A stretch of DNA of 61,952 nt from an uncultured Pelagibacteraceae bacterium (GTDB lineage Bacteria > Pseudomonadota > Alphaproteobacteria > Pelagibacterales > Pelagibacteraceae), in contig CACHTV010000005.1 in assembly GCA_902582875.1 (NCBI GenBank), positions 1 to 61,952 on the forward strand, given 5' to 3'. Each line of letters starts with the position of its first letter. The stretch's first letter is position 1. This document shows, in pieces, positions 1-61,952 of this stretch. The notes beneath the pieces are model-generated. The model had not been told where the DNA came from. It searched no databases and saw nothing but the letters and a program-made list of their open reading frames with translations. Position numbers and translations under genes: made by a program.

Positions 1-347
1 TCAGGAAACACTGAATTATCTTGCAAGATGTAAGCAATACCAACTTTGCTTAATTTTTGTGCAGGAGTTAATTTTGTGATTTCATCACCTTCTAATTCTA
101 TTTTTCCATCAAAAATATTTGTAAAGCCATAAATAGAGTGAAGTATTGTAGATTTCCCTGCTCCGTTCGGTCCTATTAAACATAATGACTGGGCTTTACT
201 GACGGTCAAATCAAAGTTGTGAAGGATTTCCATTTTTCCGTATCCAGCGTTTAAACCTCTGATAGTTAGATGAACATTATTTGGAGATAGTTTATTAAGG
301 TCTTCTAAACCAGGCGCTTTTCCTAAAACATCATATTGATTTGCCAT
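1..347 (-). CDS. livF: ABC transporter ATP-binding protein LivF-like (partial, C-terminus beyond window)
   Basis: The reading frame starts at the ATG at 347-345 and runs off the left edge, so only about 115 N-terminal residues are visible. They contain a Walker A motif GPNGAGKST and a Q-loop (ILQDN). LivF and LivG are the two cytoplasmic ATPases of branched-chain amino acid type (HAAT) importers, and this one is the second ATPase after livG. Its start codon shares a base with the livG stop (TAATG), which implies translational coupling. The ABC signature and Walker B fall outside the window. The substrate cannot be assigned from the ATPase. Confidence 0.9.
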   Translation of the reverse strand, partial: MANQYDVLGKAPGLEDLNKLSPNNVHLTIRGLNAGYGKMEILHNFDLTVSKAQSLCLIGPNGAGKSTILHSIYGFTNIFDGKIELEGDEITKLTPAQKLSKVGIAYILQDNSVFP

Positions 348-1081
348 TATTGAGCTCCTAAATAAGCATCAACTACTCGCTTATCGTTTTTAATTTGATT
401 AGGTGATCCCTCTGCTAACATTTTTCCGTGAGCTAAACAGAATATTTTTTGCGCTAAACTCATAATCACTTTCATATTGTGTTCTATAACTAATAAAGTT
501 ATTCCATAATCTTTATTAATTGTGATCAATCTATCTATTATCCCATTAATTAAAGTTGGGTTAATTCCAGCTGTAGGCTCATCTAATAAAAGCATTTTAG
601 GTTCATTCATTAAAGCCATTGCCAATTCTAGTAATTTTTGTTGTCCAAATGATAGATCTCCTGCTCTCAAATTTCTTTTTTGGTAAAGACCTACAAAGTT
701 TAAAAGGGTTTCTGCTTTCTCTGTAAGTTCGGCAGGTACTTTTGCGAAAATAAATCCTGAGTCACTAGCCTTGTGACTTATCAGCATGTTCTCTACACAA
801 TTAAGCTTTGAATAAATTCTTGTTTGTTGAAAAGTTCTTAACAAACCAAGTTTAGCTACTGCTGGAACAGGCATTTCTGATACCTCTATGTTATCAAAAA
901 CTATAGATCCTTTATCTATTGGATGAGTTCCTACAATAGAATTAAATAAAGTAGTTTTGCCTGAACCATTAGGACCAATTAAACCAACAATCGATCCTTG
1001 TTCTACCGAAACAGAAATGTCGACGTTGGCTTGCACACCGCCAAAAGATTTACTTACACTTTTAACTTCTAAAATACTCAT
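347..1081 (-). CDS. livG: ABC transporter ATP-binding protein LivG-like
   Basis: This 244-residue protein is a full-length ABC ATPase. It shows Walker A GPNGSGKTT near residue 36, signature LSFGQQKLLELAMA near 143, Walker B MLLLDEPTAGINP near 163, and the H-loop in LLVIEHNM. It would power import through LivH/LivM at the inner membrane. Its ATG overlaps the end of livM by 4 bases and its stop overlaps the livF start, so it sits inside a tight livJ-H-M-G-F operon. The family is certain; branched-chain amino acids, other amino acids, amides or urea are all possible substrates. Confidence 0.93.
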   Translation of the reverse strand: MSILEVKSVSKSFGGVQANVDISVSVEQGSIVGLIGPNGSGKTTLFNSIVGTHPIDKGSIVFDNIEVSEMPVPAVAKLGLLRTFQQTRIYSKLNCVENMLISHKASDSGFIFAKVPAELTEKAETLLNFVGLYQKRNLRAGDLSFGQQKLLELAMALMNEPKMLLLDEPTAGINPTLINGIIDRLITINKDYGITLLVIEHNMKVIMSLAQKIFCLAHGKMLAEGSPNQIKNDKRVVDAYLGAQ

Positions 1082-2142
1082 TTTATTTCCACCTGTGCTT
1101 TGCGATCTTTTTCATCAATTACTTCACCAAATCTTTCAGGGTATTTTTCCCTTAACCAGCCCATCAATCCTTCTGGGAAATAAACTACGATCACAACAAT
1201 TAAAACTCCAAGCGCAACATATTGCCAACCCAATATAAATGTCCAAAGACCTTCTTTGAAAAAATGGAATAAAGTTGCACCAATAACTGGTCCCCACAAA
1301 GTTCCTTTACCACCAAGTATTGCCATAAGAACCATGAATACTCCCATCTCTCTTCCATCAAAGGCAACATCAGTAGAGTCTATATATCCAATTAGTCCAC
1401 CCATAATTCCGCCAGCAAGACCACAGAAAAATGCAGAACACATCCAACCAACAATTTTATATTTCATTGTTTGAATGCCCATTGCTTCTGCTTTATCTTC
1501 ATTATCTCTTATTGCGTTTAAAATTAATCTAAATCTAGAGCCGTAAATATATTTAACAAAAACAAATGCTAGAACTAATACTAAAAAACTTAAGAAATAG
1601 AAAAATTGTCCTCTTGCTTCAGGATCAACTATTTCTGCTGGAAAAGGTGGTGTAGTGAATCCCTGACCTGCCCCAATAATTTCTATCCCACCGGCAATTT
1701 CACCTGCTGCAATTCCTAAACCTAAAGTACAAATCGCAAAGTAATGACCTCTTAAACCTAAAATAGCGTAGCCTATGGCGCCAGCAACAATTGTTGGTAC
1801 GATAGCTGCAACTAATAATCCAACACCTATTCCTTGAAAATATTGTGCTGTGGTATGCACGAATGTTTTTTCTCCACCGCTTTCTGTCCACTCTGCTAAT
1901 GGAAAAAACATACCGACTTGAACTGAAGCCGTTAGATACATTCCAAGGCCATAGAAAAGAATATTTCCAAATGAATTGTAACCCATCTCTCCGCCTTGTA
2001 AATTCCAAGTCATCGCTAGAATGATCAAGACACAAAGATATGTAAGCTGAACTTTAAAAGCCGAGAATAAATAAGGCGCAGCTAGACCTAAGATAATTAG
2101 CCCAGAATATAATATTAAATCTTTTTGTTTTATTGCAGTCAT
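1078..2142 (-). CDS. livM: branched-chain amino acid type ABC permease LivM-like
   Basis: This 354-residue polytopic membrane protein has about nine hydrophobic segments. It carries the family-typical stretch RLILNAIRDNEDKAEAMGI, which resembles the cytoplasmic coupling helix of LivM permeases. It would form the translocation pore with LivH. It follows livH after 5 bases and overlaps livG by 4 bases. The C-terminal tail (about residues 325-354) is charged and cytoplasmic in character. Length and order match the HAAT transporter family; the transported compound is not shown by the sequence. Confidence 0.93.
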   Translation of the reverse strand: MTAIKQKDLILYSGLIILGLAAPYLFSAFKVQLTYLCVLIILAMTWNLQGGEMGYNSFGNILFYGLGMYLTASVQVGMFFPLAEWTESGGEKTFVHTTAQYFQGIGVGLLVAAIVPTIVAGAIGYAILGLRGHYFAICTLGLGIAAGEIAGGIEIIGAGQGFTTPPFPAEIVDPEARGQFFYFLSFLVLVLAFVFVKYIYGSRFRLILNAIRDNEDKAEAMGIQTMKYKIVGWMCSAFFCGLAGGIMGGLIGYIDSTDVAFDGREMGVFMVLMAILGGKGTLWGPVIGATLFHFFKEGLWTFILGWQYVALGVLIVVIVVYFPEGLMGWLREKYPERFGEVIDEKDRKAQVEIK

Positions 2143-2147
2143 TTATT

Positions 2148-3041
2148 TTATTTTAAATACTCCCTTTTCTTTGAAAGTTTAAATCTTCTATAGACTAATA
2201 TGAAAACAAGCAGCATAAATACTGCCCCAATTCTAAATTCAGTTCCTAAAATATAATCTGCAAATTCCTCGAAAAGCCCTAGCCCCATGCCTGAAATTGC
2301 TACTGCTGGTAAATTTCCAAGACCAGCAACAATTACTATCATGAAAGATCTAACTGTATAAGGTAGCCCTACATAAGGATGAAGAGTAAGAGTGATTGAA
2401 ATAAGAGCTCCAGCTATCCCACACAACGCAGCATTAATTCCAAAAGTTGCAGCATAAACTTTTTCAGTATCTACACCAAGAATTTTTGCAGCCCTAGCAT
2501 TTTGCGCTGTTGCTCTTATAGCTCGTCCAAGTCTAGATTTTTTCATATAAACAACCAAAGCTATTGCATATAAAATGCTTATAAAAGCAGAGAATATTTT
2601 TGAATTTGGTAGCGTAACTGAGTTTTCAAATAACATTGTCGTTCCATATTCAGACTGTGCCACAACTACGTCTGCGCCAAAAATAAAATTCATTAACTGT
2701 TGAAATACAATTGCTATTCCGAAAGTTGCTAAAATTGAAATAAATAAGTCCCGATCTACAACTTTGTTAATTACTAATTTATAAAGTGCCCAGCCAACGA
2801 AATACATTATAATTGGAGAAACAATAACTCCCCAAGCTGGATGAATTCCAGCAAGATACATGGTGTATGCAATATAACCGCCAAGGATAACTAAATCACC
2901 TTGAGCGATATTAATTATGTTCATTACCCCCCACTGAAGAGCCATGCCGTATGCAATTAAAGCAAATAAAATACCTAGAAGAATTCCGTCCAATGAAGCT
3001 TGGACCATTAACATTGGAGCTTTAAAAATTAGAAAGTCCAT
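2148..3041 (-). CDS. livH: branched-chain amino acid type ABC permease LivH-like
   Basis: This 297-residue inner-membrane permease has the LivH hallmarks: GVMNIINIAQGDLVILGGYIA near the N-terminus and a GRAIRATAQNARAAKILGVD coupling region at about residues 174-193. It is the partner of LivM. It is separated from the upstream binding-protein gene livJ by 69 bases that contain a strong hairpin, which would let the binding protein be made in excess over the membrane parts. Confidence 0.93.
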   Translation of the reverse strand: MDFLIFKAPMLMVQASLDGILLGILFALIAYGMALQWGVMNIINIAQGDLVILGGYIAYTMYLAGIHPAWGVIVSPIIMYFVGWALYKLVINKVVDRDLFISILATFGIAIVFQQLMNFIFGADVVVAQSEYGTTMLFENSVTLPNSKIFSAFISILYAIALVVYMKKSRLGRAIRATAQNARAAKILGVDTEKVYAATFGINAALCGIAGALISITLTLHPYVGLPYTVRSFMIVIVAGLGNLPAVAISGMGLGLFEEFADYILGTEFRIGAVFMLLVFILVYRRFKLSKKREYLK

Positions 3042-3063
3042 AAAATTTCAAAATTTATAAAAG

Positions 3064-3092
3064 AAAAGCCCCTAGTTTTCTAGGGGCTTTTT
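3064..3092 (-). terminator. GC-rich hairpin between livJ and livH
   Basis: A near-perfect 12-bp inverted repeat (arms AAAAGCCCCTAG and CTAGGGGCTTTT, loop TTTT) is flanked by T-runs on both strands. It lies just after the livJ stop and before livH. It has the form of a rho-independent terminator or partial attenuator that would reduce read-through from livJ into the permease genes; that role is inferred. Confidence 0.75.
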
Positions 3093-3110
3093 CAAATTAT
3101 TTATAAGCTA

Positions 3111-4352
3111 TTAACTTCTTTCAGACCACTTAGGGATTGGGTGGTAGAATTTGTCAGATGCCCATTTTGTTGGAGCAACAACTTTATTCTCACACACATC
3201 ACCTTTACATCTTACTTGGAACAAGATCATTGGTTTAGCAACGTTTTGACCGCCAGGACCAAATTTAATGTTTCCATAGAAAGTTTGCATTTCAGTAGTT
3301 TTAAGAGCATCTCTTACTTTATCTCTGTCAAAAGAATTTGCTCTTTCGAACGCATCTTTAAACACTAGTAAAGCAGCAGATGATTCAGCTGATTGGTAAG
3401 GTGGAGCATAACCAAACTCTTTTTTAAAGTCTTTGTCATACTTTTTGCCTGAACCAAAAAACTTATCTTTGTAGCTTAAGTTTTTATGCCACTGAGAAGC
3501 ACACAATGCATATTCTGATTTCTTTCCATGTTGTTTAGAAAGTTTAGCAGCATCACAGTGTGTCATCGCTAACATAGGAACATCAACTTTCATTTCAGAA
3601 ATTTGCCTGATTGCAGTTAATGCACCTTTTGTATGGCCTGATACAACAAGTACATCTGGCTTAACAGCTTTTACTTTAGCCAATGTAGCTGCCATATCGT
3701 TAAGTTCTTTTGGTAGTTTGTCATCGATGATGATCTTTGATCCAGTTCTTTTTGCTGCATCCAAGATACCAAGTCTCACATCTTGTGAGAAAGCGTCTTG
3801 TTCAAATGCTTGTGCAATCTTTACTGGCTTACCACCATTTTTTTCAACAGCAAGATCAATTGCTACTTCAAGGTATTGGTTAGCTGGTGATAACACCGCA
3901 AACAAATATTTATATCCTTTTGTAAATAAAGATCTTGATGCACCATTTGCTTCAACCATAGGAATTTTATATTTCTCGGTTACTGGTGCAATGGCTTTCG
4001 TTAAACCTGAGCTGTATGGCCCAAGCATATAATGAACTCCATCTTGTTTAATTAATCTTTCAGCTAACTGAGCAGCTCTTTTAGGATTTGACTCATCATC
4101 ATAATAGATGATTTCAAATTTATAACTTTTTCCTCCAACTTTTACACCGCCCATTTTATTAATTCTGTCAACGGCCATGTTATAACCGTTTTGAGTGTGC
4201 ACTCCATTAGAAGAATATTTTCCTGTAAGAGATATCGCTGAACCTAACACTATATATTCGCCTTCAACTTTTGCAAAAGAAGAAGAGATACTTGCTAATG
4301 TTAGAGTTATAGCTGAAATAAATATAGTAAATAGTTTTACTAGTTTATTCAT
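3111..4352 (-). CDS. livJ: periplasmic substrate-binding protein of a LivJ-type ABC importer
   Basis: This 413-residue protein has a clear signal peptide (about residues 1-27, cleavage after SSFA) followed by a type I periplasmic binding fold of the LivJ/AmiC/UrtA group: VLGSAISLTGKYSSNGVHTQNGYNMAVDRIN and YDDESNPKRAAQLAERLI. It delivers the substrate to the LivHMGF complex encoded downstream. At 413 residues it is longer than E. coli LivJ (about 367). It keeps an acidic DDES segment in the binding cleft region. The ligand is unknown. Confidence 0.93.
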   Translation of the reverse strand: MNKLVKLFTIFISAITLTLASISSSFAKVEGEYIVLGSAISLTGKYSSNGVHTQNGYNMAVDRINKMGGVKVGGKSYKFEIIYYDDESNPKRAAQLAERLIKQDGVHYMLGPYSSGLTKAIAPVTEKYKIPMVEANGASRSLFTKGYKYLFAVLSPANQYLEVAIDLAVEKNGGKPVKIAQAFEQDAFSQDVRLGILDAAKRTGSKIIIDDKLPKELNDMAATLAKVKAVKPDVLVVSGHTKGALTAIRQISEMKVDVPMLAMTHCDAAKLSKQHGKKSEYALCASQWHKNLSYKDKFFGSGKKYDKDFKKEFGYAPPYQSAESSAALLVFKDAFERANSFDRDKVRDALKTTEMQTFYGNIKFGPGGQNVAKPMILFQVRCKGDVCENKVVAPTKWASDKFYHPIPKWSERS

Positions 4353-4431
4353 TAGTTCCCCTTTGTTAATTAATTAATTAATTTTAAATATTAAAACAAG
4401 AAATGAAGATTAAAACAACAGAAAGAATAAA

Positions 4432-5046
4432 TTAAAAACTTTGTGTCACAGCAATATAAATTGCTATTATAATTAATACACACGCAGAGATTGTATTTAA
4501 AATCTTTGGGTTTCCTTTTAACCATACAGAAACTTTTTCTGCAGCCAGCCCATAAATCATTAGCGTTAAAAAATCTAAAACTACATAGGTGGACATTAAA
4601 ATAACAAACTGAAAAATATAATTGATACTAAAGTCAATAAATGAAGTGAAAATAGTTCCAAAGAATATGATAGCTTTGGGACTTAAACCTGCTACTAAAA
4701 ACCCATCTTTAAAAAAAGAAAAACGAGATTTAGAGTCTTTAAATCCAAATTTAATTGATTTAATTTTTGCAGTATAAGTGTCATAAGCTAAGTAAGCTAT
4801 ATAAAGTATCCCTACCCATTTAAGATAATTTAAGATTTCTGGATTATCCTTTAAAAAAGTTCCTATCACAAATACTACTAATATACCTTGGCAAATATTT
4901 GCAGAAATATCTCCAAAAGCTGTCCACACAGATCTTTTTAGATTATAATTTAAAGTGTGCGATACAATAAGCACTCTTGGAGCTCCAGGAGTAATAAATA
5001 AAAAAAGAATTATTTGTAAAAATATAAAAAAATCATTTGGAAACAT
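4432..5046 (-). CDS. LysE/RhtB family amino acid exporter
   Basis: This 204-residue inner-membrane protein has about six hydrophobic segments. The early FLFITPGAPRVLIVSHTL segment corresponds to the LysE/RhtB signature (usually TPGP.....), and AGLSPKAIIFFGTIF corresponds to the second conserved region. The family exports amino acids or related small compounds; the substrate here is unknown. It diverges from the DUF2805 gene with only 25 bases between the two starts, so any promoters must overlap the coding regions. Confidence 0.85.
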   Translation of the reverse strand: MFPNDFFIFLQIILFLFITPGAPRVLIVSHTLNYNLKRSVWTAFGDISANICQGILVVFVIGTFLKDNPEILNYLKWVGILYIAYLAYDTYTAKIKSIKFGFKDSKSRFSFFKDGFLVAGLSPKAIIFFGTIFTSFIDFSINYIFQFVILMSTYVVLDFLTLMIYGLAAEKVSVWLKGNPKILNTISACVLIIIAIYIAVTQSF

Positions 5047-5071
5047 CGGAAAAGTAACTATATAGAAATAA

Positions 5072-5368
5072 ATGAAGAAGAGAAGTCTAATCCCCCAAAC
5101 AAAAATAAAAAATCCAGAGCCAAAAGAAAAAGATAATAATTGGGTTATTTGGGCTGCTTGGGCTGATCGTATTACATTTGAAGAAATTAAAGAGAAAACT
5201 GGAAAAAAAGAGTCTGATGTAATTAAATTAATGAGAAGATCACTTAAACCAAGTTCTTTTAAACTTTGGAGACAACGTGTTCATAACAAAAGTATAAAGC
5301 ACAGAAAAAAATTTAAAATTGGACGAAAAAAACTCAGGGAAAAAATTAAAATTACTGATATATATTAA
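5072..5368 (+). CDS. DUF2805 / TIGR03643 family protein
   Basis: This 98-residue basic cytoplasmic protein has the core VIWAAWADRITFEEIKEKTGKKESDVIKLMRRSLKPSSFKLWRQRV. It matches my recollection of the DUF2805 (TIGR03643) family, whose function is unknown. The helix-turn-helix-like middle and the very basic C-terminus suggest nucleic acid binding, which is inference only. It is followed after 2 bases by the glutaredoxin gene, so the two are probably co-transcribed. Confidence 0.8.
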   Translation: MKKRSLIPQTKIKNPEPKEKDNNWVIWAAWADRITFEEIKEKTGKKESDVIKLMRRSLKPSSFKLWRQRVHNKSIKHRKKFKIGRKKLREKIKITDIY

Positions 5369-5370
5369 TT

Positions 5371-5625
5371 ATGAAAAAAGTAACAATGTACACCGGAGAT
5401 CCTTGCTCTTTTTGTGACGCAGCAAAAGCTTTGCTTAAAACTAAAAATGTAGAAATTGAAGAAATTGATATATGGAAAGATCCTGCAAAAGCAAAAGAAA
5501 TGCTGCAAAGAACAAATGGTGCAAGAACAATTCCTCAAATATTCATAGGGGAACACTACATAGGTGGCAATGATAATCTTCAAGAGTCTAATAGAAGTGG
5601 AGAACTAGATAAATTGTTAGCTTAA
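5371..5625 (+). CDS. grxC: glutaredoxin 3 (GrxC)
   Basis: This 84-residue protein has a complete thioredoxin-like glutaredoxin fold. The active site is CSFC at about residues 12-15 (most GrxC have CPYC), with the cis-proline motif RTIPQIFI and the glutathione-binding GGNDNL. It reduces protein disulfides and glutathione mixed disulfides in the cytoplasm. It ends by overlapping the convergent ribokinase gene by 9 bases. Confidence 0.93.
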   Translation: MKKVTMYTGDPCSFCDAAKALLKTKNVEIEEIDIWKDPAKAKEMLQRTNGARTIPQIFIGEHYIGGNDNLQESNRSGELDKLLA

Positions 5626-6513
5626 ATCTTTTAAAAACGGCATACCATCCCCAGCTCCAAGTTTTGTAGTTGAAAGTCCAGCAACTTTATTAGCCATTTC
5701 TAAACACTCTTTTATTTTTTTTCCTTTTAATAATGCAAAAGAAAAACCTCCATTAAAGGCGTCTCCTGCTCCAGTAGTGTCAACTGCTTTCACTGGCATA
5801 GCTTTAATATAAATTTCTTCTTTGCCATCAGAATAAAATAATCCTTTTTCACCTAATGTTATTATTACATTTTTAATCCCCATATTTATAAGTTTATTTG
5901 CACTTTCTTTTGCATCTTTCTCATCATTGATTTTTATTCCAGTATAAAATTCAGCTTCAGTTTCATTAGGCGTAAAGTAATCAACTAAACTAAAGAAATC
6001 ATCGTTTAACTCACATGCTGGAGCGGGATTTAATATATTTATAAGATTGTTTTCTTTTGCAGCTTTTAAACAATGTAAAGTTACTTCTCGTGGTATTTCT
6101 AATTGTGTTAAAAATATTTTTGATTTTTTAATTATATTTGTATCAATTTCTTCAACTGTTAAACTTGCTGGAGCCCCTCTAACAACTGTGATTGCATTTT
6201 TTCCTGTGTTTCTATCTACGTGAATGCCAGCAACACCAGTTTTGTGTGTGTTAGAAATAATTATATTTGAAGTATCTATATTATCTTTCTTAAGTTTACT
6301 TATTGCTAGCTTTCCATACTCATCATTTCCTAGCTTAGAAATAAAATTTACTTGCCCTCCTAATCTAGAAATTGCTATTGCTTGATTACAACCTTTTCCT
6401 CCAGGTCCAATATTATAACTATCACCAAGAATTGTTTCACCAATAGTTGGAATTTTATTTCCAGAAAAACTAATATCTGCCACAAATATACCAAGAACAG
6501 TTATATCGCTCAT
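5617..6513 (-). CDS. rbsK: ribokinase-like PfkB family sugar kinase
   Basis: This 298-residue PfkB carbohydrate kinase has the N-terminal GPGGKGCNQAIAISRLGG motif and the C-terminal DTTGAGDAFNGGFSFAL motif, whose Asp is the catalytic base. Length and motifs fit ribokinase (ribose to ribose-5-phosphate). No ribose transporter or isomerase is adjacent, so nucleoside-derived ribose or another pentose is possible. Its ATG overlaps the ccdA stop (TAATG). Confidence 0.85.
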   Translation of the reverse strand: MSDITVLGIFVADISFSGNKIPTIGETILGDSYNIGPGGKGCNQAIAISRLGGQVNFISKLGNDEYGKLAISKLKKDNIDTSNIIISNTHKTGVAGIHVDRNTGKNAITVVRGAPASLTVEEIDTNIIKKSKIFLTQLEIPREVTLHCLKAAKENNLINILNPAPACELNDDFFSLVDYFTPNETEAEFYTGIKINDEKDAKESANKLINMGIKNVIITLGEKGLFYSDGKEEIYIKAMPVKAVDTTGAGDAFNGGFSFALLKGKKIKECLEMANKVAGLSTTKLGAGDGMPFLKDLS

Positions 6514-7226
6514 TAACCAAGACTAGTTAGGAATGGGAACGTTGTCAAAATATAATAACTAATTAATTGAATTTGATTAGTAGCGATTAAAATTCCTGTT
6601 ATTAATAGAATGGCTCCACCAGTTTTAGTTATTCTATTATAGTGTTTACCAAAACCCTTTTTAGAAATTAAAAAACTATTCATAAAATATCCTGATAAAA
6701 TAAAAGGAATAGCTAATCCTAAAGAATAAAATGACAATAAAAGAATGCCTTTGCTTATTGATGCTTCTGTTGCTGACAAAGCTAAAATGGAACCTAGAAC
6801 AGGTCCTATACAAGGTGTCCAACCAAAAGCAAAAGCAGCTCCTACTACAAAGGGAAATATATAATTATCTTTATATCCTTTTGTTTCAAATCGTTTTTCT
6901 GCATTTAAAAATTGAAAATTTAATACACCTAACATTTGTAAAGAAAATAAAATGATTATAACTCCAGCTCCTACTCTTAATTCATTAGATAAAAATAATA
7001 AGATATTCCCGACTGCGGAAGCAGTAGCACCAAGTGTAATAAATACTAATGAAAATCCCAAAGAAAACAAAATCGTTTTGTGCAGTACAACTGTTTTGTC
7101 TCGTTCTATTTCATTTAGATTTTTGCCAGTTATATATGAAATATAACCTGGGATAATAGGTAATACGCATGGAGTCAAAAAACTTATAAACCCAGCGCCA
7201 AGAGCAAAAGCTAGCTTAATAATCAT
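6513..7226 (-). CDS. ccdA: cytochrome c biogenesis protein CcdA
   Basis: This 237-residue membrane protein has about six transmembrane segments. It has the two cysteine-containing signatures of the CcdA/DsbD family: FLTPCVLPIIPGYISYITG near residue 17 and GWTPCIGPVLGSIL near 137. It carries reducing equivalents from cytoplasmic thioredoxin across the inner membrane for cytochrome c maturation. It lacks the extra periplasmic domains of DsbD. It is transcribed ahead of and overlaps the ribokinase gene. Confidence 0.92.
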   Translation of the reverse strand: MIIKLAFALGAGFISFLTPCVLPIIPGYISYITGKNLNEIERDKTVVLHKTILFSLGFSLVFITLGATASAVGNILLFLSNELRVGAGVIIILFSLQMLGVLNFQFLNAEKRFETKGYKDNYIFPFVVGAAFAFGWTPCIGPVLGSILALSATEASISKGILLLSFYSLGLAIPFILSGYFMNSFLISKKGFGKHYNRITKTGGAILLITGILIATNQIQLISYYILTTFPFLTSLG

Positions 7227-7276
7227 ACTCTCTTTATATTTGCCTTTGATATCTCTCGCAATTACAATATTGGCTC

Positions 7277-7621
7277 ATGATAATTAAATACATTGGCTTT
7301 TTGTTTACTCTTTTATGGTCTTATACTTTTATTAAATCTCAAAGTATTTTTAAAAAAGGATCTGGTTTATTAATTACATTATTTGTTTCAAATATCTCTT
7401 GGTTAACATTTATTGCTGCTTGCTTTTATGGGTTTAAAAATTTCTCGTTTTATCAAACATTACTTGGAATTGTAGTAAGTATAATTTTGGTTCACTTAGC
7501 ATTTGCAAGATTAAGTCTTTATATTAATTCAAAATTTAGTGATAAAAGATATCTAATAATGATTAAAACAGTTATTGAATATTTAATTATTGGAATTTTT
7601 GTTTATTATATTTTTTTCTAA
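7277..7621 (+). CDS. small four-helix membrane protein, unknown function
   Basis: This 114-residue protein consists almost entirely of four hydrophobic segments (about residues 4-22, 30-50, 58-78 and 95-113). I do not recognise a family. The region between its start and the divergent ccdA start is 50 bases. Its 3' end overlaps the convergent histidine phosphatase gene by 4 bases. Confidence 0.6.
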   Translation: MIIKYIGFLFTLLWSYTFIKSQSIFKKGSGLLITLFVSNISWLTFIAACFYGFKNFSFYQTLLGIVVSIILVHLAFARLSLYINSKFSDKRYLIMIKTVIEYLIIGIFVYYIFF

Positions 7622-8178
7622 TTAGTTAAAATAGTTGAAAGAGTATTAAAATTTTTATCTATAATAACAATTTCACCAGATCTTGGCGCTACATCTGTTA
7701 TTGCTGATATTATGACATAATGAGTCACTAAAACTAAATTGCTCCCATTCCCATTCCATTTTTGAATATAATCTCTCAATTCTTTAATTTGTTTATTTGC
7801 ATTTTTGTCATAAGGGGTCTGAAAAGTAGAATTAAGCGCTGTAAATTCTTTGTAATTTTTAAATGCATATTTAGCAGTATCTTTACATCTGCACCACTGG
7901 CTGCTTAAGACTTGATCAATTTTAATTTGGTTTTTTTTAAATAATTTTCCAATTTTTTTTGATTGTTCTATTCCTTCTTTGCTAAGGTTTCTTTGTGTCT
8001 TACAATCTTTAATTTTAAAGCCAGGAGGATCTCCAACACCGGGGGCTTTTGAGTGTCTAATTAAGATAATTTTGTCTCCATCCTTTGCGGGATCCCAACT
8101 TGCATTAACGGGATTTGAAATTAAAAATAAAAAAATAAAGATAAAAAAAAGAATTTGGGGAACATTGTTTCTTATCAT
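7618..8178 (-). CDS. exported histidine phosphatase (phosphoglycerate mutase-like) protein
   Basis: This 186-residue protein has an N-terminal signal segment (about residues 5-27) followed by a histidine phosphatase core. The catalytic RH pair is in IILIRHSKAPG near residue 41, then LSKEGIEQSKKIG, VLSSQWCRCKDTA, and a second catalytic His in LVLVTHYVII. The signal peptide suggests a periplasmic phosphatase. The substrate is unknown. It keeps both histidines and the second arginine region, so it is likely active. Confidence 0.82.
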   Translation of the reverse strand: MIRNNVPQILFFIFIFLFLISNPVNASWDPAKDGDKIILIRHSKAPGVGDPPGFKIKDCKTQRNLSKEGIEQSKKIGKLFKKNQIKIDQVLSSQWCRCKDTAKYAFKNYKEFTALNSTFQTPYDKNANKQIKELRDYIQKWNGNGSNLVLVTHYVIISAITDVAPRSGEIVIIDKNFNTLSTILTN

Positions 8179-8298
8179 GGTGGATGAAAAGAAAGTTTAA
8201 CAAACTTATGATGCCTTGGTCTAGTGGACATGGCAAAATAAACTTTAATCTTTGAGGTGGTTGTATTCAAAACACTTGTTAGGTGAGTGAATAACTTT

Positions 8299-8676
8299 TC
8301 AACTTTTAGGTTTAAATACTAAACACACGCCATTGTTGCAATAACGTTTTCCTGTTGGTTTTGGACCATCATCAAAAATATGACCGTGATGTCCTCCACA
8401 TTTTTTACAATGATATTCTGTTCTTGGATAACCGATATGCATATCAGTTTTTTCCTCAAATACATCTGGTATAGATTTAAAAAAAGATGGCCAACCAGAA
8501 CCACTTTCATATTTTGAACTAGAGTCAAAAAGTTTAGTACCACAACCAACACAATGGTATGAGCCTTCTCTCTTTTCATTGTTTAAAGAACTTGATCCAG
8601 GAGACTCTGTTCCCTCTTGCTTTAAAATATAGTTTTGTTCAGGAGTTAAATTTGGATCCCAATTTTTATTACTCAT
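8299..8676 (-). CDS. msrB: peptide-methionine (R)-S-oxide reductase MsrB
   Basis: This 125-residue protein has the MsrB fold: the first zinc-binding pair in [10 protein letters not shown], then SGSGWPSF, the second pair in [14 protein letters not shown], and the catalytic cysteine in GKRYCNNG (usually RYCINS). It repairs R-methionine sulfoxide in proteins using thioredoxin. It overlaps the 3' end of cysE by 8 bases and is probably co-transcribed with it, so two sulfur-related genes sit together. Confidence 0.94.
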
Positions 8677-9244
8677 CTTTTACTTTTTCATCAACACCAT
8701 ATGGTTTAAACTGTCCTTCATTGCTTGACTTAATAATTTTAGCAGGAACTCCAACCATAGTTACGTTCTCAGGAACATCTTTTACAACAACTGCATTAGC
8801 TGCAATTCGTGACCCATTTCCTACTTTAATGGGCCCAATGATTTGTGCTCCAGAACCTATCACAACATCATTTCCAATCGTTGGATGTCTTTTTTCATCT
8901 CTTTGTTTTTCACTGTCAATACTTGGTGAACTTCCTCCAAGAGTAACTGCGTGATAAATAGTTACATTATCTCCTACTTCAGATGTTTCTCCTATTACTA
9001 CACCCATTCCATGATCAATAAAAAGATTCCTTCCAATTTTTGCTCCAGGATGAATTTCGATACCAGTAAAAAATCTTGTAATTTGAGATATAACTCTAGC
9101 TAATAAATGAAATCCAGCTAAGTGAAAAAAATTTGCAACTTTGTAAAAAAAAACAGCTTTGACCCCAGGATAAGTTAATAATATGCTAATTTTAGATTTT
9201 GCAGCAGGATCTCTTTTAATAATAGAGTCTAAATATTCATTCAT
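8669..9244 (-). CDS. cysE: serine O-acetyltransferase CysE (short form)
   Basis: This 191-residue protein has a left-handed beta-helix acyltransferase domain. It shows [22 protein letters not shown], with the catalytic His in DHG, and [10 protein letters not shown]. It makes O-acetylserine for cysteine synthesis. It lacks most of the N-terminal helical domain of E. coli CysE (273 residues), which is common in the short class. It is likely co-transcribed with msrB downstream, and a cysteine-rich peptide gene lies 27 bases upstream on the same strand. Confidence 0.92.
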
Positions 9245-9271
9245 AATTAAATTTAATTTTTAAATGACAGA

Positions 9272-9391
9272 TTACTTGTTGCAGCAACAAGTTTCGTCTT
9301 CAGGCTTACAAAGGCATTCTCTTGAACCATCGCAAGAACATTTATCGCTTAGGCAATTAGTACATTTGCATTTTGGATTATTGCATCCCAT
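9272..9391 (-). CDS. 39-residue cysteine-rich metallothionein-like peptide
   Basis: Reading from ATG at 9391 to TAA at 9272 gives a 39-residue peptide with 11 cysteines in C-X-C, C-X-X-C and CCC arrangements: MGCNNPKCKCTNC at the start, then KCSCDG, ECLCK and TCCCNK. This density and spacing are typical of metal-thiolate proteins of the bacterial metallothionein type. It contains no aromatic residues. It lies on the same strand directly upstream of cysE and msrB, which would supply cysteine. No strong Shine-Dalgarno is visible. Its reality rests on the composition, which is very unlikely for random AT-rich DNA. Confidence 0.72.
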   Translation of the reverse strand: MGCNNPKCKCTNCLSDKCSCDGSRECLCKPEDETCCCNK

Positions 9392-9571
9392 ACTGTATAT
9401 ATAGTTAGATACTTTAAATTTTCAATGCCTTATTTCTTCTTTTTTGTCGAAGATACTAAAGATAATGTTCTGAAGTTAAAACATTTGAATAAATTCACAA
9501 CTTTTGCACTATTTACAAATTAGATTATCTTGACGTATCATTCTCTTCTATTTAGAAATTAACAATTATCT

Positions 9572-12004
9572 ATGAAATCAAAAGCAAAAGTAGTGGTAGT
9601 GGGTGGAGGAGTAGTTGGAGTTAGCGTCCTTTATCACTTAGCAAAAAAAGGTTGGGCAGACGTAGTTTTAGTTGAGAGAAAAGAATTAACCTCAGGCTCA
9701 ACATGGCACGCTGCTGGTTTATTGCCTTTGTTTAATATGAGCTATTCAGTTGGTCAACTTCATAGGTACGCTGTACAGTTATATAAATCGTTAGAGAAAG
9801 AAACAGGAAAAAATGTTGGATTTAGTGTTGTTTCAAATATTCGCTTAGCCCAAACTCAAGATCGTATGGATGAGTATCACCAATATGCAGGAGTGGCTAA
9901 GACAATTGGAGTTGATGTAAAATTTTTAAAACCTGAACAAGTTAAAGAAATTTGGCCCTTAATTAATACTGAAGGTTTAGTTGGCGCAATACAGCATCCG
10001 GAAGATGGTTACATTCAACCAGCAGATCTTACTCAAGCGATGGCAACTGGTGCAAGAAATCTTGGAGCAGAAATTTATAGAAATACTTCTGTCACTGAAA
10101 TTAAACAAACTAAAGATGGTTGGGTCGTTAAAACTGATAAAGGTGATATTTCTTGTGAACATGTTGTGTCTTGCAGTGGAAACTTCGCTAGACAAACAGG
10201 TCATATGGTTGGATTAGAAATTCCTGTTATTCCAGTAGAACATCAATACATAGTTACTGAACCTCACCCAGAAATTCAAAAAAGAAGGAAAGAAGGAAAG
10301 CCTGAAATGGGGGTGCTGAGAGATAGTGATAACTCTTGGTATATGAGAGAAGAAGCTGGAGGACTTTTACTTGGTCCTTATGAAAAAGGAGCACCTTGTT
10401 GTTATGTTGATGGTCCTTCAAAAGATAGTGAGTATGAGTTGTTTCAAGAAGATTTAGATAGATTAGCTCCTCACATTGAAGGAGCGATTAAAAGAGTTCC
10501 TGCGTTTGGAGAAGTAGGTGTAAAAAAAGTTTATAACGGTGCAATAGCTTACACTCCAGATGGAAATCCTATAGTTGGACCAGCTTGGGGATTAAAGAAT
10601 TTTTGGATTAATGAAGGTCACAGTTTTGGAATTACTGCAGCTGGTGGTGCTGGTTGGCAATTAGCTGAATGGATAATTGATGGAGAACCAACAATTGATA
10701 TGCTGGGAGTAGAACCAAGAAGATATGGTTCATATGCAACTAAATCTTACTTAAAAGCTAAAAATGAAGAAGCGTACGCAAATGTATTTACTGTGCATTA
10801 TCCTGATGAAGAAAGACAAGCAGGTCGACCTTTGAGACAGGCACCTTGTTATGATCGTCTAAAAAAATTAGGAGCGGTATTTGGAGCAAAATTTGGATGG
10901 GAAAGAGCTAACTTTTTTGCAGAAAAAGGAGATAAACAAGAAGATGATTGGTCTTTTAGAAGATCTAAATGGTTTAAGAATGTAGAGAGAGAATGTAAAA
11001 ATGTAAAAGAAAATGTTGGACTTCTAGATATGACTGCATTTGGAAAATGTAGAATTAAAGGTCCAGGAGCAGAAGAATTTTTAGACAAACTTGTTGCAAA
11101 TAAACTCCCCAAAAAAATTGGAAGAATCAACCTTTGTCATGCTTTAAATACAAAAGGTGGAGTGCATTCGGAATTCACTATAATGAGAGAAGCTGAAGAT
11201 AGTTTTTATTTGGTTTCTGCAGGAGCGTTTCAAAGACTTGATCATGACTGGATCCATAAATGGATGCCAAAAGATGGAACTGTTCAATATGAAAATTTAA
11301 CTAATAACATGGGAGTTTTAGTTGTTTCAGGACCTAAGGCAAGACAACTGATGCAAAAAGTTTCTAGATCAGATTTTTCCAATGAGAGATTTAAATGGCT
11401 GAGTGCCCAAAATATTAATATAGGTTTAGCTCCGTGTAGCGCTATGAGGGTTAACTTTGTAGGAGAATTAGGTTGGGAACTACATCATCCAATCGAATAT
11501 CAAAATCATATATTCGATCAATTAATGGAAGCGGGTAAAGAATTTGGATTAAAACCTTATGGTATTAGAGCAATGAATAGTTTAAGGGTAGAAAAATCTT
11601 ATAAATTAGTTGGTACTGAATTATCTATTGAATACTCTCCTTATGAATCAGGTCTAGATAGATTTGTACATCCAAATAAAGGAGATTTTATAGGACGTGC
11701 GGCATTAGACAAATGGAGAGCTAAAGGTTTTTCAAATAAATTAGTTACAATGGAAATTCATGGCATTACTGATGCAGATGTTTTAGGTAATAATCCTATT
11801 TATGATAATGGCTCTGTAGTTGGTAGAGCAACAAGTGGTGATTTTGGTTTTAGAGTAAATAAATCCATTGCTTTGGGCATGGTTAAACCAGAGCTAGCTA
11901 AAGTTGGGCAAAAATTAAAAATAGATATTCTTGGTAAAATGCATGAAGCTTCTATAGTTGAAGAGTCTCCGTATGATGCTGAAAATAAATTGCTGAGAGC
12001 TTAA
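9572..12004 (+). CDS. dimethylglycine dehydrogenase (FAD oxidase plus GcvT-like domain)
   Basis: This 810-residue protein has an N-terminal FAD-binding DAO domain (VVVVGGGVVGVSVLYHLAKKG, with the flavin-attachment context SGSTWHAAGL) and a C-terminal folate-binding aminomethyltransferase (GcvT-like) domain from about residue 400, ending in the GIRAMNSLRVEKSY and GRATSGDFGF motifs. This architecture is that of dimethylglycine or sarcosine dehydrogenase. The etfB and etfA genes follow with no gap, so its electrons go to ETF. Because a separate four-subunit sarcosine oxidase is encoded at 31.4-36.6 kb, dimethylglycine is the better substrate guess. It probably acts in betaine/DMSP-type osmolyte catabolism. 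Confidence 0.87.
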   Translation: MKSKAKVVVVGGGVVGVSVLYHLAKKGWADVVLVERKELTSGSTWHAAGLLPLFNMSYSVGQLHRYAVQLYKSLEKETGKNVGFSVVSNIRLAQTQDRMDEYHQYAGVAKTIGVDVKFLKPEQVKEIWPLINTEGLVGAIQHPEDGYIQPADLTQAMATGARNLGAEIYRNTSVTEIKQTKDGWVVKTDKGDISCEHVVSCSGNFARQTGHMVGLEIPVIPVEHQYIVTEPHPEIQKRRKEGKPEMGVLRDSDNSWYMREEAGGLLLGPYEKGAPCCYVDGPSKDSEYELFQEDLDRLAPHIEGAIKRVPAFGEVGVKKVYNGAIAYTPDGNPIVGPAWGLKNFWINEGHSFGITAAGGAGWQLAEWIIDGEPTIDMLGVEPRRYGSYATKSYLKAKNEEAYANVFTVHYPDEERQAGRPLRQAPCYDRLKKLGAVFGAKFGWERANFFAEKGDKQEDDWSFRRSKWFKNVERECKNVKENVGLLDMTAFGKCRIKGPGAEEFLDKLVANKLPKKIGRINLCHALNTKGGVHSEFTIMREAEDSFYLVSAGAFQRLDHDWIHKWMPKDGTVQYENLTNNMGVLVVSGPKARQLMQKVSRSDFSNERFKWLSAQNINIGLAPCSAMRVNFVGELGWELHHPIEYQNHIFDQLMEAGKEFGLKPYGIRAMNSLRVEKSYKLVGTELSIEYSPYESGLDRFVHPNKGDFIGRAALDKWRAKGFSNKLVTMEIHGITDADVLGNNPIYDNGSVVGRATSGDFGFRVNKSIALGMVKPELAKVGQKLKIDILGKMHEASIVEESPYDAENKLLRA

Positions 12005-12754
12005 ATGAAAATCCTTGTAGCTGTTAAAAGAGTAGTTGATTACAATGTTCAAATCAGAGTTAAAGAAGATGGTTCTGGGGTTCACACTGAAAATGTTAAG
12101 ATGTCAACCAATCCGCCTGATGATAATGCTGTAGAAGAGTCAGTAAAACTTAAAGAATCTGGTAAAGTAAAAGAAGTAGTAGCTATTACAATAGGAGAAG
12201 AAAAAGCTCAAGAAACAGTTAGAAAAGCTTTAGCTGTAGGTGCTGATAGAGGAATACATGTCAAAGCAGATAGTTATATTGAGCCTTTAGGCATTGCAAA
12301 GATTTTAAAAAAAGTAGTTGAAAAAGAAAAACCTGATATGGTTTTTTTAGGTAAACAAGCCATTGATGATGATTGTAATCAAACTGGTCAAATGTTAGCT
12401 GCTATGCTTAATTGGCCACAAGCAACTTTTTCTTCAAAATTAAATTTAAAAGAAAAATCATTAGAAGTGGTAAGAGAAATTGATGAAGGTTTAGAAACTC
12501 TTGAGATCAATTTACCTGCAGTAGTAACTTGTGATTTAAGACTAAATGAACCAAGATTTGCTTCACTTCCAAACATTATGAAGGCGAAAAAAAAACCAAT
12601 GGAACAATTAATTGCTAAAGATATGGGTTTAGATCTTTCTAATAGAATTGAACAATTAAAAGTGGAGGAACCTCCAAAAAGAAAAGCAGGTATTAAAGTT
12701 GCTAATGTAGCAGAGTTAATAAGTAAATTAAAAAATGAGGCTAAAGTTATATAA
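12005..12754 (+). CDS. etfB: electron transfer flavoprotein beta subunit
   Basis: This 249-residue protein is the normal EtfB length. It starts [19 protein letters not shown] and contains the AMP-binding region and the recognition-loop context ([28 protein letters not shown]). It begins on the base after the dehydrogenase stop codon and its stop shares a base with the etfA start (TAATG). As a heterodimer with EtfA it accepts electrons from dimethylglycine dehydrogenase and passes them to ETF-ubiquinone oxidoreductase, encoded 13.9 kb further right. Confidence 0.96.
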
Positions 12755-13707
12755 TGCCAGTGTTGTTAATAGCAGAGCATGATAATTCAAAATTAAAACC
12801 GTTTACCTTAAACGCAATAACAGCTGCATCAAAAATAGATCCAGAAATTCATGTTTTAGTTGCAGGTACAAGTTGCGAAAATGTTGCTAAAGAAGTAGCA
12901 AGTGTTCCTCTGGTTAAAAAGGTTTTAACATGTGAGTCACCAAATTATCAAAATTATCTACCAGAAAATTTAGCCCCACTTGTTACAAAAGTTTCAGAAA
13001 AATATGATCATATAGTTGTATCGGCCAATACATTTGGAAAAAATTTTATGCCAAGAGTAGCAGCTGCTTTAGATGTGTCTCAAGTTAGCGATATTATTAA
13101 AGTAAATAGTCCAGATACTTTTGTAAGACCAATTTACGCAGGTAATGCTTTCGCGACTGTAAAAAGTAATGATAAAAAAAAATGTATTACTATACGACCA
13201 ACTTCTTTTGATGCTGCTGAAAAATCTGGTGGCTCAGCTCCAATAGAAAAGGTTACACCTACTGAAGTTCTTAATATTTCTAAATTTATTAAAAGAGAAG
13301 AGACTAAATCTGAAAGACCTGAGCTTGGAACAGCTAGGATAGTTATTTCAGGAGGAAGAGGATTAGAAAGTGGAGAAAATTTTAAATTAATTACTGATAT
13401 TGCAGATAAACTTAATGCAGCTGTTGGAGCATCAAGAGCTGCGGTTGATGCTGGTTACATAAGTAATGACCATCAAGTTGGTCAAACTGGAAAAGTTGTT
13501 GTTCCAGATTTATACATTGCTGTTGGAATCTCTGGAGCAATCCAGCACTTAGCTGGCATGAAAGAGAGTAAAATAATTGTCGCAATTAATAAAGATGGTG
13601 AAGCTCCAATCTTTAGTGTTGCAGATTATGGTTTAGAAGCAGATTTATTTAAAGCTCTTCCAGAATTCTTGGCTGAGTTAAACAAACTTAACACTATTCA
13701 AAAATAA
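12754..13707 (+). CDS. etfA: electron transfer flavoprotein alpha subunit
   Basis: This 317-residue EtfA has the C-terminal FAD-binding signatures [56 protein letters not shown] and [13 protein letters not shown]. It is the last gene of the dehydrogenase-etfBA operon. Its 3' end marks the left border of the accessory island, whose first gene is convergent and ends 18 bases away. Confidence 0.97.
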
Positions 13708-13725
13708 TTATTTATAAGTCTTATA

Positions 13726-14313
13726 CTAATTGGCTAACTTATTTAGCCACTGCATATATTCTTTTGAAACAATAGCTACTCTTAAGTGATCCTGATATTC
13801 TAGTTTTTTTGACCAATCGTAACAACTTATTAGTACATGATCTACATAATTAAGATTCCCAGATCCAAATATGACATAATAATCGTATGAGTAAGAATCT
13901 TTATCATCTGTATGTACTCGTTTTTCAAAGTCTTTCTTTGGTTGATTTATAAATAAATTAGATAACTCTTTTATAATCTCATCTCTTATTTTAAGACAAG
14001 AATTAATATCATCCTTAAACCATTTTATTCCTTGTATTGATTTGGATGTAAAATTTTGATCAGAAGCTTTGAAAGTCACACTTATTTTATCATATATCCC
14101 AGAAATATTTTTTCCATACTTTTTAAATTCTTTATTTCCTTTTGCTTGTTCTAAAAAATGTGAATTGTTTTTAATTTCACTTTTGTCAAAATGTTTTAAT
14201 AAACTATCACCTAAACTCATTCCTCCTATCTGAAAATCTTTTATATCATCCGCTTGGGATGGACTTATGAAGCATAAGCTAAAAAAAATTATGATTATAA
14301 AAATTTTCTTCAT
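13726..14313 (-). CDS. secreted DDIxDF-family protein, island copy 1 (divergent)
   Basis: This 195-residue protein has a signal peptide (about residues 1-21, cleavage after PSQA). The mature start is DDIKDFQIGGMSLGDSLLKH, the family hallmark but with IGG in place of IEG. The two family cysteines are kept, in INSCLKIRDEI and ISCYDWSKK, and would pair in the periplasm. The mid-protein DKTGKS box seen in most copies is altered to DDKDSYS. It is separated from the other island copies and sits downstream of a Sel1-repeat gene with a 1-base gap. I do not know a function for the family. Confidence 0.82.
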   Translation of the reverse strand: MKKIFIIIIFFSLCFISPSQADDIKDFQIGGMSLGDSLLKHFDKSEIKNNSHFLEQAKGNKEFKKYGKNISGIYDKISVTFKASDQNFTSKSIQGIKWFKDDINSCLKIRDEIIKELSNLFINQPKKDFEKRVHTDDKDSYSYDYYVIFGSGNLNYVDHVLISCYDWSKKLEYQDHLRVAIVSKEYMQWLNKLAN

Positions 14314-14314
14314 T

Positions 14315-14896
14315 TTAAATTGGCTTTGATTTTAAAAGAGTTATATAAAAATCTCTAAGTTTCTGCATTTCTTTTGAGGGATTTTTATTATATTGATTGA
14401 TTTCTATTAATAGCTCATCAGGGTCTGCGTAGCATGTATTATTAGGGTCGAGTTGTTGAGACGCACTTAAAAGCCAAAATCTTTTTGCTTCATTTAAATC
14501 TTGATCTAAATCGGCCAATCCTCCGTAATAAAAAAGACCCATATTATAACTTGCTATAGAACAACCTAAATCAGATGCTTTTTTATTCCAGGCTATTGCC
14601 TCTTCATAATCTTTAGGTGCGCCATACTCTCCTGTAAATAAAAACCATCCAACACTAGTCATGGCGTTTACTTGATTTTGTTCTGCTGCTTTAATGAGGT
14701 ATTCAACTGCTTTCTCATGATCTTCAGGAATATTGTAATCAGGGAAACCATCTAGATACATATTTCCCAGTTCATTTTGTGAAATGGCATCACCTTGATC
14801 AGCTTTTTTTTTAAGATAAGAATGATAATCTTCAGAGTATACACTCGAAGTATTGATTGCAAAAAGAATTAAAAATGCAGTAATAATTCTTTTCAA
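14315..14896 (-). CDS. exported Sel1-like repeat protein
   Basis: This 193-residue protein has a signal peptide (about residues 1-21) and at least three Sel1/TPR-like helical repeats: AISQNELGNMYLDG, NAMTSVGWFLFTGEYG with DYEEAIAWNKKA, and IASYNMGLFYYGG with NEAKRFWLLSA. Sel1 repeats are protein-interaction scaffolds; an exported one probably works in the periplasm. It is embedded between a small membrane protein gene and family copy 1, all on one strand with 1-base gaps, so it belongs to the same operon. Confidence 0.82.
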   Translation of the reverse strand: MKRIITAFLILFAINTSSVYSEDYHSYLKKKADQGDAISQNELGNMYLDGFPDYNIPEDHEKAVEYLIKAAEQNQVNAMTSVGWFLFTGEYGAPKDYEEAIAWNKKASDLGCSIASYNMGLFYYGGLADLDQDLNEAKRFWLLSASQQLDPNNTCYADPDELLIEINQYNKNPSKEMQKLRDFYITLLKSKPI

Positions 14897-14897
14897 T

Positions 14898-15107
14898 TTA
14901 CCCTCTGCTTTTATTTTTTTTTCTTCTTGTAGTTGATTTTTTTTTAGGCAAAGAACTACATAAAGCTAATATGATAATTATAATTAACGGTGAAATCAAA
15001 AGAGCAGGTAAAATCCAATTCCATGGATTTCTATTTTTTGATAACGCTAATCTATAAATTCCATAGTAAAGACCACCTACTACTAAGATTATAATTAACC
15101 ATTCCAT
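14898..15107 (-). CDS. small membrane protein, unknown function
   Basis: This 69-residue protein has two hydrophobic segments (about residues 2-20 and 31-50) and a very basic tail (KKKSTTRRKKNKSRG), so the C-terminus is expected in the cytoplasm. An AAGGAA ribosome-binding site lies a few bases upstream of the ATG. It is followed after 1 base by the Sel1 gene. I do not recognise a family. Confidence 0.6.
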   Translation of the reverse strand: MEWLIIILVVGGLYYGIYRLALSKNRNPWNWILPALLISPLIIIIILALCSSLPKKKSTTRRKKNKSRG

Positions 15108-15131
15108 ATTTTTTCCTTTCTTTAATTAAAA

Positions 15132-15980
15132 TTAATATTCTATATCTAATTGAGTTATAACTTTTTTAACGTTAAATTTTTGATCTTTGAAATAGTTAAT
15201 CCATAAGTTTTTGAGCGAAATGTCTATTTCCTTATTTGTTTCTTTCCTATAATTTAAATAAATCATCTGAAGATCAATACCTTTCCCATTTGGAGATGTA
15301 GCTAAAAGATAGTCTTTATCACTTAAGTTCTTCATAAAATCTTTGAAAGTTGGACACTTTGCATTGCTAGAATTAGCATTACACGCTTTATAAAAAGAAA
15401 GTCTTGTAGTGTTTTGCATTAAATCAGACACAATAATTAACTCCCTAAATGGTTGATTTGAAGCAAAATCTAATTTTGGATTTTGAAAAATATATGCAAT
15501 TGTCTCATAAATATAGCTATAACGAGACTCTTTATTTGTTGAGAAGATTTCATCATATATTTTGTTGGAAGCTAAATAAAACCTTTTAAAATAACTTGAA
15601 AGAACTTTGGAGTTTTCAAACATTGTAGCTTTTTCTTTTTTACTTTTCGAACTACCATTTTTAGGTCGACATTTTGTAAATACAAATGTATTTTCACTAA
15701 ATTTGTTATGATTTATTAAAAAATATGAAAACTTAGTGAAAGGATCATATTTCAAATAGAATTCTTCAGAAAAAACTTGATCTTTAATAAATTCTTTTCT
15801 TGCACTATCAATATCAGTCGTTAAATCCAATAAAATAATTACGTGTCCGTATTTTTCTCTTTCTTTATCACAAAATGTATCTTGATTGATCCCTTTAGGG
15901 ATATTTGGTTTCCCTGCTAAAGAGAACGTAGAGTTAAAAGAAAACAAAATTAAGATACTAATGAGTATTAAATTTTTCAT
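15132..15980 (-). CDS. exported von Willebrand A-like protein
   Basis: This 282-residue protein has a signal peptide (about residues 1-22). It then has the strand-loop HVIILLDLTTDIDSARKEFI, which resembles the first strand and metal-site loop of vWA domains (here DLTTD rather than DxSxS), and a later hydrophobic strand RELIIVSDLMQNT, which resembles the third metal-site region. I recall proteins with LIDxTD and SDMLQN motifs beside coiled-coil membrane proteins, but I cannot name the family. Its start overlaps the upstream membrane-protein gene by 23 bases, so the two products probably work together. Confidence 0.68.
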   Translation of the reverse strand: MKNLILISILILFSFNSTFSLAGKPNIPKGINQDTFCDKEREKYGHVIILLDLTTDIDSARKEFIKDQVFSEEFYLKYDPFTKFSYFLINHNKFSENTFVFTKCRPKNGSSKSKKEKATMFENSKVLSSYFKRFYLASNKIYDEIFSTNKESRYSYIYETIAYIFQNPKLDFASNQPFRELIIVSDLMQNTTRLSFYKACNANSSNAKCPTFKDFMKNLSDKDYLLATSPNGKGIDLQMIYLNYRKETNKEIDISLKNLWINYFKDQKFNVKKVITQLDIEY

Positions 15981-17418
15981 GTAACTCCCTTTGTTTATCT
16001 ACTGATAATTTTTGGATCTGTTCAATTTCTTTCTCAGCTTGTTTAAATTTCTGATCTATACCCTCATCGATCGCTAATTTTTTCTTTTCTCTTTGTTCAT
16101 CAGTCATATAATGAAAGGCTACATCAGGAAAAACTTTTACTGGATCTTTTGATTCATCTGGTAAAGAAAATTTATCCTTAAAATACTTAGGAGCATCAGT
16201 TTTTCTAACCCGAATATTTTCTTTTCGATATTCATTGATTATATGATCACTTTTTCTCTCTACTGCCTTAGCTTTCTGCTCAAATTCTACAAATTCTTTT
16301 TGGATCATGTTTGTATTTGTGTCCCAATAAGCCAATTCATTCTTTCTAATATCGTCAAATACTTTTTGAAGTTGATTTCCACTTTTAGAGAATATTTCTG
16401 ATATATCCTTAGCGTAACTACTAAAAGTTTTTCTAATATCCTCTTTATACTTATTTACTCTTTTACCAACATTCCCGTATTCAGGATATGTATCATTATA
16501 AGTGAATCCATCCATTATTGAAATAAAAGCAAAAGTAAGTCCTACAAAAGTTAAAATTGTACCCGTAAAAACAAACGAAATATCATCACTCCATGGTTTT
16601 ATTACTGAAGACATTATTTCATTAATCTCTTGAGCTTTTAATTTTGTTGCTTCTGTAGCACCATCGCCATATTGTCTCTCAAAGACCTCCCCCGCTTTTG
16701 ATCTAAAAGCGCCAAGACAAGCATTTACATAAACTATAAAAACTACAAAGAGAGATGAAAAAAAACCAAAAAGAATTCTTTTTGTTTTTTCAAGATGTGT
16801 AATTTTTTTAAATATATAATAACCAACTAAACCTGAGGCAATGACGTTTAAAAATGCTACACTTATTGCAACAGCCACTCCTTCTGCTAGTCCTCCAACT
16901 AATTTTTCATTAATCATGAAGCCATTTAAAATAGACTCAAATATAAATAAAAAGAATATTAAACCAACTGCCTTAATTGTTTTTCCTGTATCAGCAAAAT
17001 TTGGTTCTCTTCCCTGTAATTGATGATATTTTTGAAACTGTTTTTGCTCTTCTTTAAAAGTATCATAATTACTTTTCAAGTCTCTTAATTTCATTTCTTT
17101 TTCAGTAATCAAATTATGAAAGTCAGATTCTAATTTATTAACAATTGGTTCAAAATGATTTTGTTTTAAGTGACTTGATAGTTGATTTTGTTTTTCCTCT
17201 GTAATTGTAAGGTGCTCTCTTAAAGCTGTAGTATTATTTTCTAAATATGTTGAACATTCTTGTGTAATTTCATTTTCTGTTACTGATAAACCTACAGAAT
17301 TAGTAGTTGGCTCATCACCCATAGCATCTCTTTTAGCCTTTTCTCTAATTTCATGTTTTTTTTCTATATTTTCAACATTAAAGTGGCTCCATTTAAATTT
17401 ATCATTCATTTTATTCAT
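15958..17418 (-). CDS. multi-pass membrane protein with long coiled-coil arms
   Basis: This 486-residue protein has an N-terminal coiled-coil region (about residues 55-135), four hydrophobic segments (about 148-168, 180-203, 214-236 and 278-302), and a long charged C-terminal coiled coil (about 320-486, many E/K/Q). No enzyme motif is visible. The gene overlaps the vWA-like gene by 23 bases. Small membrane protein genes lie upstream on the same strand. The layout suggests an inner-membrane scaffold that holds the secreted vWA-like partner; that is inference. Confidence 0.68.
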   Translation of the reverse strand: MNKMNDKFKWSHFNVENIEKKHEIREKAKRDAMGDEPTTNSVGLSVTENEITQECSTYLENNTTALREHLTITEEKQNQLSSHLKQNHFEPIVNKLESDFHNLITEKEMKLRDLKSNYDTFKEEQKQFQKYHQLQGREPNFADTGKTIKAVGLIFFLFIFESILNGFMINEKLVGGLAEGVAVAISVAFLNVIASGLVGYYIFKKITHLEKTKRILFGFFSSLFVVFIVYVNACLGAFRSKAGEVFERQYGDGATEATKLKAQEINEIMSSVIKPWSDDISFVFTGTILTFVGLTFAFISIMDGFTYNDTYPEYGNVGKRVNKYKEDIRKTFSSYAKDISEIFSKSGNQLQKVFDDIRKNELAYWDTNTNMIQKEFVEFEQKAKAVERKSDHIINEYRKENIRVRKTDAPKYFKDKFSLPDESKDPVKVFPDVAFHYMTDEQREKKKLAIDEGIDQKFKQAEKEIEQIQKLSVDKQRELHEKFNTH

Positions 17419-17483
17419 AAGTTATTTCACCATAATTTTTGTGTTAAGAAAACCCTTTCTATTTAATTGTTTTAAGTTATTTT

Positions 17484-17729
17484 TCATATATTCATCAAAT
17501 CCTCTGAATTATTTTTAATTATTTCATCTACCTTTCTTCTAATATTTGAATTTGTTCTATCTTGAATATACGTAGCACTTAATTTTAAAATAGGTGATCC
17601 ATTTTTAAGATATCTGAAATTATCTGATGAATTTAGTGCAATGCTTGCTAAAGAAATTGTATAAAACAAAATTCCAAATTTTCCTAAAGAGATAATCAAT
17701 CTAATAATTGAGGATATAAATGAATTCAT
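17484..17729 (-). CDS. small membrane protein, unknown function
   Basis: From the ATG at 17729 this is an 81-residue protein with one hydrophobic stretch (about residues 4-30) and a polar C-terminus (SNIRRKVDEIIKNN). Earlier in-frame starts at 17786 and 17798 would overlap the preceding gene. I chose 17729 because a GGGGAG ribosome-binding site lies 11 bases upstream and because the longer form would read through a hairpin. The SPILKLSATYIQDR segment is not a motif I recognise. Confidence 0.5.
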   Translation of the reverse strand: MNSFISSIIRLIISLGKFGILFYTISLASIALNSSDNFRYLKNGSPILKLSATYIQDRTNSNIRRKVDEIIKNNSEDLMNI

Positions 17730-17740
17730 TTTGAATTTAT

Positions 17741-17767
17741 CTCCCCTTTTTATTTCAAAGGGGAGAG
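17741..17767 (-). repeat. hairpin between two small membrane-protein genes
   Basis: A 10-bp perfect inverted repeat (TCTCCCCTTT and AAAGGGGAGA, loop of 7) lies just past the stop of the 17776-17988 gene. On the minus strand the distal arm contains the GGGGAG that would serve as ribosome-binding site for the next gene. It could therefore act as an attenuator or a translation-blocking hairpin that sets the ratio of the two products. Confidence 0.6.
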
Positions 17768-17775
17768 TAAAATAT

Positions 17776-17988
17776 TTAGTCGCCATCCTTTCCAACACTC
17801 ATTAATGTTGCGCCAAGAAATCCAAAGATCATTGGGGAAAATCTTGATGCTGCGCCCATAAAGCTTGTTAGATTTACTCCAGCCCATGACAGTGCAAAAT
17901 CTGCAATTGCAAAAGCAACTAATAAAAACCCTAGTATTTGCAATACTGAAGTACTATTCGTATCTTCTTGTACTTTTACTTTTCTCAT
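17776..17988 (-). CDS. small membrane protein, first gene of the vWA-like operon
   Basis: From the ATG at 17988 this is a 70-residue protein with two hydrophobic segments (about residues 13-32 and 45-65, the latter FSPMIFGFLGATLMSVG). A strong AAGGAG lies 6 bases upstream of this ATG. The in-frame ATG at 18015 has that Shine-Dalgarno inside its coding sequence, so the shorter form is preferred. It faces a large palindrome and the oppositely oriented caspase operon. Function is unknown; its strong ribosome-binding site suggests abundant synthesis. Confidence 0.6.
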   Translation of the reverse strand: MRKVKVQEDTNSTSVLQILGFLLVAFAIADFALSWAGVNLTSFMGAASRFSPMIFGFLGATLMSVGKDGD

Positions 17989-18037
17989 TTTTGTCTCCTT
18001 TGTTTTTGTTTTCATGATTGAGATATAGTTGTTATTT

Positions 18038-18125
18038 AAAAAAATTCTTGTCCAGGTTTAGATTGGAAATTGGACAAAAATTTTTAGTCCAAAATCTAGA
18101 AGATATTTGGACAAGAAATTTTTTT
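18038..18125. repeat. 88-bp nested palindrome between divergent island operons
   Basis: Three inverted-repeat pairs are nested around one centre near 18081. The outer arms AAAAAAATTCTTGTCCA (18038-18054) and TGGACAAGAAATTTTTTT (18108-18125) differ by one inserted base. The middle arms are TAGATT (18059-18064) and AATCTA (18093-18098). The inner arms are TTGGAC (18070-18075) and GTCCAA (18087-18092), with an AAAAATTTTT core. The GGACA/TGTCC element thus occurs four times. It lies between the starts of the minus-strand vWA-like operon and the plus-strand caspase operon, a position fitting an operator or a structured leader. Confidence 0.8.
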
Positions 18126-18146
18126 AAAATTCTCTATATTTAAGTT

Positions 18147-18380
18147 ATGAAAAAAATATTTGTTTTATTATTAACTTTTAGCATGTGGTCTAGTCCATTA
18201 TATGCTTCAAAAATGAATGATTTATTAGAGCAAAATTTTAAAATTGTTAAAACTGAGATTGTTAAATTTGAAAGAGCTGCGGTAAAAATTTTCACTCTCA
18301 AAAAGTATAAAACTATTTATATTTGCTCTCAAGAGATCAGAGTCTATGGTTTGCGTGATTCAGAATGTAATAAACCTTAA
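18147..18380 (+). CDS. small secreted protein, unknown function
   Basis: This 77-residue protein has a signal peptide (about residues 1-20, cleavage after LYA). The mature part, about 57 residues, has two cysteines (ICSQEI and SECNK) that could form a disulfide, and a basic character. It is the first gene after the palindrome, ahead of a small lipoprotein and the caspase-like gene on the same strand. I do not recognise a family. Confidence 0.6.
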   Translation: MKKIFVLLLTFSMWSSPLYASKMNDLLEQNFKIVKTEIVKFERAAVKIFTLKKYKTIYICSQEIRVYGLRDSECNKP

Positions 18381-18386
18381 TTTAAG

Positions 18387-18587
18387 ATGAAAAAGCTAGT
18401 TATATTTTTTTTATCAATAATCTTTATTGTTTCATGTGATCAACTCAACCCTCCTGTAAAAAAGTCAAAAACAGGTATTTGTCACAAAGCTGGTTCACAG
18501 TATTATAATCAAACAAAAAGTTTCAAAAAGTTCACAACAATCGAAGATTGTATTAAAAGTGGAGGTAGATTGCCAAAAAGAAGGTAA
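18387..18587 (+). CDS. small lipoprotein with GICHKxGSxYY / GGRLPKR motif
   Basis: This 66-residue protein has a lipobox (IFIVSC, Cys17) followed by a short mature domain: KTGICHKAGSQYYNQTKSFK and CIKSGGRLPKRR. The mature part has two cysteines. I recall the GICH...SYY...C..SGGRLPK pattern from many short marine bacterial and phage proteins of unknown function, which suggests a widely distributed module. It starts 6 bases after the preceding secreted protein gene. Confidence 0.65.
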   Translation: MKKLVIFFLSIIFIVSCDQLNPPVKKSKTGICHKAGSQYYNQTKSFKKFTTIEDCIKSGGRLPKRR

Positions 18588-18629
18588 AAAATGAATAGAA
18601 ATTTAATTAATATTATTTAAAATATTAGA

Positions 18630-18854
18630 ATGTTTAAAATAGCTAAAAAAATTAGCATACTATTTTTTGTAGGTATTTTTCTAATTTCATCTGCAGAAGC
18701 TAACTGGATCACTAAAAAAAGTGATAAATCTAAAGAAATAATAAAAAAAGAAGAAAAACAAAAAAAAGAATGGATTAAACTTAAAAAATTAAAAGATAAA
18801 ATTAAGTTAAAGAAGAAAAAAAAAGAAGTCAAAAAAAAACAAAGAAGAATTTAA
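18630..18854 (+). CDS. N-terminal fragment of the caspase-like gene: signal peptide and Lys-rich segment
   Basis: This 74-residue reading frame has a signal peptide (about residues 1-22, SSAEA) followed by NWITKKSDKSKE and a highly charged, lysine-rich helix. It ends in a stop only because the frame changes. The next frame is open from 18811 and continues into the caspase-like domain without a good start codon of its own. Nine-base A-runs lie at 18816-18824 and 18831-18839. Removing one A from either run joins the two frames. The original gene therefore most likely spans 18630-20121. Confidence 0.7.
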   Translation: MFKIAKKISILFFVGIFLISSAEANWITKKSDKSKEIIKKEEKQKKEWIKLKKLKDKIKLKKKKKEVKKKQRRI

Positions 18855-20121
18855 AAAAGAAGAGAAAAAAATTACAAAAGAAGTTAGATCTTGGATTACA
18901 AAAAAATCTAAAGATAATCACATAGATAGTATTGATAAACTTCCTGTCTCAGAAGTTTATTTTACTGGTGCTAGTTCAGATAGACCTTTTTACGGATATA
19001 TAAATCCTGATACTGATTCAAAAAAAATTAATGATCGTTATGAAACTAGTAAAGGAATAGTTTATTTCAACGATGGCAAAACTACCTGTAAAATTGGTAC
19101 AACAGTTTTAGATGTTACATTAGGACGTGTTATCGCAAGAATGTCTGGTAAATGTTCTGATGGCATTTCATTCCATGGTAGCTTTACTGAAACCAAAAAA
19201 AATGTAGCTACTGGTACAGCAGCGACAAATAAGGGTGAAAATTTTATATTCAATTTAAATTATGATAAAAAACTTATCGCTAATCTATATAAAAATCAAA
19301 AAGAAGAAAAATCATTTGCTAGAAGTTTACCATCTCCAATTAAGAAAAAAATTACTTTAGATCCAAAAGGTAAATATTATGCATTACTAATAGGAAATTC
19401 AAATTACGATGACAATGGCTGGGATGATCTTGTTTCTCCAGTAAACGATATAACTGCCATTAAAGCAGTTTTAGATAAAAGTTATAAATTTGAAAAAATT
19501 ATAATGGTCAAAGATGGAACAAAAAAACAAATTTTTAAAGCTTTCAAAGATTTATCAAAACTTACAACAACTAATGATTTTGTTTTAGTTTATTACTCTG
19601 GTCACGGAATGGTAAAAGCAGAACAAGCTTATTGGGTACCAAAAGATGGTAGTTTAGAATGGGGAAATGGAGATTGGATTAATGTGCATGAGCTTAATAT
19701 ATATCTTACAGAGATAAAAGCTCATCACTTAGCAGTAATGGTTGACTCTTGTTATGTTGGGGGAAAATTTAAAGGGTTAAATATATTAGATTTAACTGAC
19801 AACGATGATCGTAAATCATTTAATGAAAACTTAAAAGATAATCTAAATTTAAGATCAAGATCTGTGTTATCTTCCGGAAGTACAGGCAGAGTAAGCGATA
19901 CTGCTCCTAATTCAAAAAATTCTATATTTGCACAATCTTTTTTAAATGTTTTAAAAGCTTCCGAAGAACTCTCAACACCTACAAATATGCTGACTGTAGC
20001 ACTTAATGTTAGGGAATCATTTGTTGGAAATTTTACTCAAAAACCAGAATATTATTATCCTAGTGCATGGGCGCATGGAGGTGGAGACTTTATATTTATC
20101 CCTAAAAAAAATCTTAAATGA
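18811..20121 (+). CDS. caspase-like (C14 family) exported peptidase, frameshifted from its signal peptide
   Basis: The frame is open from 18811; its first ATG is only at 19141, inside a conserved-looking region, so the true start is probably the signal peptide at 18630 in the other frame. Counting from 19141, the caspase p20 core runs from YYALLIGNSNYDD near residue 80. The catalytic His155 is in YYSGHG and the catalytic Cys204 is in VDSCYVGG. Both dyad residues are present. Ahead of it is a domain of about 110 residues (EVYFTGASSDRPFYGY onward) that I do not recognise. The stop overlaps the next gene's ATG by 4 bases (ATGA), so a trypsin-like protease is translationally coupled to it. Substrate specificity is unknown. 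Confidence 0.88.
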   Translation, partial: RRKKKKSKKNKEEFKKEEKKITKEVRSWITKKSKDNHIDSIDKLPVSEVYFTGASSDRPFYGYINPDTDSKKINDRYETSKGIVYFNDGKTTCKIGTTVLDVTLGRVIARMSGKCSDGISFHGSFTETKKNVATGTAATNKGENFIFNLNYDKKLIANLYKNQKEEKSFARSLPSPIKKKITLDPKGKYYALLIGNSNYDDNGWDDLVSPVNDITAIKAVLDKSYKFEKIIMVKDGTKKQIFKAFKDLSKLTTTNDFVLVYYSGHGMVKAEQAYWVPKDGSLEWGNGDWINVHELNIYLTEIKAHHLAVMVDSCYVGGKFKGLNILDLTDNDDRKSFNENLKDNLNLRSRSVLSSGSTGRVSDTAPNSKNSIFAQSFLNVLKASEELSTPTNMLTVALNVRESFVGNFTQKPEYYYPSAWAHGGGDFIFIPKKNLK

Positions 20122-21398
20122 TTAAAAGATTTTTAATTTTATTTATTACAATTTCTTACTCTGCTACGGCTTATTCAGAAAATTTTAATAGTCTTCTCTT
20201 TAGCTCTAAGATGGTTGGAAATGAGAATTTAGTTATATACCAAACGCCATTAACTAACAAAAAACAAATTAAACAAATCAACCAAGAAATTGAAGCTAAT
20301 AATGATTACTTAAATAAAATTAGACCAAAACTAATTAGTAAAAATAAAAACAGACCTCCTCGAACTAAATTTAAAGGAGCATCAGAAGATATTTATAAAG
20401 ATTATGCTAAAAGTGTTGTTTTCATAGGAAACAGAAAAAAAAATACTTCTGGTTCAGGTTTTGTAATAAATCATAAAGGAAAAAAAATAATAACTAATTG
20501 GCACGTTGTTGAAGGCTCTAAAAATGTAAAGGTATGGCTTAAACCTAAAGATTTAGTCGCTGAACAATACATGTTAGATAATTTAGACTCCTACAAAGCA
20601 AAAGTTGTTAAAATAGATAGAGAAAAAGATTTAGCTTTATTGGAGGTTGTGGAATTGCCAAATGACATTAAGCCAGTTACATTAGGAAATTTTAACGATG
20701 TCAGTATTGGTGAAACAGTTTTTGCTATTGGGCATCCTGATGATTTAATTTGGAGCTTTAGCAGCGGCATGGTAAGTCAGTTGAGGCCAAATTATAAATG
20801 GAAATATAAAAATTCCTTTCATTTTGCTGATGTAATACAAACACAAACTCCTATAAATCCAGGTAACTCTGGTGGTCCTTTATTTAATAAAAATAAAAAA
20901 TTAGTTGGAGTAAATACATTTACTAAAGAAGGTGAAAATTTAAATTTTGCTATATCAGTGAACGATATGGTTGAGTTTCTAAAAAAACCAGAAAAAAAAA
21001 TAAAAAAAAATAACTATATTCAAAAGAAAAAAAAAGAACCTACTTGGATCACCAAAAAAAATAAAAAAGCCAAAAAAAATAGCATAGATAAAAAATACCC
21101 TGATGCCGAAAAAAGAGATATGAACAAAAATGGTATTACAGATGTTTGGTTTATAGATGAAAACAAAAATGGAAAGATAGATGCCGCAGTTATTGATCAA
21201 AACGAGGATGGTATAGTTGAAGCAGTAGCATTTGATGAAAATGAAAATGAAAACTTTGAAATCTTTCTATTTGATGATGACCTAGATGGTAATGCTGATA
21301 GAGCAGAAATAGATGAAGATGATAACGGTACCGCAGATATAATGGCTTATGATAACGATCAAGATGGAAAGTGGGATAAATATGAAAAGATATCTTAA
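20118..21398 (+). CDS. exported trypsin-like (HtrA-type) protease with C-terminal Ca-type repeats
   Basis: This 426-residue protein has a signal peptide (about residues 1-20). Its S1 protease domain has the full triad: His129 in TNWHVV, Asp171 in EKDLALLEV and Ser251 in NPGNSGGPLF. No PDZ domain is seen. A lysine-rich linker contains PTWITKKNKK. The last roughly 95 residues are about seven repeats of a DxNxNGxxD type (DMNKNGITDVW, DENKNGKIDAA, DDDLDGNADRA, DNDQDGKWDKY), which resemble calcium-binding thrombospondin-3/dockerin-like loops. Its start overlaps the caspase stop, so the two peptidases are made together. It may be activated by, or activate, the caspase; that is inference. Confidence 0.9.
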   Translation: MIKRFLILFITISYSATAYSENFNSLLFSSKMVGNENLVIYQTPLTNKKQIKQINQEIEANNDYLNKIRPKLISKNKNRPPRTKFKGASEDIYKDYAKSVVFIGNRKKNTSGSGFVINHKGKKIITNWHVVEGSKNVKVWLKPKDLVAEQYMLDNLDSYKAKVVKIDREKDLALLEVVELPNDIKPVTLGNFNDVSIGETVFAIGHPDDLIWSFSSGMVSQLRPNYKWKYKNSFHFADVIQTQTPINPGNSGGPLFNKNKKLVGVNTFTKEGENLNFAISVNDMVEFLKKPEKKIKKNNYIQKKKKEPTWITKKNKKAKKNSIDKKYPDAEKRDMNKNGITDVWFIDENKNGKIDAAVIDQNEDGIVEAVAFDENENENFEIFLFDDDLDGNADRAEIDEDDNGTADIMAYDNDQDGKWDKYEKIS

Positions 21399-21411
21399 AA
21401 ACTCGGTTTAA

Positions 21412-21882
21412 TTATTTATCTTTACGGTCAATAGTAAGTTTAATTTTAAGAATTTTATTTTCTAAATCTTTAATAGCTTCAAATATATCTTTTTTTTCTA
21501 AAGCTGATATCTCTTCACCCTTCTCACCTTTAGGGTCCTTAGCCTCTTTAACTAGTTCCGTAAGTTTTCCATGCAATATCGTAGATTTAACTAGCATTTC
21601 ATTAATATCCTTATTTTCAAAATTATCAGCTTTCTCTAACAAATGTACAATCATATACTCGTAAGCAGTAAGTAAAGGTGGAGCTTTGCCTTTTTGAATA
21701 CAGGCTTGATCAAGTTTAAATGAGTCGTTGTGATCAATTTGTTGGGCTAAATCAGGGTTACTACATTTTCTCAAATATGATGAAGTTTTACCGATTGCTT
21801 TATTAATTTCTTCATCAGATAAAATTTTTAAAACCTCCATTAAACCGCTCTCTATAGAGGCGCTTTTTCTTATTTTTGCCAT
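21412..21882 (-). CDS. putative DNA-binding regulator (phage CII-like helix-turn-helix)
   Basis: This 156-residue protein without signal peptide has an N-terminal region EEINKAIGKTSSYLRKCSNPDLAQQIDHNDSFKLDQACIQKG. It reads like a helix-turn-helix followed by a dimerisation segment and resembles proteins I recall from alphaproteobacterial prophages and islands (SYLRKCSDPD...LDxAC..xGxxPPLLxAY). The C-terminal half is a charged helix. It is the only clear cytoplasmic regulator candidate in the island and lies between the protease and the ion-channel gene, so it may control one of them. Confidence 0.6.
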   Translation of the reverse strand: MAKIRKSASIESGLMEVLKILSDEEINKAIGKTSSYLRKCSNPDLAQQIDHNDSFKLDQACIQKGKAPPLLTAYEYMIVHLLEKADNFENKDINEMLVKSTILHGKLTELVKEAKDPKGEKGEEISALEKKDIFEAIKDLENKILKIKLTIDRKDK

Positions 21883-21926
21883 TTCAAATATTATGATTAT
21901 AATAAATCAAACTCAACTTATTGTTT

Positions 21927-23393
21927 ATGAATTTGATTAAATATAAATTTCTTTTGCTGCTTTTTTTAAGCCTGGTATTACCTGACTTTTTTCAAGCTAA
22001 AGCCGATGTAGGAGAAAAATTTAACAATAAAATAATTGAAAACTATACAGAAATTATCGGACAATACCCTTTTCAGGAAAGAAGAAATGATATTGGAATA
22101 TTTTATGATTTTGCTTGGGATAAAAGTAACAAAAAAATTATCATCAAAAGAGATAATCAAAATTTACCTATTATAAGATTTTCTTTATTTAACAAAGATA
22201 TTCAACCAGGTGTTTCTATTAAAAAATATAATGATACAGATTTATCTCAAACTTCAGATAAAGAAATAAGAAAACTTCATAAACAAAACGTTGAAGCAAA
22301 ACTTACTTTTAAAGATAACCAAATAATCTCTCTTAAACCCAACTTTTATAATTATAATGATATAAAGCTATCTAATTTTTATTTAGAATTTATAAATAAC
22401 ATTGATACTAACAAAGGGTTGCTAGAAATAACATTTCGAGCAGACTTTACTAATAAAAGACCAGAGCTTAATTCATTAGCTGAAGGGTTATTGGGGGATA
22501 GTACATATTGTACCACATATGATGCTGGGCCATACCCCATAGACGAAATTCATATTAAAGAATACAAATACGATGTTGATATAAGGACAGGTACTGGAAC
22601 TCCGGTCACTGAAGGATGTTATCCTGTATATTTTACTTATGATAACAATGAAGTAAAAACTATTAGGCGTGAATACGGTATAGGGCAATTCAGACAAGTA
22701 TTTAATTTTAAAAAGTTTCCTTTTGATAAACAGAAATTAAAAATTTCAATTACCTCTAATACGAATAGCAGTCAAAACATTTCACATGTTTGGCCAAAAA
22801 CAGGTTATGGCTCAGTACATTTTTTAACTCCTGAGAGAGGTGCATTTTTAGGATTAGAGGAATACATAAATAAAATCTCAAAAAATTATCTAAAAGAATG
22901 GACTGTAACTAATACCAATATAGAGAGTGAAGAAATAATCTTAGATAACTATTATAGTCCCTATTCAAATAAAATACATCCTTTCCATGAAAATTCTATC
23001 AACTTAGTTTTAGATATTGAAAGAAATTCAGCTCATTATGTTTATAAAATTATTGTTCCTGTGTTTCTAATATTAAGTGTTGCATGGTTTGTTTTGTGGA
23101 TTCCTACTCACCATCTAGAGTCGAGATTAACAACTTCTATAGTTGCTCTATTAGCTTTGATTGCATATAACTTTGTTTTTTCAGATGATATTCCTAAGCT
23201 AGATTATTTAACTGCGTTGGATAAATATATCTTATTATCTTATATCTTCTGCTGTATACCCACTTTTATGAGTATTGGATTCAGTAGATTTATAGTCAGA
23301 AATCAAAGAATGGTTACAATTATTAATAAAAGACTTAGAGCTTGGTTGGGACTGATTTATTTATTAGCTTCTATACAAATATTTAATTTTTAA
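21927..23393 (+). CDS. pentameric ligand-gated ion channel (Cys-loop family) homologue with extra N-terminal domain
   Basis: From the ATG at 21927 this is a 488-residue protein with a signal peptide (about residues 1-26). The extracellular ligand-binding domain occupies about residues 150-365 and contains the family signature FPFDKQ near 268. It is followed by LDIERNSAHYVYKIIVPVF entering M1 (about 370-391), the pore helix M2 (ESRLTTSIVALLALIAYNFV, about 400-422), the M2-M3 loop DDIPKLDYLT, M3 (about 432-455) and a short C-terminal M4. It resembles GLIC and ELIC. About 120 residues ahead of the ligand-binding domain are additional and of unknown fold. The ligand and ion are unknown; it should sit in the inner membrane facing the periplasm. 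Confidence 0.92.
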   Translation: MNLIKYKFLLLLFLSLVLPDFFQAKADVGEKFNNKIIENYTEIIGQYPFQERRNDIGIFYDFAWDKSNKKIIIKRDNQNLPIIRFSLFNKDIQPGVSIKKYNDTDLSQTSDKEIRKLHKQNVEAKLTFKDNQIISLKPNFYNYNDIKLSNFYLEFINNIDTNKGLLEITFRADFTNKRPELNSLAEGLLGDSTYCTTYDAGPYPIDEIHIKEYKYDVDIRTGTGTPVTEGCYPVYFTYDNNEVKTIRREYGIGQFRQVFNFKKFPFDKQKLKISITSNTNSSQNISHVWPKTGYGSVHFLTPERGAFLGLEEYINKISKNYLKEWTVTNTNIESEEIILDNYYSPYSNKIHPFHENSINLVLDIERNSAHYVYKIIVPVFLILSVAWFVLWIPTHHLESRLTTSIVALLALIAYNFVFSDDIPKLDYLTALDKYILLSYIFCCIPTFMSIGFSRFIVRNQRMVTIINKRLRAWLGLIYLLASIQIFNF

Positions 23394-23476
23394 AAAAACT
23401 TTAACTCCCTTTTTTAATTTTTTCAGCAGATTAAAACTAGAACTGTTAGAAATATCCTCAGCGTAACAAAGTGTGA

Positions 23477-24064
23477 TTATTTGTAGGCTTCTTCATTTAT
23501 CCACTTCGAGTATTCTGTTGAGTTTATAAATACTCTCAAATTATCAATATAGCCATCTTGCTCAAATTTATTACCAAAATCAATACACATGATACGTACA
23601 CTTTCTCCTCCATAAAAATTAAAGTCAGTGGAATGAAATTTGGACTCGCCGGTTGTATCTTCGTCTTGTTTTCGTGTATATGATTTACTTTTTGATACTT
23701 TGGAAAATAATTCTTTTATTTCAGAAAATATTTCATCTTTCTTCTTGAGACAACCGTCTATATCATTTGGAAATTGTAAAGCACCGCCTAAGCTATAAAT
23801 TATATAATTTTTATCACTGGATTTGAAACCATTAGTAAGTGCATCAAAAGTGTTTAATTTTGAAGATCGAATAGTAAGTTGATAGAATTTTTTACTACCT
23901 GGAAAATCATCTCTACGAAAACTTTTTATTTCTTCTTCACTAAAATAATTTAGCAAACTATCACCAACGCTCATTCCTTCTATTTCAAATTTACCAATAT
24001 CATCACCCTTGGATGGGGTTGTAAAGCATAAGCTTAGAAATAGGATCGCTAAAAGTTTTTTCAT
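23477..24064 (-). CDS. secreted DDIxDF-family protein, array copy 6 (distal end)
   Basis: This 195-residue protein has a signal peptide ending PSKG and the mature start DDIGKFEIEGMSVGDSLLNY. The cysteines are in IDGCLKKKDEI and VRIMCIDFGNK; the DKTGKS box is EDTTGESKF. It is the last member of a six-gene minus-strand run with gaps of a few to about 40 bases, and it ends near the convergent ion-channel gene (83 bases between the stops, no clear terminator seen). Confidence 0.83.
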   Translation of the reverse strand: MKKLLAILFLSLCFTTPSKGDDIGKFEIEGMSVGDSLLNYFSEEEIKSFRRDDFPGSKKFYQLTIRSSKLNTFDALTNGFKSSDKNYIIYSLGGALQFPNDIDGCLKKKDEIFSEIKELFSKVSKSKSYTRKQDEDTTGESKFHSTDFNFYGGESVRIMCIDFGNKFEQDGYIDNLRVFINSTEYSKWINEEAYK

Positions 24065-24067
24065 TAT

Positions 24068-24685
24068 TTAGTATTTTATACTTTGTAAAAAAGACGAATA
24101 TTCTTTTGATAATATAGCTACACTAATATGATCATACCATCTTTTTTCTTTCTTTAATCTGTTTGACCAATCGTAAATATGAACAGCAACTTTACTTTGA
24201 TTTTTAAATATAAATTCATTTGCATAGACATGGCTATCTTTGGACTTATCGGCGGTGTGCCATTGATCCCACTTATTAAATTTTGCAGCATTTCCAAAAA
24301 ATTCTTTTAGTTCTAAAACAATATTTTTTTCTTTAGAAAAACAGTCTTGTATATCATCCATGCAAAATATTCTTCCTTGAATACTGTAAATTTTATATTT
24401 TTTATCATTTTTCTTTATGACAATTGATAAGTCCTCATACTGATCAAGTTCTTTGATAAGAATAAAAGACTTACCAGAACCAACACCAACCTTAATAAAT
24501 TTGTTTCCTGGATATTCATATACAAATTCACTATTCATTTCTTTTTGGATTTCATTTTTAGTAAAATAATCTAACAAACTATCCCCTATGCTCATTCCTT
24601 CTATCTCAAAATCTCCGATATCATCCGCCTTAGTTAATGATTGGAAGCTTAACATTAAGATCAGAATTAGTAATAATCTCCTCAT
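24068..24685 (-). CDS. secreted DDIxDF-family protein, array copy 5 (altered cysteines)
   Basis: From the ATG at 24685 this is a 205-residue protein; a longer form from 24760 would place about 25 polar residues before the signal peptide and is rejected. The signal peptide ends LTKA, then DDIGDFEIEGMSIGDSLLDY. The first family cysteine is kept (IQDCFSKEK), with another cysteine nearby in IFCMDD. The second family cysteine is lost: the usual CYDWS is here IYDWS. It may therefore form a different disulfide from its paralogues. The box region reads ADKSKDSHV. Confidence 0.8.
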   Translation of the reverse strand: MRRLLLILILMLSFQSLTKADDIGDFEIEGMSIGDSLLDYFTKNEIQKEMNSEFVYEYPGNKFIKVGVGSGKSFILIKELDQYEDLSIVIKKNDKKYKIYSIQGRIFCMDDIQDCFSKEKNIVLELKEFFGNAAKFNKWDQWHTADKSKDSHVYANEFIFKNQSKVAVHIYDWSNRLKKEKRWYDHISVAILSKEYSSFLQSIKY

Positions 24686-24775
24686 AACAAAGACTTTCTC
24701 ACTGTGGCCTATGAGTGTCAAGATTTCAGGCAAGTTGAAATTGTCTGCTGATTGGTTCAATTTAACACATCGACT

Positions 24776-24793
24776 CCAGGCTTATGAGTCCTG
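24776..24793 (-). other. anticodon-stem-like hairpin in a paralogue spacer
   Basis: On the minus strand CAGGACTCATAAGCCTG forms a 4-bp stem with the 7-base loop CTCATAA, which looks like a CAU anticodon arm. The flanking sequence does not complete a cloverleaf. It may be a tRNA remnant or chance. It lies in the longest gap of the array (24686-24802). Confidence 0.2.
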
Positions 24794-24802
24794 CGGTTGA
24801 CC

Positions 24803-25378
24803 TTAATAAGCTTCGTTAATCATCCAATTAAAAAATTCTTCTGTATTAATTGCTATAGTTAATCTATCCCCATTACCCATAGTCTCAGACCAATTTGTGC
24901 ATATGGCACGTATGTTGTCTCCATTCTTAAAATAAATGGTTGTGCTTTCATCGTAACTATTCCCTGATTTATCTATAGATCGTTTGTATCTATTGTCTTC
25001 TTCTTTTTCAAATTCACCTATAACGCTTTTTATCTCTTTCAAAATCTGAGTTTTTTTTGTTTTGCATTTGTCAAAATTATTTCTAAAAAAGATATCAGCC
25101 ATCATTGAATATATAATATATTTATTATCAGAAGCCTTAACACTTGCTGTAATCATATCATATTGCAAAAGTTCTATATCAACTCTGTATTCTTTAAATT
25201 TTTTACTTTTAGGATAAATAAAAGGTTTTTGATTATCAATATATTCTTTGCTAACAAAATTCAATAAACTATCCCCAATGCTGATCCCTTCAATTTCAAA
25301 GTCTCGAATATCATTTGAGTATAAATTTGAAAAATTAAAAACATAAAAGATCAGAATAATATAAGTAAGTTTTTTCAA
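24803..25378 (-). CDS. secreted DDIxDF-family protein, array copy 4
   Basis: This 191-residue protein has a signal peptide ending LYS and the mature start NDIRDFEIEGISIGDSLLNF, the only copy with N for the first D. The cysteines are in FDKCKTKKTQI and IRAICTNWSET, and the box is IDKSGNSYD. It keeps the family's C-terminal pattern (RLTIAINTEEFFNWMINEAY), which closely matches copies 6 and 1 of the array in the last dozen residues. Confidence 0.82.
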   Translation of the reverse strand: MKKLTYIILIFYVFNFSNLYSNDIRDFEIEGISIGDSLLNFVSKEYIDNQKPFIYPKSKKFKEYRVDIELLQYDMITASVKASDNKYIIYSMMADIFFRNNFDKCKTKKTQILKEIKSVIGEFEKEEDNRYKRSIDKSGNSYDESTTIYFKNGDNIRAICTNWSETMGNGDRLTIAINTEEFFNWMINEAY

Positions 25379-25397
25379 TTAACCCTCTCTTCTCCTT

Positions 25398-25973
25398 TTA
25401 ATTATTTATAATAAAATCCATAAATTCGTGGGTATTAACAGACACTTTTAAATTTGGTCTCATTAAACTGTCTTTTGTAAAATCATAACAATTTATGTTT
25501 ATCGACTCAAGACTAGGATAGGGCTTGAGATAGTTTTGTATACCATAAATCATCGATTTTCCTGTCTTGTCCATGGAACTAGGAAATTTGGTTATATCGC
25601 TATCGTTTATTAAAAATTCTTTTTTTACATAAGACTGAATTTCTTTTTTTAATGAATTACACTCATTTAAATTTGCATAATAATAAATTCCTGAAATACC
25701 TACTATTTTATATTTTTTATCACCCTTTTTAACGCTAACGTTTAATTTATCGTATTGGTTAAGTTCATGTATTTTTTCTAATCTGTATGTAACAAATTTA
25801 TCAGTTTTATAATTAATATTTGCTTTTATAGATTTAATTTCTTTTTCAGTTGCGTAATCCAAGAGACTTTCACCTATGCTAACTCCCTCGATCTGAAAGT
25901 CACTTATATCATCCGCTTGGGATGGGATTATTAGAAATAAACTCAGAACCGCGATCGCTAAAAGTTTTTTCAT
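25398..25973 (-). CDS. secreted DDIxDF-family protein, array copy 3
   Basis: I start this 191-residue protein at the ATG at 25973, which begins the signal peptide MKKLLAIAVLSLFLIIPSQA; an earlier ATG at 25991 adds six residues. The mature start is DDISDFQIEGVSIGESLLDY (G-E-S in place of G-D-S). The cysteines are in LNECNSLKKEI and ININCYDFTKD, and the box is MDKTGKSMIYG. Confidence 0.82.
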   Translation of the reverse strand: MKKLLAIAVLSLFLIIPSQADDISDFQIEGVSIGESLLDYATEKEIKSIKANINYKTDKFVTYRLEKIHELNQYDKLNVSVKKGDKKYKIVGISGIYYYANLNECNSLKKEIQSYVKKEFLINDSDITKFPSSMDKTGKSMIYGIQNYLKPYPSLESININCYDFTKDSLMRPNLKVSVNTHEFMDFIINN

Positions 25974-26025
25974 GTTCAAAGATCCTAGCATAAGATTTCA
26001 CACGTAATCTATGCTTAATTCTGTA

Positions 26026-26610
26026 TCATTTACCTTTATGGACTTCATAATGTAACCAGTCTCTAAATTCTTTACTTGATATATCTAAAAGCAAGGAATC
26101 TTTAAGACCAGATTCTTTACTATAATCTTTACATTGTAAAACTACTAGGTCTCCCGAATTAAACATATATCGAATTGTATAGAATAAACTTTTCCCCGTT
26201 TCATCTCCAGTAAATCTAAAACTTCCAGCGTCTATTCTTTCAGCATTGCTTCCGAACAATTGATTTAATTCTGAATCAATTTCTCTCTTTTTTCTTTGAC
26301 AATCTTCTATCTTAATATCTATTATATCACCACCAACTGTGTGTATTTTGTATGAAGTATCATTTTTTTTTAAAGTAATTGTAATCTGATCAAAATTTCC
26401 CGTTGAATTAAAAGCTATATGATAAAATTTGTCACTTTGTTTATACTCATAAAAAGAATCAGGGTTCAAAATTTTTTGTTTGCTAAAATGATCCAACAAA
26501 CTATCCCCAATACTTATCCCTTCAATCTGAAACTCCTTAATATCACCCGACTGGGATGGAGCTTGGAAGCTGAAGAGGATAAGAAAGAAGTATAGAGATA
26601 AGCGTTTCAT
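26026..26610 (-). CDS. secreted DDIxDF-family protein, array copy 2
   Basis: This 194-residue protein has a signal peptide ending PSQS and the mature start GDIKEFQIEGISIGDSLLDH. The cysteines are in IEDCQRKKREI and VVLQCKDYSKE, and the box is GDETGKSLFYT. It begins 3 bases after the stop of copy 1, so translation of the two is probably linked. Confidence 0.82.
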   Translation of the reverse strand: MKRLSLYFFLILFSFQAPSQSGDIKEFQIEGISIGDSLLDHFSKQKILNPDSFYEYKQSDKFYHIAFNSTGNFDQITITLKKNDTSYKIHTVGGDIIDIKIEDCQRKKREIDSELNQLFGSNAERIDAGSFRFTGDETGKSLFYTIRYMFNSGDLVVLQCKDYSKESGLKDSLLLDISSKEFRDWLHYEVHKGK

Positions 26611-26614
26611 GAGT

Positions 26615-27202
26615 TTATTTGTAGGCTTTATTATTTATCCAGTTTCTAAAATTTGCACCCAAGATACTAACTCTTAAGCTGTCAACCCAGTTTTTCTCTT
26701 TTGTAATTTTCTCGCTCCAATCATAACAACTAACTCTAATCACGTCTTTGGTTTTAAAAGTAAATTGAATTGTATTATTTTTGCTTTCGCCTGTTTTATC
26801 TGCTGAATGATCTTTTTCATAGGATTTTTTTTTTACATCTTTGTCAAACAAATCTTGTATGTCTAAAGCGATTTCATTTTGTTTTTTATAACAATTGCTA
26901 AAATTTTCCCTATAAAAAAAACCTCCGACTATTTGTTGGATTGTGTAGTTTTGATCTCCACTTTTAACCACAATTTCTAATACTTCGAAAGTTTTTAATT
27001 TTAAATTAAAATTATATAATACTTTGTATTTTTTTTTTGGGTACCATCTATAAGCGAGATTGTTTATTTCTTCTTTAGTTACATAATCCAATAAACTATC
27101 TCGAATACTCATTCCTTCAATTTGAAAGTCTCTGATATCATCCGACTTGGATGGGGTTATTAAACTTAAGCTTAAAATTATAATTGCTAAAAATTTTTTC
27201 AT
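26615..27202 (-). CDS. secreted DDIxDF-family protein, array copy 1 (proximal)
   Basis: This 195-residue protein has a signal peptide ending PSKS and the mature start DDIRDFQIEGMSIRDSLLDY (R replaces the G of IGDS). The cysteines are in FSNCYKKQNEI and IRVSCYDWSEK, and the box is ADKTGESKNNT. It is the first array member in transcription order, and its ATG overlaps the stop of the upstream small lipoprotein gene by one base (TAATG), so the lipoprotein heads the array operon. Confidence 0.83.
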   Translation of the reverse strand: MKKFLAIIILSLSLITPSKSDDIRDFQIEGMSIRDSLLDYVTKEEINNLAYRWYPKKKYKVLYNFNLKLKTFEVLEIVVKSGDQNYTIQQIVGGFFYRENFSNCYKKQNEIALDIQDLFDKDVKKKSYEKDHSADKTGESKNNTIQFTFKTKDVIRVSCYDWSEKITKEKNWVDSLRVSILGANFRNWINNKAYK

Positions 27203-27537
27203 TAATCACAAACTAGATTTTCTCTAGCTCCCATTAATACTCCGCCCCAAAAGCCTGTTACACCGCTATTGGCATTATCTCTTCTAACTGCTTCACATTC
27301 TAACATTTTTCTTGTTCTTATATTTTCTTTTCTAGCGATATCTATTTGCATTAAACAATTAGAGAATTGCGATGTACCTTTTTTAAAACCATAATATTCA
27401 CAAGTTTTCTTATCATTTTTCATTTGAAGTTCTTGTGACATTCTTTCACGCTCTACTTTTTGTCTGTCCCTTTCTGCAAGATAATCAGCACATCCCATTA
27501 ATAAAAGCATTGGTAATAAGATCAGAATTTTATTCAT
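27202..27537 (-). CDS. small lipoprotein heading the paralogue array
   Basis: This 111-residue protein has a lipobox (LLLMGC, Cys16). Next comes a charged helix (AERDRQKVERERMSQELQ) and then a compact part with four further cysteines (KKTCEYYGFKKGTSQFSNC, MLECEAV, ENLVCD). It is transcribed first, ahead of six secreted paralogues, and diverges from the ETF-ubiquinone oxidoreductase gene with 29 bases between starts. I recall similar CEYYGFKKGTxxFxxCxMQ proteins of unknown function in proteobacteria. Confidence 0.7.
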   Translation of the reverse strand: MNKILILLPMLLLMGCADYLAERDRQKVERERMSQELQMKNDKKTCEYYGFKKGTSQFSNCLMQIDIARKENIRTRKMLECEAVRRDNANSGVTGFWGGVLMGARENLVCD

Positions 27538-27566
27538 AAATAAAATTTTATGATATAAGTTTTAAT

Positions 27567-29174
27567 ATGTCTAGAGAAGCAATGGAATATGATGTGGTTA
27601 TTGTTGGTGCAGGGCCTGCCGGATTATCTACTGCGATTAAACTAAAACAAATCGATCCTAATTTAAATGTTTGTATCCTAGAAAAAGGTGCTGAAGTTGG
27701 AGCTCATATTTTAAGTGGTAATGTATTTGAAACAAAAGCGCTTGATGAATTGATACCCAATTGGAAGAATGAAGGGGCGCCTATAAAAACAAAAGTTTCA
27801 AAAGAAAAATTCTTATTTTTAGGAAAAAACTCCTCTCTAAGTTGGCCGACTTGGCTTTTGCCTGCAGTGCAAAAAAATCACAATAATTATATCGTTAGTC
27901 TTGCTAATCTATGTCGTTGGTTGGCGGAACAAGCTGAAAAACTAGGTGTTGAAATATTTCCTGGGTTTCCTGCTAGTGAAGTTCTTTATAATGAAGATGG
28001 ATCTATAAAAGGTGTAGCTACTCTAGATATGGGTTTAGATAAAGAGGGTAACAAAAAGGATACTTACCAAGAGGGAATGGAATTACATGCAAAAGTAACA
28101 GTTTTCTCAGAAGGATGTAGAGGTCATTTAGGTAAACAATTAATTAAAAAATTTAATTTAGATGATGGTAAAAACCCTCAGCAATATGGAATAGGACTCA
28201 AAGAGATTTGGGAAGTAAGCGAACAACAACACCAAGAAGGTCTAGTTATGCATACAGCAGGGTGGCCACTGAATAACAAAACTTATGGTGGAAGTTTTAT
28301 ATATCACGCTGAAAATAAACAAATATATCTTGGATATGTAATTGGTTTAGATTATCAAAATCCACATCTTTCTCCCTTTGATGAGTTCCAAAGATTTAAA
28401 ACGCACCCATCAATAAGAAAGATGTTTGAGGGTGGAAAAAGAATTTCTTTTGGAGCAAGAGCTTTAATTGAAGGTGGAATTCAAAGTTTACCTAAAATGT
28501 ATATGCCAGGAGGATTATTAATAGGTTGTGATGCAGGAACTTTAAACATGCCTAAAATTAAAGGTTCTCACACTGCTATGAAAAGTGGAATTATTGCGGC
28601 AGAAACCATTATTGAGAATATTAAAAACAAAACAGATTTATCAATTTATGAAAAAAAATTTAAAGAAAGTTGGGTTTATAAAGAACTTCATGCTGCTAGA
28701 AATGTAAAACCAAGTTTCAGTTGGGGTTTAATATTAGGTATTATTTTTACAGGTATCGATCAGATCTTATTTAGAGGAAAACTTCCTTTCACTTTAAAAC
28801 ATAAACATGCAGATCATGAAGCTTTAAAACCAGCAAGTCAAATGCCTAAAATTGAATATCCAAAACCTGATGGCAAGCTAACATTCGACAAAACTAGCTC
28901 TGTTTATTTGACAGGAACTAATCATACTGAAAACCAACCTGTACATTTAAGGTTAAAAGATCCTAATCTACCAATAAATTACACTTTAAAAGAGTACGAC
29001 GAACCTGCTCAAAAGTATTGTCCAGTAGGTGTATATGAAGTTCAACAGGAGAAATTTGTTATTAATTCACAAAATTGTATCCACTGCAAGACCTGTGATA
29101 TTAAAGAACCCTCTCAAAATATCACTTGGGTTGCACCCGAGGGTGGAGGCGGACCTAAATACGGTAACATGTAA
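27567..29174 (+). CDS. electron transfer flavoprotein-ubiquinone oxidoreductase
   Basis: This 535-residue protein is the normal ETF-QO length. The N-terminal FAD motif is VVIVGAGPAGLSTAIKLKQ. The C-terminal 4Fe-4S cluster cysteines lie in KYCPVGVYEV and NCIHCKTCDIKEPSQNITW, and the protein ends GGGGPKYGNM. It is a monotopic inner-membrane enzyme that oxidises reduced ETF and reduces ubiquinone. It completes the electron path from the dimethylglycine dehydrogenase-etfBA operon, from which it is separated by the 13.8-kb island. Confidence 0.96.
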   Translation: MSREAMEYDVVIVGAGPAGLSTAIKLKQIDPNLNVCILEKGAEVGAHILSGNVFETKALDELIPNWKNEGAPIKTKVSKEKFLFLGKNSSLSWPTWLLPAVQKNHNNYIVSLANLCRWLAEQAEKLGVEIFPGFPASEVLYNEDGSIKGVATLDMGLDKEGNKKDTYQEGMELHAKVTVFSEGCRGHLGKQLIKKFNLDDGKNPQQYGIGLKEIWEVSEQQHQEGLVMHTAGWPLNNKTYGGSFIYHAENKQIYLGYVIGLDYQNPHLSPFDEFQRFKTHPSIRKMFEGGKRISFGARALIEGGIQSLPKMYMPGGLLIGCDAGTLNMPKIKGSHTAMKSGIIAAETIIENIKNKTDLSIYEKKFKESWVYKELHAARNVKPSFSWGLILGIIFTGIDQILFRGKLPFTLKHKHADHEALKPASQMPKIEYPKPDGKLTFDKTSSVYLTGTNHTENQPVHLRLKDPNLPINYTLKEYDEPAQKYCPVGVYEVQQEKFVINSQNCIHCKTCDIKEPSQNITWVAPEGGGGPKYGNM

Positions 29175-29220
29175 AAAGACTATTGCTTTTGTCTGTGAGA
29201 AAGCATAATGGCTTTCCACC

Positions 29221-30543
29221 ATGTATAAAATTATAAAAAATTCTTGGGCTCTCTTTACTGGCTTTGCAGTGATTATGATTTCTCATGGTTTTCAAGGAAA
29301 CCTTTTAGGAATTAGAGCTGTATTAGAAAATTTTAATTTTATCGCCACAGGTACAATGATGTCTGGTTATTTTATTGGATATTTCATAGGTGCAAATATT
29401 ATTCCAAATCTTGTTAGCAAGGTGGGTCATATCAGAGTGTTTGCAGCTTTTGCCTCAATGGCTTCGCTTAGCTCATTAGTTCATGTTGTGTTTGTGGATC
29501 CTATTGTTTGGACTTTAGCAAGATTTTTAACAGGCTTTAGTATGATTGGAATTCTTATAATTGTTGAAAGTTGGTTGAATGATAGAGCAACTAATAAAAC
29601 AAGAGGTAAAGTTTTATCATTATATATGTTTGTAACTTTTTTTGCATTCGCTTTGGGAAACCTATTGTTAAACGTAAGTAGTCCTAAAAACTATGAACCT
29701 TTTATATTGATTTCACTATTATTTTCTATAGCTTTAATTCCAATACTTCTTACAAAAAGAAAGCCTCCTACATTTAAAAAAACTAGTTCCATAAAGATTA
29801 AGGAGCTTTTTAAAATTTCTCCTTTTGGAAGTTTTTCTACGTTTTGTTCAGGGTTCATTTTCTCTGCTATGTTCACCATGTTATCAGTTTATGCTGTAAC
29901 AATGAACTTAACAGTATTAGAAATTTCTATATTACTATTTTCGGTTACTCTAGCAGGTGCACTTTTTCAGTGGCCAATAGGGTCTTTATCAGACAATTAT
30001 GATAGAAGAATAATAATTATTGGATGTTGTATAACATCATCTATTTTTGCTGTTCTCTCTATAATGGCATCTGGAATTTCTTTTGAAAATCTTTTTGTAG
30101 AAGAAATGTTCAGATTTAATTATTTTTCAACAGATACAAGCATGGATAAAACAAAATTATTTATTTTTATAATTCTTTTGTCTGGGATGACACTTCCATT
30201 ATTTGCTCTAAATCTTGCTTTAGTTAATGATTATATTCCTAAAGAAAAGTTCGTTGCAGCTGGAGCTGGTTTAAACATTATATTTGGTTTAGGGGCTATA
30301 GCAGGACCCGTTATGTGTTCAGTTTTAATGAGTATTTTTGGACCAAATGGATTTTTTATTCATTTACTTATTTTTTTCTTTGTAATTACTATCTTTGGTG
30401 TCTTTAGAATGAACAAAAGAAAATATGAAGACAATCCAGAGTCAACATTTACACCTCTACCAAAAGATATCACTCCACTAGGTATCGAGCTTGATCCAGA
30501 TACAGGAGTGGATTTATCTAATAGTTCAAATGATAAAAAATAG
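29221..30543 (+). CDS. MFS transporter (YcaD-like)
   Basis: This 440-residue protein has about 12 hydrophobic segments. It carries the MFS loop motif in ARFLTGFSMIGILIIVESWLND, typical of the YcaD/DHA-like group, and QWPIGSLSDNYDRR at the second half. The substrate is unknown. A 6-bp hairpin (GAAAGC/GCTTTC) lies just before its ATG, with a six-codon open frame (ATG at 29208) overlapping the start. The following EamA gene overlaps it by 14 bases. Confidence 0.85.
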   Translation: MYKIIKNSWALFTGFAVIMISHGFQGNLLGIRAVLENFNFIATGTMMSGYFIGYFIGANIIPNLVSKVGHIRVFAAFASMASLSSLVHVVFVDPIVWTLARFLTGFSMIGILIIVESWLNDRATNKTRGKVLSLYMFVTFFAFALGNLLLNVSSPKNYEPFILISLLFSIALIPILLTKRKPPTFKKTSSIKIKELFKISPFGSFSTFCSGFIFSAMFTMLSVYAVTMNLTVLEISILLFSVTLAGALFQWPIGSLSDNYDRRIIIIGCCITSSIFAVLSIMASGISFENLFVEEMFRFNYFSTDTSMDKTKLFIFIILLSGMTLPLFALNLALVNDYIPKEKFVAAGAGLNIIFGLGAIAGPVMCSVLMSIFGPNGFFIHLLIFFFVITIFGVFRMNKRKYEDNPESTFTPLPKDITPLGIELDPDTGVDLSNSSNDKK

Positions 30544-31438
30544 TTCAGCCATACTAATTGTTTTAATTGCAGGACTATTTTGGTCCTTTGGACCTTTAGT
30601 TGTAAGATATATAGATGATGCACAATTAATTCCTTGGCAATATCTTTTTTTTAGGGGTTCAGTAATTTTTTTAGTCCTAAATATATATTTATTTTTAGCT
30701 GAAGGTCTTAAGTTTACAAAAAATTATAATAAGATTGGTTTATCTGGATTAATTGGTGGAGTAAGTCTTGGTATTGCTAATATATCTTTTATTCTTTCTA
30801 TAACAACTACTACTGCAGCTGTCACTATGATGATGCTAGCAACTCAACCATTTGTAGCTGCAATTTTAGCATACGTTTTTTTGAAAGAAAAAATTTCAAT
30901 GACAACTTTTATAGCAATAGTAGTAGCTGCTGGAGGTATAATATTTATGTCTTTAGATAGTAAAGGAGAAGGTTCTTTGTTTGGTTTAATTAATGGTTTG
31001 TTGTCATCTTTAGGGTTTGCAGGGTTTACTGTTTCACTTAGGTGGAGAAGAAAAACTCCAAAATTTACTACTGTAGCTATAGCGGGTATTTTCTGTGCAG
31101 CGGTCGCAATCTTAGTTCTTATATTTAATGATGATAATATTTTTATTTCAGTTAAAAACTCGTCTCTCTCTGCTTTACATGGATTTCTGGTTTGTTCTGG
31201 ACTTATATTATTTTCTATAAAATCGAAAGATTTACCAGCTACAGATTTAACTCTTCTTTCGCTGACAGAGGTCTTAGGTGGAATTTTCTGGGTTTGGTTG
31301 CCAATATTTGGAATTAATGAGGTTCCAACAGCAAATACATTAATTGGTGGAGGAATTATAACAACTGCAATAATCTTTTATGCCTTTAATACTAAACAGC
31401 CTTTATCATCAAGATATGTTTGGGTAAAAAAAAAATAA
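30530..31438 (+). CDS. EamA (DMT superfamily) transporter
   Basis: From the ATG at 30530 this is a 302-residue protein with ten hydrophobic segments in two EamA halves (LIAGLFWSFGPLVVRYIDDA and the second half from about residue 150). The longer frame from 30491 would begin with a TTG inside the MFS gene and is less likely. Substrates of such drug/metabolite transporters are usually small metabolites; none can be assigned. It is the last gene before the convergent sarcosine oxidase operon. Confidence 0.85.
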   Translation: MIKNSSAILIVLIAGLFWSFGPLVVRYIDDAQLIPWQYLFFRGSVIFLVLNIYLFLAEGLKFTKNYNKIGLSGLIGGVSLGIANISFILSITTTTAAVTMMMLATQPFVAAILAYVFLKEKISMTTFIAIVVAAGGIIFMSLDSKGEGSLFGLINGLLSSLGFAGFTVSLRWRRKTPKFTTVAIAGIFCAAVAILVLIFNDDNIFISVKNSSLSALHGFLVCSGLILFSIKSKDLPATDLTLLSLTEVLGGIFWVWLPIFGINEVPTANTLIGGGIITTAIIFYAFNTKQPLSSRYVWVKKK

Positions 31439-31439
31439 T

Positions 31440-31962
31440 TTAAAATTTAATTGAATCCTTTAACCTTTCTTTAAAATAATCCTCGTATGACTTATTGCAA
31501 GTTACAATATATTTATCTTTCAAATTATATATGGTGCAATCTATTTTAGCTATTAAAGTTTGAGCCATTGTAAAAGCTGGAAATCTTTTTAAACGCAAAT
31601 CAAAATGTGTCAATTTATTTAGAAATTCATTTTTATTTTCGCCAGAAATTTCAAAGTAAATTTGGCCATAAGAATAATCTGAAGCAAGAATTTCATCATT
31701 TGAATTAATTTTAGAAATAAACTTTAAAACTTCTTTATAATCCTGCTCTACTAGATAAATCAGACTCCACTGATCAAAGGAATTTTTTGCAAATATAAAT
31801 TTATCATTTGTTGTTATTTCAAGATTTTTTAGATGGAGGAAATGTCAAGATTTCTTGGTTTATTTTTTCATTAAATTGATCTTTTCCGTCACCTCTAATA
31901 ATGATCTGTTGAAAATTCTTTTGAGAAATATCTACACCTTGAGATGATAATAACTGTGTCAT
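31440..31962 (-). pseudogene. soxG: sarcosine oxidase gamma subunit (soxG), single-base frameshift
   Basis: The ATG at 31962 overlaps the soxA stop (ATGA), and the frame encodes MTQLLSSQGVDISQ onward, then stops after about 47 codons at PPSKKS. The next frame continues at once with KNLEITTNDKFIFAKNSFD through to TAA at 31440, giving the expected size for SoxG. Dropping one A from the six-A run (31825-31830) joins the two into one 173-residue protein. The span is 523 bases, exactly one more than a multiple of three. This is either a real mutation or a homopolymer sequencing error. The product would be the folate-side structural subunit of sarcosine oxidase. Confidence 0.85.
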
Positions 31963-34943
31963 GATACTAACCTCTTATTTTCTGGGTCAATAAAAACAGG
32001 ACTAACAACCTCGACTGGAATGTTTTTAGTTCCATAAGTTGAAGAGACAAATAATTTTCTACCCATCAGTTTGTTACCTCCTTTTATCATGGCCATTGCA
32101 ATACAATGGTTAAGATTAGGGCTATGATAGCTTGATGAAACATGGCCAAGATATTCAACTGGAGCCGTTATTCGTTTAGGTAATCTATCACATTCTACAA
32201 CATGTTGACCTTCTTCGATAAATTCAGATTTATCTAAAGGAATAATTCCAACTAATTGTTTTCGATCTTCTCTAGATGTATCGCTTCTAGTTAAAGACCT
32301 TTTTCCAATAAAATCTTTTTTCTTTTTACCTATCATCCAATTAAAATTAAGATCGAGGGGTGTTACTGTTCCATCTGTCTCTTGACCTATTACTACATAG
32401 CCCTTTTCTGCTCTTAACAAATGCATTGTTTCTGTTCCGTAAGGCACAAGATCGTATGCTTTTCCGAAATGAAATATTTTTTTCCATAGTTCCAAAGCTT
32501 TATTAGGGGTTATGTAGATCTCATAACCAAGTTCTCCGGTAAAACTAGCTCTCATGATTCTAACTTCTGTATCCATGTAATCAAAAACTTTAAAAGTCAT
32601 AAAAGGAAAGTTCTCATTACTAAAATCAACATCGGTAAATACTTTGCTCACTATATCTCTTGATTTTGGGCCACTAATATTAAATGTACTAAATTGCTCA
32701 GTAATTGAATTCACATAAACTTGAAGATTTGGCCACTCAGTTTGAAGATATTCTTCCATATCAGCTAAAACTTTAGGAGCTCCTCCTGAAGTAGTCGTTA
32801 CTATAAAATGTTTATCATTTAATTTGCAGACTATGCCATCGTCTTTTATCATTCCATCTTCACCTAACATAAGGGCATATCTTGAGCTCATTGGTTTCAT
32901 TTTAGTAAATGCATTTGTGTACATGAGATTCATAAATTCCAAAGCATCTTTTCCTTTTATTTCTATTTTTCCCAGAGTGCTTCCATCTAAAATACCAGCA
33001 GTTTTTCTTGTTTGTTCAGACTCTCTTTGTACAGCTAGATGCATGCTTTCCATTTCAAATTTTTTAAAATACCAAGGTCTTTTCCACTGACCTACATCCT
33101 CAAAGACTGCTTTGTTTTCTATATGCCAATTATGAATAGGTGTTTTTCTTTGAGGATCATAAAATTCAAAAGTGTTTCTTCCAGCTATTGCTGAAAAGCT
33201 AAGAGGAGCATATGGAGGTCTATAAGTCGTTGTTCCTACTTCTGAGATTTTCTTTTTTAAAATTTTTGAGACTATTCCTAAAGAATTAATACTACTAATT
33301 TTGCCTTGATCAGTACCCATGCTGTTTGTAGTAAATCGCTTTAGATGTTCGATGCGATCAAAACCTTCTTTAACTGCTTGTTTAAGATCTTTTGTTGTTA
33401 CATCATTGTGTAAATCTATAAAAGATTTAGACCAATTAGATTTTTTCTCATGCTTTGTCTCCCAAAGCTCTTTTATATTAAAATTATTGATATCGTTTAG
33501 TTCTATATTCGATTTGATATTTTTTGTTTTTAAAAAAGATAGTTTATTATTAATTTCTTCAACTGTTTTCTCATAGTTAAAGTTTCCACTAACAGATCCT
33601 AAGGTTATAGTATTTTGAAAGGAAACATCTGGTTTAAAAGTAACAAGTTTATCATCCCATTTAACCAAACCTTTTGATTGAGTAAATAAATGTATATCAG
33701 GATTTATTCCACCAGAGATGCAAAGCATCGAAGATTTTACTTTAATAATTTTATTAGATTTTTTGATTGATATAGTCTTTATTTTTTTATTGCCATCGCA
33801 ACCTTCCACTTCAGCATTAATATAAAAAGGAATATTGTTTTTCTCTAAATAGTTTAAAAGTTTTCTTCCTATTTTGTCTTTATTTCTTGAATCTACGTAA
33901 GCTGCTGGTTTATGACCAAGGTCAATTAGTGATTTTAAAAGTGAATCTGTTGTTGAGTTATTTGTAAAAATTACAGGACTAGTTTCTGGTACTACTCCAT
34001 ATCGATGTATATATTTTTCAAAAGATGCAGCTAACATTACTCCTGGCAAGTCGTTATTTCTAAACGAAATAAATCGTTCAATATGTCCATTAGCCAAAAT
34101 AGTGTGTGTGGTTCTAATTTTATGTAGAGTTAACTCAGATTTATTATTGTCAATTTTTTTTCCTACACTTTTATCCTCTAAAGCAATTAAATGGTTTGCA
34201 AAATTGTAGGAAGTTACTAGTGAGTTTTTTAATATTTTTATATTTTTTGAGTCTTTAATAAGTTTTTCTGTTTCGTTTATCCATTCATTTGGTTCTTTGT
34301 TGCTAATTTTTTTTATTTTTTTTGAATTTTTTAATATACCGCCTAGAAAACTATCTTGTTCTAAAAGCAAAACATCATATTGAGTATTGATCAATTTTCT
34401 TGCAGTAATTAATCCACTTAGACCTCCGCCAATAATAACAATATCTACGTTATGATTTTGGTGAATGCTTTTAGATCTAAATTCCTTGGGGGGCTTGCCA
34501 AGTCCAGCTGTTCTTCTAATTATTGGCTCATAAATTCTTTTCCAGAAACCTTTTGGACCCATGAAAGTTTTGTAATAAAACCCTGCAGAAAACATAGGTG
34601 ATAATAAGTTATTAATTGAACCAATATCTAAATTAAGCGATGGCCAACGATTTTGACTACTTACTCTTATTCCCTCATAAATTTGTTTTACCGTAGCTCT
34701 AGTATTGGGTTCATTATGTTCATTTAAAATTTGAACTATTCCATTTGGTTCTTCTATTCCACATGTGTAGATCCCTCTAGGTCTGTGATATTTAAAGCTT
34801 CTGGCAACTAACCTGACATTGTTTCTCAATAAAGCTGAAGCAATCGTGTCTCCTTCATAACCAATATATTTTTTTCCATCAAATTTAAAAGAAACTTCTT
34901 TGTCAGTTATATAATAAGAATTTTTGTTATCTGCAGCACTCAT
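31959..34943 (-). CDS. soxA: sarcosine oxidase alpha subunit
   Basis: This 994-residue protein matches the family length. The N-terminal domain has the typical FDGKKYIGYEGDTIASALL and ARSFKYHRPRGIYTCGIEEP. It is followed by an NAD-binding domain (VDIVIIGGGLSGLITARKL near residue 165) and a C-terminal GcvT-like folate domain from about residue 600. With SoxB, SoxD and SoxG it oxidises sarcosine to glycine, formaldehyde (as methylene-tetrahydrofolate) and hydrogen peroxide. It starts 3 bases after soxD and its stop overlaps soxG. Confidence 0.95.
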   Translation of the reverse strand: MSAADNKNSYYITDKEVSFKFDGKKYIGYEGDTIASALLRNNVRLVARSFKYHRPRGIYTCGIEEPNGIVQILNEHNEPNTRATVKQIYEGIRVSSQNRWPSLNLDIGSINNLLSPMFSAGFYYKTFMGPKGFWKRIYEPIIRRTAGLGKPPKEFRSKSIHQNHNVDIVIIGGGLSGLITARKLINTQYDVLLLEQDSFLGGILKNSKKIKKISNKEPNEWINETEKLIKDSKNIKILKNSLVTSYNFANHLIALEDKSVGKKIDNNKSELTLHKIRTTHTILANGHIERFISFRNNDLPGVMLAASFEKYIHRYGVVPETSPVIFTNNSTTDSLLKSLIDLGHKPAAYVDSRNKDKIGRKLLNYLEKNNIPFYINAEVEGCDGNKKIKTISIKKSNKIIKVKSSMLCISGGINPDIHLFTQSKGLVKWDDKLVTFKPDVSFQNTITLGSVSGNFNYEKTVEEINNKLSFLKTKNIKSNIELNDINNFNIKELWETKHEKKSNWSKSFIDLHNDVTTKDLKQAVKEGFDRIEHLKRFTTNSMGTDQGKISSINSLGIVSKILKKKISEVGTTTYRPPYAPLSFSAIAGRNTFEFYDPQRKTPIHNWHIENKAVFEDVGQWKRPWYFKKFEMESMHLAVQRESEQTRKTAGILDGSTLGKIEIKGKDALEFMNLMYTNAFTKMKPMSSRYALMLGEDGMIKDDGIVCKLNDKHFIVTTTSGGAPKVLADMEEYLQTEWPNLQVYVNSITEQFSTFNISGPKSRDIVSKVFTDVDFSNENFPFMTFKVFDYMDTEVRIMRASFTGELGYEIYITPNKALELWKKIFHFGKAYDLVPYGTETMHLLRAEKGYVVIGQETDGTVTPLDLNFNWMIGKKKKDFIGKRSLTRSDTSREDRKQLVGIIPLDKSEFIEEGQHVVECDRLPKRITAPVEYLGHVSSSYHSPNLNHCIAMAMIKGGNKLMGRKLFVSSTYGTKNIPVEVVSPVFIDPENKRLVS

Positions 34944-34946
34944 ACT

Positions 34947-35297
34947 CTATTTTTTTACCGTAAAGTTTCCAGAACCAACTTTTGGTTCTCCTGAAGGTGT
35001 TTTTAAAGTGTTTATAAAACTTTCTTTACTAGGTGGATTTTCATTTAATTTGTAAATTGCTAATATTTCATCTGTAGACGTATTTCTAACAGCATTAAAC
35101 CATTTTCTACATCCATGAGAATGTACCCATCGTTCATAAAAAATTCCTTTAGGATTGTCTCGATAAAAAACATATTGTCCCCAGTCTTTATCATTAAGAT
35201 TTTCAGAATTTTCTGGTCTTGCTACATGAGCTTCGCCTCCATTAGAAAACTCCGATTGATCTCTTTCACCACAATAAGGACAATTTATTAAAATCAT
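34947..35297 (-). CDS. soxD: sarcosine oxidase delta subunit
   Basis: This 116-residue protein has the SoxD zinc site: the CPYCGERD pair at the N-terminus, then WVHSHGCRKWFN with His and Cys as the remaining ligands. SFTV-like C-terminal residues (GSGNFTVKK) are family-like. It is a structural subunit of the heterotetrameric enzyme. It lies between soxB (2-base gap) and soxA. Confidence 0.94.
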   Translation of the reverse strand: MILINCPYCGERDQSEFSNGGEAHVARPENSENLNDKDWGQYVFYRDNPKGIFYERWVHSHGCRKWFNAVRNTSTDEILAIYKLNENPPSKESFINTLKTPSGEPKVGSGNFTVKK

Positions 35298-35299
35298 AT

Positions 35300-36550
35300 C
35301 TAGTGTGCTACTGCTGCTGCTCCATGTTCATCTATAAGTCTACCATCAGAAAATCTCTCTAAATTGAAAGCAGCATTTATTTTGTGCGGTTCATCGTTAG
35401 CAACTGTATGTGCAAAAACATTAGCGCTACCAGGTGTTGCTTTAAAACCGCCTGTTCCCCAACCACAATTAAAATATAATCCTTTCACTTCGCACTTGCT
35501 TATTATTGGGCTAGCGTCAGGACAAATATCTACTATACCTCCCCACTGACGTAGCATTTTCATTTTTCCAAATATTGGATATAATTCAACAATAGCTCTA
35601 ACAGTTTCTTCTATAACATCGTATCCACCTCTTTGAGTAAATGAATTGTAGCCATCAGTTCCAGCTCCAATAACTAATTCTCCTTTATCCGATTGGCTAA
35701 CATAAGCGTGAACTGCATTGGACATTACCACTGTATTGATTACAGGTTTAATAGGTTCAGAAACTAAAGCTTGTAACGGTCGGCTTTGTAATGGCAATCT
35801 TACCCCTGCAGTTTTTGCTAATACACTTGTATGGCCGGATGCTACTACAGCTACCTTTTTAGCTTTAATCAAACCTTTAGACGTTTTAACTCCCTCAACT
35901 TTACCATTTTTTGTTTTAATACTATGAACTTCACAATTTTGAATTATATCTACTCCCATTTCATCTGCCCTCATTGCAAAACCCCATGCTATAGCATCAT
36001 GTCTTGCCACTCCTCCTCTTCGTTGAAAAGCTGCGCCTAATACTGGATATCTTAAATTGTCAGTATTCATTATAGGAACTAATCTTTTAATATCTCTTGT
36101 CTCTAACCATTGAGTATCGAGACCATTAAGTCTATTAGCACTTATTCTTCTTTTCATTTCTTTAATGTCGTGCTCATTGTGAGCCAAATTCATCACACCT
36201 CTTTGACTAAACATCATGTTATAATTTAGCTCTTGAGATAAATTTTCCCATAACTTTACTGAATGATCGTAAAGAAAAGCACTTTCATTCCAGAGATAAT
36301 TAGATCTTATAATTGTAGTGTTTCGACCAGTATTTCCGCTACCTATCCAGCCTTTTTCTATTACTGCAATATTTTTTATTCCATGCTCTTTAGCCAAATA
36401 GTAAGCGGTGCCTAGTCCATGACCTCCACCTCCTACTATTATCACATCGTAGGTTTTTTTAGGCTCAGGACTCTTCCACATTTTTTGCCAATTTTCATTA
36501 TTGGAAAAAGCATTTTTTATAAGGGTAAAAATTGAATATTTTTTTTTCAC
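35300..36550 (-). CDS. soxB: sarcosine oxidase beta subunit
   Basis: This 416-residue DAO-family flavoprotein starts with GTG at 36550. The N-terminus [20 protein letters not shown] aligns with the usual SoxB start, which supports that codon over a later ATG. It shows [19 protein letters not shown] and [16 protein letters not shown], and ends with [20 protein letters not shown]. It carries the site of sarcosine oxidation. It is the first gene of the soxBDAG operon and diverges from metY across 315 bases. Confidence 0.95.
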
Positions 36551-36636
36551 ATCTCAAACTAGCAAAAAAGTCAAAAATAACAAAAGAAATCAAAGGTGAA
36601 AATGTATCAGTAAGTCAGGCTATAAAGCTTTAAATT

Positions 36637-36656
36637 CAAGTGTTTTATACAACTTG
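36637..36656. promoter_or_regulatory. candidate operator dyad between soxB and metY
   Basis: CAAGTGTTTTATACAACTTG is an imperfect 20-bp dyad (CAAGT and ACTTG arms, TGTT/TACA inside) that overlaps the -35 box of the metY promoter. The arms resemble GntR-type sites, and it could serve the divergent sox operon. There is no direct evidence for a bound regulator. Confidence 0.35.
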
Positions 36657-36682
36657 ACAGCTATTAAGAAAGATAGTTAAGT
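36654..36682 (+). promoter_or_regulatory. sigma-70 promoter of metY
   Basis: A consensus -35 box TTGACA (36654-36659) is followed by 17 bases and then TTAAGT (36677-36682) as a weak -10. The transcript would start at the GGG at 36685-36687, which is just where the SAM-II aptamer begins. Confidence 0.6.
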
Positions 36683-36685
36683 ATG

Positions 36686-36742
36686 GGTAGCGCTGATTTA
36701 ATTCAAATTGCTGAGCGCTTAACAAATCCAGCTAAAGCGACT
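36686..36742 (+). promoter_or_regulatory. SAM-II riboswitch aptamer (upstream of metY)
   Basis: The stretch AGCGCTGATTTAATTCAAA, then TTGCTGAGCGCTTAACAAAT and AGCTAAAGC, carries the SAM-II pseudoknot elements: the GCGCT/AGCGC stem, the conserved UGAUUUAA, and the A-rich AACAAAU...AGCUAAAG 3' strand. SAM-II senses S-adenosylmethionine in alphaproteobacteria, usually ahead of methionine synthesis genes, as here. AGCTAAAGC can pair with GCTTTAGC in the following terminator, giving a direct switch. Confidence 0.88.
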
Positions 36743-36752
36743 AAGTCTAATG

Positions 36753-36781
36753 ACCACCGCTTTAGCCGGTGGTTTTTTTTT
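36753..36781 (+). terminator. intrinsic terminator controlled by the SAM-II riboswitch
   Basis: The arms ACCACCG (36753-36759) and CGGTGGT (36767-36773) with the loop CTTTAGC are followed by nine T's. The loop-proximal bases are complementary to the SAM-II 3' strand, so ligand binding would free the terminator and stop transcription before metY. Confidence 0.82.
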
Positions 36782-36799
36782 GAAAGTTTATCAAATTAA

Positions 36800-36858
36800 A
36801 ACCGGGTATTTGAACTATATTGTACGCCCGACATTTCGTCGAAGTACTAAAAAGGGAG
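36800..36858 (+). promoter_or_regulatory. SAM-V riboswitch covering the metY ribosome-binding site
   Basis: CCGGGTATTTGAACTATATT and GTACGCCCG, closed by the CGGG/CCCG stem, are followed by the hairpin CGACATTTCGTCG and AGTACTAAAAAGGGAG. These are the SAM-V elements known from marine bacteria. The Shine-Dalgarno AAGGGAG forms part of the pseudoknot strand, so SAM would block translation of metY. The arrangement behind a SAM-II terminator matches the tandem control described in Pelagibacter. Confidence 0.88.
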
Positions 36859-36865
36859 AAAAAAA

Positions 36866-38158
36866 ATGGCTAATTTTAAACATCCGGAAACTATTGGGTT
36901 ACACGGTGGTGAGTATAGAAGCGACCCCGCAACTACAGCAGTAGCAGTTCCTATTTATCAAACTTCTTCTTATCAATTCAAAAATGCTGAAACAGCAGCA
37001 AATTTATTTGGTTTAAAAGAATTTGGAAATATTTACACAAGGATTATGAATCCGACATGTGATGTTCTTGAAAAAAGAGTTGCTGCATTAGAAGGTGGTT
37101 TAGCAGCAGTAGCAGTTGGCTCAGGTCAAGCAGCCTCAGCGTTTTGTATACAAAACGTTGCTCAAGCTGGAGACAATGTTGTTGCTTCAACTGACTTATA
37201 TGGAGGAACAGTAAATTTATTTAAAAATACTTTAAGACAACAAGGTATTGAAGTTAGATTTGCAGATCCTGCTGACCCAAAAAACTTTGAGAAGTTGACA
37301 GATGATAAAACAAGAGCTTACTACGGTGAGTCTTGTCCAAATCCTTATCTTAGAGTTTTTCCAATTAAAGAAGTTGCAGATATTGGTAGAAAAAAAGGAA
37401 TACCTTTAATTATAGACAACACAGCTTCACCTGTAATATGTAAACCTTTGGCTCATGGCGCCGCAGTTGTGATGCACTCTTTGACAAAATATATTGGAGG
37501 TCATGGAACTTCAATTGGTGGAATCATTGTTGATAGTGGTAACTTTGACTGGACAAAAGACAGAAAAAGACAACCATTAATGAACGAACCAGATCAAAGT
37601 TATGGTGGTGCTATTTGGGCAGATGCAGTTCCTCAATTGACGGGGGCTAACATTCCTTTTGCGATCAGAGCGAGAGTGGTTTTACTTAGAGACTTAGGTG
37701 CTCCATTAAGTCCATTCAATGCTTTTCAAATTATTCAAGGTTTGGAAACTGTTGCTCTTAGAATGAAACAACACTGCAGTAATGCAGAAAAAGTTGTATC
37801 TTTCCTGGAAACACAAAAGAAAGTTAAAAATATAATCTACCCTACTAATCATCAAGGTGAGATTAAAGAGAGAGCTAAGAAATACATGCAAGGTGGATAT
37901 GGTTCATTAGTTGGAATGGATGTTGGAACTAGAGAAGCTGGTTCTAAATTCATTGACAATTTAAAAATGCTTTATCATGTTGCTAACATTGGTGATGCTA
38001 GAAGTTTAGCAATACATCCTGCAACAACTACACATAGTCAATTAAATGATGAAGAGTTATTGGCGGCTGGTGTAACACCAGGATATGTTAGACTTTCTAT
38101 TGGGATAGAACATCCTGATGATATCATCGCTGATATTAAACAAGCTTTGGCTGCATAA
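36866..38158 (+). CDS. metY: O-acetylhomoserine sulfhydrylase (MetY), PLP enzyme
   Basis: This 430-residue Cys/Met-metabolism PLP enzyme starts HPETIGLHGGEYRSDPATTA. The PLP lysine is in VMHSLTKYIGGHGTSIGG near residue 208; the length and the GGHGTSIGG motif fit MetY rather than cystathionine gamma-synthase. It makes homocysteine from O-acetylhomoserine and sulfide. The two upstream SAM riboswitches support a role in methionine supply. A strong hairpin follows the stop codon. Confidence 0.93.
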   Translation: MANFKHPETIGLHGGEYRSDPATTAVAVPIYQTSSYQFKNAETAANLFGLKEFGNIYTRIMNPTCDVLEKRVAALEGGLAAVAVGSGQAASAFCIQNVAQAGDNVVASTDLYGGTVNLFKNTLRQQGIEVRFADPADPKNFEKLTDDKTRAYYGESCPNPYLRVFPIKEVADIGRKKGIPLIIDNTASPVICKPLAHGAAVVMHSLTKYIGGHGTSIGGIIVDSGNFDWTKDRKRQPLMNEPDQSYGGAIWADAVPQLTGANIPFAIRARVVLLRDLGAPLSPFNAFQIIQGLETVALRMKQHCSNAEKVVSFLETQKKVKNIIYPTNHQGEIKERAKKYMQGGYGSLVGMDVGTREAGSKFIDNLKMLYHVANIGDARSLAIHPATTTHSQLNDEELLAAGVTPGYVRLSIGIEHPDDIIADIKQALAA

Positions 38159-38167
38159 AAATAAATT

Positions 38168-38205
38168 AGATGGTCCCAATTATTTATATTGGGACCATCT
38201 TTCAA
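38168..38205 (+). terminator. terminator after metY
   Basis: A 13-bp perfect inverted repeat (AGATGGTCCCAAT and ATTGGGACCATCT, 7-base loop) is followed by TTTC on the plus strand. It lies between the convergent metY and lipoprotein genes and may end both transcripts. Confidence 0.82.
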
Positions 38206-38218
38206 GAAAATATTAGAA

Positions 38219-38626
38219 CTACCTTCTATTATAAATAATTGCTTTTTTTGTTACCTTTTCAGTCTTAGATATTTCTTTAATATTATTTTTTGGAAATTCT
38301 TTCACAATGTCTGTAGTCTTTTCTATAATAGCAGAGCTTTTCAACTTAACTTGTTTTTTTACAATTGTGCAAAATTCAGACCTTGTTATTTCAAAAGAGG
38401 AAATGCAGGTTTCTTTTTTTCTCTCAGGATTTTTTTTCTCTGCGAAAGTAATAGCATGTTCCAGAGGAGTTTTTCCTGTTTGTTTTTTAACCCCATAACT
38501 TATCGCCGAATTTAAACTGGATTGAACAAATCTTCCGTTCGAGGCACCAGGACCTATTAGTGCTAACGATTCAGCACAACCATTCAACAAAAAAAGAGTT
38601 GATAATAAAAGAAATATCTTTTTCAT
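38219..38626 (-). CDS. lipoprotein, paralogue A
   Basis: This 135-residue protein has a lipobox (LFLLNGC, Cys17) followed by AESLALIGPGASNGRFVQSSLNSAISYGVKKQTGKTPLEH, and cysteines in KETCISSFEITRSEFC. The C-terminal roughly 35 residues are a basic extension missing from paralogue B. Function is unknown; I recall similar short lipoproteins in SAR11. It is transcribed downstream of paralogue B with a 142-base gap, in which I see no gene. Confidence 0.72.
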   Translation of the reverse strand: MKKIFLLLSTLFLLNGCAESLALIGPGASNGRFVQSSLNSAISYGVKKQTGKTPLEHAITFAEKKNPERKKETCISSFEITRSEFCTIVKKQVKLKSSAIIEKTTDIVKEFPKNNIKEISKTEKVTKKAIIYNRR

Positions 38627-38768
38627 GATTAAAACTTGTTTTAATTGGTTCCGTATATCCGCTTCATCTATAAATAAAAGTTAATTTTGAATGTGAAAAT
38701 TTTTTATTAACACAACTTGTGGTAGTTAAAACTTATGTTTTTTGATTTTGAATATCTTTTGGAATTAG

Positions 38769-39092
38769 CTAATCCAGTATCTTTATTTTAGATTTTGTTA
38801 AAATTAATTGTTTTTTTACAATATAACAAATCTCAGAGTTAGTTTTTTCAAGAAAAGAGTGGCATTGCTCTTTTTTTTTCTCAGGATTTACTTTTTCAGC
38901 ATAGGCTCTGACATGTTCTAGTGGGCCTTTACCTGTTTGTTTTTTAACTCCATAACTTACTGCAGTGTTGAAAGATGATTGGAGCATTTTTCCATTTGAT
39001 GCCCCGCCAATTGATGGGCCAAGAAGTGCAACTGACTCGGCACAACCTGAAAGTAAAAATATAGTTGCTAATAGTACAAATATTTTTCGCAT
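38769..39092 (-). CDS. lipoprotein, paralogue B
   Basis: This 107-residue protein has a lipobox (LLSGC, Cys17). AESVALLGPSIGGASNGK, then SSFNTAVSYGVKKQTGKGPLEHVRAYAEK, aligns along its length with the neighbour at 38219-38626. The duplicate pair shares the YGVKKQTGK-PLEH core and the C...C spacing near the end. Function is unknown. Nothing else is seen in the 107 bases upstream. Confidence 0.72.
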   Translation of the reverse strand: MRKIFVLLATIFLLSGCAESVALLGPSIGGASNGKMLQSSFNTAVSYGVKKQTGKGPLEHVRAYAEKVNPEKKKEQCHSFLEKTNSEICYIVKKQLILTKSKIKILD

Positions 39093-39199
39093 ACTCCCTC
39101 TAAAATTTTTCTTAGGTTATTGAATTTATACAAACATAAATACAATAATTCCGTTCAATATGAGTATATCAAATACAACCTGCAATGGAAGAGTAAGCT

Positions 39200-40150
39200 T
39201 TATGAAATCAAACGTATCGGCTTGTTATTTATACAACTATCTAGGTTTTCTATCATTTGATTATAAAATTTTGAATAGTTCTCTGCGGTTACATAGCCTA
39301 TGTGCGGTAATAACAAAGCGTTAGGGAGAAATCTCAATTTATGATCTTGAGGCAAAGGTTCTTTATCATAAACATCTAAGCCAACTCCAGCTATTGACTC
39401 ATCTTTTAAAGACTGAATTAAATCATTTTCGTTAACAATAGGACCTCTTGATGTATTAATTAAAAAAGAGGATTTCTTCATCATGTCTAATTCTTTTTTT
39501 GTGATTAAATCTTTATATCTATCTGAAAATACTACATGAATAGAAACGATGTCAGCATTTTTCAATAAATCTTCTTTGTTCATTGGTAAAACTCCTGTTT
39601 CATTCGCATGAGTTAAATTTAAATTTTCGCTCCACGCACAAACTTCCATTCCAAATGCTTTTGCAACTTTGGCAACTTGAGTTCCTATCTTTCCAAGTCC
39701 AATTAAACCTAATAGTTTGCCTTTTAGTTCCAATCCTATTGTGGTTTGCCAATATCCTTGAAACATATTATCAACTTCTTGCTTCATATTTCTGAATAAA
39801 CCTAATATTAAAGCCCAGGTAATTTCTGCAGCAGGATTAGAATTAATTTCTGTTCCGCATACTATAATCTTATTTTTTTTAGCTGTTTCTAAATCGATAG
39901 CATTATTTCTCATGCCTGATGTCATAATATATTTTAATTTAGGAAGTGAGGTAATTATAGATTTTGTAATTGGAGTTCTCTCTCTCATTATAAAAAGAGC
40001 CTCGAAATCTTCTAATGCAACTATTACCTCATTTTCATTTAAAAATGGTTCATTAAAAACTTTAAAATTATATTTTTTTTTATACTTTTGTGTTTCAACT
40101 ATTTGTTGAAATACATATTGATAGTCATCTAAAACTGCAACTTTAATCAT
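39200..40150 (-). CDS. D-isomer 2-hydroxyacid dehydrogenase
   Basis: This 316-residue protein has the Rossmann motif GLIGLGKIGTQVAKVAKAFG near residue 146. The catalytic Arg is in NTSRGPIV, the Glu in LDVYDKEPLP and the His in LLPHIGYVT. It is related to glyoxylate/hydroxypyruvate and phosphoglycerate dehydrogenases, but the substrate is unknown; there is no ACT domain. It overlaps the upstream EamA gene by 8 bases, with a DadA-like oxidase one gene further, which suggests a small amino/hydroxy-acid catabolic operon. Confidence 0.87.
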   Translation of the reverse strand: MIKVAVLDDYQYVFQQIVETQKYKKKYNFKVFNEPFLNENEVIVALEDFEALFIMRERTPITKSIITSLPKLKYIMTSGMRNNAIDLETAKKNKIIVCGTEINSNPAAEITWALILGLFRNMKQEVDNMFQGYWQTTIGLELKGKLLGLIGLGKIGTQVAKVAKAFGMEVCAWSENLNLTHANETGVLPMNKEDLLKNADIVSIHVVFSDRYKDLITKKELDMMKKSSFLINTSRGPIVNENDLIQSLKDESIAGVGLDVYDKEPLPQDHKLRFLPNALLLPHIGYVTAENYSKFYNQMIENLDSCINNKPIRLIS

Positions 40151-41036
40151 TAACTTTTCTATTAGATAAATAAATTCCTGTTAATATAAAAGTTGCTCCA
40201 GCTAAATGGTATATCTCAAATTTTTCTTTAAAAATAATTATTGCCATAACTGCACTAAATAAAGGCATCAATTGAATAAACATAGTAGATCTATTTGGGC
40301 CAATTATCTGAACACCTTTTTGCCAACAATAGTAAGCTCCTATTGCGGGAAACATTACTACATAAAAAAGAATTAAAAAAAATGCTTTATTGTAATTTAA
40401 TTCTAAGCCTATTGATTTTTCATAAAAAAATTGAGGTATTAAAAAAATTATTCCAACTGAAACCATTAACTGTATTAAAGTAAATTGAGAGAGTTTGAAT
40501 TTATGTTTTTTAAGCAAAGTAGAGTAAAGTGACCAAGTAATTACACAAACTAACATCCATAAGTCACCCTTATTAAAATTTAAAGAAATAATTTTTTGAA
40601 TATCGCCGTTAGAAATTATTGATCCAATTCCTATAATTGATAACAATAGCCCAAATATTTGAAAAAAATTTGTTTTTTCAATTTTCATTAAAGATGAAAG
40701 AACAATTGTAGCAGCTGGAATAGCTGCAAGCATTAAAACTGCGTTTACTACTTGCGTATAGTTAAGTGCAAAATAAACAACTGAGTTAAACGTGCTAATT
40801 GTAATTACTCCCATAAAACTAATTACAAGCCAATTTTTTTTTATATAAGGTAAATTGTTAAGGATTTCTTTATAAGTAAAAGGGATTAATATAAACCAAA
40901 CTGAAATCCATCTGAAAACATTAAGTGTTAAAGGAGGGATTTCAAATAGTGTTGCAAATTTTCCAACAATAAAATTACCAGACCAAAACAACGCTGCTAA
41001 AACTAGAAATAAATAAGCTAAATAATTTTTTGACAA
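40143..41036 (-). CDS. EamA (DMT superfamily) transporter
   Basis: This 297-residue protein has about ten hydrophobic segments. It starts with TTG at 41036, with AGGAG a few bases upstream, and reads MSKNYLAYLFLVLAALFWSGNFIVGK. The two EamA repeats are visible. The substrate is unknown. It sits between the DadA-like oxidase (7 bases upstream) and the 2-hydroxyacid dehydrogenase. Confidence 0.85.
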   Translation of the reverse strand: MSKNYLAYLFLVLAALFWSGNFIVGKFATLFEIPPLTLNVFRWISVWFILIPFTYKEILNNLPYIKKNWLVISFMGVITISTFNSVVYFALNYTQVVNAVLMLAAIPAATIVLSSLMKIEKTNFFQIFGLLLSIIGIGSIISNGDIQKIISLNFNKGDLWMLVCVITWSLYSTLLKKHKFKLSQFTLIQLMVSVGIIFLIPQFFYEKSIGLELNYNKAFFLILFYVVMFPAIGAYYCWQKGVQIIGPNRSTMFIQLMPLFSAVMAIIIFKEKFEIYHLAGATFILTGIYLSNRKVND

Positions 41037-41043
41037 AAAACTC

Positions 41044-42303
41044 CTAGTTAAATCTCTTCGAGCTGTAGGGAGATAAATCTAAATTTGTTTTCTCTTCTGC
41101 AACTATTCCAGAAACAATTTTGCCTGTTATAGCGCCCAGAGTCCAGCCCAAATGATGATGACCAAATGCATAAATGATATTTTTATTTTTTAATGAAGGC
41201 CCAATAATAGGTAAAAAATCTGGCAATGTAGGTCTAAAACCTAACCATTCATCTTCATGATTTTTAAGTTCAGGTAAAAGTTCTTTTGCAGATTTTATTA
41301 GATAATCGATACGTTTCTTTGATAAAGAATTTTTTAATCCACCTAGTTCAACAGTGCCTACAGCTCTTAATCCTTGATTCATAGGAGTCATGCCAAATCC
41401 TCTATCTAAAAAAATTACTGGTCTAGAAATTAAATGATCCATATTTTTAAAATGAACATGGTATCCGCGTTCAGTATCCAAAGGAATATTCTCTCCTAAC
41501 TGATCTGTTAAATTTTTTGAAAAGGCCCCTGAAGCAATAACAGTTTTTTCAAAACTATATTCTTCGTTTTCTGATTTAATAATGATTTCGTTCTTGCTAA
41601 TTTGTTTTAGACTGGTGACATTTTCTTGAATAAATTTTCCTCCTTTATTTAGAAAAAGTTTAAATATCTCTTTTAAAATACCATGCGGATCTCTAGCGTG
41701 CATAGCGTCTTCATAAACTACTCCTGCATCAAAGACTGGTTGTAAATTTGGCTCTAATTCTAAAATCTCCTTTTGTGATAATAATTTCTGATTTATTCCT
41801 AAATCATTTCTCACTTTAATTTCAATTTCTCTACTTTTAATATTCTTTTTAGTCCAGACATAAATAATTCCTTTTTTATCAATTAAATTAGTTGTATCTA
41901 TTTCTTTAAATATTTCTTCATAGGCATCATTAGATAAACTTAAAATTTGATGCATATACTTTGCGGTATGTAACATTGATTTTTTATTGCAATTTTTTAA
42001 ATAATGAAACAACCAAGGAATCATTTTTGGTACATGATTCCATTTTAATGCCAAAGGTCCGTAAGAACTAAACAACATTTTCGGGACATCATATAAAATA
42101 TCAGGTCTATTAAACTGTAAAACAGCATAAGGAGAAAAGTGTCCTGCGTTACCATAAGATGCAGATTTAAATTCAAAAGATATTGGATCGTGACGATCAA
42201 ATAAAGTTACAGGAATTCCTTTTTTAATTAGTTGAAGTCCAATACAAATGCCTTGTATACCAGAACCGATAATACCAACTGATTTACATTTATATTTTTC
42301 CAT
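41044..42303 (-). CDS. DadA-like D-amino acid dehydrogenase / FAD amine oxidase
   Basis: From the ATG at 42303 this is a 419-residue protein with the FAD motif SVGIIGSGIQGICIGLQLIKKG, then SASYGNAGHFSP, and the C-terminal GFRPTLPDFLPIIGPS and FGHHHLGWTLGAITGK, which fit the DadA/DAO family. It would deaminate a D-amino acid or similar amine at the membrane. The upstream TTG at 42321 is less likely. The substrate is not resolved. Confidence 0.85.
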   Translation of the reverse strand: MEKYKCKSVGIIGSGIQGICIGLQLIKKGIPVTLFDRHDPISFEFKSASYGNAGHFSPYAVLQFNRPDILYDVPKMLFSSYGPLALKWNHVPKMIPWLFHYLKNCNKKSMLHTAKYMHQILSLSNDAYEEIFKEIDTTNLIDKKGIIYVWTKKNIKSREIEIKVRNDLGINQKLLSQKEILELEPNLQPVFDAGVVYEDAMHARDPHGILKEIFKLFLNKGGKFIQENVTSLKQISKNEIIIKSENEEYSFEKTVIASGAFSKNLTDQLGENIPLDTERGYHVHFKNMDHLISRPVIFLDRGFGMTPMNQGLRAVGTVELGGLKNSLSKKRIDYLIKSAKELLPELKNHEDEWLGFRPTLPDFLPIIGPSLKNKNIIYAFGHHHLGWTLGAITGKIVSGIVAEEKTNLDLSPYSSKRFN

Positions 42304-42348
42304 AAGAAATTTATAGTGCAAACTTGGAGGATTTTGTAGTGCGGTAGA

Positions 42349-42810
42349 TTAGGCTATAACTTTTGAATCTTTATTAAGAACTGTTTCAGAGCCACCATTT
42401 TCCTTGGGCTTTTTCTCTTCTTTTGATTTGCTAAACAAGAAATCTGGTTTAAGTTTAGATTTAGATCCATGAGTTTTTTTAATGTATCCATCTATATCTG
42501 CGCCATTTTCTGTTTTTAGATTATTTCCAAACTCTATGTCCCCTTTAACAGTGCCAGTACTTCCAACAATCACGTCATCACCAGATATTTTTCCATCCAT
42601 GTGACCATGGATTTCAATTCTATCTCCTTCGATTGATCCAGTAATTGAACCAGTTTCTCTAATTACAACTTCTTTTGAAATTACTGGCCCCTTAACTAAA
42701 CCCGCAACATCGATTGCTCCAGAACTGTTGATCGTTCCTTCAATACTTACTGTCTCACTTATAAGTGACCTTTCAGTATCTTTGATTTTATTTTTTTTAT
42801 CACCAAACAT
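42349..42810 (-). CDS. bactofilin (polymer-forming cytoskeletal protein)
   Basis: This 153-residue protein has a central beta-helix of repeating glycine/valine rungs (about residues 20-112: GTINSSGAIDVAGLVKGPVI, ETGSITGSIEGDRIEIHGHM, GKISGDDVIVGSTGTVKGDI), flanked by short unstructured tails, the C-terminal one lysine-rich. Bactofilins assemble into nucleotide-free filaments that help place cell-wall enzymes. It lies downstream of rodA on the same strand, next to the mre/mrd cell-shape genes. Confidence 0.9.
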   Translation of the reverse strand: MFGDKKNKIKDTERSLISETVSIEGTINSSGAIDVAGLVKGPVISKEVVIRETGSITGSIEGDRIEIHGHMDGKISGDDVIVGSTGTVKGDIEFGNNLKTENGADIDGYIKKTHGSKSKLKPDFLFSKSKEEKKPKENGGSETVLNKDSKVIA

Positions 42811-42897
42811 ATAATTTTTTTTTATAATTTAATCACCTATGAGATTTTTTAACAAGCCTTTTTTAAAAAAAATTTCTGCTCATTATAGGTCTTTTTT

Positions 42898-44022
42898 TTA
42901 ATTAACTGGCATATCTTTATAAATCTTACAAGACATTGTAATGCCTAAACCAAGCATTATAGCCATCATTGAAGAACCGCCATAAGACATAATGGGCAAA
43001 GGAGAGCCAACAATTGGTAATAAACCTAATACCATTCCCATATTTACTACCACATAAATAAAAAATGCAGTTGCAAAACTATAGCAATAAAGTTTTCCAA
43101 AATTGCTTCTTGTCATATTTCCTACTCTAACTATTCTTGAAACAATTAATCCGTAAAGTAACAGGATAAATATTGATCCAAAGAAACCAAATTCCTCAGA
43201 AAATAAAGTAAATATAAAATCAGTATGTTTTTCAGGTAAATAATCTAGATAGCTTTGCGATCCATTTAAAAAACCTTTGCCAAAAAGACCTCCTGAACCT
43301 ATGGCAATTTTAGACTGTATGATTTGATAACCCGCTCCTAAAGGATCTTTTTCGGGATTTAAAAAAGTTAATATTCTTGATTTTTGGTATGGTTTTAAAA
43401 AAGAAATAGCGATTGGTAATAATGATATAAAAATTAAGGTAGAATAAGCAAAAAATTTTACTCTTACTCCAGCAAGCCAAGCTACTATTAAACCGCCAAA
43501 AGCAATTAAAAGAGCGGTTCCAAGATCTGGCTGCATTACAACTAAAAGAACTGGAAAAATTAAAACAAAAATCGGTAAAAATAAAAATTTAAGTCTATTC
43601 ACGCTTTCTATTGGAATACGATGATAATATTTTGCTAAAAATAAAATTAAACCTATTTTCATTAACTCTGATGGTTGAAGATTCATAAAATAGAGACTTA
43701 GCCATCGTTGTGATCCTGATGATGTTATTCCAAAATATTTTACTCCTATAAGAAGAATAAGAAAAACAAAATAAATTAAATAACTAGTATTGTGCCAAAA
43801 TCTTATTTGAACAAAAGATAAAATAAAAAACATTAAAAAGAAAACAAAAAATCTAATTATATGGCTTTCAGTATGATATTTAAATTCTCCACCATCAGTA
43901 GAGTACATTGCAAACATGCTTACAATTCCTAAAGTTAAAATAGAGAAAACTAAAACGTAATCGATAGAAAAAAGTTTATCTTTAAAAGTCAAAGATGATT
44001 GTATAGACCTAGGTTGAAACAT
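42898..44022 (-). CDS. rodA: peptidoglycan glycosyltransferase RodA
   Basis: This 374-residue SEDS-family protein has about ten membrane segments. It shows GGLIVAWLAGVRVK, the HTDFIFTLFSEEFGFFGSI motif, and GLLPIVGSPLPIMSYGGSSM near the C-terminus. It polymerises glycan strands in the elongasome together with PBP2. Its ATG overlaps the mrdA stop by one base. Confidence 0.95.
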   Translation of the reverse strand: MFQPRSIQSSLTFKDKLFSIDYVLVFSILTLGIVSMFAMYSTDGGEFKYHTESHIIRFFVFFLMFFILSFVQIRFWHNTSYLIYFVFLILLIGVKYFGITSSGSQRWLSLYFMNLQPSELMKIGLILFLAKYYHRIPIESVNRLKFLFLPIFVLIFPVLLVVMQPDLGTALLIAFGGLIVAWLAGVRVKFFAYSTLIFISLLPIAISFLKPYQKSRILTFLNPEKDPLGAGYQIIQSKIAIGSGGLFGKGFLNGSQSYLDYLPEKHTDFIFTLFSEEFGFFGSIFILLLYGLIVSRIVRVGNMTRSNFGKLYCYSFATAFFIYVVVNMGMVLGLLPIVGSPLPIMSYGGSSMMAIMLGLGITMSCKIYKDMPVN

Positions 44023-45965
44023 TAAATAGAATCTCCCGGTAAATTATTTATAGATTGTCTTAAACTATGACGCTCTAAAACTTTTTTAATAACTTTCTTT
44101 GCTATTGGAGCTGCAGCTTTACTTCCAGTACCTCCATGTTCTACAACTACGCTTATTGCGTATTTTGGATCACTTACAGGAGCAAAAGCAATGAACAAAG
44201 CATGGTCTCGATTTTCATATTTTAACTGCTCTTGTTTCACTTCTGCCTCTCTTTGAGCCTCAGTGAATTTCTTAATTTGAGATGATCCTGTCTTGCCGGC
44301 AAAAGTAAATCTTTTGTCTTCTAGTCTAGATCTATAAGATGTTCCTCCTGGTTCATTCGAAGATGAATACATTGCATCTTTTATAATTTTTATATTTTCT
44401 TGATTTTTAAATAATGGTGTTAAGTCAAAATTCGAAACTAATAAGTCTGCAGGTAAAGGCTGATCAGGATTATCATTTTTAAATTTTAAATACTCCTTTA
44501 AATTATTTTTTGTTTTATCAAATAGTATTCTAGGTTTGATCTCAAAACCTCCATTAGCAATTTGAGCTGTCATTAGGCATAGTTGAATTGGTGTGCTTTG
44601 AAAATAACCTTGCCCTATTCCTGAGTGTAAAGTTTCTCCTAAATACCAGTTTTGACCAATATATTTTTTCTTCCAAGATGTATTAGGCACTACTCCTGAA
44701 CGTTCTTCAAAAAAATCTTGTAATACTTTTTTTCCAAGACCAAATTTTTTTGCTGTTTCAGATAAACGGTCTACACCTAGTCTTCTTGCAACTTCATAAA
44801 AGTACACATCGCAAGATCTTTTAATTCCTGTTCTCATGTTCATTACACCGTGACCTTTCTTTTTCCAACAATGAAACTTTTCACCAAATAATTCGATTTT
44901 ACCTTTGCATCTAACAGTATCCAAAGGTCGAATGATTTTATTTTCTAAGGCGCTTAGTGCTACTATTGTTTTAATAGTTGAGCCTGGTGGATACAATCCT
45001 GATATAGCTTTATTGCTTAAAGGCTTTCTATCGTTATTAATTAATTCATTCCAATAATCTCGATTTACTCCATGAACGAATGCATTTGGGTCGTAAGCAG
45101 GTGAAGAAACAAGAGATACAATATCACCATTGTAAATATCCATAACACATACCGATGCTGCTTTATTTCCTAATATTTCTGCTACAAACTTTTGAACTTC
45201 TAGATCTAAAGTGGTCTTAAAATTTTTCCCTGCTTTACCTTGTTCAACTTTAATTTGTTTAATTCTTTTTCCAAAGGCATTAACTTCATATCTTTGAAAA
45301 CCAACTTCACCTATTATTTCTTCATCTAATCTACGCTCCAATCCAGTCTTTCCTACAACCATACCTGGAACTGACTTTTCTTTTAAATATTTTTTGTTTT
45401 TTAGATCTTTTTCACTTACTTGAGAAACATAGCCTAAAACATGGGCAGAGGAGCTATCTTTATATACCCTAGCGACTGATACTATAGGTTCAACCCCTTG
45501 TAATTCATGTAAAAACAAATTTATTCGAGAGAATTCAGACCAATTTAAATTATCTGAAATAATAATAGGTTCCCAAGGTTTTTGTTTTGCAATTTTTTTC
45601 TTTAAAGAAAATATTTTTTTATCACTTATATTTAATATTGTTTTTAATCTAAAAAATATTTCTTCGATACTTTGAGTGTTTTCGGGTATTAAGTGTATTT
45701 GATAAACTTGCTTATTAGAGGCTATTTCATTATTAAAATAATCTTTTATTGTCCCTCTTTCTGGAGCTAATTTCCATTCTCTAAATCTATTCTTGTCTGA
45801 TAATGTCTTGTATTTGCTGCTTTCATTAATTTGAAGTGAAATCAAACGACCCAGAACCCCTACTACAACAACAGCTTTGCTTACTGTTAACAAAAACATT
45901 CTTCTGCTTATTAATTTAGATTTTATAACTGTGTTACCTGACCCAGAGCTAAACATTTTTTCCAA
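44022..45965 (-). CDS. mrdA: penicillin-binding protein 2 (transpeptidase)
   Basis: This 647-residue protein has an N-terminal membrane anchor (about residues 22-45), a dimerisation domain, and a transpeptidase domain. The active serine is in YPPGSTIKT near residue 330, followed by SCD and AGKTGSSQIK. It cross-links peptidoglycan of the cell side wall with RodA and MreBCD. It overlaps mreD by 17 bases. Confidence 0.95.
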   Translation of the reverse strand: MEKMFSSGSGNTVIKSKLISRRMFLLTVSKAVVVVGVLGRLISLQINESSKYKTLSDKNRFREWKLAPERGTIKDYFNNEIASNKQVYQIHLIPENTQSIEEIFFRLKTILNISDKKIFSLKKKIAKQKPWEPIIISDNLNWSEFSRINLFLHELQGVEPIVSVARVYKDSSSAHVLGYVSQVSEKDLKNKKYLKEKSVPGMVVGKTGLERRLDEEIIGEVGFQRYEVNAFGKRIKQIKVEQGKAGKNFKTTLDLEVQKFVAEILGNKAASVCVMDIYNGDIVSLVSSPAYDPNAFVHGVNRDYWNELINNDRKPLSNKAISGLYPPGSTIKTIVALSALENKIIRPLDTVRCKGKIELFGEKFHCWKKKGHGVMNMRTGIKRSCDVYFYEVARRLGVDRLSETAKKFGLGKKVLQDFFEERSGVVPNTSWKKKYIGQNWYLGETLHSGIGQGYFQSTPIQLCLMTAQIANGGFEIKPRILFDKTKNNLKEYLKFKNDNPDQPLPADLLVSNFDLTPLFKNQENIKIIKDAMYSSSNEPGGTSYRSRLEDKRFTFAGKTGSSQIKKFTEAQREAEVKQEQLKYENRDHALFIAFAPVSDPKYAISVVVEHGGTGSKAAAPIAKKVIKKVLERHSLRQSINNLPGDSI

Positions 45966-46461
45966 TTGTTATAATTGAGTTATAGTAAGAAAATAGAAAC
46001 CAAAAAAAAGGGAAGAAGATCAGGGTAAAGAAAGTGTTATATGATATTTCTGTAAGATTTATTGCTATCTCTGAAAAATTAATTAACAAGATAAAAAACA
46101 TTAAATTTGAAAAAAAGATTGCAATAAAAAAGGTAAACCAATCAGTTGTTATTCTTGTATTAACTGTCATATTTTTTACATAAGTAGCCACTAACGATAT
46201 AACTAAATAAGCTAAAGAGCTTATACCTAGAGGAAATCCCATAACAACGTCGTTAATCAATCCTGCAAAAAATATATGCCCGCTTCCCAACACTTCAGGT
46301 CTTTTTAAAACCCAAAAATAAATTATGATTAATTGAATGTTAAAAGACAAAATTTCAAAATAATTTTCAAAATGACTATCTATTTCGCTAACAGATAAAT
46401 AATATAAGAGAATAAGTGGACCAAGGTTTAATATTTTGCTTATCGTTTTATAATTTAGCAC
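45949..46461 (-). CDS. mreD: rod shape-determining protein MreD
   Basis: This 170-residue membrane protein has about five hydrophobic segments, with the family-like GHIFFAGLINDVVMGFPLGISSLAYLV region. It follows mreC immediately and precedes mrdA, the conserved order of elongasome genes. Sequence conservation is low in this family, so the call leans on length, topology and context. Confidence 0.88.
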   Translation of the reverse strand: MLNYKTISKILNLGPLILLYYLSVSEIDSHFENYFEILSFNIQLIIIYFWVLKRPEVLGSGHIFFAGLINDVVMGFPLGISSLAYLVISLVATYVKNMTVNTRITTDWFTFFIAIFFSNLMFFILLINFSEIAINLTEISYNTFFTLIFFPFFWFLFSYYNSIITIGKNV

Positions 46462-47310
46462 TTAAAAAACCTCTTTATTATGTTGTGAAAGATCAACTTT
46501 TACAAATGAAAGTTGGCTAGATTCTGAAAATAGTATTACTTCGCCTTTTTCATTAGTGACTCCGATAGGGGATCCTGGAAAAAAAATTCCATCTTTACCA
46601 GATGTAAATACATCTATTCCTTCTTCAACGATGTAACCTTCAGGTAAATACTCTAATAATGGTCTGGACCCTCCACTGCCTTTTAAAATTGCTTGAACAT
46701 TGTCTTCACCAAAAGTAACTGGTATTCTGCTATTTAAGTCGTTTAAAAGCAAAACTCTTGAAGATAAGTAATTAGTTTCAACTACTCTTCCAACTAGATA
46801 TTCTTTGTCCAAAACTGGCATTCCTTTTAAAATACCTGAATTAGATCCCCTATTAATAATAATAGATTTTAAATAAGGGCTACTTTTGTCAATAAGAACT
46901 TTTGACAAAATCATATTTTCCTTTTTTAAGAATGATTCCTCTGACTCTAAAATTTTTCTTAAATTCTTATTTTGATTTGTTAAATATTCAACGTTAAGTT
47001 CTTTTTGTCTATAAACTTCTAGTGCTTGTTTTAATTCTTCATTTTCTTTTTTAATATTAAGAAAATTTGTAAAACCTTGTGTTGCTTGTGGTACAAATCG
47101 AGAAGGAGATGAAACTACTAATGAAACTCTATAAATTCCATCATTAATAATGGATCTTAAAGGCTTCATAAAACCAAAACCATAAACATCAAAAAAAAAG
47201 ACAATACCAGCAACTATTATTAAAAAAACTAAAGAAAATTTTTGCTTAGCCCCTCTTTGTAAAAGGGCTGAACGAAACGCTATACCAAAATCATCTCTAC
47301 TTGAAGACAT
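46462..47310 (-). CDS. mreC: rod shape-determining protein MreC
   Basis: This 282-residue protein has one transmembrane anchor (about residues 25-45), a coiled coil (about 75-115), and the beta-barrel part with NRGSNSGILKGMPVLDKEYLVGRV and LLNDLNSRIPV. It links cytoplasmic MreB to periplasmic wall enzymes. It starts 17 bases after mreB. Confidence 0.94.
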   Translation of the reverse strand: MSSSRDDFGIAFRSALLQRGAKQKFSLVFLIIVAGIVFFFDVYGFGFMKPLRSIINDGIYRVSLVVSSPSRFVPQATQGFTNFLNIKKENEELKQALEVYRQKELNVEYLTNQNKNLRKILESEESFLKKENMILSKVLIDKSSPYLKSIIINRGSNSGILKGMPVLDKEYLVGRVVETNYLSSRVLLLNDLNSRIPVTFGEDNVQAILKGSGGSRPLLEYLPEGYIVEEGIDVFTSGKDGIFFPGSPIGVTNEKGEVILFSESSQLSFVKVDLSQHNKEVF

Positions 47311-47327
47311 TTATCTTTTTAGATAAA

Positions 47328-49935
<2,608 letters not shown>

Positions 49936-50018
49936 ATACTGAATACGCATATTACAAGTAAAACGAGAATATGCAAATACTTATAGTAAAATCACTTTAT
50001 TTTTTAGATCAGATTGGG

Positions 50019-51041
<1,023 letters not shown>

Positions 51042-51051
51042 TTATCCTTTG

Positions 51052-51600
51052 TTAACTAAATACTTTTCCGCCCTTTGTCATCGCAACTGATCCAGTTCTA
51101 GATGTGCTTATAAGCCCTAATCTTTTTAAATCAAGGGCTAATTTATCAATCTCGGCTCTTAATGCAGTTACTTGAATTACAAAAGATTTTTTTGATTTAT
51201 CTAAAATAACTGGATTAAATTTTTTACAAATTTTTTTTATTTTTTCTTGTTTTTTTGAATTAGCCAAAACTTTAAATAACGCAAGTTCTCTAAACAAAAT
51301 TTCTTTATCATTTCTTTTAAAATCTGCAACTTTATGAACTGGTACTAATTTTTTTAATTGTAATTTAATTTGTTCAATTACTTGTGGTGTTCCCTCAGTT
51401 ACAATTGTAATTCTGGAAATATGTTTCTTTTTATCCACTTCACCTACCGCTAATGACTCAATATTATAACCCCTTCCAGAAAAAAGACCTGCAATTCTTG
51501 CTAGCACGCCAGCTTCGTTATCAACCCATACTACAATAATATGACGTTCTAATTTTCCAATTTTTCCTGGTACGCTATAAGCTGATTTGGATTTTGCCAT
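51052..51600 (-). CDS. ilvH: acetolactate synthase small subunit
   Basis: This 182-residue regulatory subunit has an ACT domain (HIIVVWVDNEAGVLARIAGLFSGRGYNIESLAVG) and a C-terminal domain. It confers valine feedback control on the large subunit, whose stop overlaps its start by one base. The N-terminal roughly 15 residues before the ACT domain are a basic extension. Confidence 0.96.
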   Translation of the reverse strand: MAKSKSAYSVPGKIGKLERHIIVVWVDNEAGVLARIAGLFSGRGYNIESLAVGEVDKKKHISRITIVTEGTPQVIEQIKLQLKKLVPVHKVADFKRNDKEILFRELALFKVLANSKKQEKIKKICKKFNPVILDKSKKSFVIQVTALRAEIDKLALDLKRLGLISTSRTGSVAMTKGGKVFS

Positions 51601-53366
51601 TAGACTAATATCTTTCCTTCATCAGAAATTTCTTCTTCTTCTTCGGGCCCTAAAATCATTTGATTATGTGGTTTTCCAGAAGGAATCATCGGAAAACAAT
51701 TTTCTGATTTATCTACTACACAATCAAATATTACAGGCTTTTGAACATCAATCATTTCTTTAATTTTTGCATCTAGATCATCTGGAGTTTTAGCTCTTAT
51801 TCCAACACATCCGTATGATTCAGCAAGTTTTACAAAGTCTGGTAGAGCTGCTGTATAGCTTTCAGAATAATTTTTCTCATGTAACAATTCTTGCCATTGT
51901 CTCACCATTCCCATGTACTCGTTGTTTAGGATAAATATTTTTATAGGTAGTTTATACTGAACTGCTGTAGACATTTCTTGCATTGTCATTAAAACTGATG
52001 CTTCGCCAGCAATATCAACGACTAACTTCCCTGGATTTGCTATTTGCACACCAATCGCTGCTGGAAGACCATATCCCATAGTTCCTAAGCCTCCAGAAGT
52101 CATCCAGCGATTAGGCTTATCAAATTTATAATGTTGAGCTGCCCACATTTGATGCTGTCCTACTTCGGTTGTGATAAAAGTGTCTTTGTCTTTAGTCAAT
52201 TCATATAATCTTTGAACAGCATGCTGAGGTTTTATAATTTTATTACTATTGATAAAATTAAGAGATTTTTTTTCTCTCCATTTATTAATTTGTTCCCACC
52301 ACTTAGATGTTTTTTGTTTATTAGAGTCTAAAAAATTTTTATTTTTTTCTTTAAATCTTTTAATTAAACTTTTTAAAAGTTCAGAAACATCGCTTACTAT
52401 AGGTAAGTCAACCTTAATATTTTTTCCTATTGAAGATGGATCTATATCAACATGAATTTTTTTTGATTTAGGTGAAAACTCATCAACTTTTCCAGTAATT
52501 CTGTCATCAAATCTTGCTCCAATATTAATCATTAAGTCACAATCATGCATTGCATTATTTGCTTCGTAAGTCCCATGCATTCCTAACATTCCTAAAAATT
52601 GTGGATCATTTCCTGGGTATGCACCAAGACCCTGTAGAGTAGAAGTAATAGGAAAACCGGTAAGTGAAACTAATTCTCTTAAATGTTTACTTGCCTCAGG
52701 ACCTGAGTTGATTACTCCACCGCCAGTATAAAAAATTGGCCTAGATGATCTTTTTATTAATTCTATAAATTTATCTAATTCATTATTAGATACTTTAAGA
52801 ACAGTTTTGCCGTTAACTTTTTTTTTAAGAGTACTTTTTTTAAATTTATATTTACCTTTTTTAAATTGTATATCTTTTGGAATATCAACTAAAACTGGGC
52901 CTGGTCTGCCAGTAGTAGCAACTTCGAATGCTAAATGTAAAATTCTTGAAAGATCATTAACATCCTTTACTAACCAATTATGTTTTGTGCAAGGTCGAGT
53001 GATGCCAGTAGTATCGCACTCTTGAAATGCATCAGTACCAATTAAGTGAGTCGGGACTTGTCCTGAAATACAAACAAGCGGGACTGAGTCCATATACGCA
53101 TCTGTCAATGCAGTTACAGCATTAGTCGCGCCAGGGCCTGAGGTAACAAGCAATACTCCAGGTTTGCCACTAGATCTAGCATAACCTTCAGCAGCATGGC
53201 CTGCTCCTTGTTCATGTCTAGCTAAAATATGCTTAATAGATTTATGATTCTTGAGTTCGTCATAAATAGGAAGTACTGCACCACCAGGATAACCAAAAAT
53301 ATATTCAACTTTTTGGTCCTCCAATGCTTTAAAAACTATTTCTGCTCCAGTAATTAATTTAGGCAT
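51600..53366 (-). CDS. ilvB: acetolactate synthase large subunit
   Basis: This 588-residue TPP enzyme shows the catalytic Glu in LARHEQGAGHAAEGYAR, the GPGATNAVTALTDAYMDSVP region and VVDIAGEASVLMTMQEM in place of the commoner GDGSF motif, a form I associate with alphaproteobacteria. It also has NNEYMGMVRQWQ. It condenses pyruvate to acetolactate. It starts the ilvBHC-leuA run, 37 bases after miaA, with no attenuator visible. Confidence 0.96.
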   Translation of the reverse strand: MPKLITGAEIVFKALEDQKVEYIFGYPGGAVLPIYDELKNHKSIKHILARHEQGAGHAAEGYARSSGKPGVLLVTSGPGATNAVTALTDAYMDSVPLVCISGQVPTHLIGTDAFQECDTTGITRPCTKHNWLVKDVNDLSRILHLAFEVATTGRPGPVLVDIPKDIQFKKGKYKFKKSTLKKKVNGKTVLKVSNNELDKFIELIKRSSRPIFYTGGGVINSGPEASKHLRELVSLTGFPITSTLQGLGAYPGNDPQFLGMLGMHGTYEANNAMHDCDLMINIGARFDDRITGKVDEFSPKSKKIHVDIDPSSIGKNIKVDLPIVSDVSELLKSLIKRFKEKNKNFLDSNKQKTSKWWEQINKWREKKSLNFINSNKIIKPQHAVQRLYELTKDKDTFITTEVGQHQMWAAQHYKFDKPNRWMTSGGLGTMGYGLPAAIGVQIANPGKLVVDIAGEASVLMTMQEMSTAVQYKLPIKIFILNNEYMGMVRQWQELLHEKNYSESYTAALPDFVKLAESYGCVGIRAKTPDDLDAKIKEMIDVQKPVIFDCVVDKSENCFPMIPSGKPHNQMILGPEEEEEISDEGKILV

Positions 53367-53403
53367 AGATACAATCTAGCCTAGAAATACCTTCCGTCAA
53401 GTT

Positions 53404-54324
53404 TTAGCTTATAACTTTTAATGTTTTTTTTAAAAGTACAGAAAAGTCATTGGAATAAAGCTTGTTCCAGTTCTTCATATGCCCTCGGGCCCAAGTATTT
53501 TGTCTTTTTGCGTATTGCCTTGTTTTGATATTTATAAGTTCTTTACATTCATTCAAAGAAATTGATCCTTTTAAATAGGCATTTATTTCTTGAACACCGA
53601 TTAATTTGTTTGCAGATAATGATTTATCTAATTTTAAAAAATTAAATCTTTTTACTTCTTTGATACATTCATTGTTTTTAAACATTAATTCAGTCCTTAA
53701 AGATATCTTATTTAATAATTTTTCTCTTGGAATATTTAGAAAAATCATAATCATTTCAAAATTTTTAAAATCAGATTTAGTTTCTTTAATCCAATCAAAT
53801 AAAGATTTTCTAGTTTTTAGAATAACCTCATAAGCCCTCTGAGTTCTTTGAGAGTCTGTAGGTAGAATTCTATCTTTTATTTTTGGATCAATTGTTAAAA
53901 GTTTCTTATGAAACTTTTTATATCCTATTCTTTTAAAAAGGTTTCTAACTTTATTTCGTGTATTATTGTCTATATCAGGTATTTTACTGATACCTTTAGT
54001 AATAGTATTGAAATATAAGCCTGTGCCACCAACAATTATTGGAACTTTTTTATTTTTATAGCATTGATTTATTTTTTTTTTAACTAACTTAAGCCAATCT
54101 CCAGCTGAAAAATACTTTTTTACAGAAATTATCCCATATAAATGATGTTTAGCTTTTTTTATCTCCTTATTGTTTGGTCTAGATGATAAAATTGAAAATT
54201 CTTTATATACTTGCATGCTATCTGCATTGATAATTTCTCCTTTAAGCTTTTTGGCTAATTTTATAGCTAGAGTTGATTTTCCTGATGCTGTAGGACCCGC
54301 TAAGAGAATTATTTTTTTAGACAA
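53404..54324 (-). CDS. miaA: tRNA dimethylallyltransferase MiaA
   Basis: This 306-residue protein has the P-loop LLAGPTASGKSTLAIKLAKKL, the NADSMQVYKEF and PIIVGGTGLYFNTITKG motifs, and the C-terminal RQYAKRQNTWARG. It transfers the isopentenyl group to A37 of tRNAs that read UNN codons. It begins 1 base after the Deg protease gene. Confidence 0.95.
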   Translation of the reverse strand: MSKKIILLAGPTASGKSTLAIKLAKKLKGEIINADSMQVYKEFSILSSRPNNKEIKKAKHHLYGIISVKKYFSAGDWLKLVKKKINQCYKNKKVPIIVGGTGLYFNTITKGISKIPDIDNNTRNKVRNLFKRIGYKKFHKKLLTIDPKIKDRILPTDSQRTQRAYEVILKTRKSLFDWIKETKSDFKNFEMIMIFLNIPREKLLNKISLRTELMFKNNECIKEVKRFNFLKLDKSLSANKLIGVQEINAYLKGSISLNECKELINIKTRQYAKRQNTWARGHMKNWNKLYSNDFSVLLKKTLKVIS

Positions 54325-54325
54325 A

Positions 54326-55735
54326 TTAATTTAATTTAACACCAAGATATCTGCTTTGATTATTCTTGTCGATTACTGATAATAATAAATTTTTATCACC
54401 CCTTTTTGTAATTTCATTTACTATATTTTTTAGATCAGAAGTCTTCCTAATTGGTGATTTTTGTGCTTCAATTATAATATCATTTACATTTAATAAACCT
54501 TTTAACGGACTTTTATTAAAAATTTCTACTATGACTATTCCTTTTGTATCTTTATTCAATTTTCTTAGAGATATATCTTCCTCATTTAAATCTCTTACCG
54601 TAATTTTTAAACTTTCGATTTCTATCTCCTGAGTTTTTTTAATTTTAGGATTTTTAGCTTTAAATTCCGATGACGATTCTAATCGTCCCAATATTAACCT
54701 TTTAGTAATTAACTTTTTATTTCTCCAAATTTTAATCTGAACACTTTTTCCAACTTTTGTGGCAGCAACAACTTTCGGTAAAGTTCTCATAACATCTATC
54801 TTTTTTCCATCAAAGTCTAAGATTATATCTCCTGCCTTTATTCCAGCTTTGTCGGCTGGACTTTTTTCTCCAACACTAGCTACGAGAGCTCCTTCAGGTT
54901 TATTAAGTTTGACCGCCTCAGCAATTTCTTTTGTTACTTCCTGAATACGAACTCCTAGCCAACCCCTTCTTGTTTCGCCAAAATTAATTAATTGATCTAT
55001 TACATTTGAAGCGGCATTAGCTGGTATTGCAAAACCAATTCCTATTGAACCTGACTGTCCTGGAGCAATGATGGCTGTATTTATTCCAATAACCTCTCCT
55101 TTTATATTAAATAAAGGTCCTCCGGAATTTCCTTGATTAATAGAGGCATCAGTTTGAATAAAATCATCATAACGAGTGAGGTTAATATCTCTGTTTCTTG
55201 CTGAAATTATTCCGGACGTTACTGTTCCACTAAATCCAAAAGGATTTCCAATAGCTATTACCCAGTCTCCTACTCTTGCTCTGTCAGAGTCTCCAAATTT
55301 AACAGGTTTAAATTTATCTTTTGTTTGCATTTTTAAAACTGCTATATCCATATAAGGATCAGCTCCTACAACTTCAGCTTTATATTCTTTATTATTCACT
55401 TTGATCAAAATATCATCAGCATTTGCAATAACATGATTATTTGTAATAACTATTCCATTTTCTTTAATAATAAATCCTGAGCCTAAAGATGAGGCTTTTC
55501 TTTCAGTTGGCCTTTGAAATTCTTTAAACATTTCTTCAAAAGGTGACCCTGGAGGAAACTGAAAGGGAAATTGATTTGAAGAGGTTCTAACAGTTTGAGT
55601 TGTTGAAATATTTACTACAGAGGGCATTAGTTCTTCTGCCAGATCTGCAAATGAGTCTGGAACAGATTTAGCGTTGGTAAAAGAACTTAAATTTAAAATA
55701 AATAAAATAAAAAGAGTTTTTTTTAAAAATTTCAT
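54326..55735 (-). CDS. periplasmic Deg-type serine protease (Do family)
   Basis: This 469-residue protein has a signal peptide (about residues 1-22). Its trypsin-like domain has His in ITNNHVIANADD, Asp in YMDIAVLKM and Ser in GNSGGPLFNI, followed by a first PDZ domain (about 270-355, GWLGVRIQEVTKEIAEAVKL) and a weaker second one. It degrades or refolds damaged envelope proteins. It follows hflK-hflC-DUF2065 in conserved order. Confidence 0.93.
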   Translation of the reverse strand: MKFLKKTLFILFILNLSSFTNAKSVPDSFADLAEELMPSVVNISTTQTVRTSSNQFPFQFPPGSPFEEMFKEFQRPTERKASSLGSGFIIKENGIVITNNHVIANADDILIKVNNKEYKAEVVGADPYMDIAVLKMQTKDKFKPVKFGDSDRARVGDWVIAIGNPFGFSGTVTSGIISARNRDINLTRYDDFIQTDASINQGNSGGPLFNIKGEVIGINTAIIAPGQSGSIGIGFAIPANAASNVIDQLINFGETRRGWLGVRIQEVTKEIAEAVKLNKPEGALVASVGEKSPADKAGIKAGDIILDFDGKKIDVMRTLPKVVAATKVGKSVQIKIWRNKKLITKRLILGRLESSSEFKAKNPKIKKTQEIEIESLKITVRDLNEEDISLRKLNKDTKGIVIVEIFNKSPLKGLLNVNDIIIEAQKSPIRKTSDLKNIVNEITKRGDKNLLLSVIDKNNQSRYLGVKLN

Positions 55736-55921
55736 TTAATTTTTTATATACCAAATTATTAAAAAACCTATAATCAAAAAAATAACCCCAAAGGCTCTTA
55801 ATTTATTTTCTGGTGTATTCTTGATTAATTCAAGCATACTTTTGATTCTTGACGGGAAAATGGCAATAAATAAACCCTCGATAAAGAAGATTAGCCCTAT
55901 AGCAGTAATTAGTTCGTTCAC
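55736..55921 (-). CDS. DUF2065 family small membrane protein
   Basis: This 61-residue protein has two hydrophobic segments (about residues 4-24 and 43-58). MNELITAIGLIFFIEGLFIA and FGVIFLIIGFLIIW match my recollection of DUF2065, which often sits between hflC and deg genes, as here. Function is unknown. It begins 12 bases after hflC. Confidence 0.85.
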   Translation of the reverse strand: MNELITAIGLIFFIEGLFIAIFPSRIKSMLELIKNTPENKLRAFGVIFLIIGFLIIWYIKN

Positions 55922-55933
55922 AATTGAACTGGA

Positions 55934-56803
55934 TTATCTTTTTTTAATAGCAGGAATAGACGATTTTCCAAAAAATTTAAAAAAATCACTATCTGGAGAT
56001 AAAACTAGTGAAGTTTCACCGCCTATCAATGCTCTTTCGTAAGCTTGCATTGCTCGATAGAAAGCAAAAAATTGAGGATCTCTTCCAAAAGCATTGGCAA
56101 ATATCTTATTTCTTTGACCATCTCCTTCACCTTTCATAATTTCAGATTTTTTATTTGCATTAGCTAAAATCACTGTCACATCTTTATCAGCTGTAGATCT
56201 TATTTTTTGAGCTATCTCAGCACCTTGTGCTCTAAATTCTTTTGCTTCTCTTTGTCTTTCAGTTTGCATTCTTGAGTAAATCGCTTCGCTGTTTGCTGGG
56301 GGTAAATCAGCTCTTTTAATTCTTACATCAACAATCTTAATTCCAAAATTCTCTGCTTCGGTATTTACATCATTTTGAATTATAGCCATTTGTTTAGCTC
56401 TATCAGTAGATAATAAAGTTGCTAATTCTTGTTTACCTAAAACACCTCTAATTCTTGAGTTTATAATTGTTGAAAGCCTAGATCTAGCAACTCTTTCATT
56501 GCCAACAGAGATATAAAATTTTAAAGGATCTATAATTTTAAATCTTGCTATAGCATCTACAATCAATCTCTTTTGATCAGCAGCTATTACTTCTTCTGGA
56601 GCGCTATCTAAATTTAAAATTCTCTTATCTAAATAAACTACGTTTTGAATAAATGGTAATTTAAAGTTTAGACCTGCTTTAGTGATAATTTTTTTAGGGT
56701 CACCAAATTGAAGAACTATCGCTTGACTTATTTCTTGAACGATAAATACAGATTGGAAAACAACAACTCCAATTATAATAACTATAGGAACTACAAGTCT
56801 CAT
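55934..56803 (-). CDS. hflC: HflC, SPFH-domain modulator of FtsH
   Basis: This 289-residue protein has one N-terminal transmembrane segment (about residues 3-22) and an SPFH/band-7 domain (about 23-210: LQFGDPKKIITKAGLNFKLPF, ARFKIIDPLKFYISVGN). It pairs with HflK around the FtsH protease in the inner membrane. It follows hflK after 2 bases. Confidence 0.95.
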   Translation of the reverse strand: MRLVVPIVIIIGVVVFQSVFIVQEISQAIVLQFGDPKKIITKAGLNFKLPFIQNVVYLDKRILNLDSAPEEVIAADQKRLIVDAIARFKIIDPLKFYISVGNERVARSRLSTIINSRIRGVLGKQELATLLSTDRAKQMAIIQNDVNTEAENFGIKIVDVRIKRADLPPANSEAIYSRMQTERQREAKEFRAQGAEIAQKIRSTADKDVTVILANANKKSEIMKGEGDGQRNKIFANAFGRDPQFFAFYRAMQAYERALIGGETSLVLSPDSDFFKFFGKSSIPAIKKR

Positions 56804-56805
56804 TA

Positions 56806-57909
56806 TTATTGTCCTCCTGATTTCTTTAATTCTGGCAAAGGCAAATAAGGAACTACGCCTGAACCTGAATTCTTATCTATGATTACTTTGTCGATGTCGG
56901 CTAAAACTTTTTCCATTGTTTCCAGGTACATTCTTTCCTGGGTCACTTGTTTTGCGTTTTTGTATTCATTATAAATTGCTAAAAATCTACTTGCTTCACC
57001 CTCTGCTTTAGCAACTACTTCTTTTTTATAAGCTTCGGCTTGTTGTAATACTTGCTCAGCTTCTCCTCGAGCTCTAGGTATTACATCATTAGCATAGGCT
57101 TCGGCTTCATTTTTGGATCTCTCTCTATCTGCTCTGGCAGCTTGTACATCTCTAAAAGCATCTATAACTTGTGCAGGCGGATCAGCTTGTTGTGTTTGAA
57201 CTTGTGTGATTTGAATTCCTGAACCATATTCATCTAAAATTTTTTGAGTAATTTCTTGAACTTCTACTTCAATATTTGATCTTCCCTCTGTCAAAATTGT
57301 TTGTATTTCATTTTTTGCTATCACTTCCCTCATTGCTGTTTCTGAAGTGGCTTTGACAGTTTCTACTGGACTTTGAATATTAAATAGAAACTTTTGAGCA
57401 TCTTTTATTACCCAAAAAACTGAATAATTAATATCTACTATATTTTCATCTCCAGTTAACATTAAACTTTCTTCTGGAACGTTTCCTACTCCAGATGATC
57501 TTCCGCTGTCACTTGCTGGTCTAAAACCAACATCAACTCTATTAACTTTTGTTACCTTAGGAGTTAACACACGTTCAAAAGGCATAGGCAAATGATAATG
57601 CAAACCTGGCTGAGTTGTATGTATATATTTTCCAAATCTTAAAACCACACCCTGCTCATCGGGCAAAACTCTGTAAAGACCACTAGCAACATAAAGTACA
57701 ACAATAATTAAAAGGCCCAATATTATAGGTCTTGAACCTCCTGATTTTCCACCTGAAAATTTATTAATTGTCCTTTGAAAATTTTTGATAATGTCATCAA
57801 TATTTGGAGGTTCTCTTCTAGTGCCTGAACCATTCCCATTATTAGATCCTCCTCCTGGAGGAGAACCCCAAGGTGATTGATTTTTAAAAATCATATCTTT
57901 CAAACTCAT
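56806..57909 (-). CDS. hflK: HflK, SPFH-domain modulator of FtsH
   Basis: This 367-residue protein has a glycine- and proline-rich cytoplasmic N-terminus (GSPPGGGSNNGNGSGTRREP), one transmembrane segment (about residues 62-80) and a band-7 domain (GVVLRFGKYIHTTQPGLHYHLP onward). It forms a complex with HflC that surrounds FtsH. It diverges from mrp; 54 bases separate their starts. Confidence 0.95.
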   Translation of the reverse strand: MSLKDMIFKNQSPWGSPPGGGSNNGNGSGTRREPPNIDDIIKNFQRTINKFSGGKSGGSRPIILGLLIIVVLYVASGLYRVLPDEQGVVLRFGKYIHTTQPGLHYHLPMPFERVLTPKVTKVNRVDVGFRPASDSGRSSGVGNVPEESLMLTGDENIVDINYSVFWVIKDAQKFLFNIQSPVETVKATSETAMREVIAKNEIQTILTEGRSNIEVEVQEITQKILDEYGSGIQITQVQTQQADPPAQVIDAFRDVQAARADRERSKNEAEAYANDVIPRARGEAEQVLQQAEAYKKEVVAKAEGEASRFLAIYNEYKNAKQVTQERMYLETMEKVLADIDKVIIDKNSGSGVVPYLPLPELKKSGGQ

Positions 57910-57963
57910 GACACTTTATATAGTGACTTTTTATACAAAAACAAGTTAAGTAACAGCGATATT

Positions 57964-58791
57964 ATGACCAATAAAAAAGAAGAAATAGACCGAACTATTA
58001 AAGAAAAGCTTGCACCAAAGAAATTTGTAAGAAATCCAATTAAAGGAACAAAATTTACTTTATTGATTTCTAGCGCTAAAGGTGGAGTTGGTAAATCTAC
58101 TATAGCTGTAAATTTAGCTTTTGCTTTACAAAATCTTGGAATGAAAGTTGGAATTTTAGATGCAGATGTTTATGGTCCTTCTCTTCCAAAATTAATGAAA
58201 TTAAGTGAAAAACCAAAAAGTGAGGATGGCAAATTATTAATTCCCTTAGAAAAGTATGAAGCGCAATGCATGTCTATGGGGTTTTTGGTTGAAGAACAAA
58301 CTCCAATGATATGGCGTGGTCCTATGGTGATTAGTGCTTTAAAAACAATGACTCAAAAAGTTTTGTGGAAAGATAGAGATGTGATCGTAATTGATATGCC
58401 TCCTGGCACAGGTGATACTCAACTAACATTTGCTCAAGAAGTAAAAGTTGATGGAGCTATTATAGTTTCTACACCACAAGACTTAGCTCTACTCGATGTA
58501 AAAAGAGGTATACAAATGTTTGATAAAACTGGAGTTAAAATATTAGGTCTAGTAGACAATATGAGTTTCTTTAAAGGTGATGACGGTAAAGAATATAAAA
58601 TATTTGGGGAAGGAGGTGTAGAAAAAACTGCTAAAGAATTTAATAAAATTTTTCTTGGCAAAATCCCAATTCATCAAGACTTAAGAGATGCAACAAACAA
58701 TGGAGATCCTTTAACCCATTCAAATCCTAATCATGAAGTATCAAAAATATTTAAAGATATTGCAGAAAAAATTAAACAATCTTTTCAGTAA
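57964..58791 (+). CDS. mrp: Mrp/ApbC/NBP35-type ATPase for Fe-S cluster transfer
   Basis: From the ATG at 57964 this is a 275-residue protein; the frame extends upstream but would overlap hflK and adds nothing conserved. It has the deviant P-loop [20 protein letters not shown] and [13 protein letters not shown], then [13 protein letters not shown]. This family carries Fe-S clusters to apoproteins. The usual DUF59 N-terminal domain is missing, and the CxxC expected near the C-terminus is not seen. Confidence 0.92.
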
Positions 58792-59719
58792 AACCAAAAG
58801 AAGTCATCAATTCATTCCACTCTCTCTTAGATAGTCCTGAGCTATCAAAATCACATTTTTGACCTGAAGCCATCTTTTGAATTACTTTTTTTCCTTTTGC
58901 AGAAACATTGACAGCTCCAACTCTATAGTCCATGAAAGCGGCATGAGTAATTGGAACCCACTTCTTAACAGTTTCAAGCATTGCTTCTGCATAAACTCTA
59001 ATCTCATATTGAGCATGACTGTCAGCTCTTAAAAATAAAAAATTCAAAAGATTTAGTAGATCTGTTTTCCAATACCATTGTGTATAAGAATTTAATGTTA
59101 AATTCATTCTGGCAAGCTCTCTGGCTAGTCCAGCTTTACTTTCACTAATCACAGTTCCATCAAATCTTTCATTAAGCATTGTTTCATAATTATTATAAGT
59201 TCTAGTTGCATCATCTTTTAAAATTTTAAGGACTTCATCTGCTTGATCGCCAGTAATTAAATCTCCTCTACCTTGTCTATTAACTTTTGATTGTGCTGAT
59301 AGTTGTTCTTTGGCTGGGAGATAAAATTCTTTATCTAATATTGAGTACCTAGCTGAATACTCATTAACATTTGCCGTTCTATGTCTTATCCATTGACGAG
59401 CAATGAATATTGGAAGCTTAACATGGTATTTAATTTCACACATTTCAAAAGGAGTAGAATGCCAATGTCTCATCAAATATTTAATTAAACCTTCATCGGT
59501 TGAAACTTTTTTAGTTCCTTTTCCATAAGAAACTCTAGCCGACTGAACTATAGAAGTATCGTCTCCCATATAATCAACTACTCGAATAAATCCATGGTCT
59601 AAAACAGGAAGAGCTTCGTAGAGAATTTTTTCTAACTCAGGTGATGTTACTCTTTTTGTTTGATTCTGCTGTGATTGTTGGTCCGCAATTTCTTGTTTTT
59701 GCTCTGGTGTCAGTTTCAT
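58772..59719 (-). CDS. thyX: flavin-dependent thymidylate synthase ThyX
   Basis: This 315-residue protein carries the ThyX motif [15 protein letters not shown] near residue 122. It makes dTMP from dUMP with methylene-tetrahydrofolate and FAD. That folate species is also produced by the sarcosine/dimethylglycine enzymes here. It overlaps the convergent mrp end by 20 bases and is followed by the ssrA gene on the other strand. It is longer than many ThyX proteins (about 220-250). Confidence 0.95.
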
Positions 59720-59765
59720 TTTGAATAAATTTATTGAATCTCTTCAAAAGAGTTTTATATTAATA

Positions 59766-60030
59766 ATGTTGGTTTTCCAACTATGACGATAAACGAATTT
59801 CGTAATAAACATTACGGACGTGGGGGCAGTACCCACCACCTCCACCATTTGCAACTTACGGGGGTGAATTAGGATCGACGGATGTCTAAAAGCTATTCTT
59901 TCGTACGAGATGGTTCCGACGTAACGGGCCAATTTACAAATGCTAACGAAAGTTACGCACTTGCTGCTTAATTAACTTAGTTAATTAAGTTACGGGGTCC
60001 GGGGCACCTGGCAACAGAACGCCCCTAACA
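59766..60030 (+). ncRNA. ssrA: transfer-messenger RNA, circularly permuted two-piece form
   Basis: The acceptor piece comes first: a T-arm GTGGG-GGCAGTA-CCCAC at 59820-59836 and the acceptor strand CACCTCC plus A and CCA ending at 59847. After a 12-base spacer the coding piece starts GGGGGTGAATTAGGATCGAC at 59860. GGGGGTG pairs with CACCTCC over 7 bp. The tag reading frame at 59942-59971 encodes ANESYALAA and stop, with the typical ALAA end. A GGGGC/GCCCC hairpin (60001-60025) closes the coding piece. Permutation is standard in alphaproteobacteria. The outer ends are approximate. Confidence 0.93.
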
Positions 60031-60035
60031 AAACT

Positions 60036-60611
60036 ATGAAAAAGATAATGAAAATATTAATTCTGAGCTTATGCTTTATATCCTCAGCTCAAGCAGATGA
60101 CATTAGAGACTTTCAAATTGAGGGGATGAGTATTGGAGATAGTCTATTAGATTTCATGTCAGAAAAAGAAATAAAAAAAATTAAAAAATTTGATTATTCC
60201 GGAAAATATAAAGGTATTGTTTTGAGAGAAAAGAAGAGTTCTAACTATGATGATATTCAACTTGCCTATAAAAATAATGACGATAAATATACTATTCATT
60301 CGTTAGCTGGTAGAATTTTCGTAGATAATATTGAAGATTGTTTATCTAAAAGAAAAGAAATTGAAAAAGAAATTTCTAAAGTTTTTCCATCAGCATCAAT
60401 AGAAAGGTATGAAAAAGTTAAACACAGTTATGATAAATCAGGAAAAAGCTTTGCATGGCATACAAGATATAAATTAAAAGGTGGTGGTAAAGCTTCGATA
60501 GATTGTCACGATTGGAGTAAAAAAATAGAAGAAACAATTGGAGATAAATTAATGGTAGGATTGGGATCAAATGAATTTCATAAATTCCTTGATAGTGAAG
60601 CATATCGCTAG
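60036..60611 (+). CDS. secreted DDIxDF-family protein, ssrA-linked copy
   Basis: This 191-residue protein has a signal peptide ending SAQA and the mature start DDIRDFQIEGMSIGDSLLDF. The cysteines are in IEDCLSKRKEI and SIDCHDWSKK, and the box is YDKSGKSFAWH. It starts only about 6-10 bases past the 3' end of the tmRNA gene on the same strand, with no Shine-Dalgarno seen, so it may depend on read-through from ssrA. Another in-frame ATG lies at 60048. Confidence 0.82.
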   Translation: MKKIMKILILSLCFISSAQADDIRDFQIEGMSIGDSLLDFMSEKEIKKIKKFDYSGKYKGIVLREKKSSNYDDIQLAYKNNDDKYTIHSLAGRIFVDNIEDCLSKRKEIEKEISKVFPSASIERYEKVKHSYDKSGKSFAWHTRYKLKGGGKASIDCHDWSKKIEETIGDKLMVGLGSNEFHKFLDSEAYR

Positions 60612-60823
60612 TATGAAAAAATCATGGCAATCAAAAAAATTATTGACATTAAAATTGCATAGAGAATCCATCTAGAAACAGGTTTATTGGGAGATACTTT
60701 AAAAACTTTTCGGTACATATATTCTAGACCAATATAAATACCTGGTTTAATAACATAAAAGAAAATACCATAAAAAATGAGAAGACATACAAACCAAAAA
60801 ATATAAATAAGAATTGTTTCCAT
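60608..60823 (-). CDS. small membrane protein, unknown function
   Basis: This 71-residue protein has two hydrophobic segments (about residues 5-27 and 51-70) and a basic loop between them (YRKVFKVSPNKPVSR). It overlaps the end of the preceding family gene by 4 bases in convergent orientation and is downstream of the next family copy on the same strand. I do not recognise a family. Confidence 0.55.
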   Translation of the reverse strand: METILIYIFWFVCLLIFYGIFFYVIKPGIYIGLEYMYRKVFKVSPNKPVSRWILYAILMSIIFLIAMIFSY

Positions 60824-60875
60824 ATAAAGTAAGTTTAATCAAATTTACAATAAAAATTTCAATACTTAGTTGATT

Positions 60876-61448
60876 TTATTTATAAGCTTTATCACGTAAA
60901 AATTTTCTATAATTTATTGTTCTAACTCCAACTCTAAAATGATCTTTAGCACCATACGACTCAGAATAATCATAACAAGCTACCTGAACCTCATCAGAGT
61001 ATTTAGATTCAAAAACATAATCTGTAACCGTGCTTTTTCCTGATTTGTCAGCCCTATGCTTATAAGTTTGTTTACCTAAATCTTTAAGATTTTTAACAAC
61101 AGCCTTTATTTCTTGAACAATATTATCTAATTCTTCATAACATAAGTTTATGTCTGCGTAAATTTTAAGACCATCAACAGCTGCTATTTTTTTTTTTCTA
61201 TCATTAGTTTTATAAACTATTTGTACTGCATCATAAGATTTATATGTTTTATCTATGGACTCAGTAATTGTATATTCATTATGATTAAACCAATTTTTTT
61301 TGTTATCTAATATTTGTTCCTCACTAAAATAATCCAACAAGCTATCCCCAATACTCATCCCCTCAATTTTAAAATCTCTAATGTCATCTGCTTGCACTGA
61401 GGATATAAAGCATAAGCTTAGAATGACAATTGCTAAAAGTTTTTTCAT
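60876..61448 (-). CDS. secreted DDIxDF-family protein, right-edge copy
   Basis: This 190-residue protein has a signal peptide ending SVQA and the mature start DDIRDFKIEGMSIGDSLLDY. The cysteines are in INLCYEELDNI and VQVACYDYSES, and the box is ADKSGKSTVTD. Its first 20 residues differ little from array copy 6 (MKKLLAIVILSLCFISSVQA versus MKKLLAILFLSLCFTTPSKG). It is 34 kb away from the array, which implies copying between islands. Confidence 0.83.
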   Translation of the reverse strand: MKKLLAIVILSLCFISSVQADDIRDFKIEGMSIGDSLLDYFSEEQILDNKKNWFNHNEYTITESIDKTYKSYDAVQIVYKTNDRKKKIAAVDGLKIYADINLCYEELDNIVQEIKAVVKNLKDLGKQTYKHRADKSGKSTVTDYVFESKYSDEVQVACYDYSESYGAKDHFRVGVRTINYRKFLRDKAYK

Positions 61449-61584
61449 TATTTCCTATTATAAAATTTTTTCTCTTTTCTTTCTTCTTTTAATCTTTTTT
61501 TTCTTAACCATTAGAACAGCATAACTGATCACATCTATCGACTCAATATCCCACAGCTGCTTGTTTTTATGTTATAATTTACTT

Positions 61585-61952
61585 ATGAAAGACAAATCTG
61601 GTTTTGTATACGTTATGACTAATATTTCTATGCCAGGAATAGTAAAAATAGGATTAACAAAAAATATAGAAGATAGAATAGCAAATTTATCTTCGCGAAC
61701 AGCGATCCCAACACCATTTAAACTTCATAGAGCAATTGAAGTAAAAAATATGTATGAAGTAGAAAATCAATTTCATCATTATTTTAGAAACAAAAGAAAA
61801 AATTCTCAAAGAGAATTTTTTTCAATAAGTCCAGAAGAAACAGATATATTATTTGATCACTATGAGAAAATTGGAGCTAAAAATTTTGACAAAACATCAT
61901 TGCCTGTAAGGGAAGACAAGCAATTAATTGATGATAAAATAAGAGAACTAAG
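61585..61952 (+). CDS. GIY-YIG/T5orf172-type domain protein (partial)
   Basis: The frame starts at ATG 61585 and runs off the right edge (about 122 residues visible). The start GFVYVMTNISMPGIVKIGLT, then DRIANLSSRTAIPTPFKLHR, matches the T5orf172/MUG113 domain, a GIY-YIG nuclease relative found in phages and islands: GFVYVM and GIVKIGLT stand in for the GIY...YIG core. No other domain is visible in the part present. It is in the accessory DNA right of ssrA. Confidence 0.75.
   Translation, partial: MKDKSGFVYVMTNISMPGIVKIGLTKNIEDRIANLSSRTAIPTPFKLHRAIEVKNMYEVENQFHHYFRNKRKNSQREFFSISPEETDILFDHYEKIGAKNFDKTSLPVREDKQLIDDKIREL

Follow-up and report, generated by a model that had tools for sequence, protein, structure and literature searches.

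An export-type caspase-clan peptidase and an HtrA-type protease form a conserved gene pair on mobile islands of SAR11 bacteria

Gene content of the locus

SAR11 bacteria rank among the most abundant organisms of the ocean. The stretch of DNA analysed here, hereafter the window, comprises 61,952 nucleotides of an uncultured member of the Pelagibacteraceae (contig CACHTV010000005.1, assembly GCA_902582875.1; genome of 0.91 Mb, 73% complete) and carries a genomic island in which the gene for a C14 peptidase overlaps that of a trypsin-like protease by four bases, 20118-20121 (Table 1). This overlap had been noted in a preliminary description of the DNA, along with an intact His/Cys dyad in the first protein, an intact His/Asp/Ser triad in the second and the apparent export of both. 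The two active sites are borne out by the alignments below, and the signal peptides predicted on both proteins agree with export. Two small proteins that the same description linked to the pair as secreted or lipid-anchored, encoded from 18147 (exported) and 18387 (lipobox IVSC), likewise proved real and are kept in most relatives. By contrast, the start of the caspase gene, placed there at 18811, has to be moved to 18630, as the frame breaks at around 18816-18839 and is uninterrupted in the relatives. That description includes neither the frame break nor a segment shared by the two enzymes, nor does it cover the exchange of C14 for CHAT partners, the channel and the regulator linked to the pair, the mobility of the island or the way caspase alleles reassort.

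Table 1 Features of the island and its caspase-protease pair (positions in the window)
Feature	Position	Strand	Remark
Genomic island between etfA and ETF-QO	13708..27566	.	Flanking genes 24 bp apart in eight relatives
Exported protein, no assigned family, usual module neighbour	15132..15980	-	Divergent allele, ~30% to relatives
Membrane/coiled-coil protein, usual module neighbour	15958..17418	-	Divergent allele, ~30% to relatives
Small membrane protein, 79 aa	17776..18015	-	In all ten modules
Exported protein, 77 aa	18147..18380	+	Module member in most relatives
Predicted lipoprotein, 66 aa	18387..18587	+	Lipobox IVSC; kept also in more distant Pelagibacteraceae
Exported C14 (metacaspase/paracaspase-like) peptidase gene	18630..20121	+	Pfam, alignment, fold model
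Caspase signal peptide	18630..18704	+	MFKIAKK...SSAEAN
First WITKK motif of caspase	18705..18719	+	Predicted mature N-terminus
A-rich stretch in Lys-rich linker, site of frame break	18816..18839	+	Relatives intact
Second WITKK motif of caspase	18892..18906	+	
N-terminal all-beta domain of caspase	18955..19260	+	Most diversified region; 51% to closest relative
Caspase catalytic domain	19348..20115	+	His 19603-19605, Cys 19750-19752; half after 19627 lineage-exchanged
Exported PDZ-less HtrA-type serine protease	20118..21398	+	
WITKK motif of protease	21045..21059	+	Linker between catalytic domain and repeat tail
Seven 13-residue D.[DN].[DN]G-type repeats, calcium-type tail	21117..21389	+	Model: one strand per 13 residues
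Predicted CII-like DNA-binding regulator, 156 aa	21412..21882	-	L054 homologue matches Phage_CP76, E=8.7e-6
Pentameric ligand-gated ion channel	21921..23393	+	Large periplasmic part; DeCLIC among best PDB matches

The pair belongs to a shared block that comprises the 79-aa membrane protein, the caspase, the protease, the CII-like protein and the channel, usually together with the 66-aa lipoprotein and the 77-aa protein. Seven of the nine relatives add two genes related to those at 15132-17418 and a PrsW-type intramembrane protease, the identity of which was tested in loci L042 (13394-14239) and L054 (5453-6130); the window's island has no PrsW gene. Of the PDB matches to the channel, DeCLIC is one of the best two, with E=1.2e-14 across the membrane domain. 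About 260 residues lie ahead of the region matching LBD (Pfam), and DeCLIC gating is under calcium control (PMC9897478, PMC12664993).

The caspase-clan peptidase

The upstream enzyme matches PF00656 (Pfam, E=1.6e-20), and its structural model (pLDDT 80) consists of a Lys-rich linker following the signal peptide, an all-beta N-terminal domain and a caspase domain, with a fold resembling that of plant metacaspase 4 (Z 22.2, 2.4 A over 210 residues) and of MALT1 (Z 21.4). The catalytic dyad, formed by H249 (YYSGHG) and C298 (VDSCY), is invariant in an alignment of 19 sequences. An Asp of the caspase, D197, aligns with the S1-pocket position of MALT1 (phmmer) and is invariant in the same 19 sequences; the retained acidic S1 residue suggests that the enzyme cleaves after Lys or Arg.

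The signal peptide is in a different frame from the rest of the caspase ORF because the frame breaks within the A-rich stretch, and the gene is for this reason listed as two ORF pieces. In all nine aligned relatives the ORF, 471-499 aa long, is unbroken. Their caspase genes, too, commonly contain eight or nine A in a row, and since run lengths differ among relatives with intact frames, slippage or phase variation is possible; the break may be real, slippage-prone or a sequencing artefact. As its frame is interrupted, the window's own copy may be inactive or misread.

The HtrA-type protease

The downstream enzyme begins with a signal peptide and a helical region, which are followed by the HtrA catalytic domain and seven Asp-rich repeats. 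The catalytic domain matches Trypsin_2 (Pfam, E=9.1e-31) and has the HtrA/Deg fold (Z of about 27 with Deg1 in structure comparison), and its triad H129/D171/S251 is invariant across 27 protease sequences. The protease thus shares the catalytic domain fold and triad of HtrA/Deg proteases such as DegP and Deg1, but it differs from both in having no PDZ domain (Pfam scan); instead, it has the helical N-terminal region and a tail made up of the calcium-type repeats, and it is therefore HtrA-like, not a canonical HtrA. The tail has no sequence match in the PDB, and its repeat pattern is of the kind that would bind calcium. A separate DegP-type protease of 469 aa is encoded at 54326-55735 in the window, which sets the module protease apart from the housekeeping HtrA.

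A segment shared by the two enzymes

SAR11 caspases carry the segment W-I-[T/K]-K-K at the predicted mature N-terminus and once or twice more in the linker, while the SAR11 protease carries it once, between the catalytic domain and the tail. Across loci L042-L134, some of which come from the same genomes, caspase-clan proteins account for 40 occurrences and proteases for 20, as against a single one in 1,466 other ORFs. Within proteases, 12 occurrences were observed versus 0.065 in shuffled proteases, and the pattern coding for W-I-T-K-K occurs exactly three times in the window's whole genome, every time within the pair. In several pairs the likeness extends beyond the motif, e.g., WITKKSKDNHIDSIDKLP in the caspase and WITKKNKKAKKNSIDKKYP in the protease. 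The motif is also present in both partners at L101, from a different alphaproteobacterium with a protease that is 33% identical. It is missing from the MORN-C14 and CHAT versions and is therefore not a universal link; outside the SAR11-type C14 versions and L101, no clear motif shared by the partners was found.

Conservation of the pair and exchange of partners

Among 169 genomes of the same genus (own genome included, all counts being subject to the incompleteness of the genomes), the full-length protease is found at 70-95% identity in nine other congeners besides the window's own, and the full-length C14 partner is present in the same genomes. These ten genomes, the window's own among them, are those with close homologues of protease, caspase and channel; named relatives are Pelagibacteraceae single-cell genomes, e.g., AG-439-F03. 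One further congener, G027, has a divergent version of the protease with C14. Both active sites are intact in every congener carrying the pair. The channel occurs at 62% identity or more in exactly the ten of the 169 genomes that have the close homologues of protease and caspase.

Within the genus, four more distant proteases (L051-L054) also sit at caspase-clan loci. Two C14 genes lie near the protease in L051, from G027, while C14 is exchanged for a TPR-CHAT protein of 1,243 aa in L053 (L052 is a near-identical locus ended by the contig end) and for a PDZ-CHAT protein of 1,479 aa in L054. By eye, a small sigma factor/anti-sigma pair is seen at L051:1858-3062, between the HtrA-type protease and the two C14 genes. 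The channel also turns up at more distantly related loci, among them L054 and L067, both of CHAT type, and is missing from the MORN-C14 versions. No match to CHAT was found in the window's own genome.

A wider scan of 84,980 species genomes yielded 80 relatives of the protease, which were divided into a first group of 53 (L055-L107), mostly with Asp repeats, and 27 more distant trypsins, nearly all without them. A C14 or CHAT gene lies near 42 of the 53 subfamily proteases and near none of the 27 distant trypsins (Fisher p = 8e-13), counted by locus with several loci coming from the same genomes. Eight of the 11 exceptions are close to a contig end, the others being L092, L096 and L097. Across phyla, proteases of this HtrA subfamily have a caspase-clan gene as a near-obligate partner, and the comparison of neighbourhoods rules out chance adjacency of the two genes. 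Lineages with a partner include Phenylobacterium, Bradyrhizobium, Rhodocyclaceae, Polynucleobacter and Sulfurimonas, and most of their partner proteins have N-terminal hydrophobic segments of export type. In other lineages, too, C14 is swapped for TPR-CHAT or PDZ-CHAT, and in L076 (Thermodesulfovibrionia; 7892-10942) the two activities are joined in a CHAT-DUF4384-trypsin fusion of 1,016 aa.

Searching other genomes for the adjacent pair had been proposed in the preliminary description, and with its recovery in congeners and across phyla the idea that it is peculiar to one genome falls, as does the idea that its catalytic residues vary among homologues. The four-gene order from 18147 given there holds in five congeners and in part in the others. 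Taken as a functional module, the pair is well supported.

The L076 fusion has no obvious signal peptide. In L069 and L071-L074 a MORN-repeat C14 gene overlaps the protease gene tail-to-tail by four bases, so that the two members of the pair are arranged differently there. A phage origin was considered and rejected: the best of 80 viral-contig relatives match the trypsin domain only, at no more than 39%, and phage records match the catalytic domain only.

Island sites and shuffled caspase alleles

The module block is carried on mobile islands at several chromosomal sites. The gap between etfA and ETF-QO measures 13.9 kb in the window versus 24 bp in eight relatives; the same site is occupied in G130, G083 and G005, whereas in G015 the junction is empty and the module sits at another location. 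The junction seems to be an integration hotspot. Over the ten genomes there are at least four chromosomal sites, which, named from the flanking proteins, include etfA/ETF-QO, a position beside a glycosyltransferase-purB-purC cluster, one between EF-Tu/rlmB-type and NAD-kinase-type genes, and one beside an amino-acid ABC transporter. On such islands the channel and the regulator could be passengers.

Within the block, caspase alleles reassort. Between the window and G130, the 79-, 77- and 66-aa proteins, the protease domain, the tail, the regulator and the channel are 91-100% identical, whereas the caspase reaches only 51% over its N-terminal domain and 72% over the second half, and dS is 0.78 for the caspase versus 0.06 for the adjoining protease. 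Other genome pairs show different combinations: G005 and G015 share 96% of the N-terminal domain, 57% of the C-terminal half and 75% of the protease; G130 and G125 share 98% of the C-terminal half and 78% of the protease; G083 and G036 share 82% of the N-terminal domain and 44% of the C-terminal half. Across the ten genomes, pairwise identity of the caspase blocks correlates with that of the protease domain at r -0.18 to 0.05, compared with 0.68 for the regulator and an intermediate 0.30 for the channel, which also splits into swapped allele groups. The N-terminal domain and the C-terminal half of the caspase have thus been shuffled between lineages, and the protease has not. Recombination is frequent in SAR11.

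Relation to described systems

Bacterial caspases and trypsins are known from several conflict systems. Canu (caspase-nuclease) and nuclease-trypsin are antiviral systems, CanA being MALT1-like (PMC12799240). Like the module, they are gene pairs with a caspase- or trypsin-family protease, and theirs work by proteolytic activation of the partner (PMC12799240). However, Canu is cytoplasmic and its partner is a nuclease of metallo-beta-lactamase fold, whereas both partners of the module are proteases with export signals; no nuclease domain was recognised in the module genes scanned, and the direct partner of the caspase is the HtrA-type protease. Craspase of type III-E resembles the CHAT versions in its TPR-CHAT protease of the caspase clan but is RNA-guided and cytoplasmic (PMC11106740), while the TPR-CHAT protein of the module has export-type signals and adjoins an HtrA-type protease. 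A general domain scan recognised neither gRAMP/Cas7-11 nor a CRISPR neighbour among the module genes scanned. In the VMAP, iSTAND and NucA-trypsin conflict systems, peptidases of the trypsin and caspase superfamilies, the two kinds also present in the module, serve as interchangeable parts (PMC7159879). Yet those systems are built on MoxR-vWA, STAND or nuclease cores, and trypsin and caspase are mutually exclusive in VMAP (PMC7159879), whereas the module has both together and with export signals. Operons in which prokaryotic metacaspases, some of them perhaps bearing a signal peptide, are combined with further proteolysis domains were described in 2012 and resemble the module in this respect; in the parts of that account considered here, an HtrA subfamily with Asp repeats, CHAT exchange, a shared motif, a mobile island and allelic shuffling do not feature (PMC3501461).

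Searches of PADLOC and NCBIfam yielded no family for the pair; PADLOC-DB 2023 gave domain-level matches only, to single caspase or protease models, and none for the channel and regulator. No description of an exported caspase-clan/HtrA pair with these properties was found in the open-access literature searched. To our knowledge, the bacterial caspase and trypsin systems described to date act inside the cell, and the biological roles of prokaryotic ligand-gated channels are largely unknown. If the reading below is true, the conserved SAR11 version would put caspase-type proteolysis in the bacterial envelope, and the linked channel may place one prokaryotic ligand-gated channel in a physiological context.

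A possible role in the envelope

We consider the island genes to form a mobile envelope module in which an exported HtrA-type protease and a caspase-clan partner cooperate, either in the periplasm or on the surface of the cell, a reading to which we give a probability of about one half. A more specific version is put forward tentatively, namely that the module represents a class of envelope system, for conflict or recognition, that has not been described before and is defined by an exported C14 or CHAT peptidase with a dedicated calcium-tailed HtrA-type protease, a shared linear motif, islands at multiple sites and caspase recognition domains diversified by recombination, accompanied in SAR11 by the channel and the CII-like regulator.

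It could be speculated that the variable beta domain binds an envelope ligand or substrate and thereby sets specificity. The shared segment would be a common processing (or docking) site of a caspase cutting after Lys/Arg, found both where the mature caspase begins and at the hinge that joins the HtrA domain to the calcium-type tail. On binding, the caspase would release the HtrA protease from this tail, or the roles would be the other way round, and the result would be proteolysis on a local scale, its specificity being subject to diversifying pressure from phage, a rival strain or surface proteins that change. Regulation of the module probably falls to the CII-like protein. The channel is of a type sensitive to calcium and may respond to the same state of the envelope or of calcium. 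From cleavage and calcium through trigger and target to benefit and a role in conflict, these steps are what we infer. For the mutual processing of the two enzymes, the five-residue segment would be a sharp handle.

Conflict fits best because, on a mobile island, a diversified part sits next to a partner that stays constant, and the shuffling of caspase alleles on islands would reflect strong diversifying pressure; diversification of the caspase can, however, have causes other than conflict. Envelope stress signalling is one alternative, in which a proteolytic switch triggered by damage or calcium, like DegS/HtrA feeding a regulator, would act on the channel or on membrane proteins, and allelic diversity would follow changing envelope substrates. 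The HtrA fold of the protease, the PrsW intramembrane protease in most modules and the sigma/anti-sigma genes recognised by eye near the L051 pair are consistent with it, but a spread as patchy as 10 of 169 congeners at four or more sites is unusual for a stress switch, and the window protease has no PDZ sensor (Pfam scan), which leaves this alternative rather unlikely.

Somewhat less probable still is a nutritional role, with a Lys/Arg-specific clan CD peptidase and an HtrA degrading environmental or envelope protein for peptide uptake, and neither cascade nor conflict. Clostripain and the gingipains are Lys/Arg-specific clan CD peptidases, and secreted members with trypsin-like cleavage are generally known; SAR11 feeds on dissolved organic matter, and the predicted export signals and intact catalytic residues of both proteins would suit such a pair. 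Yet nutrition leaves unexplained why a CII-like regulator, a channel and PrsW travel with the pair, why the motif is confined to it, and why shuffled caspase domains stand next to a constant protease. Mere co-residence of the two genes on an island, with no functional link, is largely refuted and very improbable: SAR11 islands hold many unrelated genes and some neighbours, the 190-200 aa paralogues, vary freely, but the pairing is kept with three partner architectures across phyla (42/53 vs 0/27), and a natural fusion, overlapping genes and the shared motif speak against it.

Other genes of the islands

No Rfam match for a non-coding RNA was found in the island. The protein encoded at 15132 had by eye appeared von Willebrand A-like, an assignment dropped as its L042 relative has no Pfam match. 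The two genes at 15132-17418 are only ~30% identical to all relatives while their neighbours reach at least 90%, which makes them another swapped allele pair. In G009, a different insert of ~9.5 kb (C2:22272-31792), without the caspase pair, occupies the etfA/ETF-QO junction. Many paralogues of an exported protein of 190-230 aa (...ADDI.DF.IEGMSIGDSLLD...) are encoded at 13726-14313, 23477-27202 and 60036-61448; they flank the module, recur elsewhere in the window and near the modules of most relatives, and vary freely in number and order.
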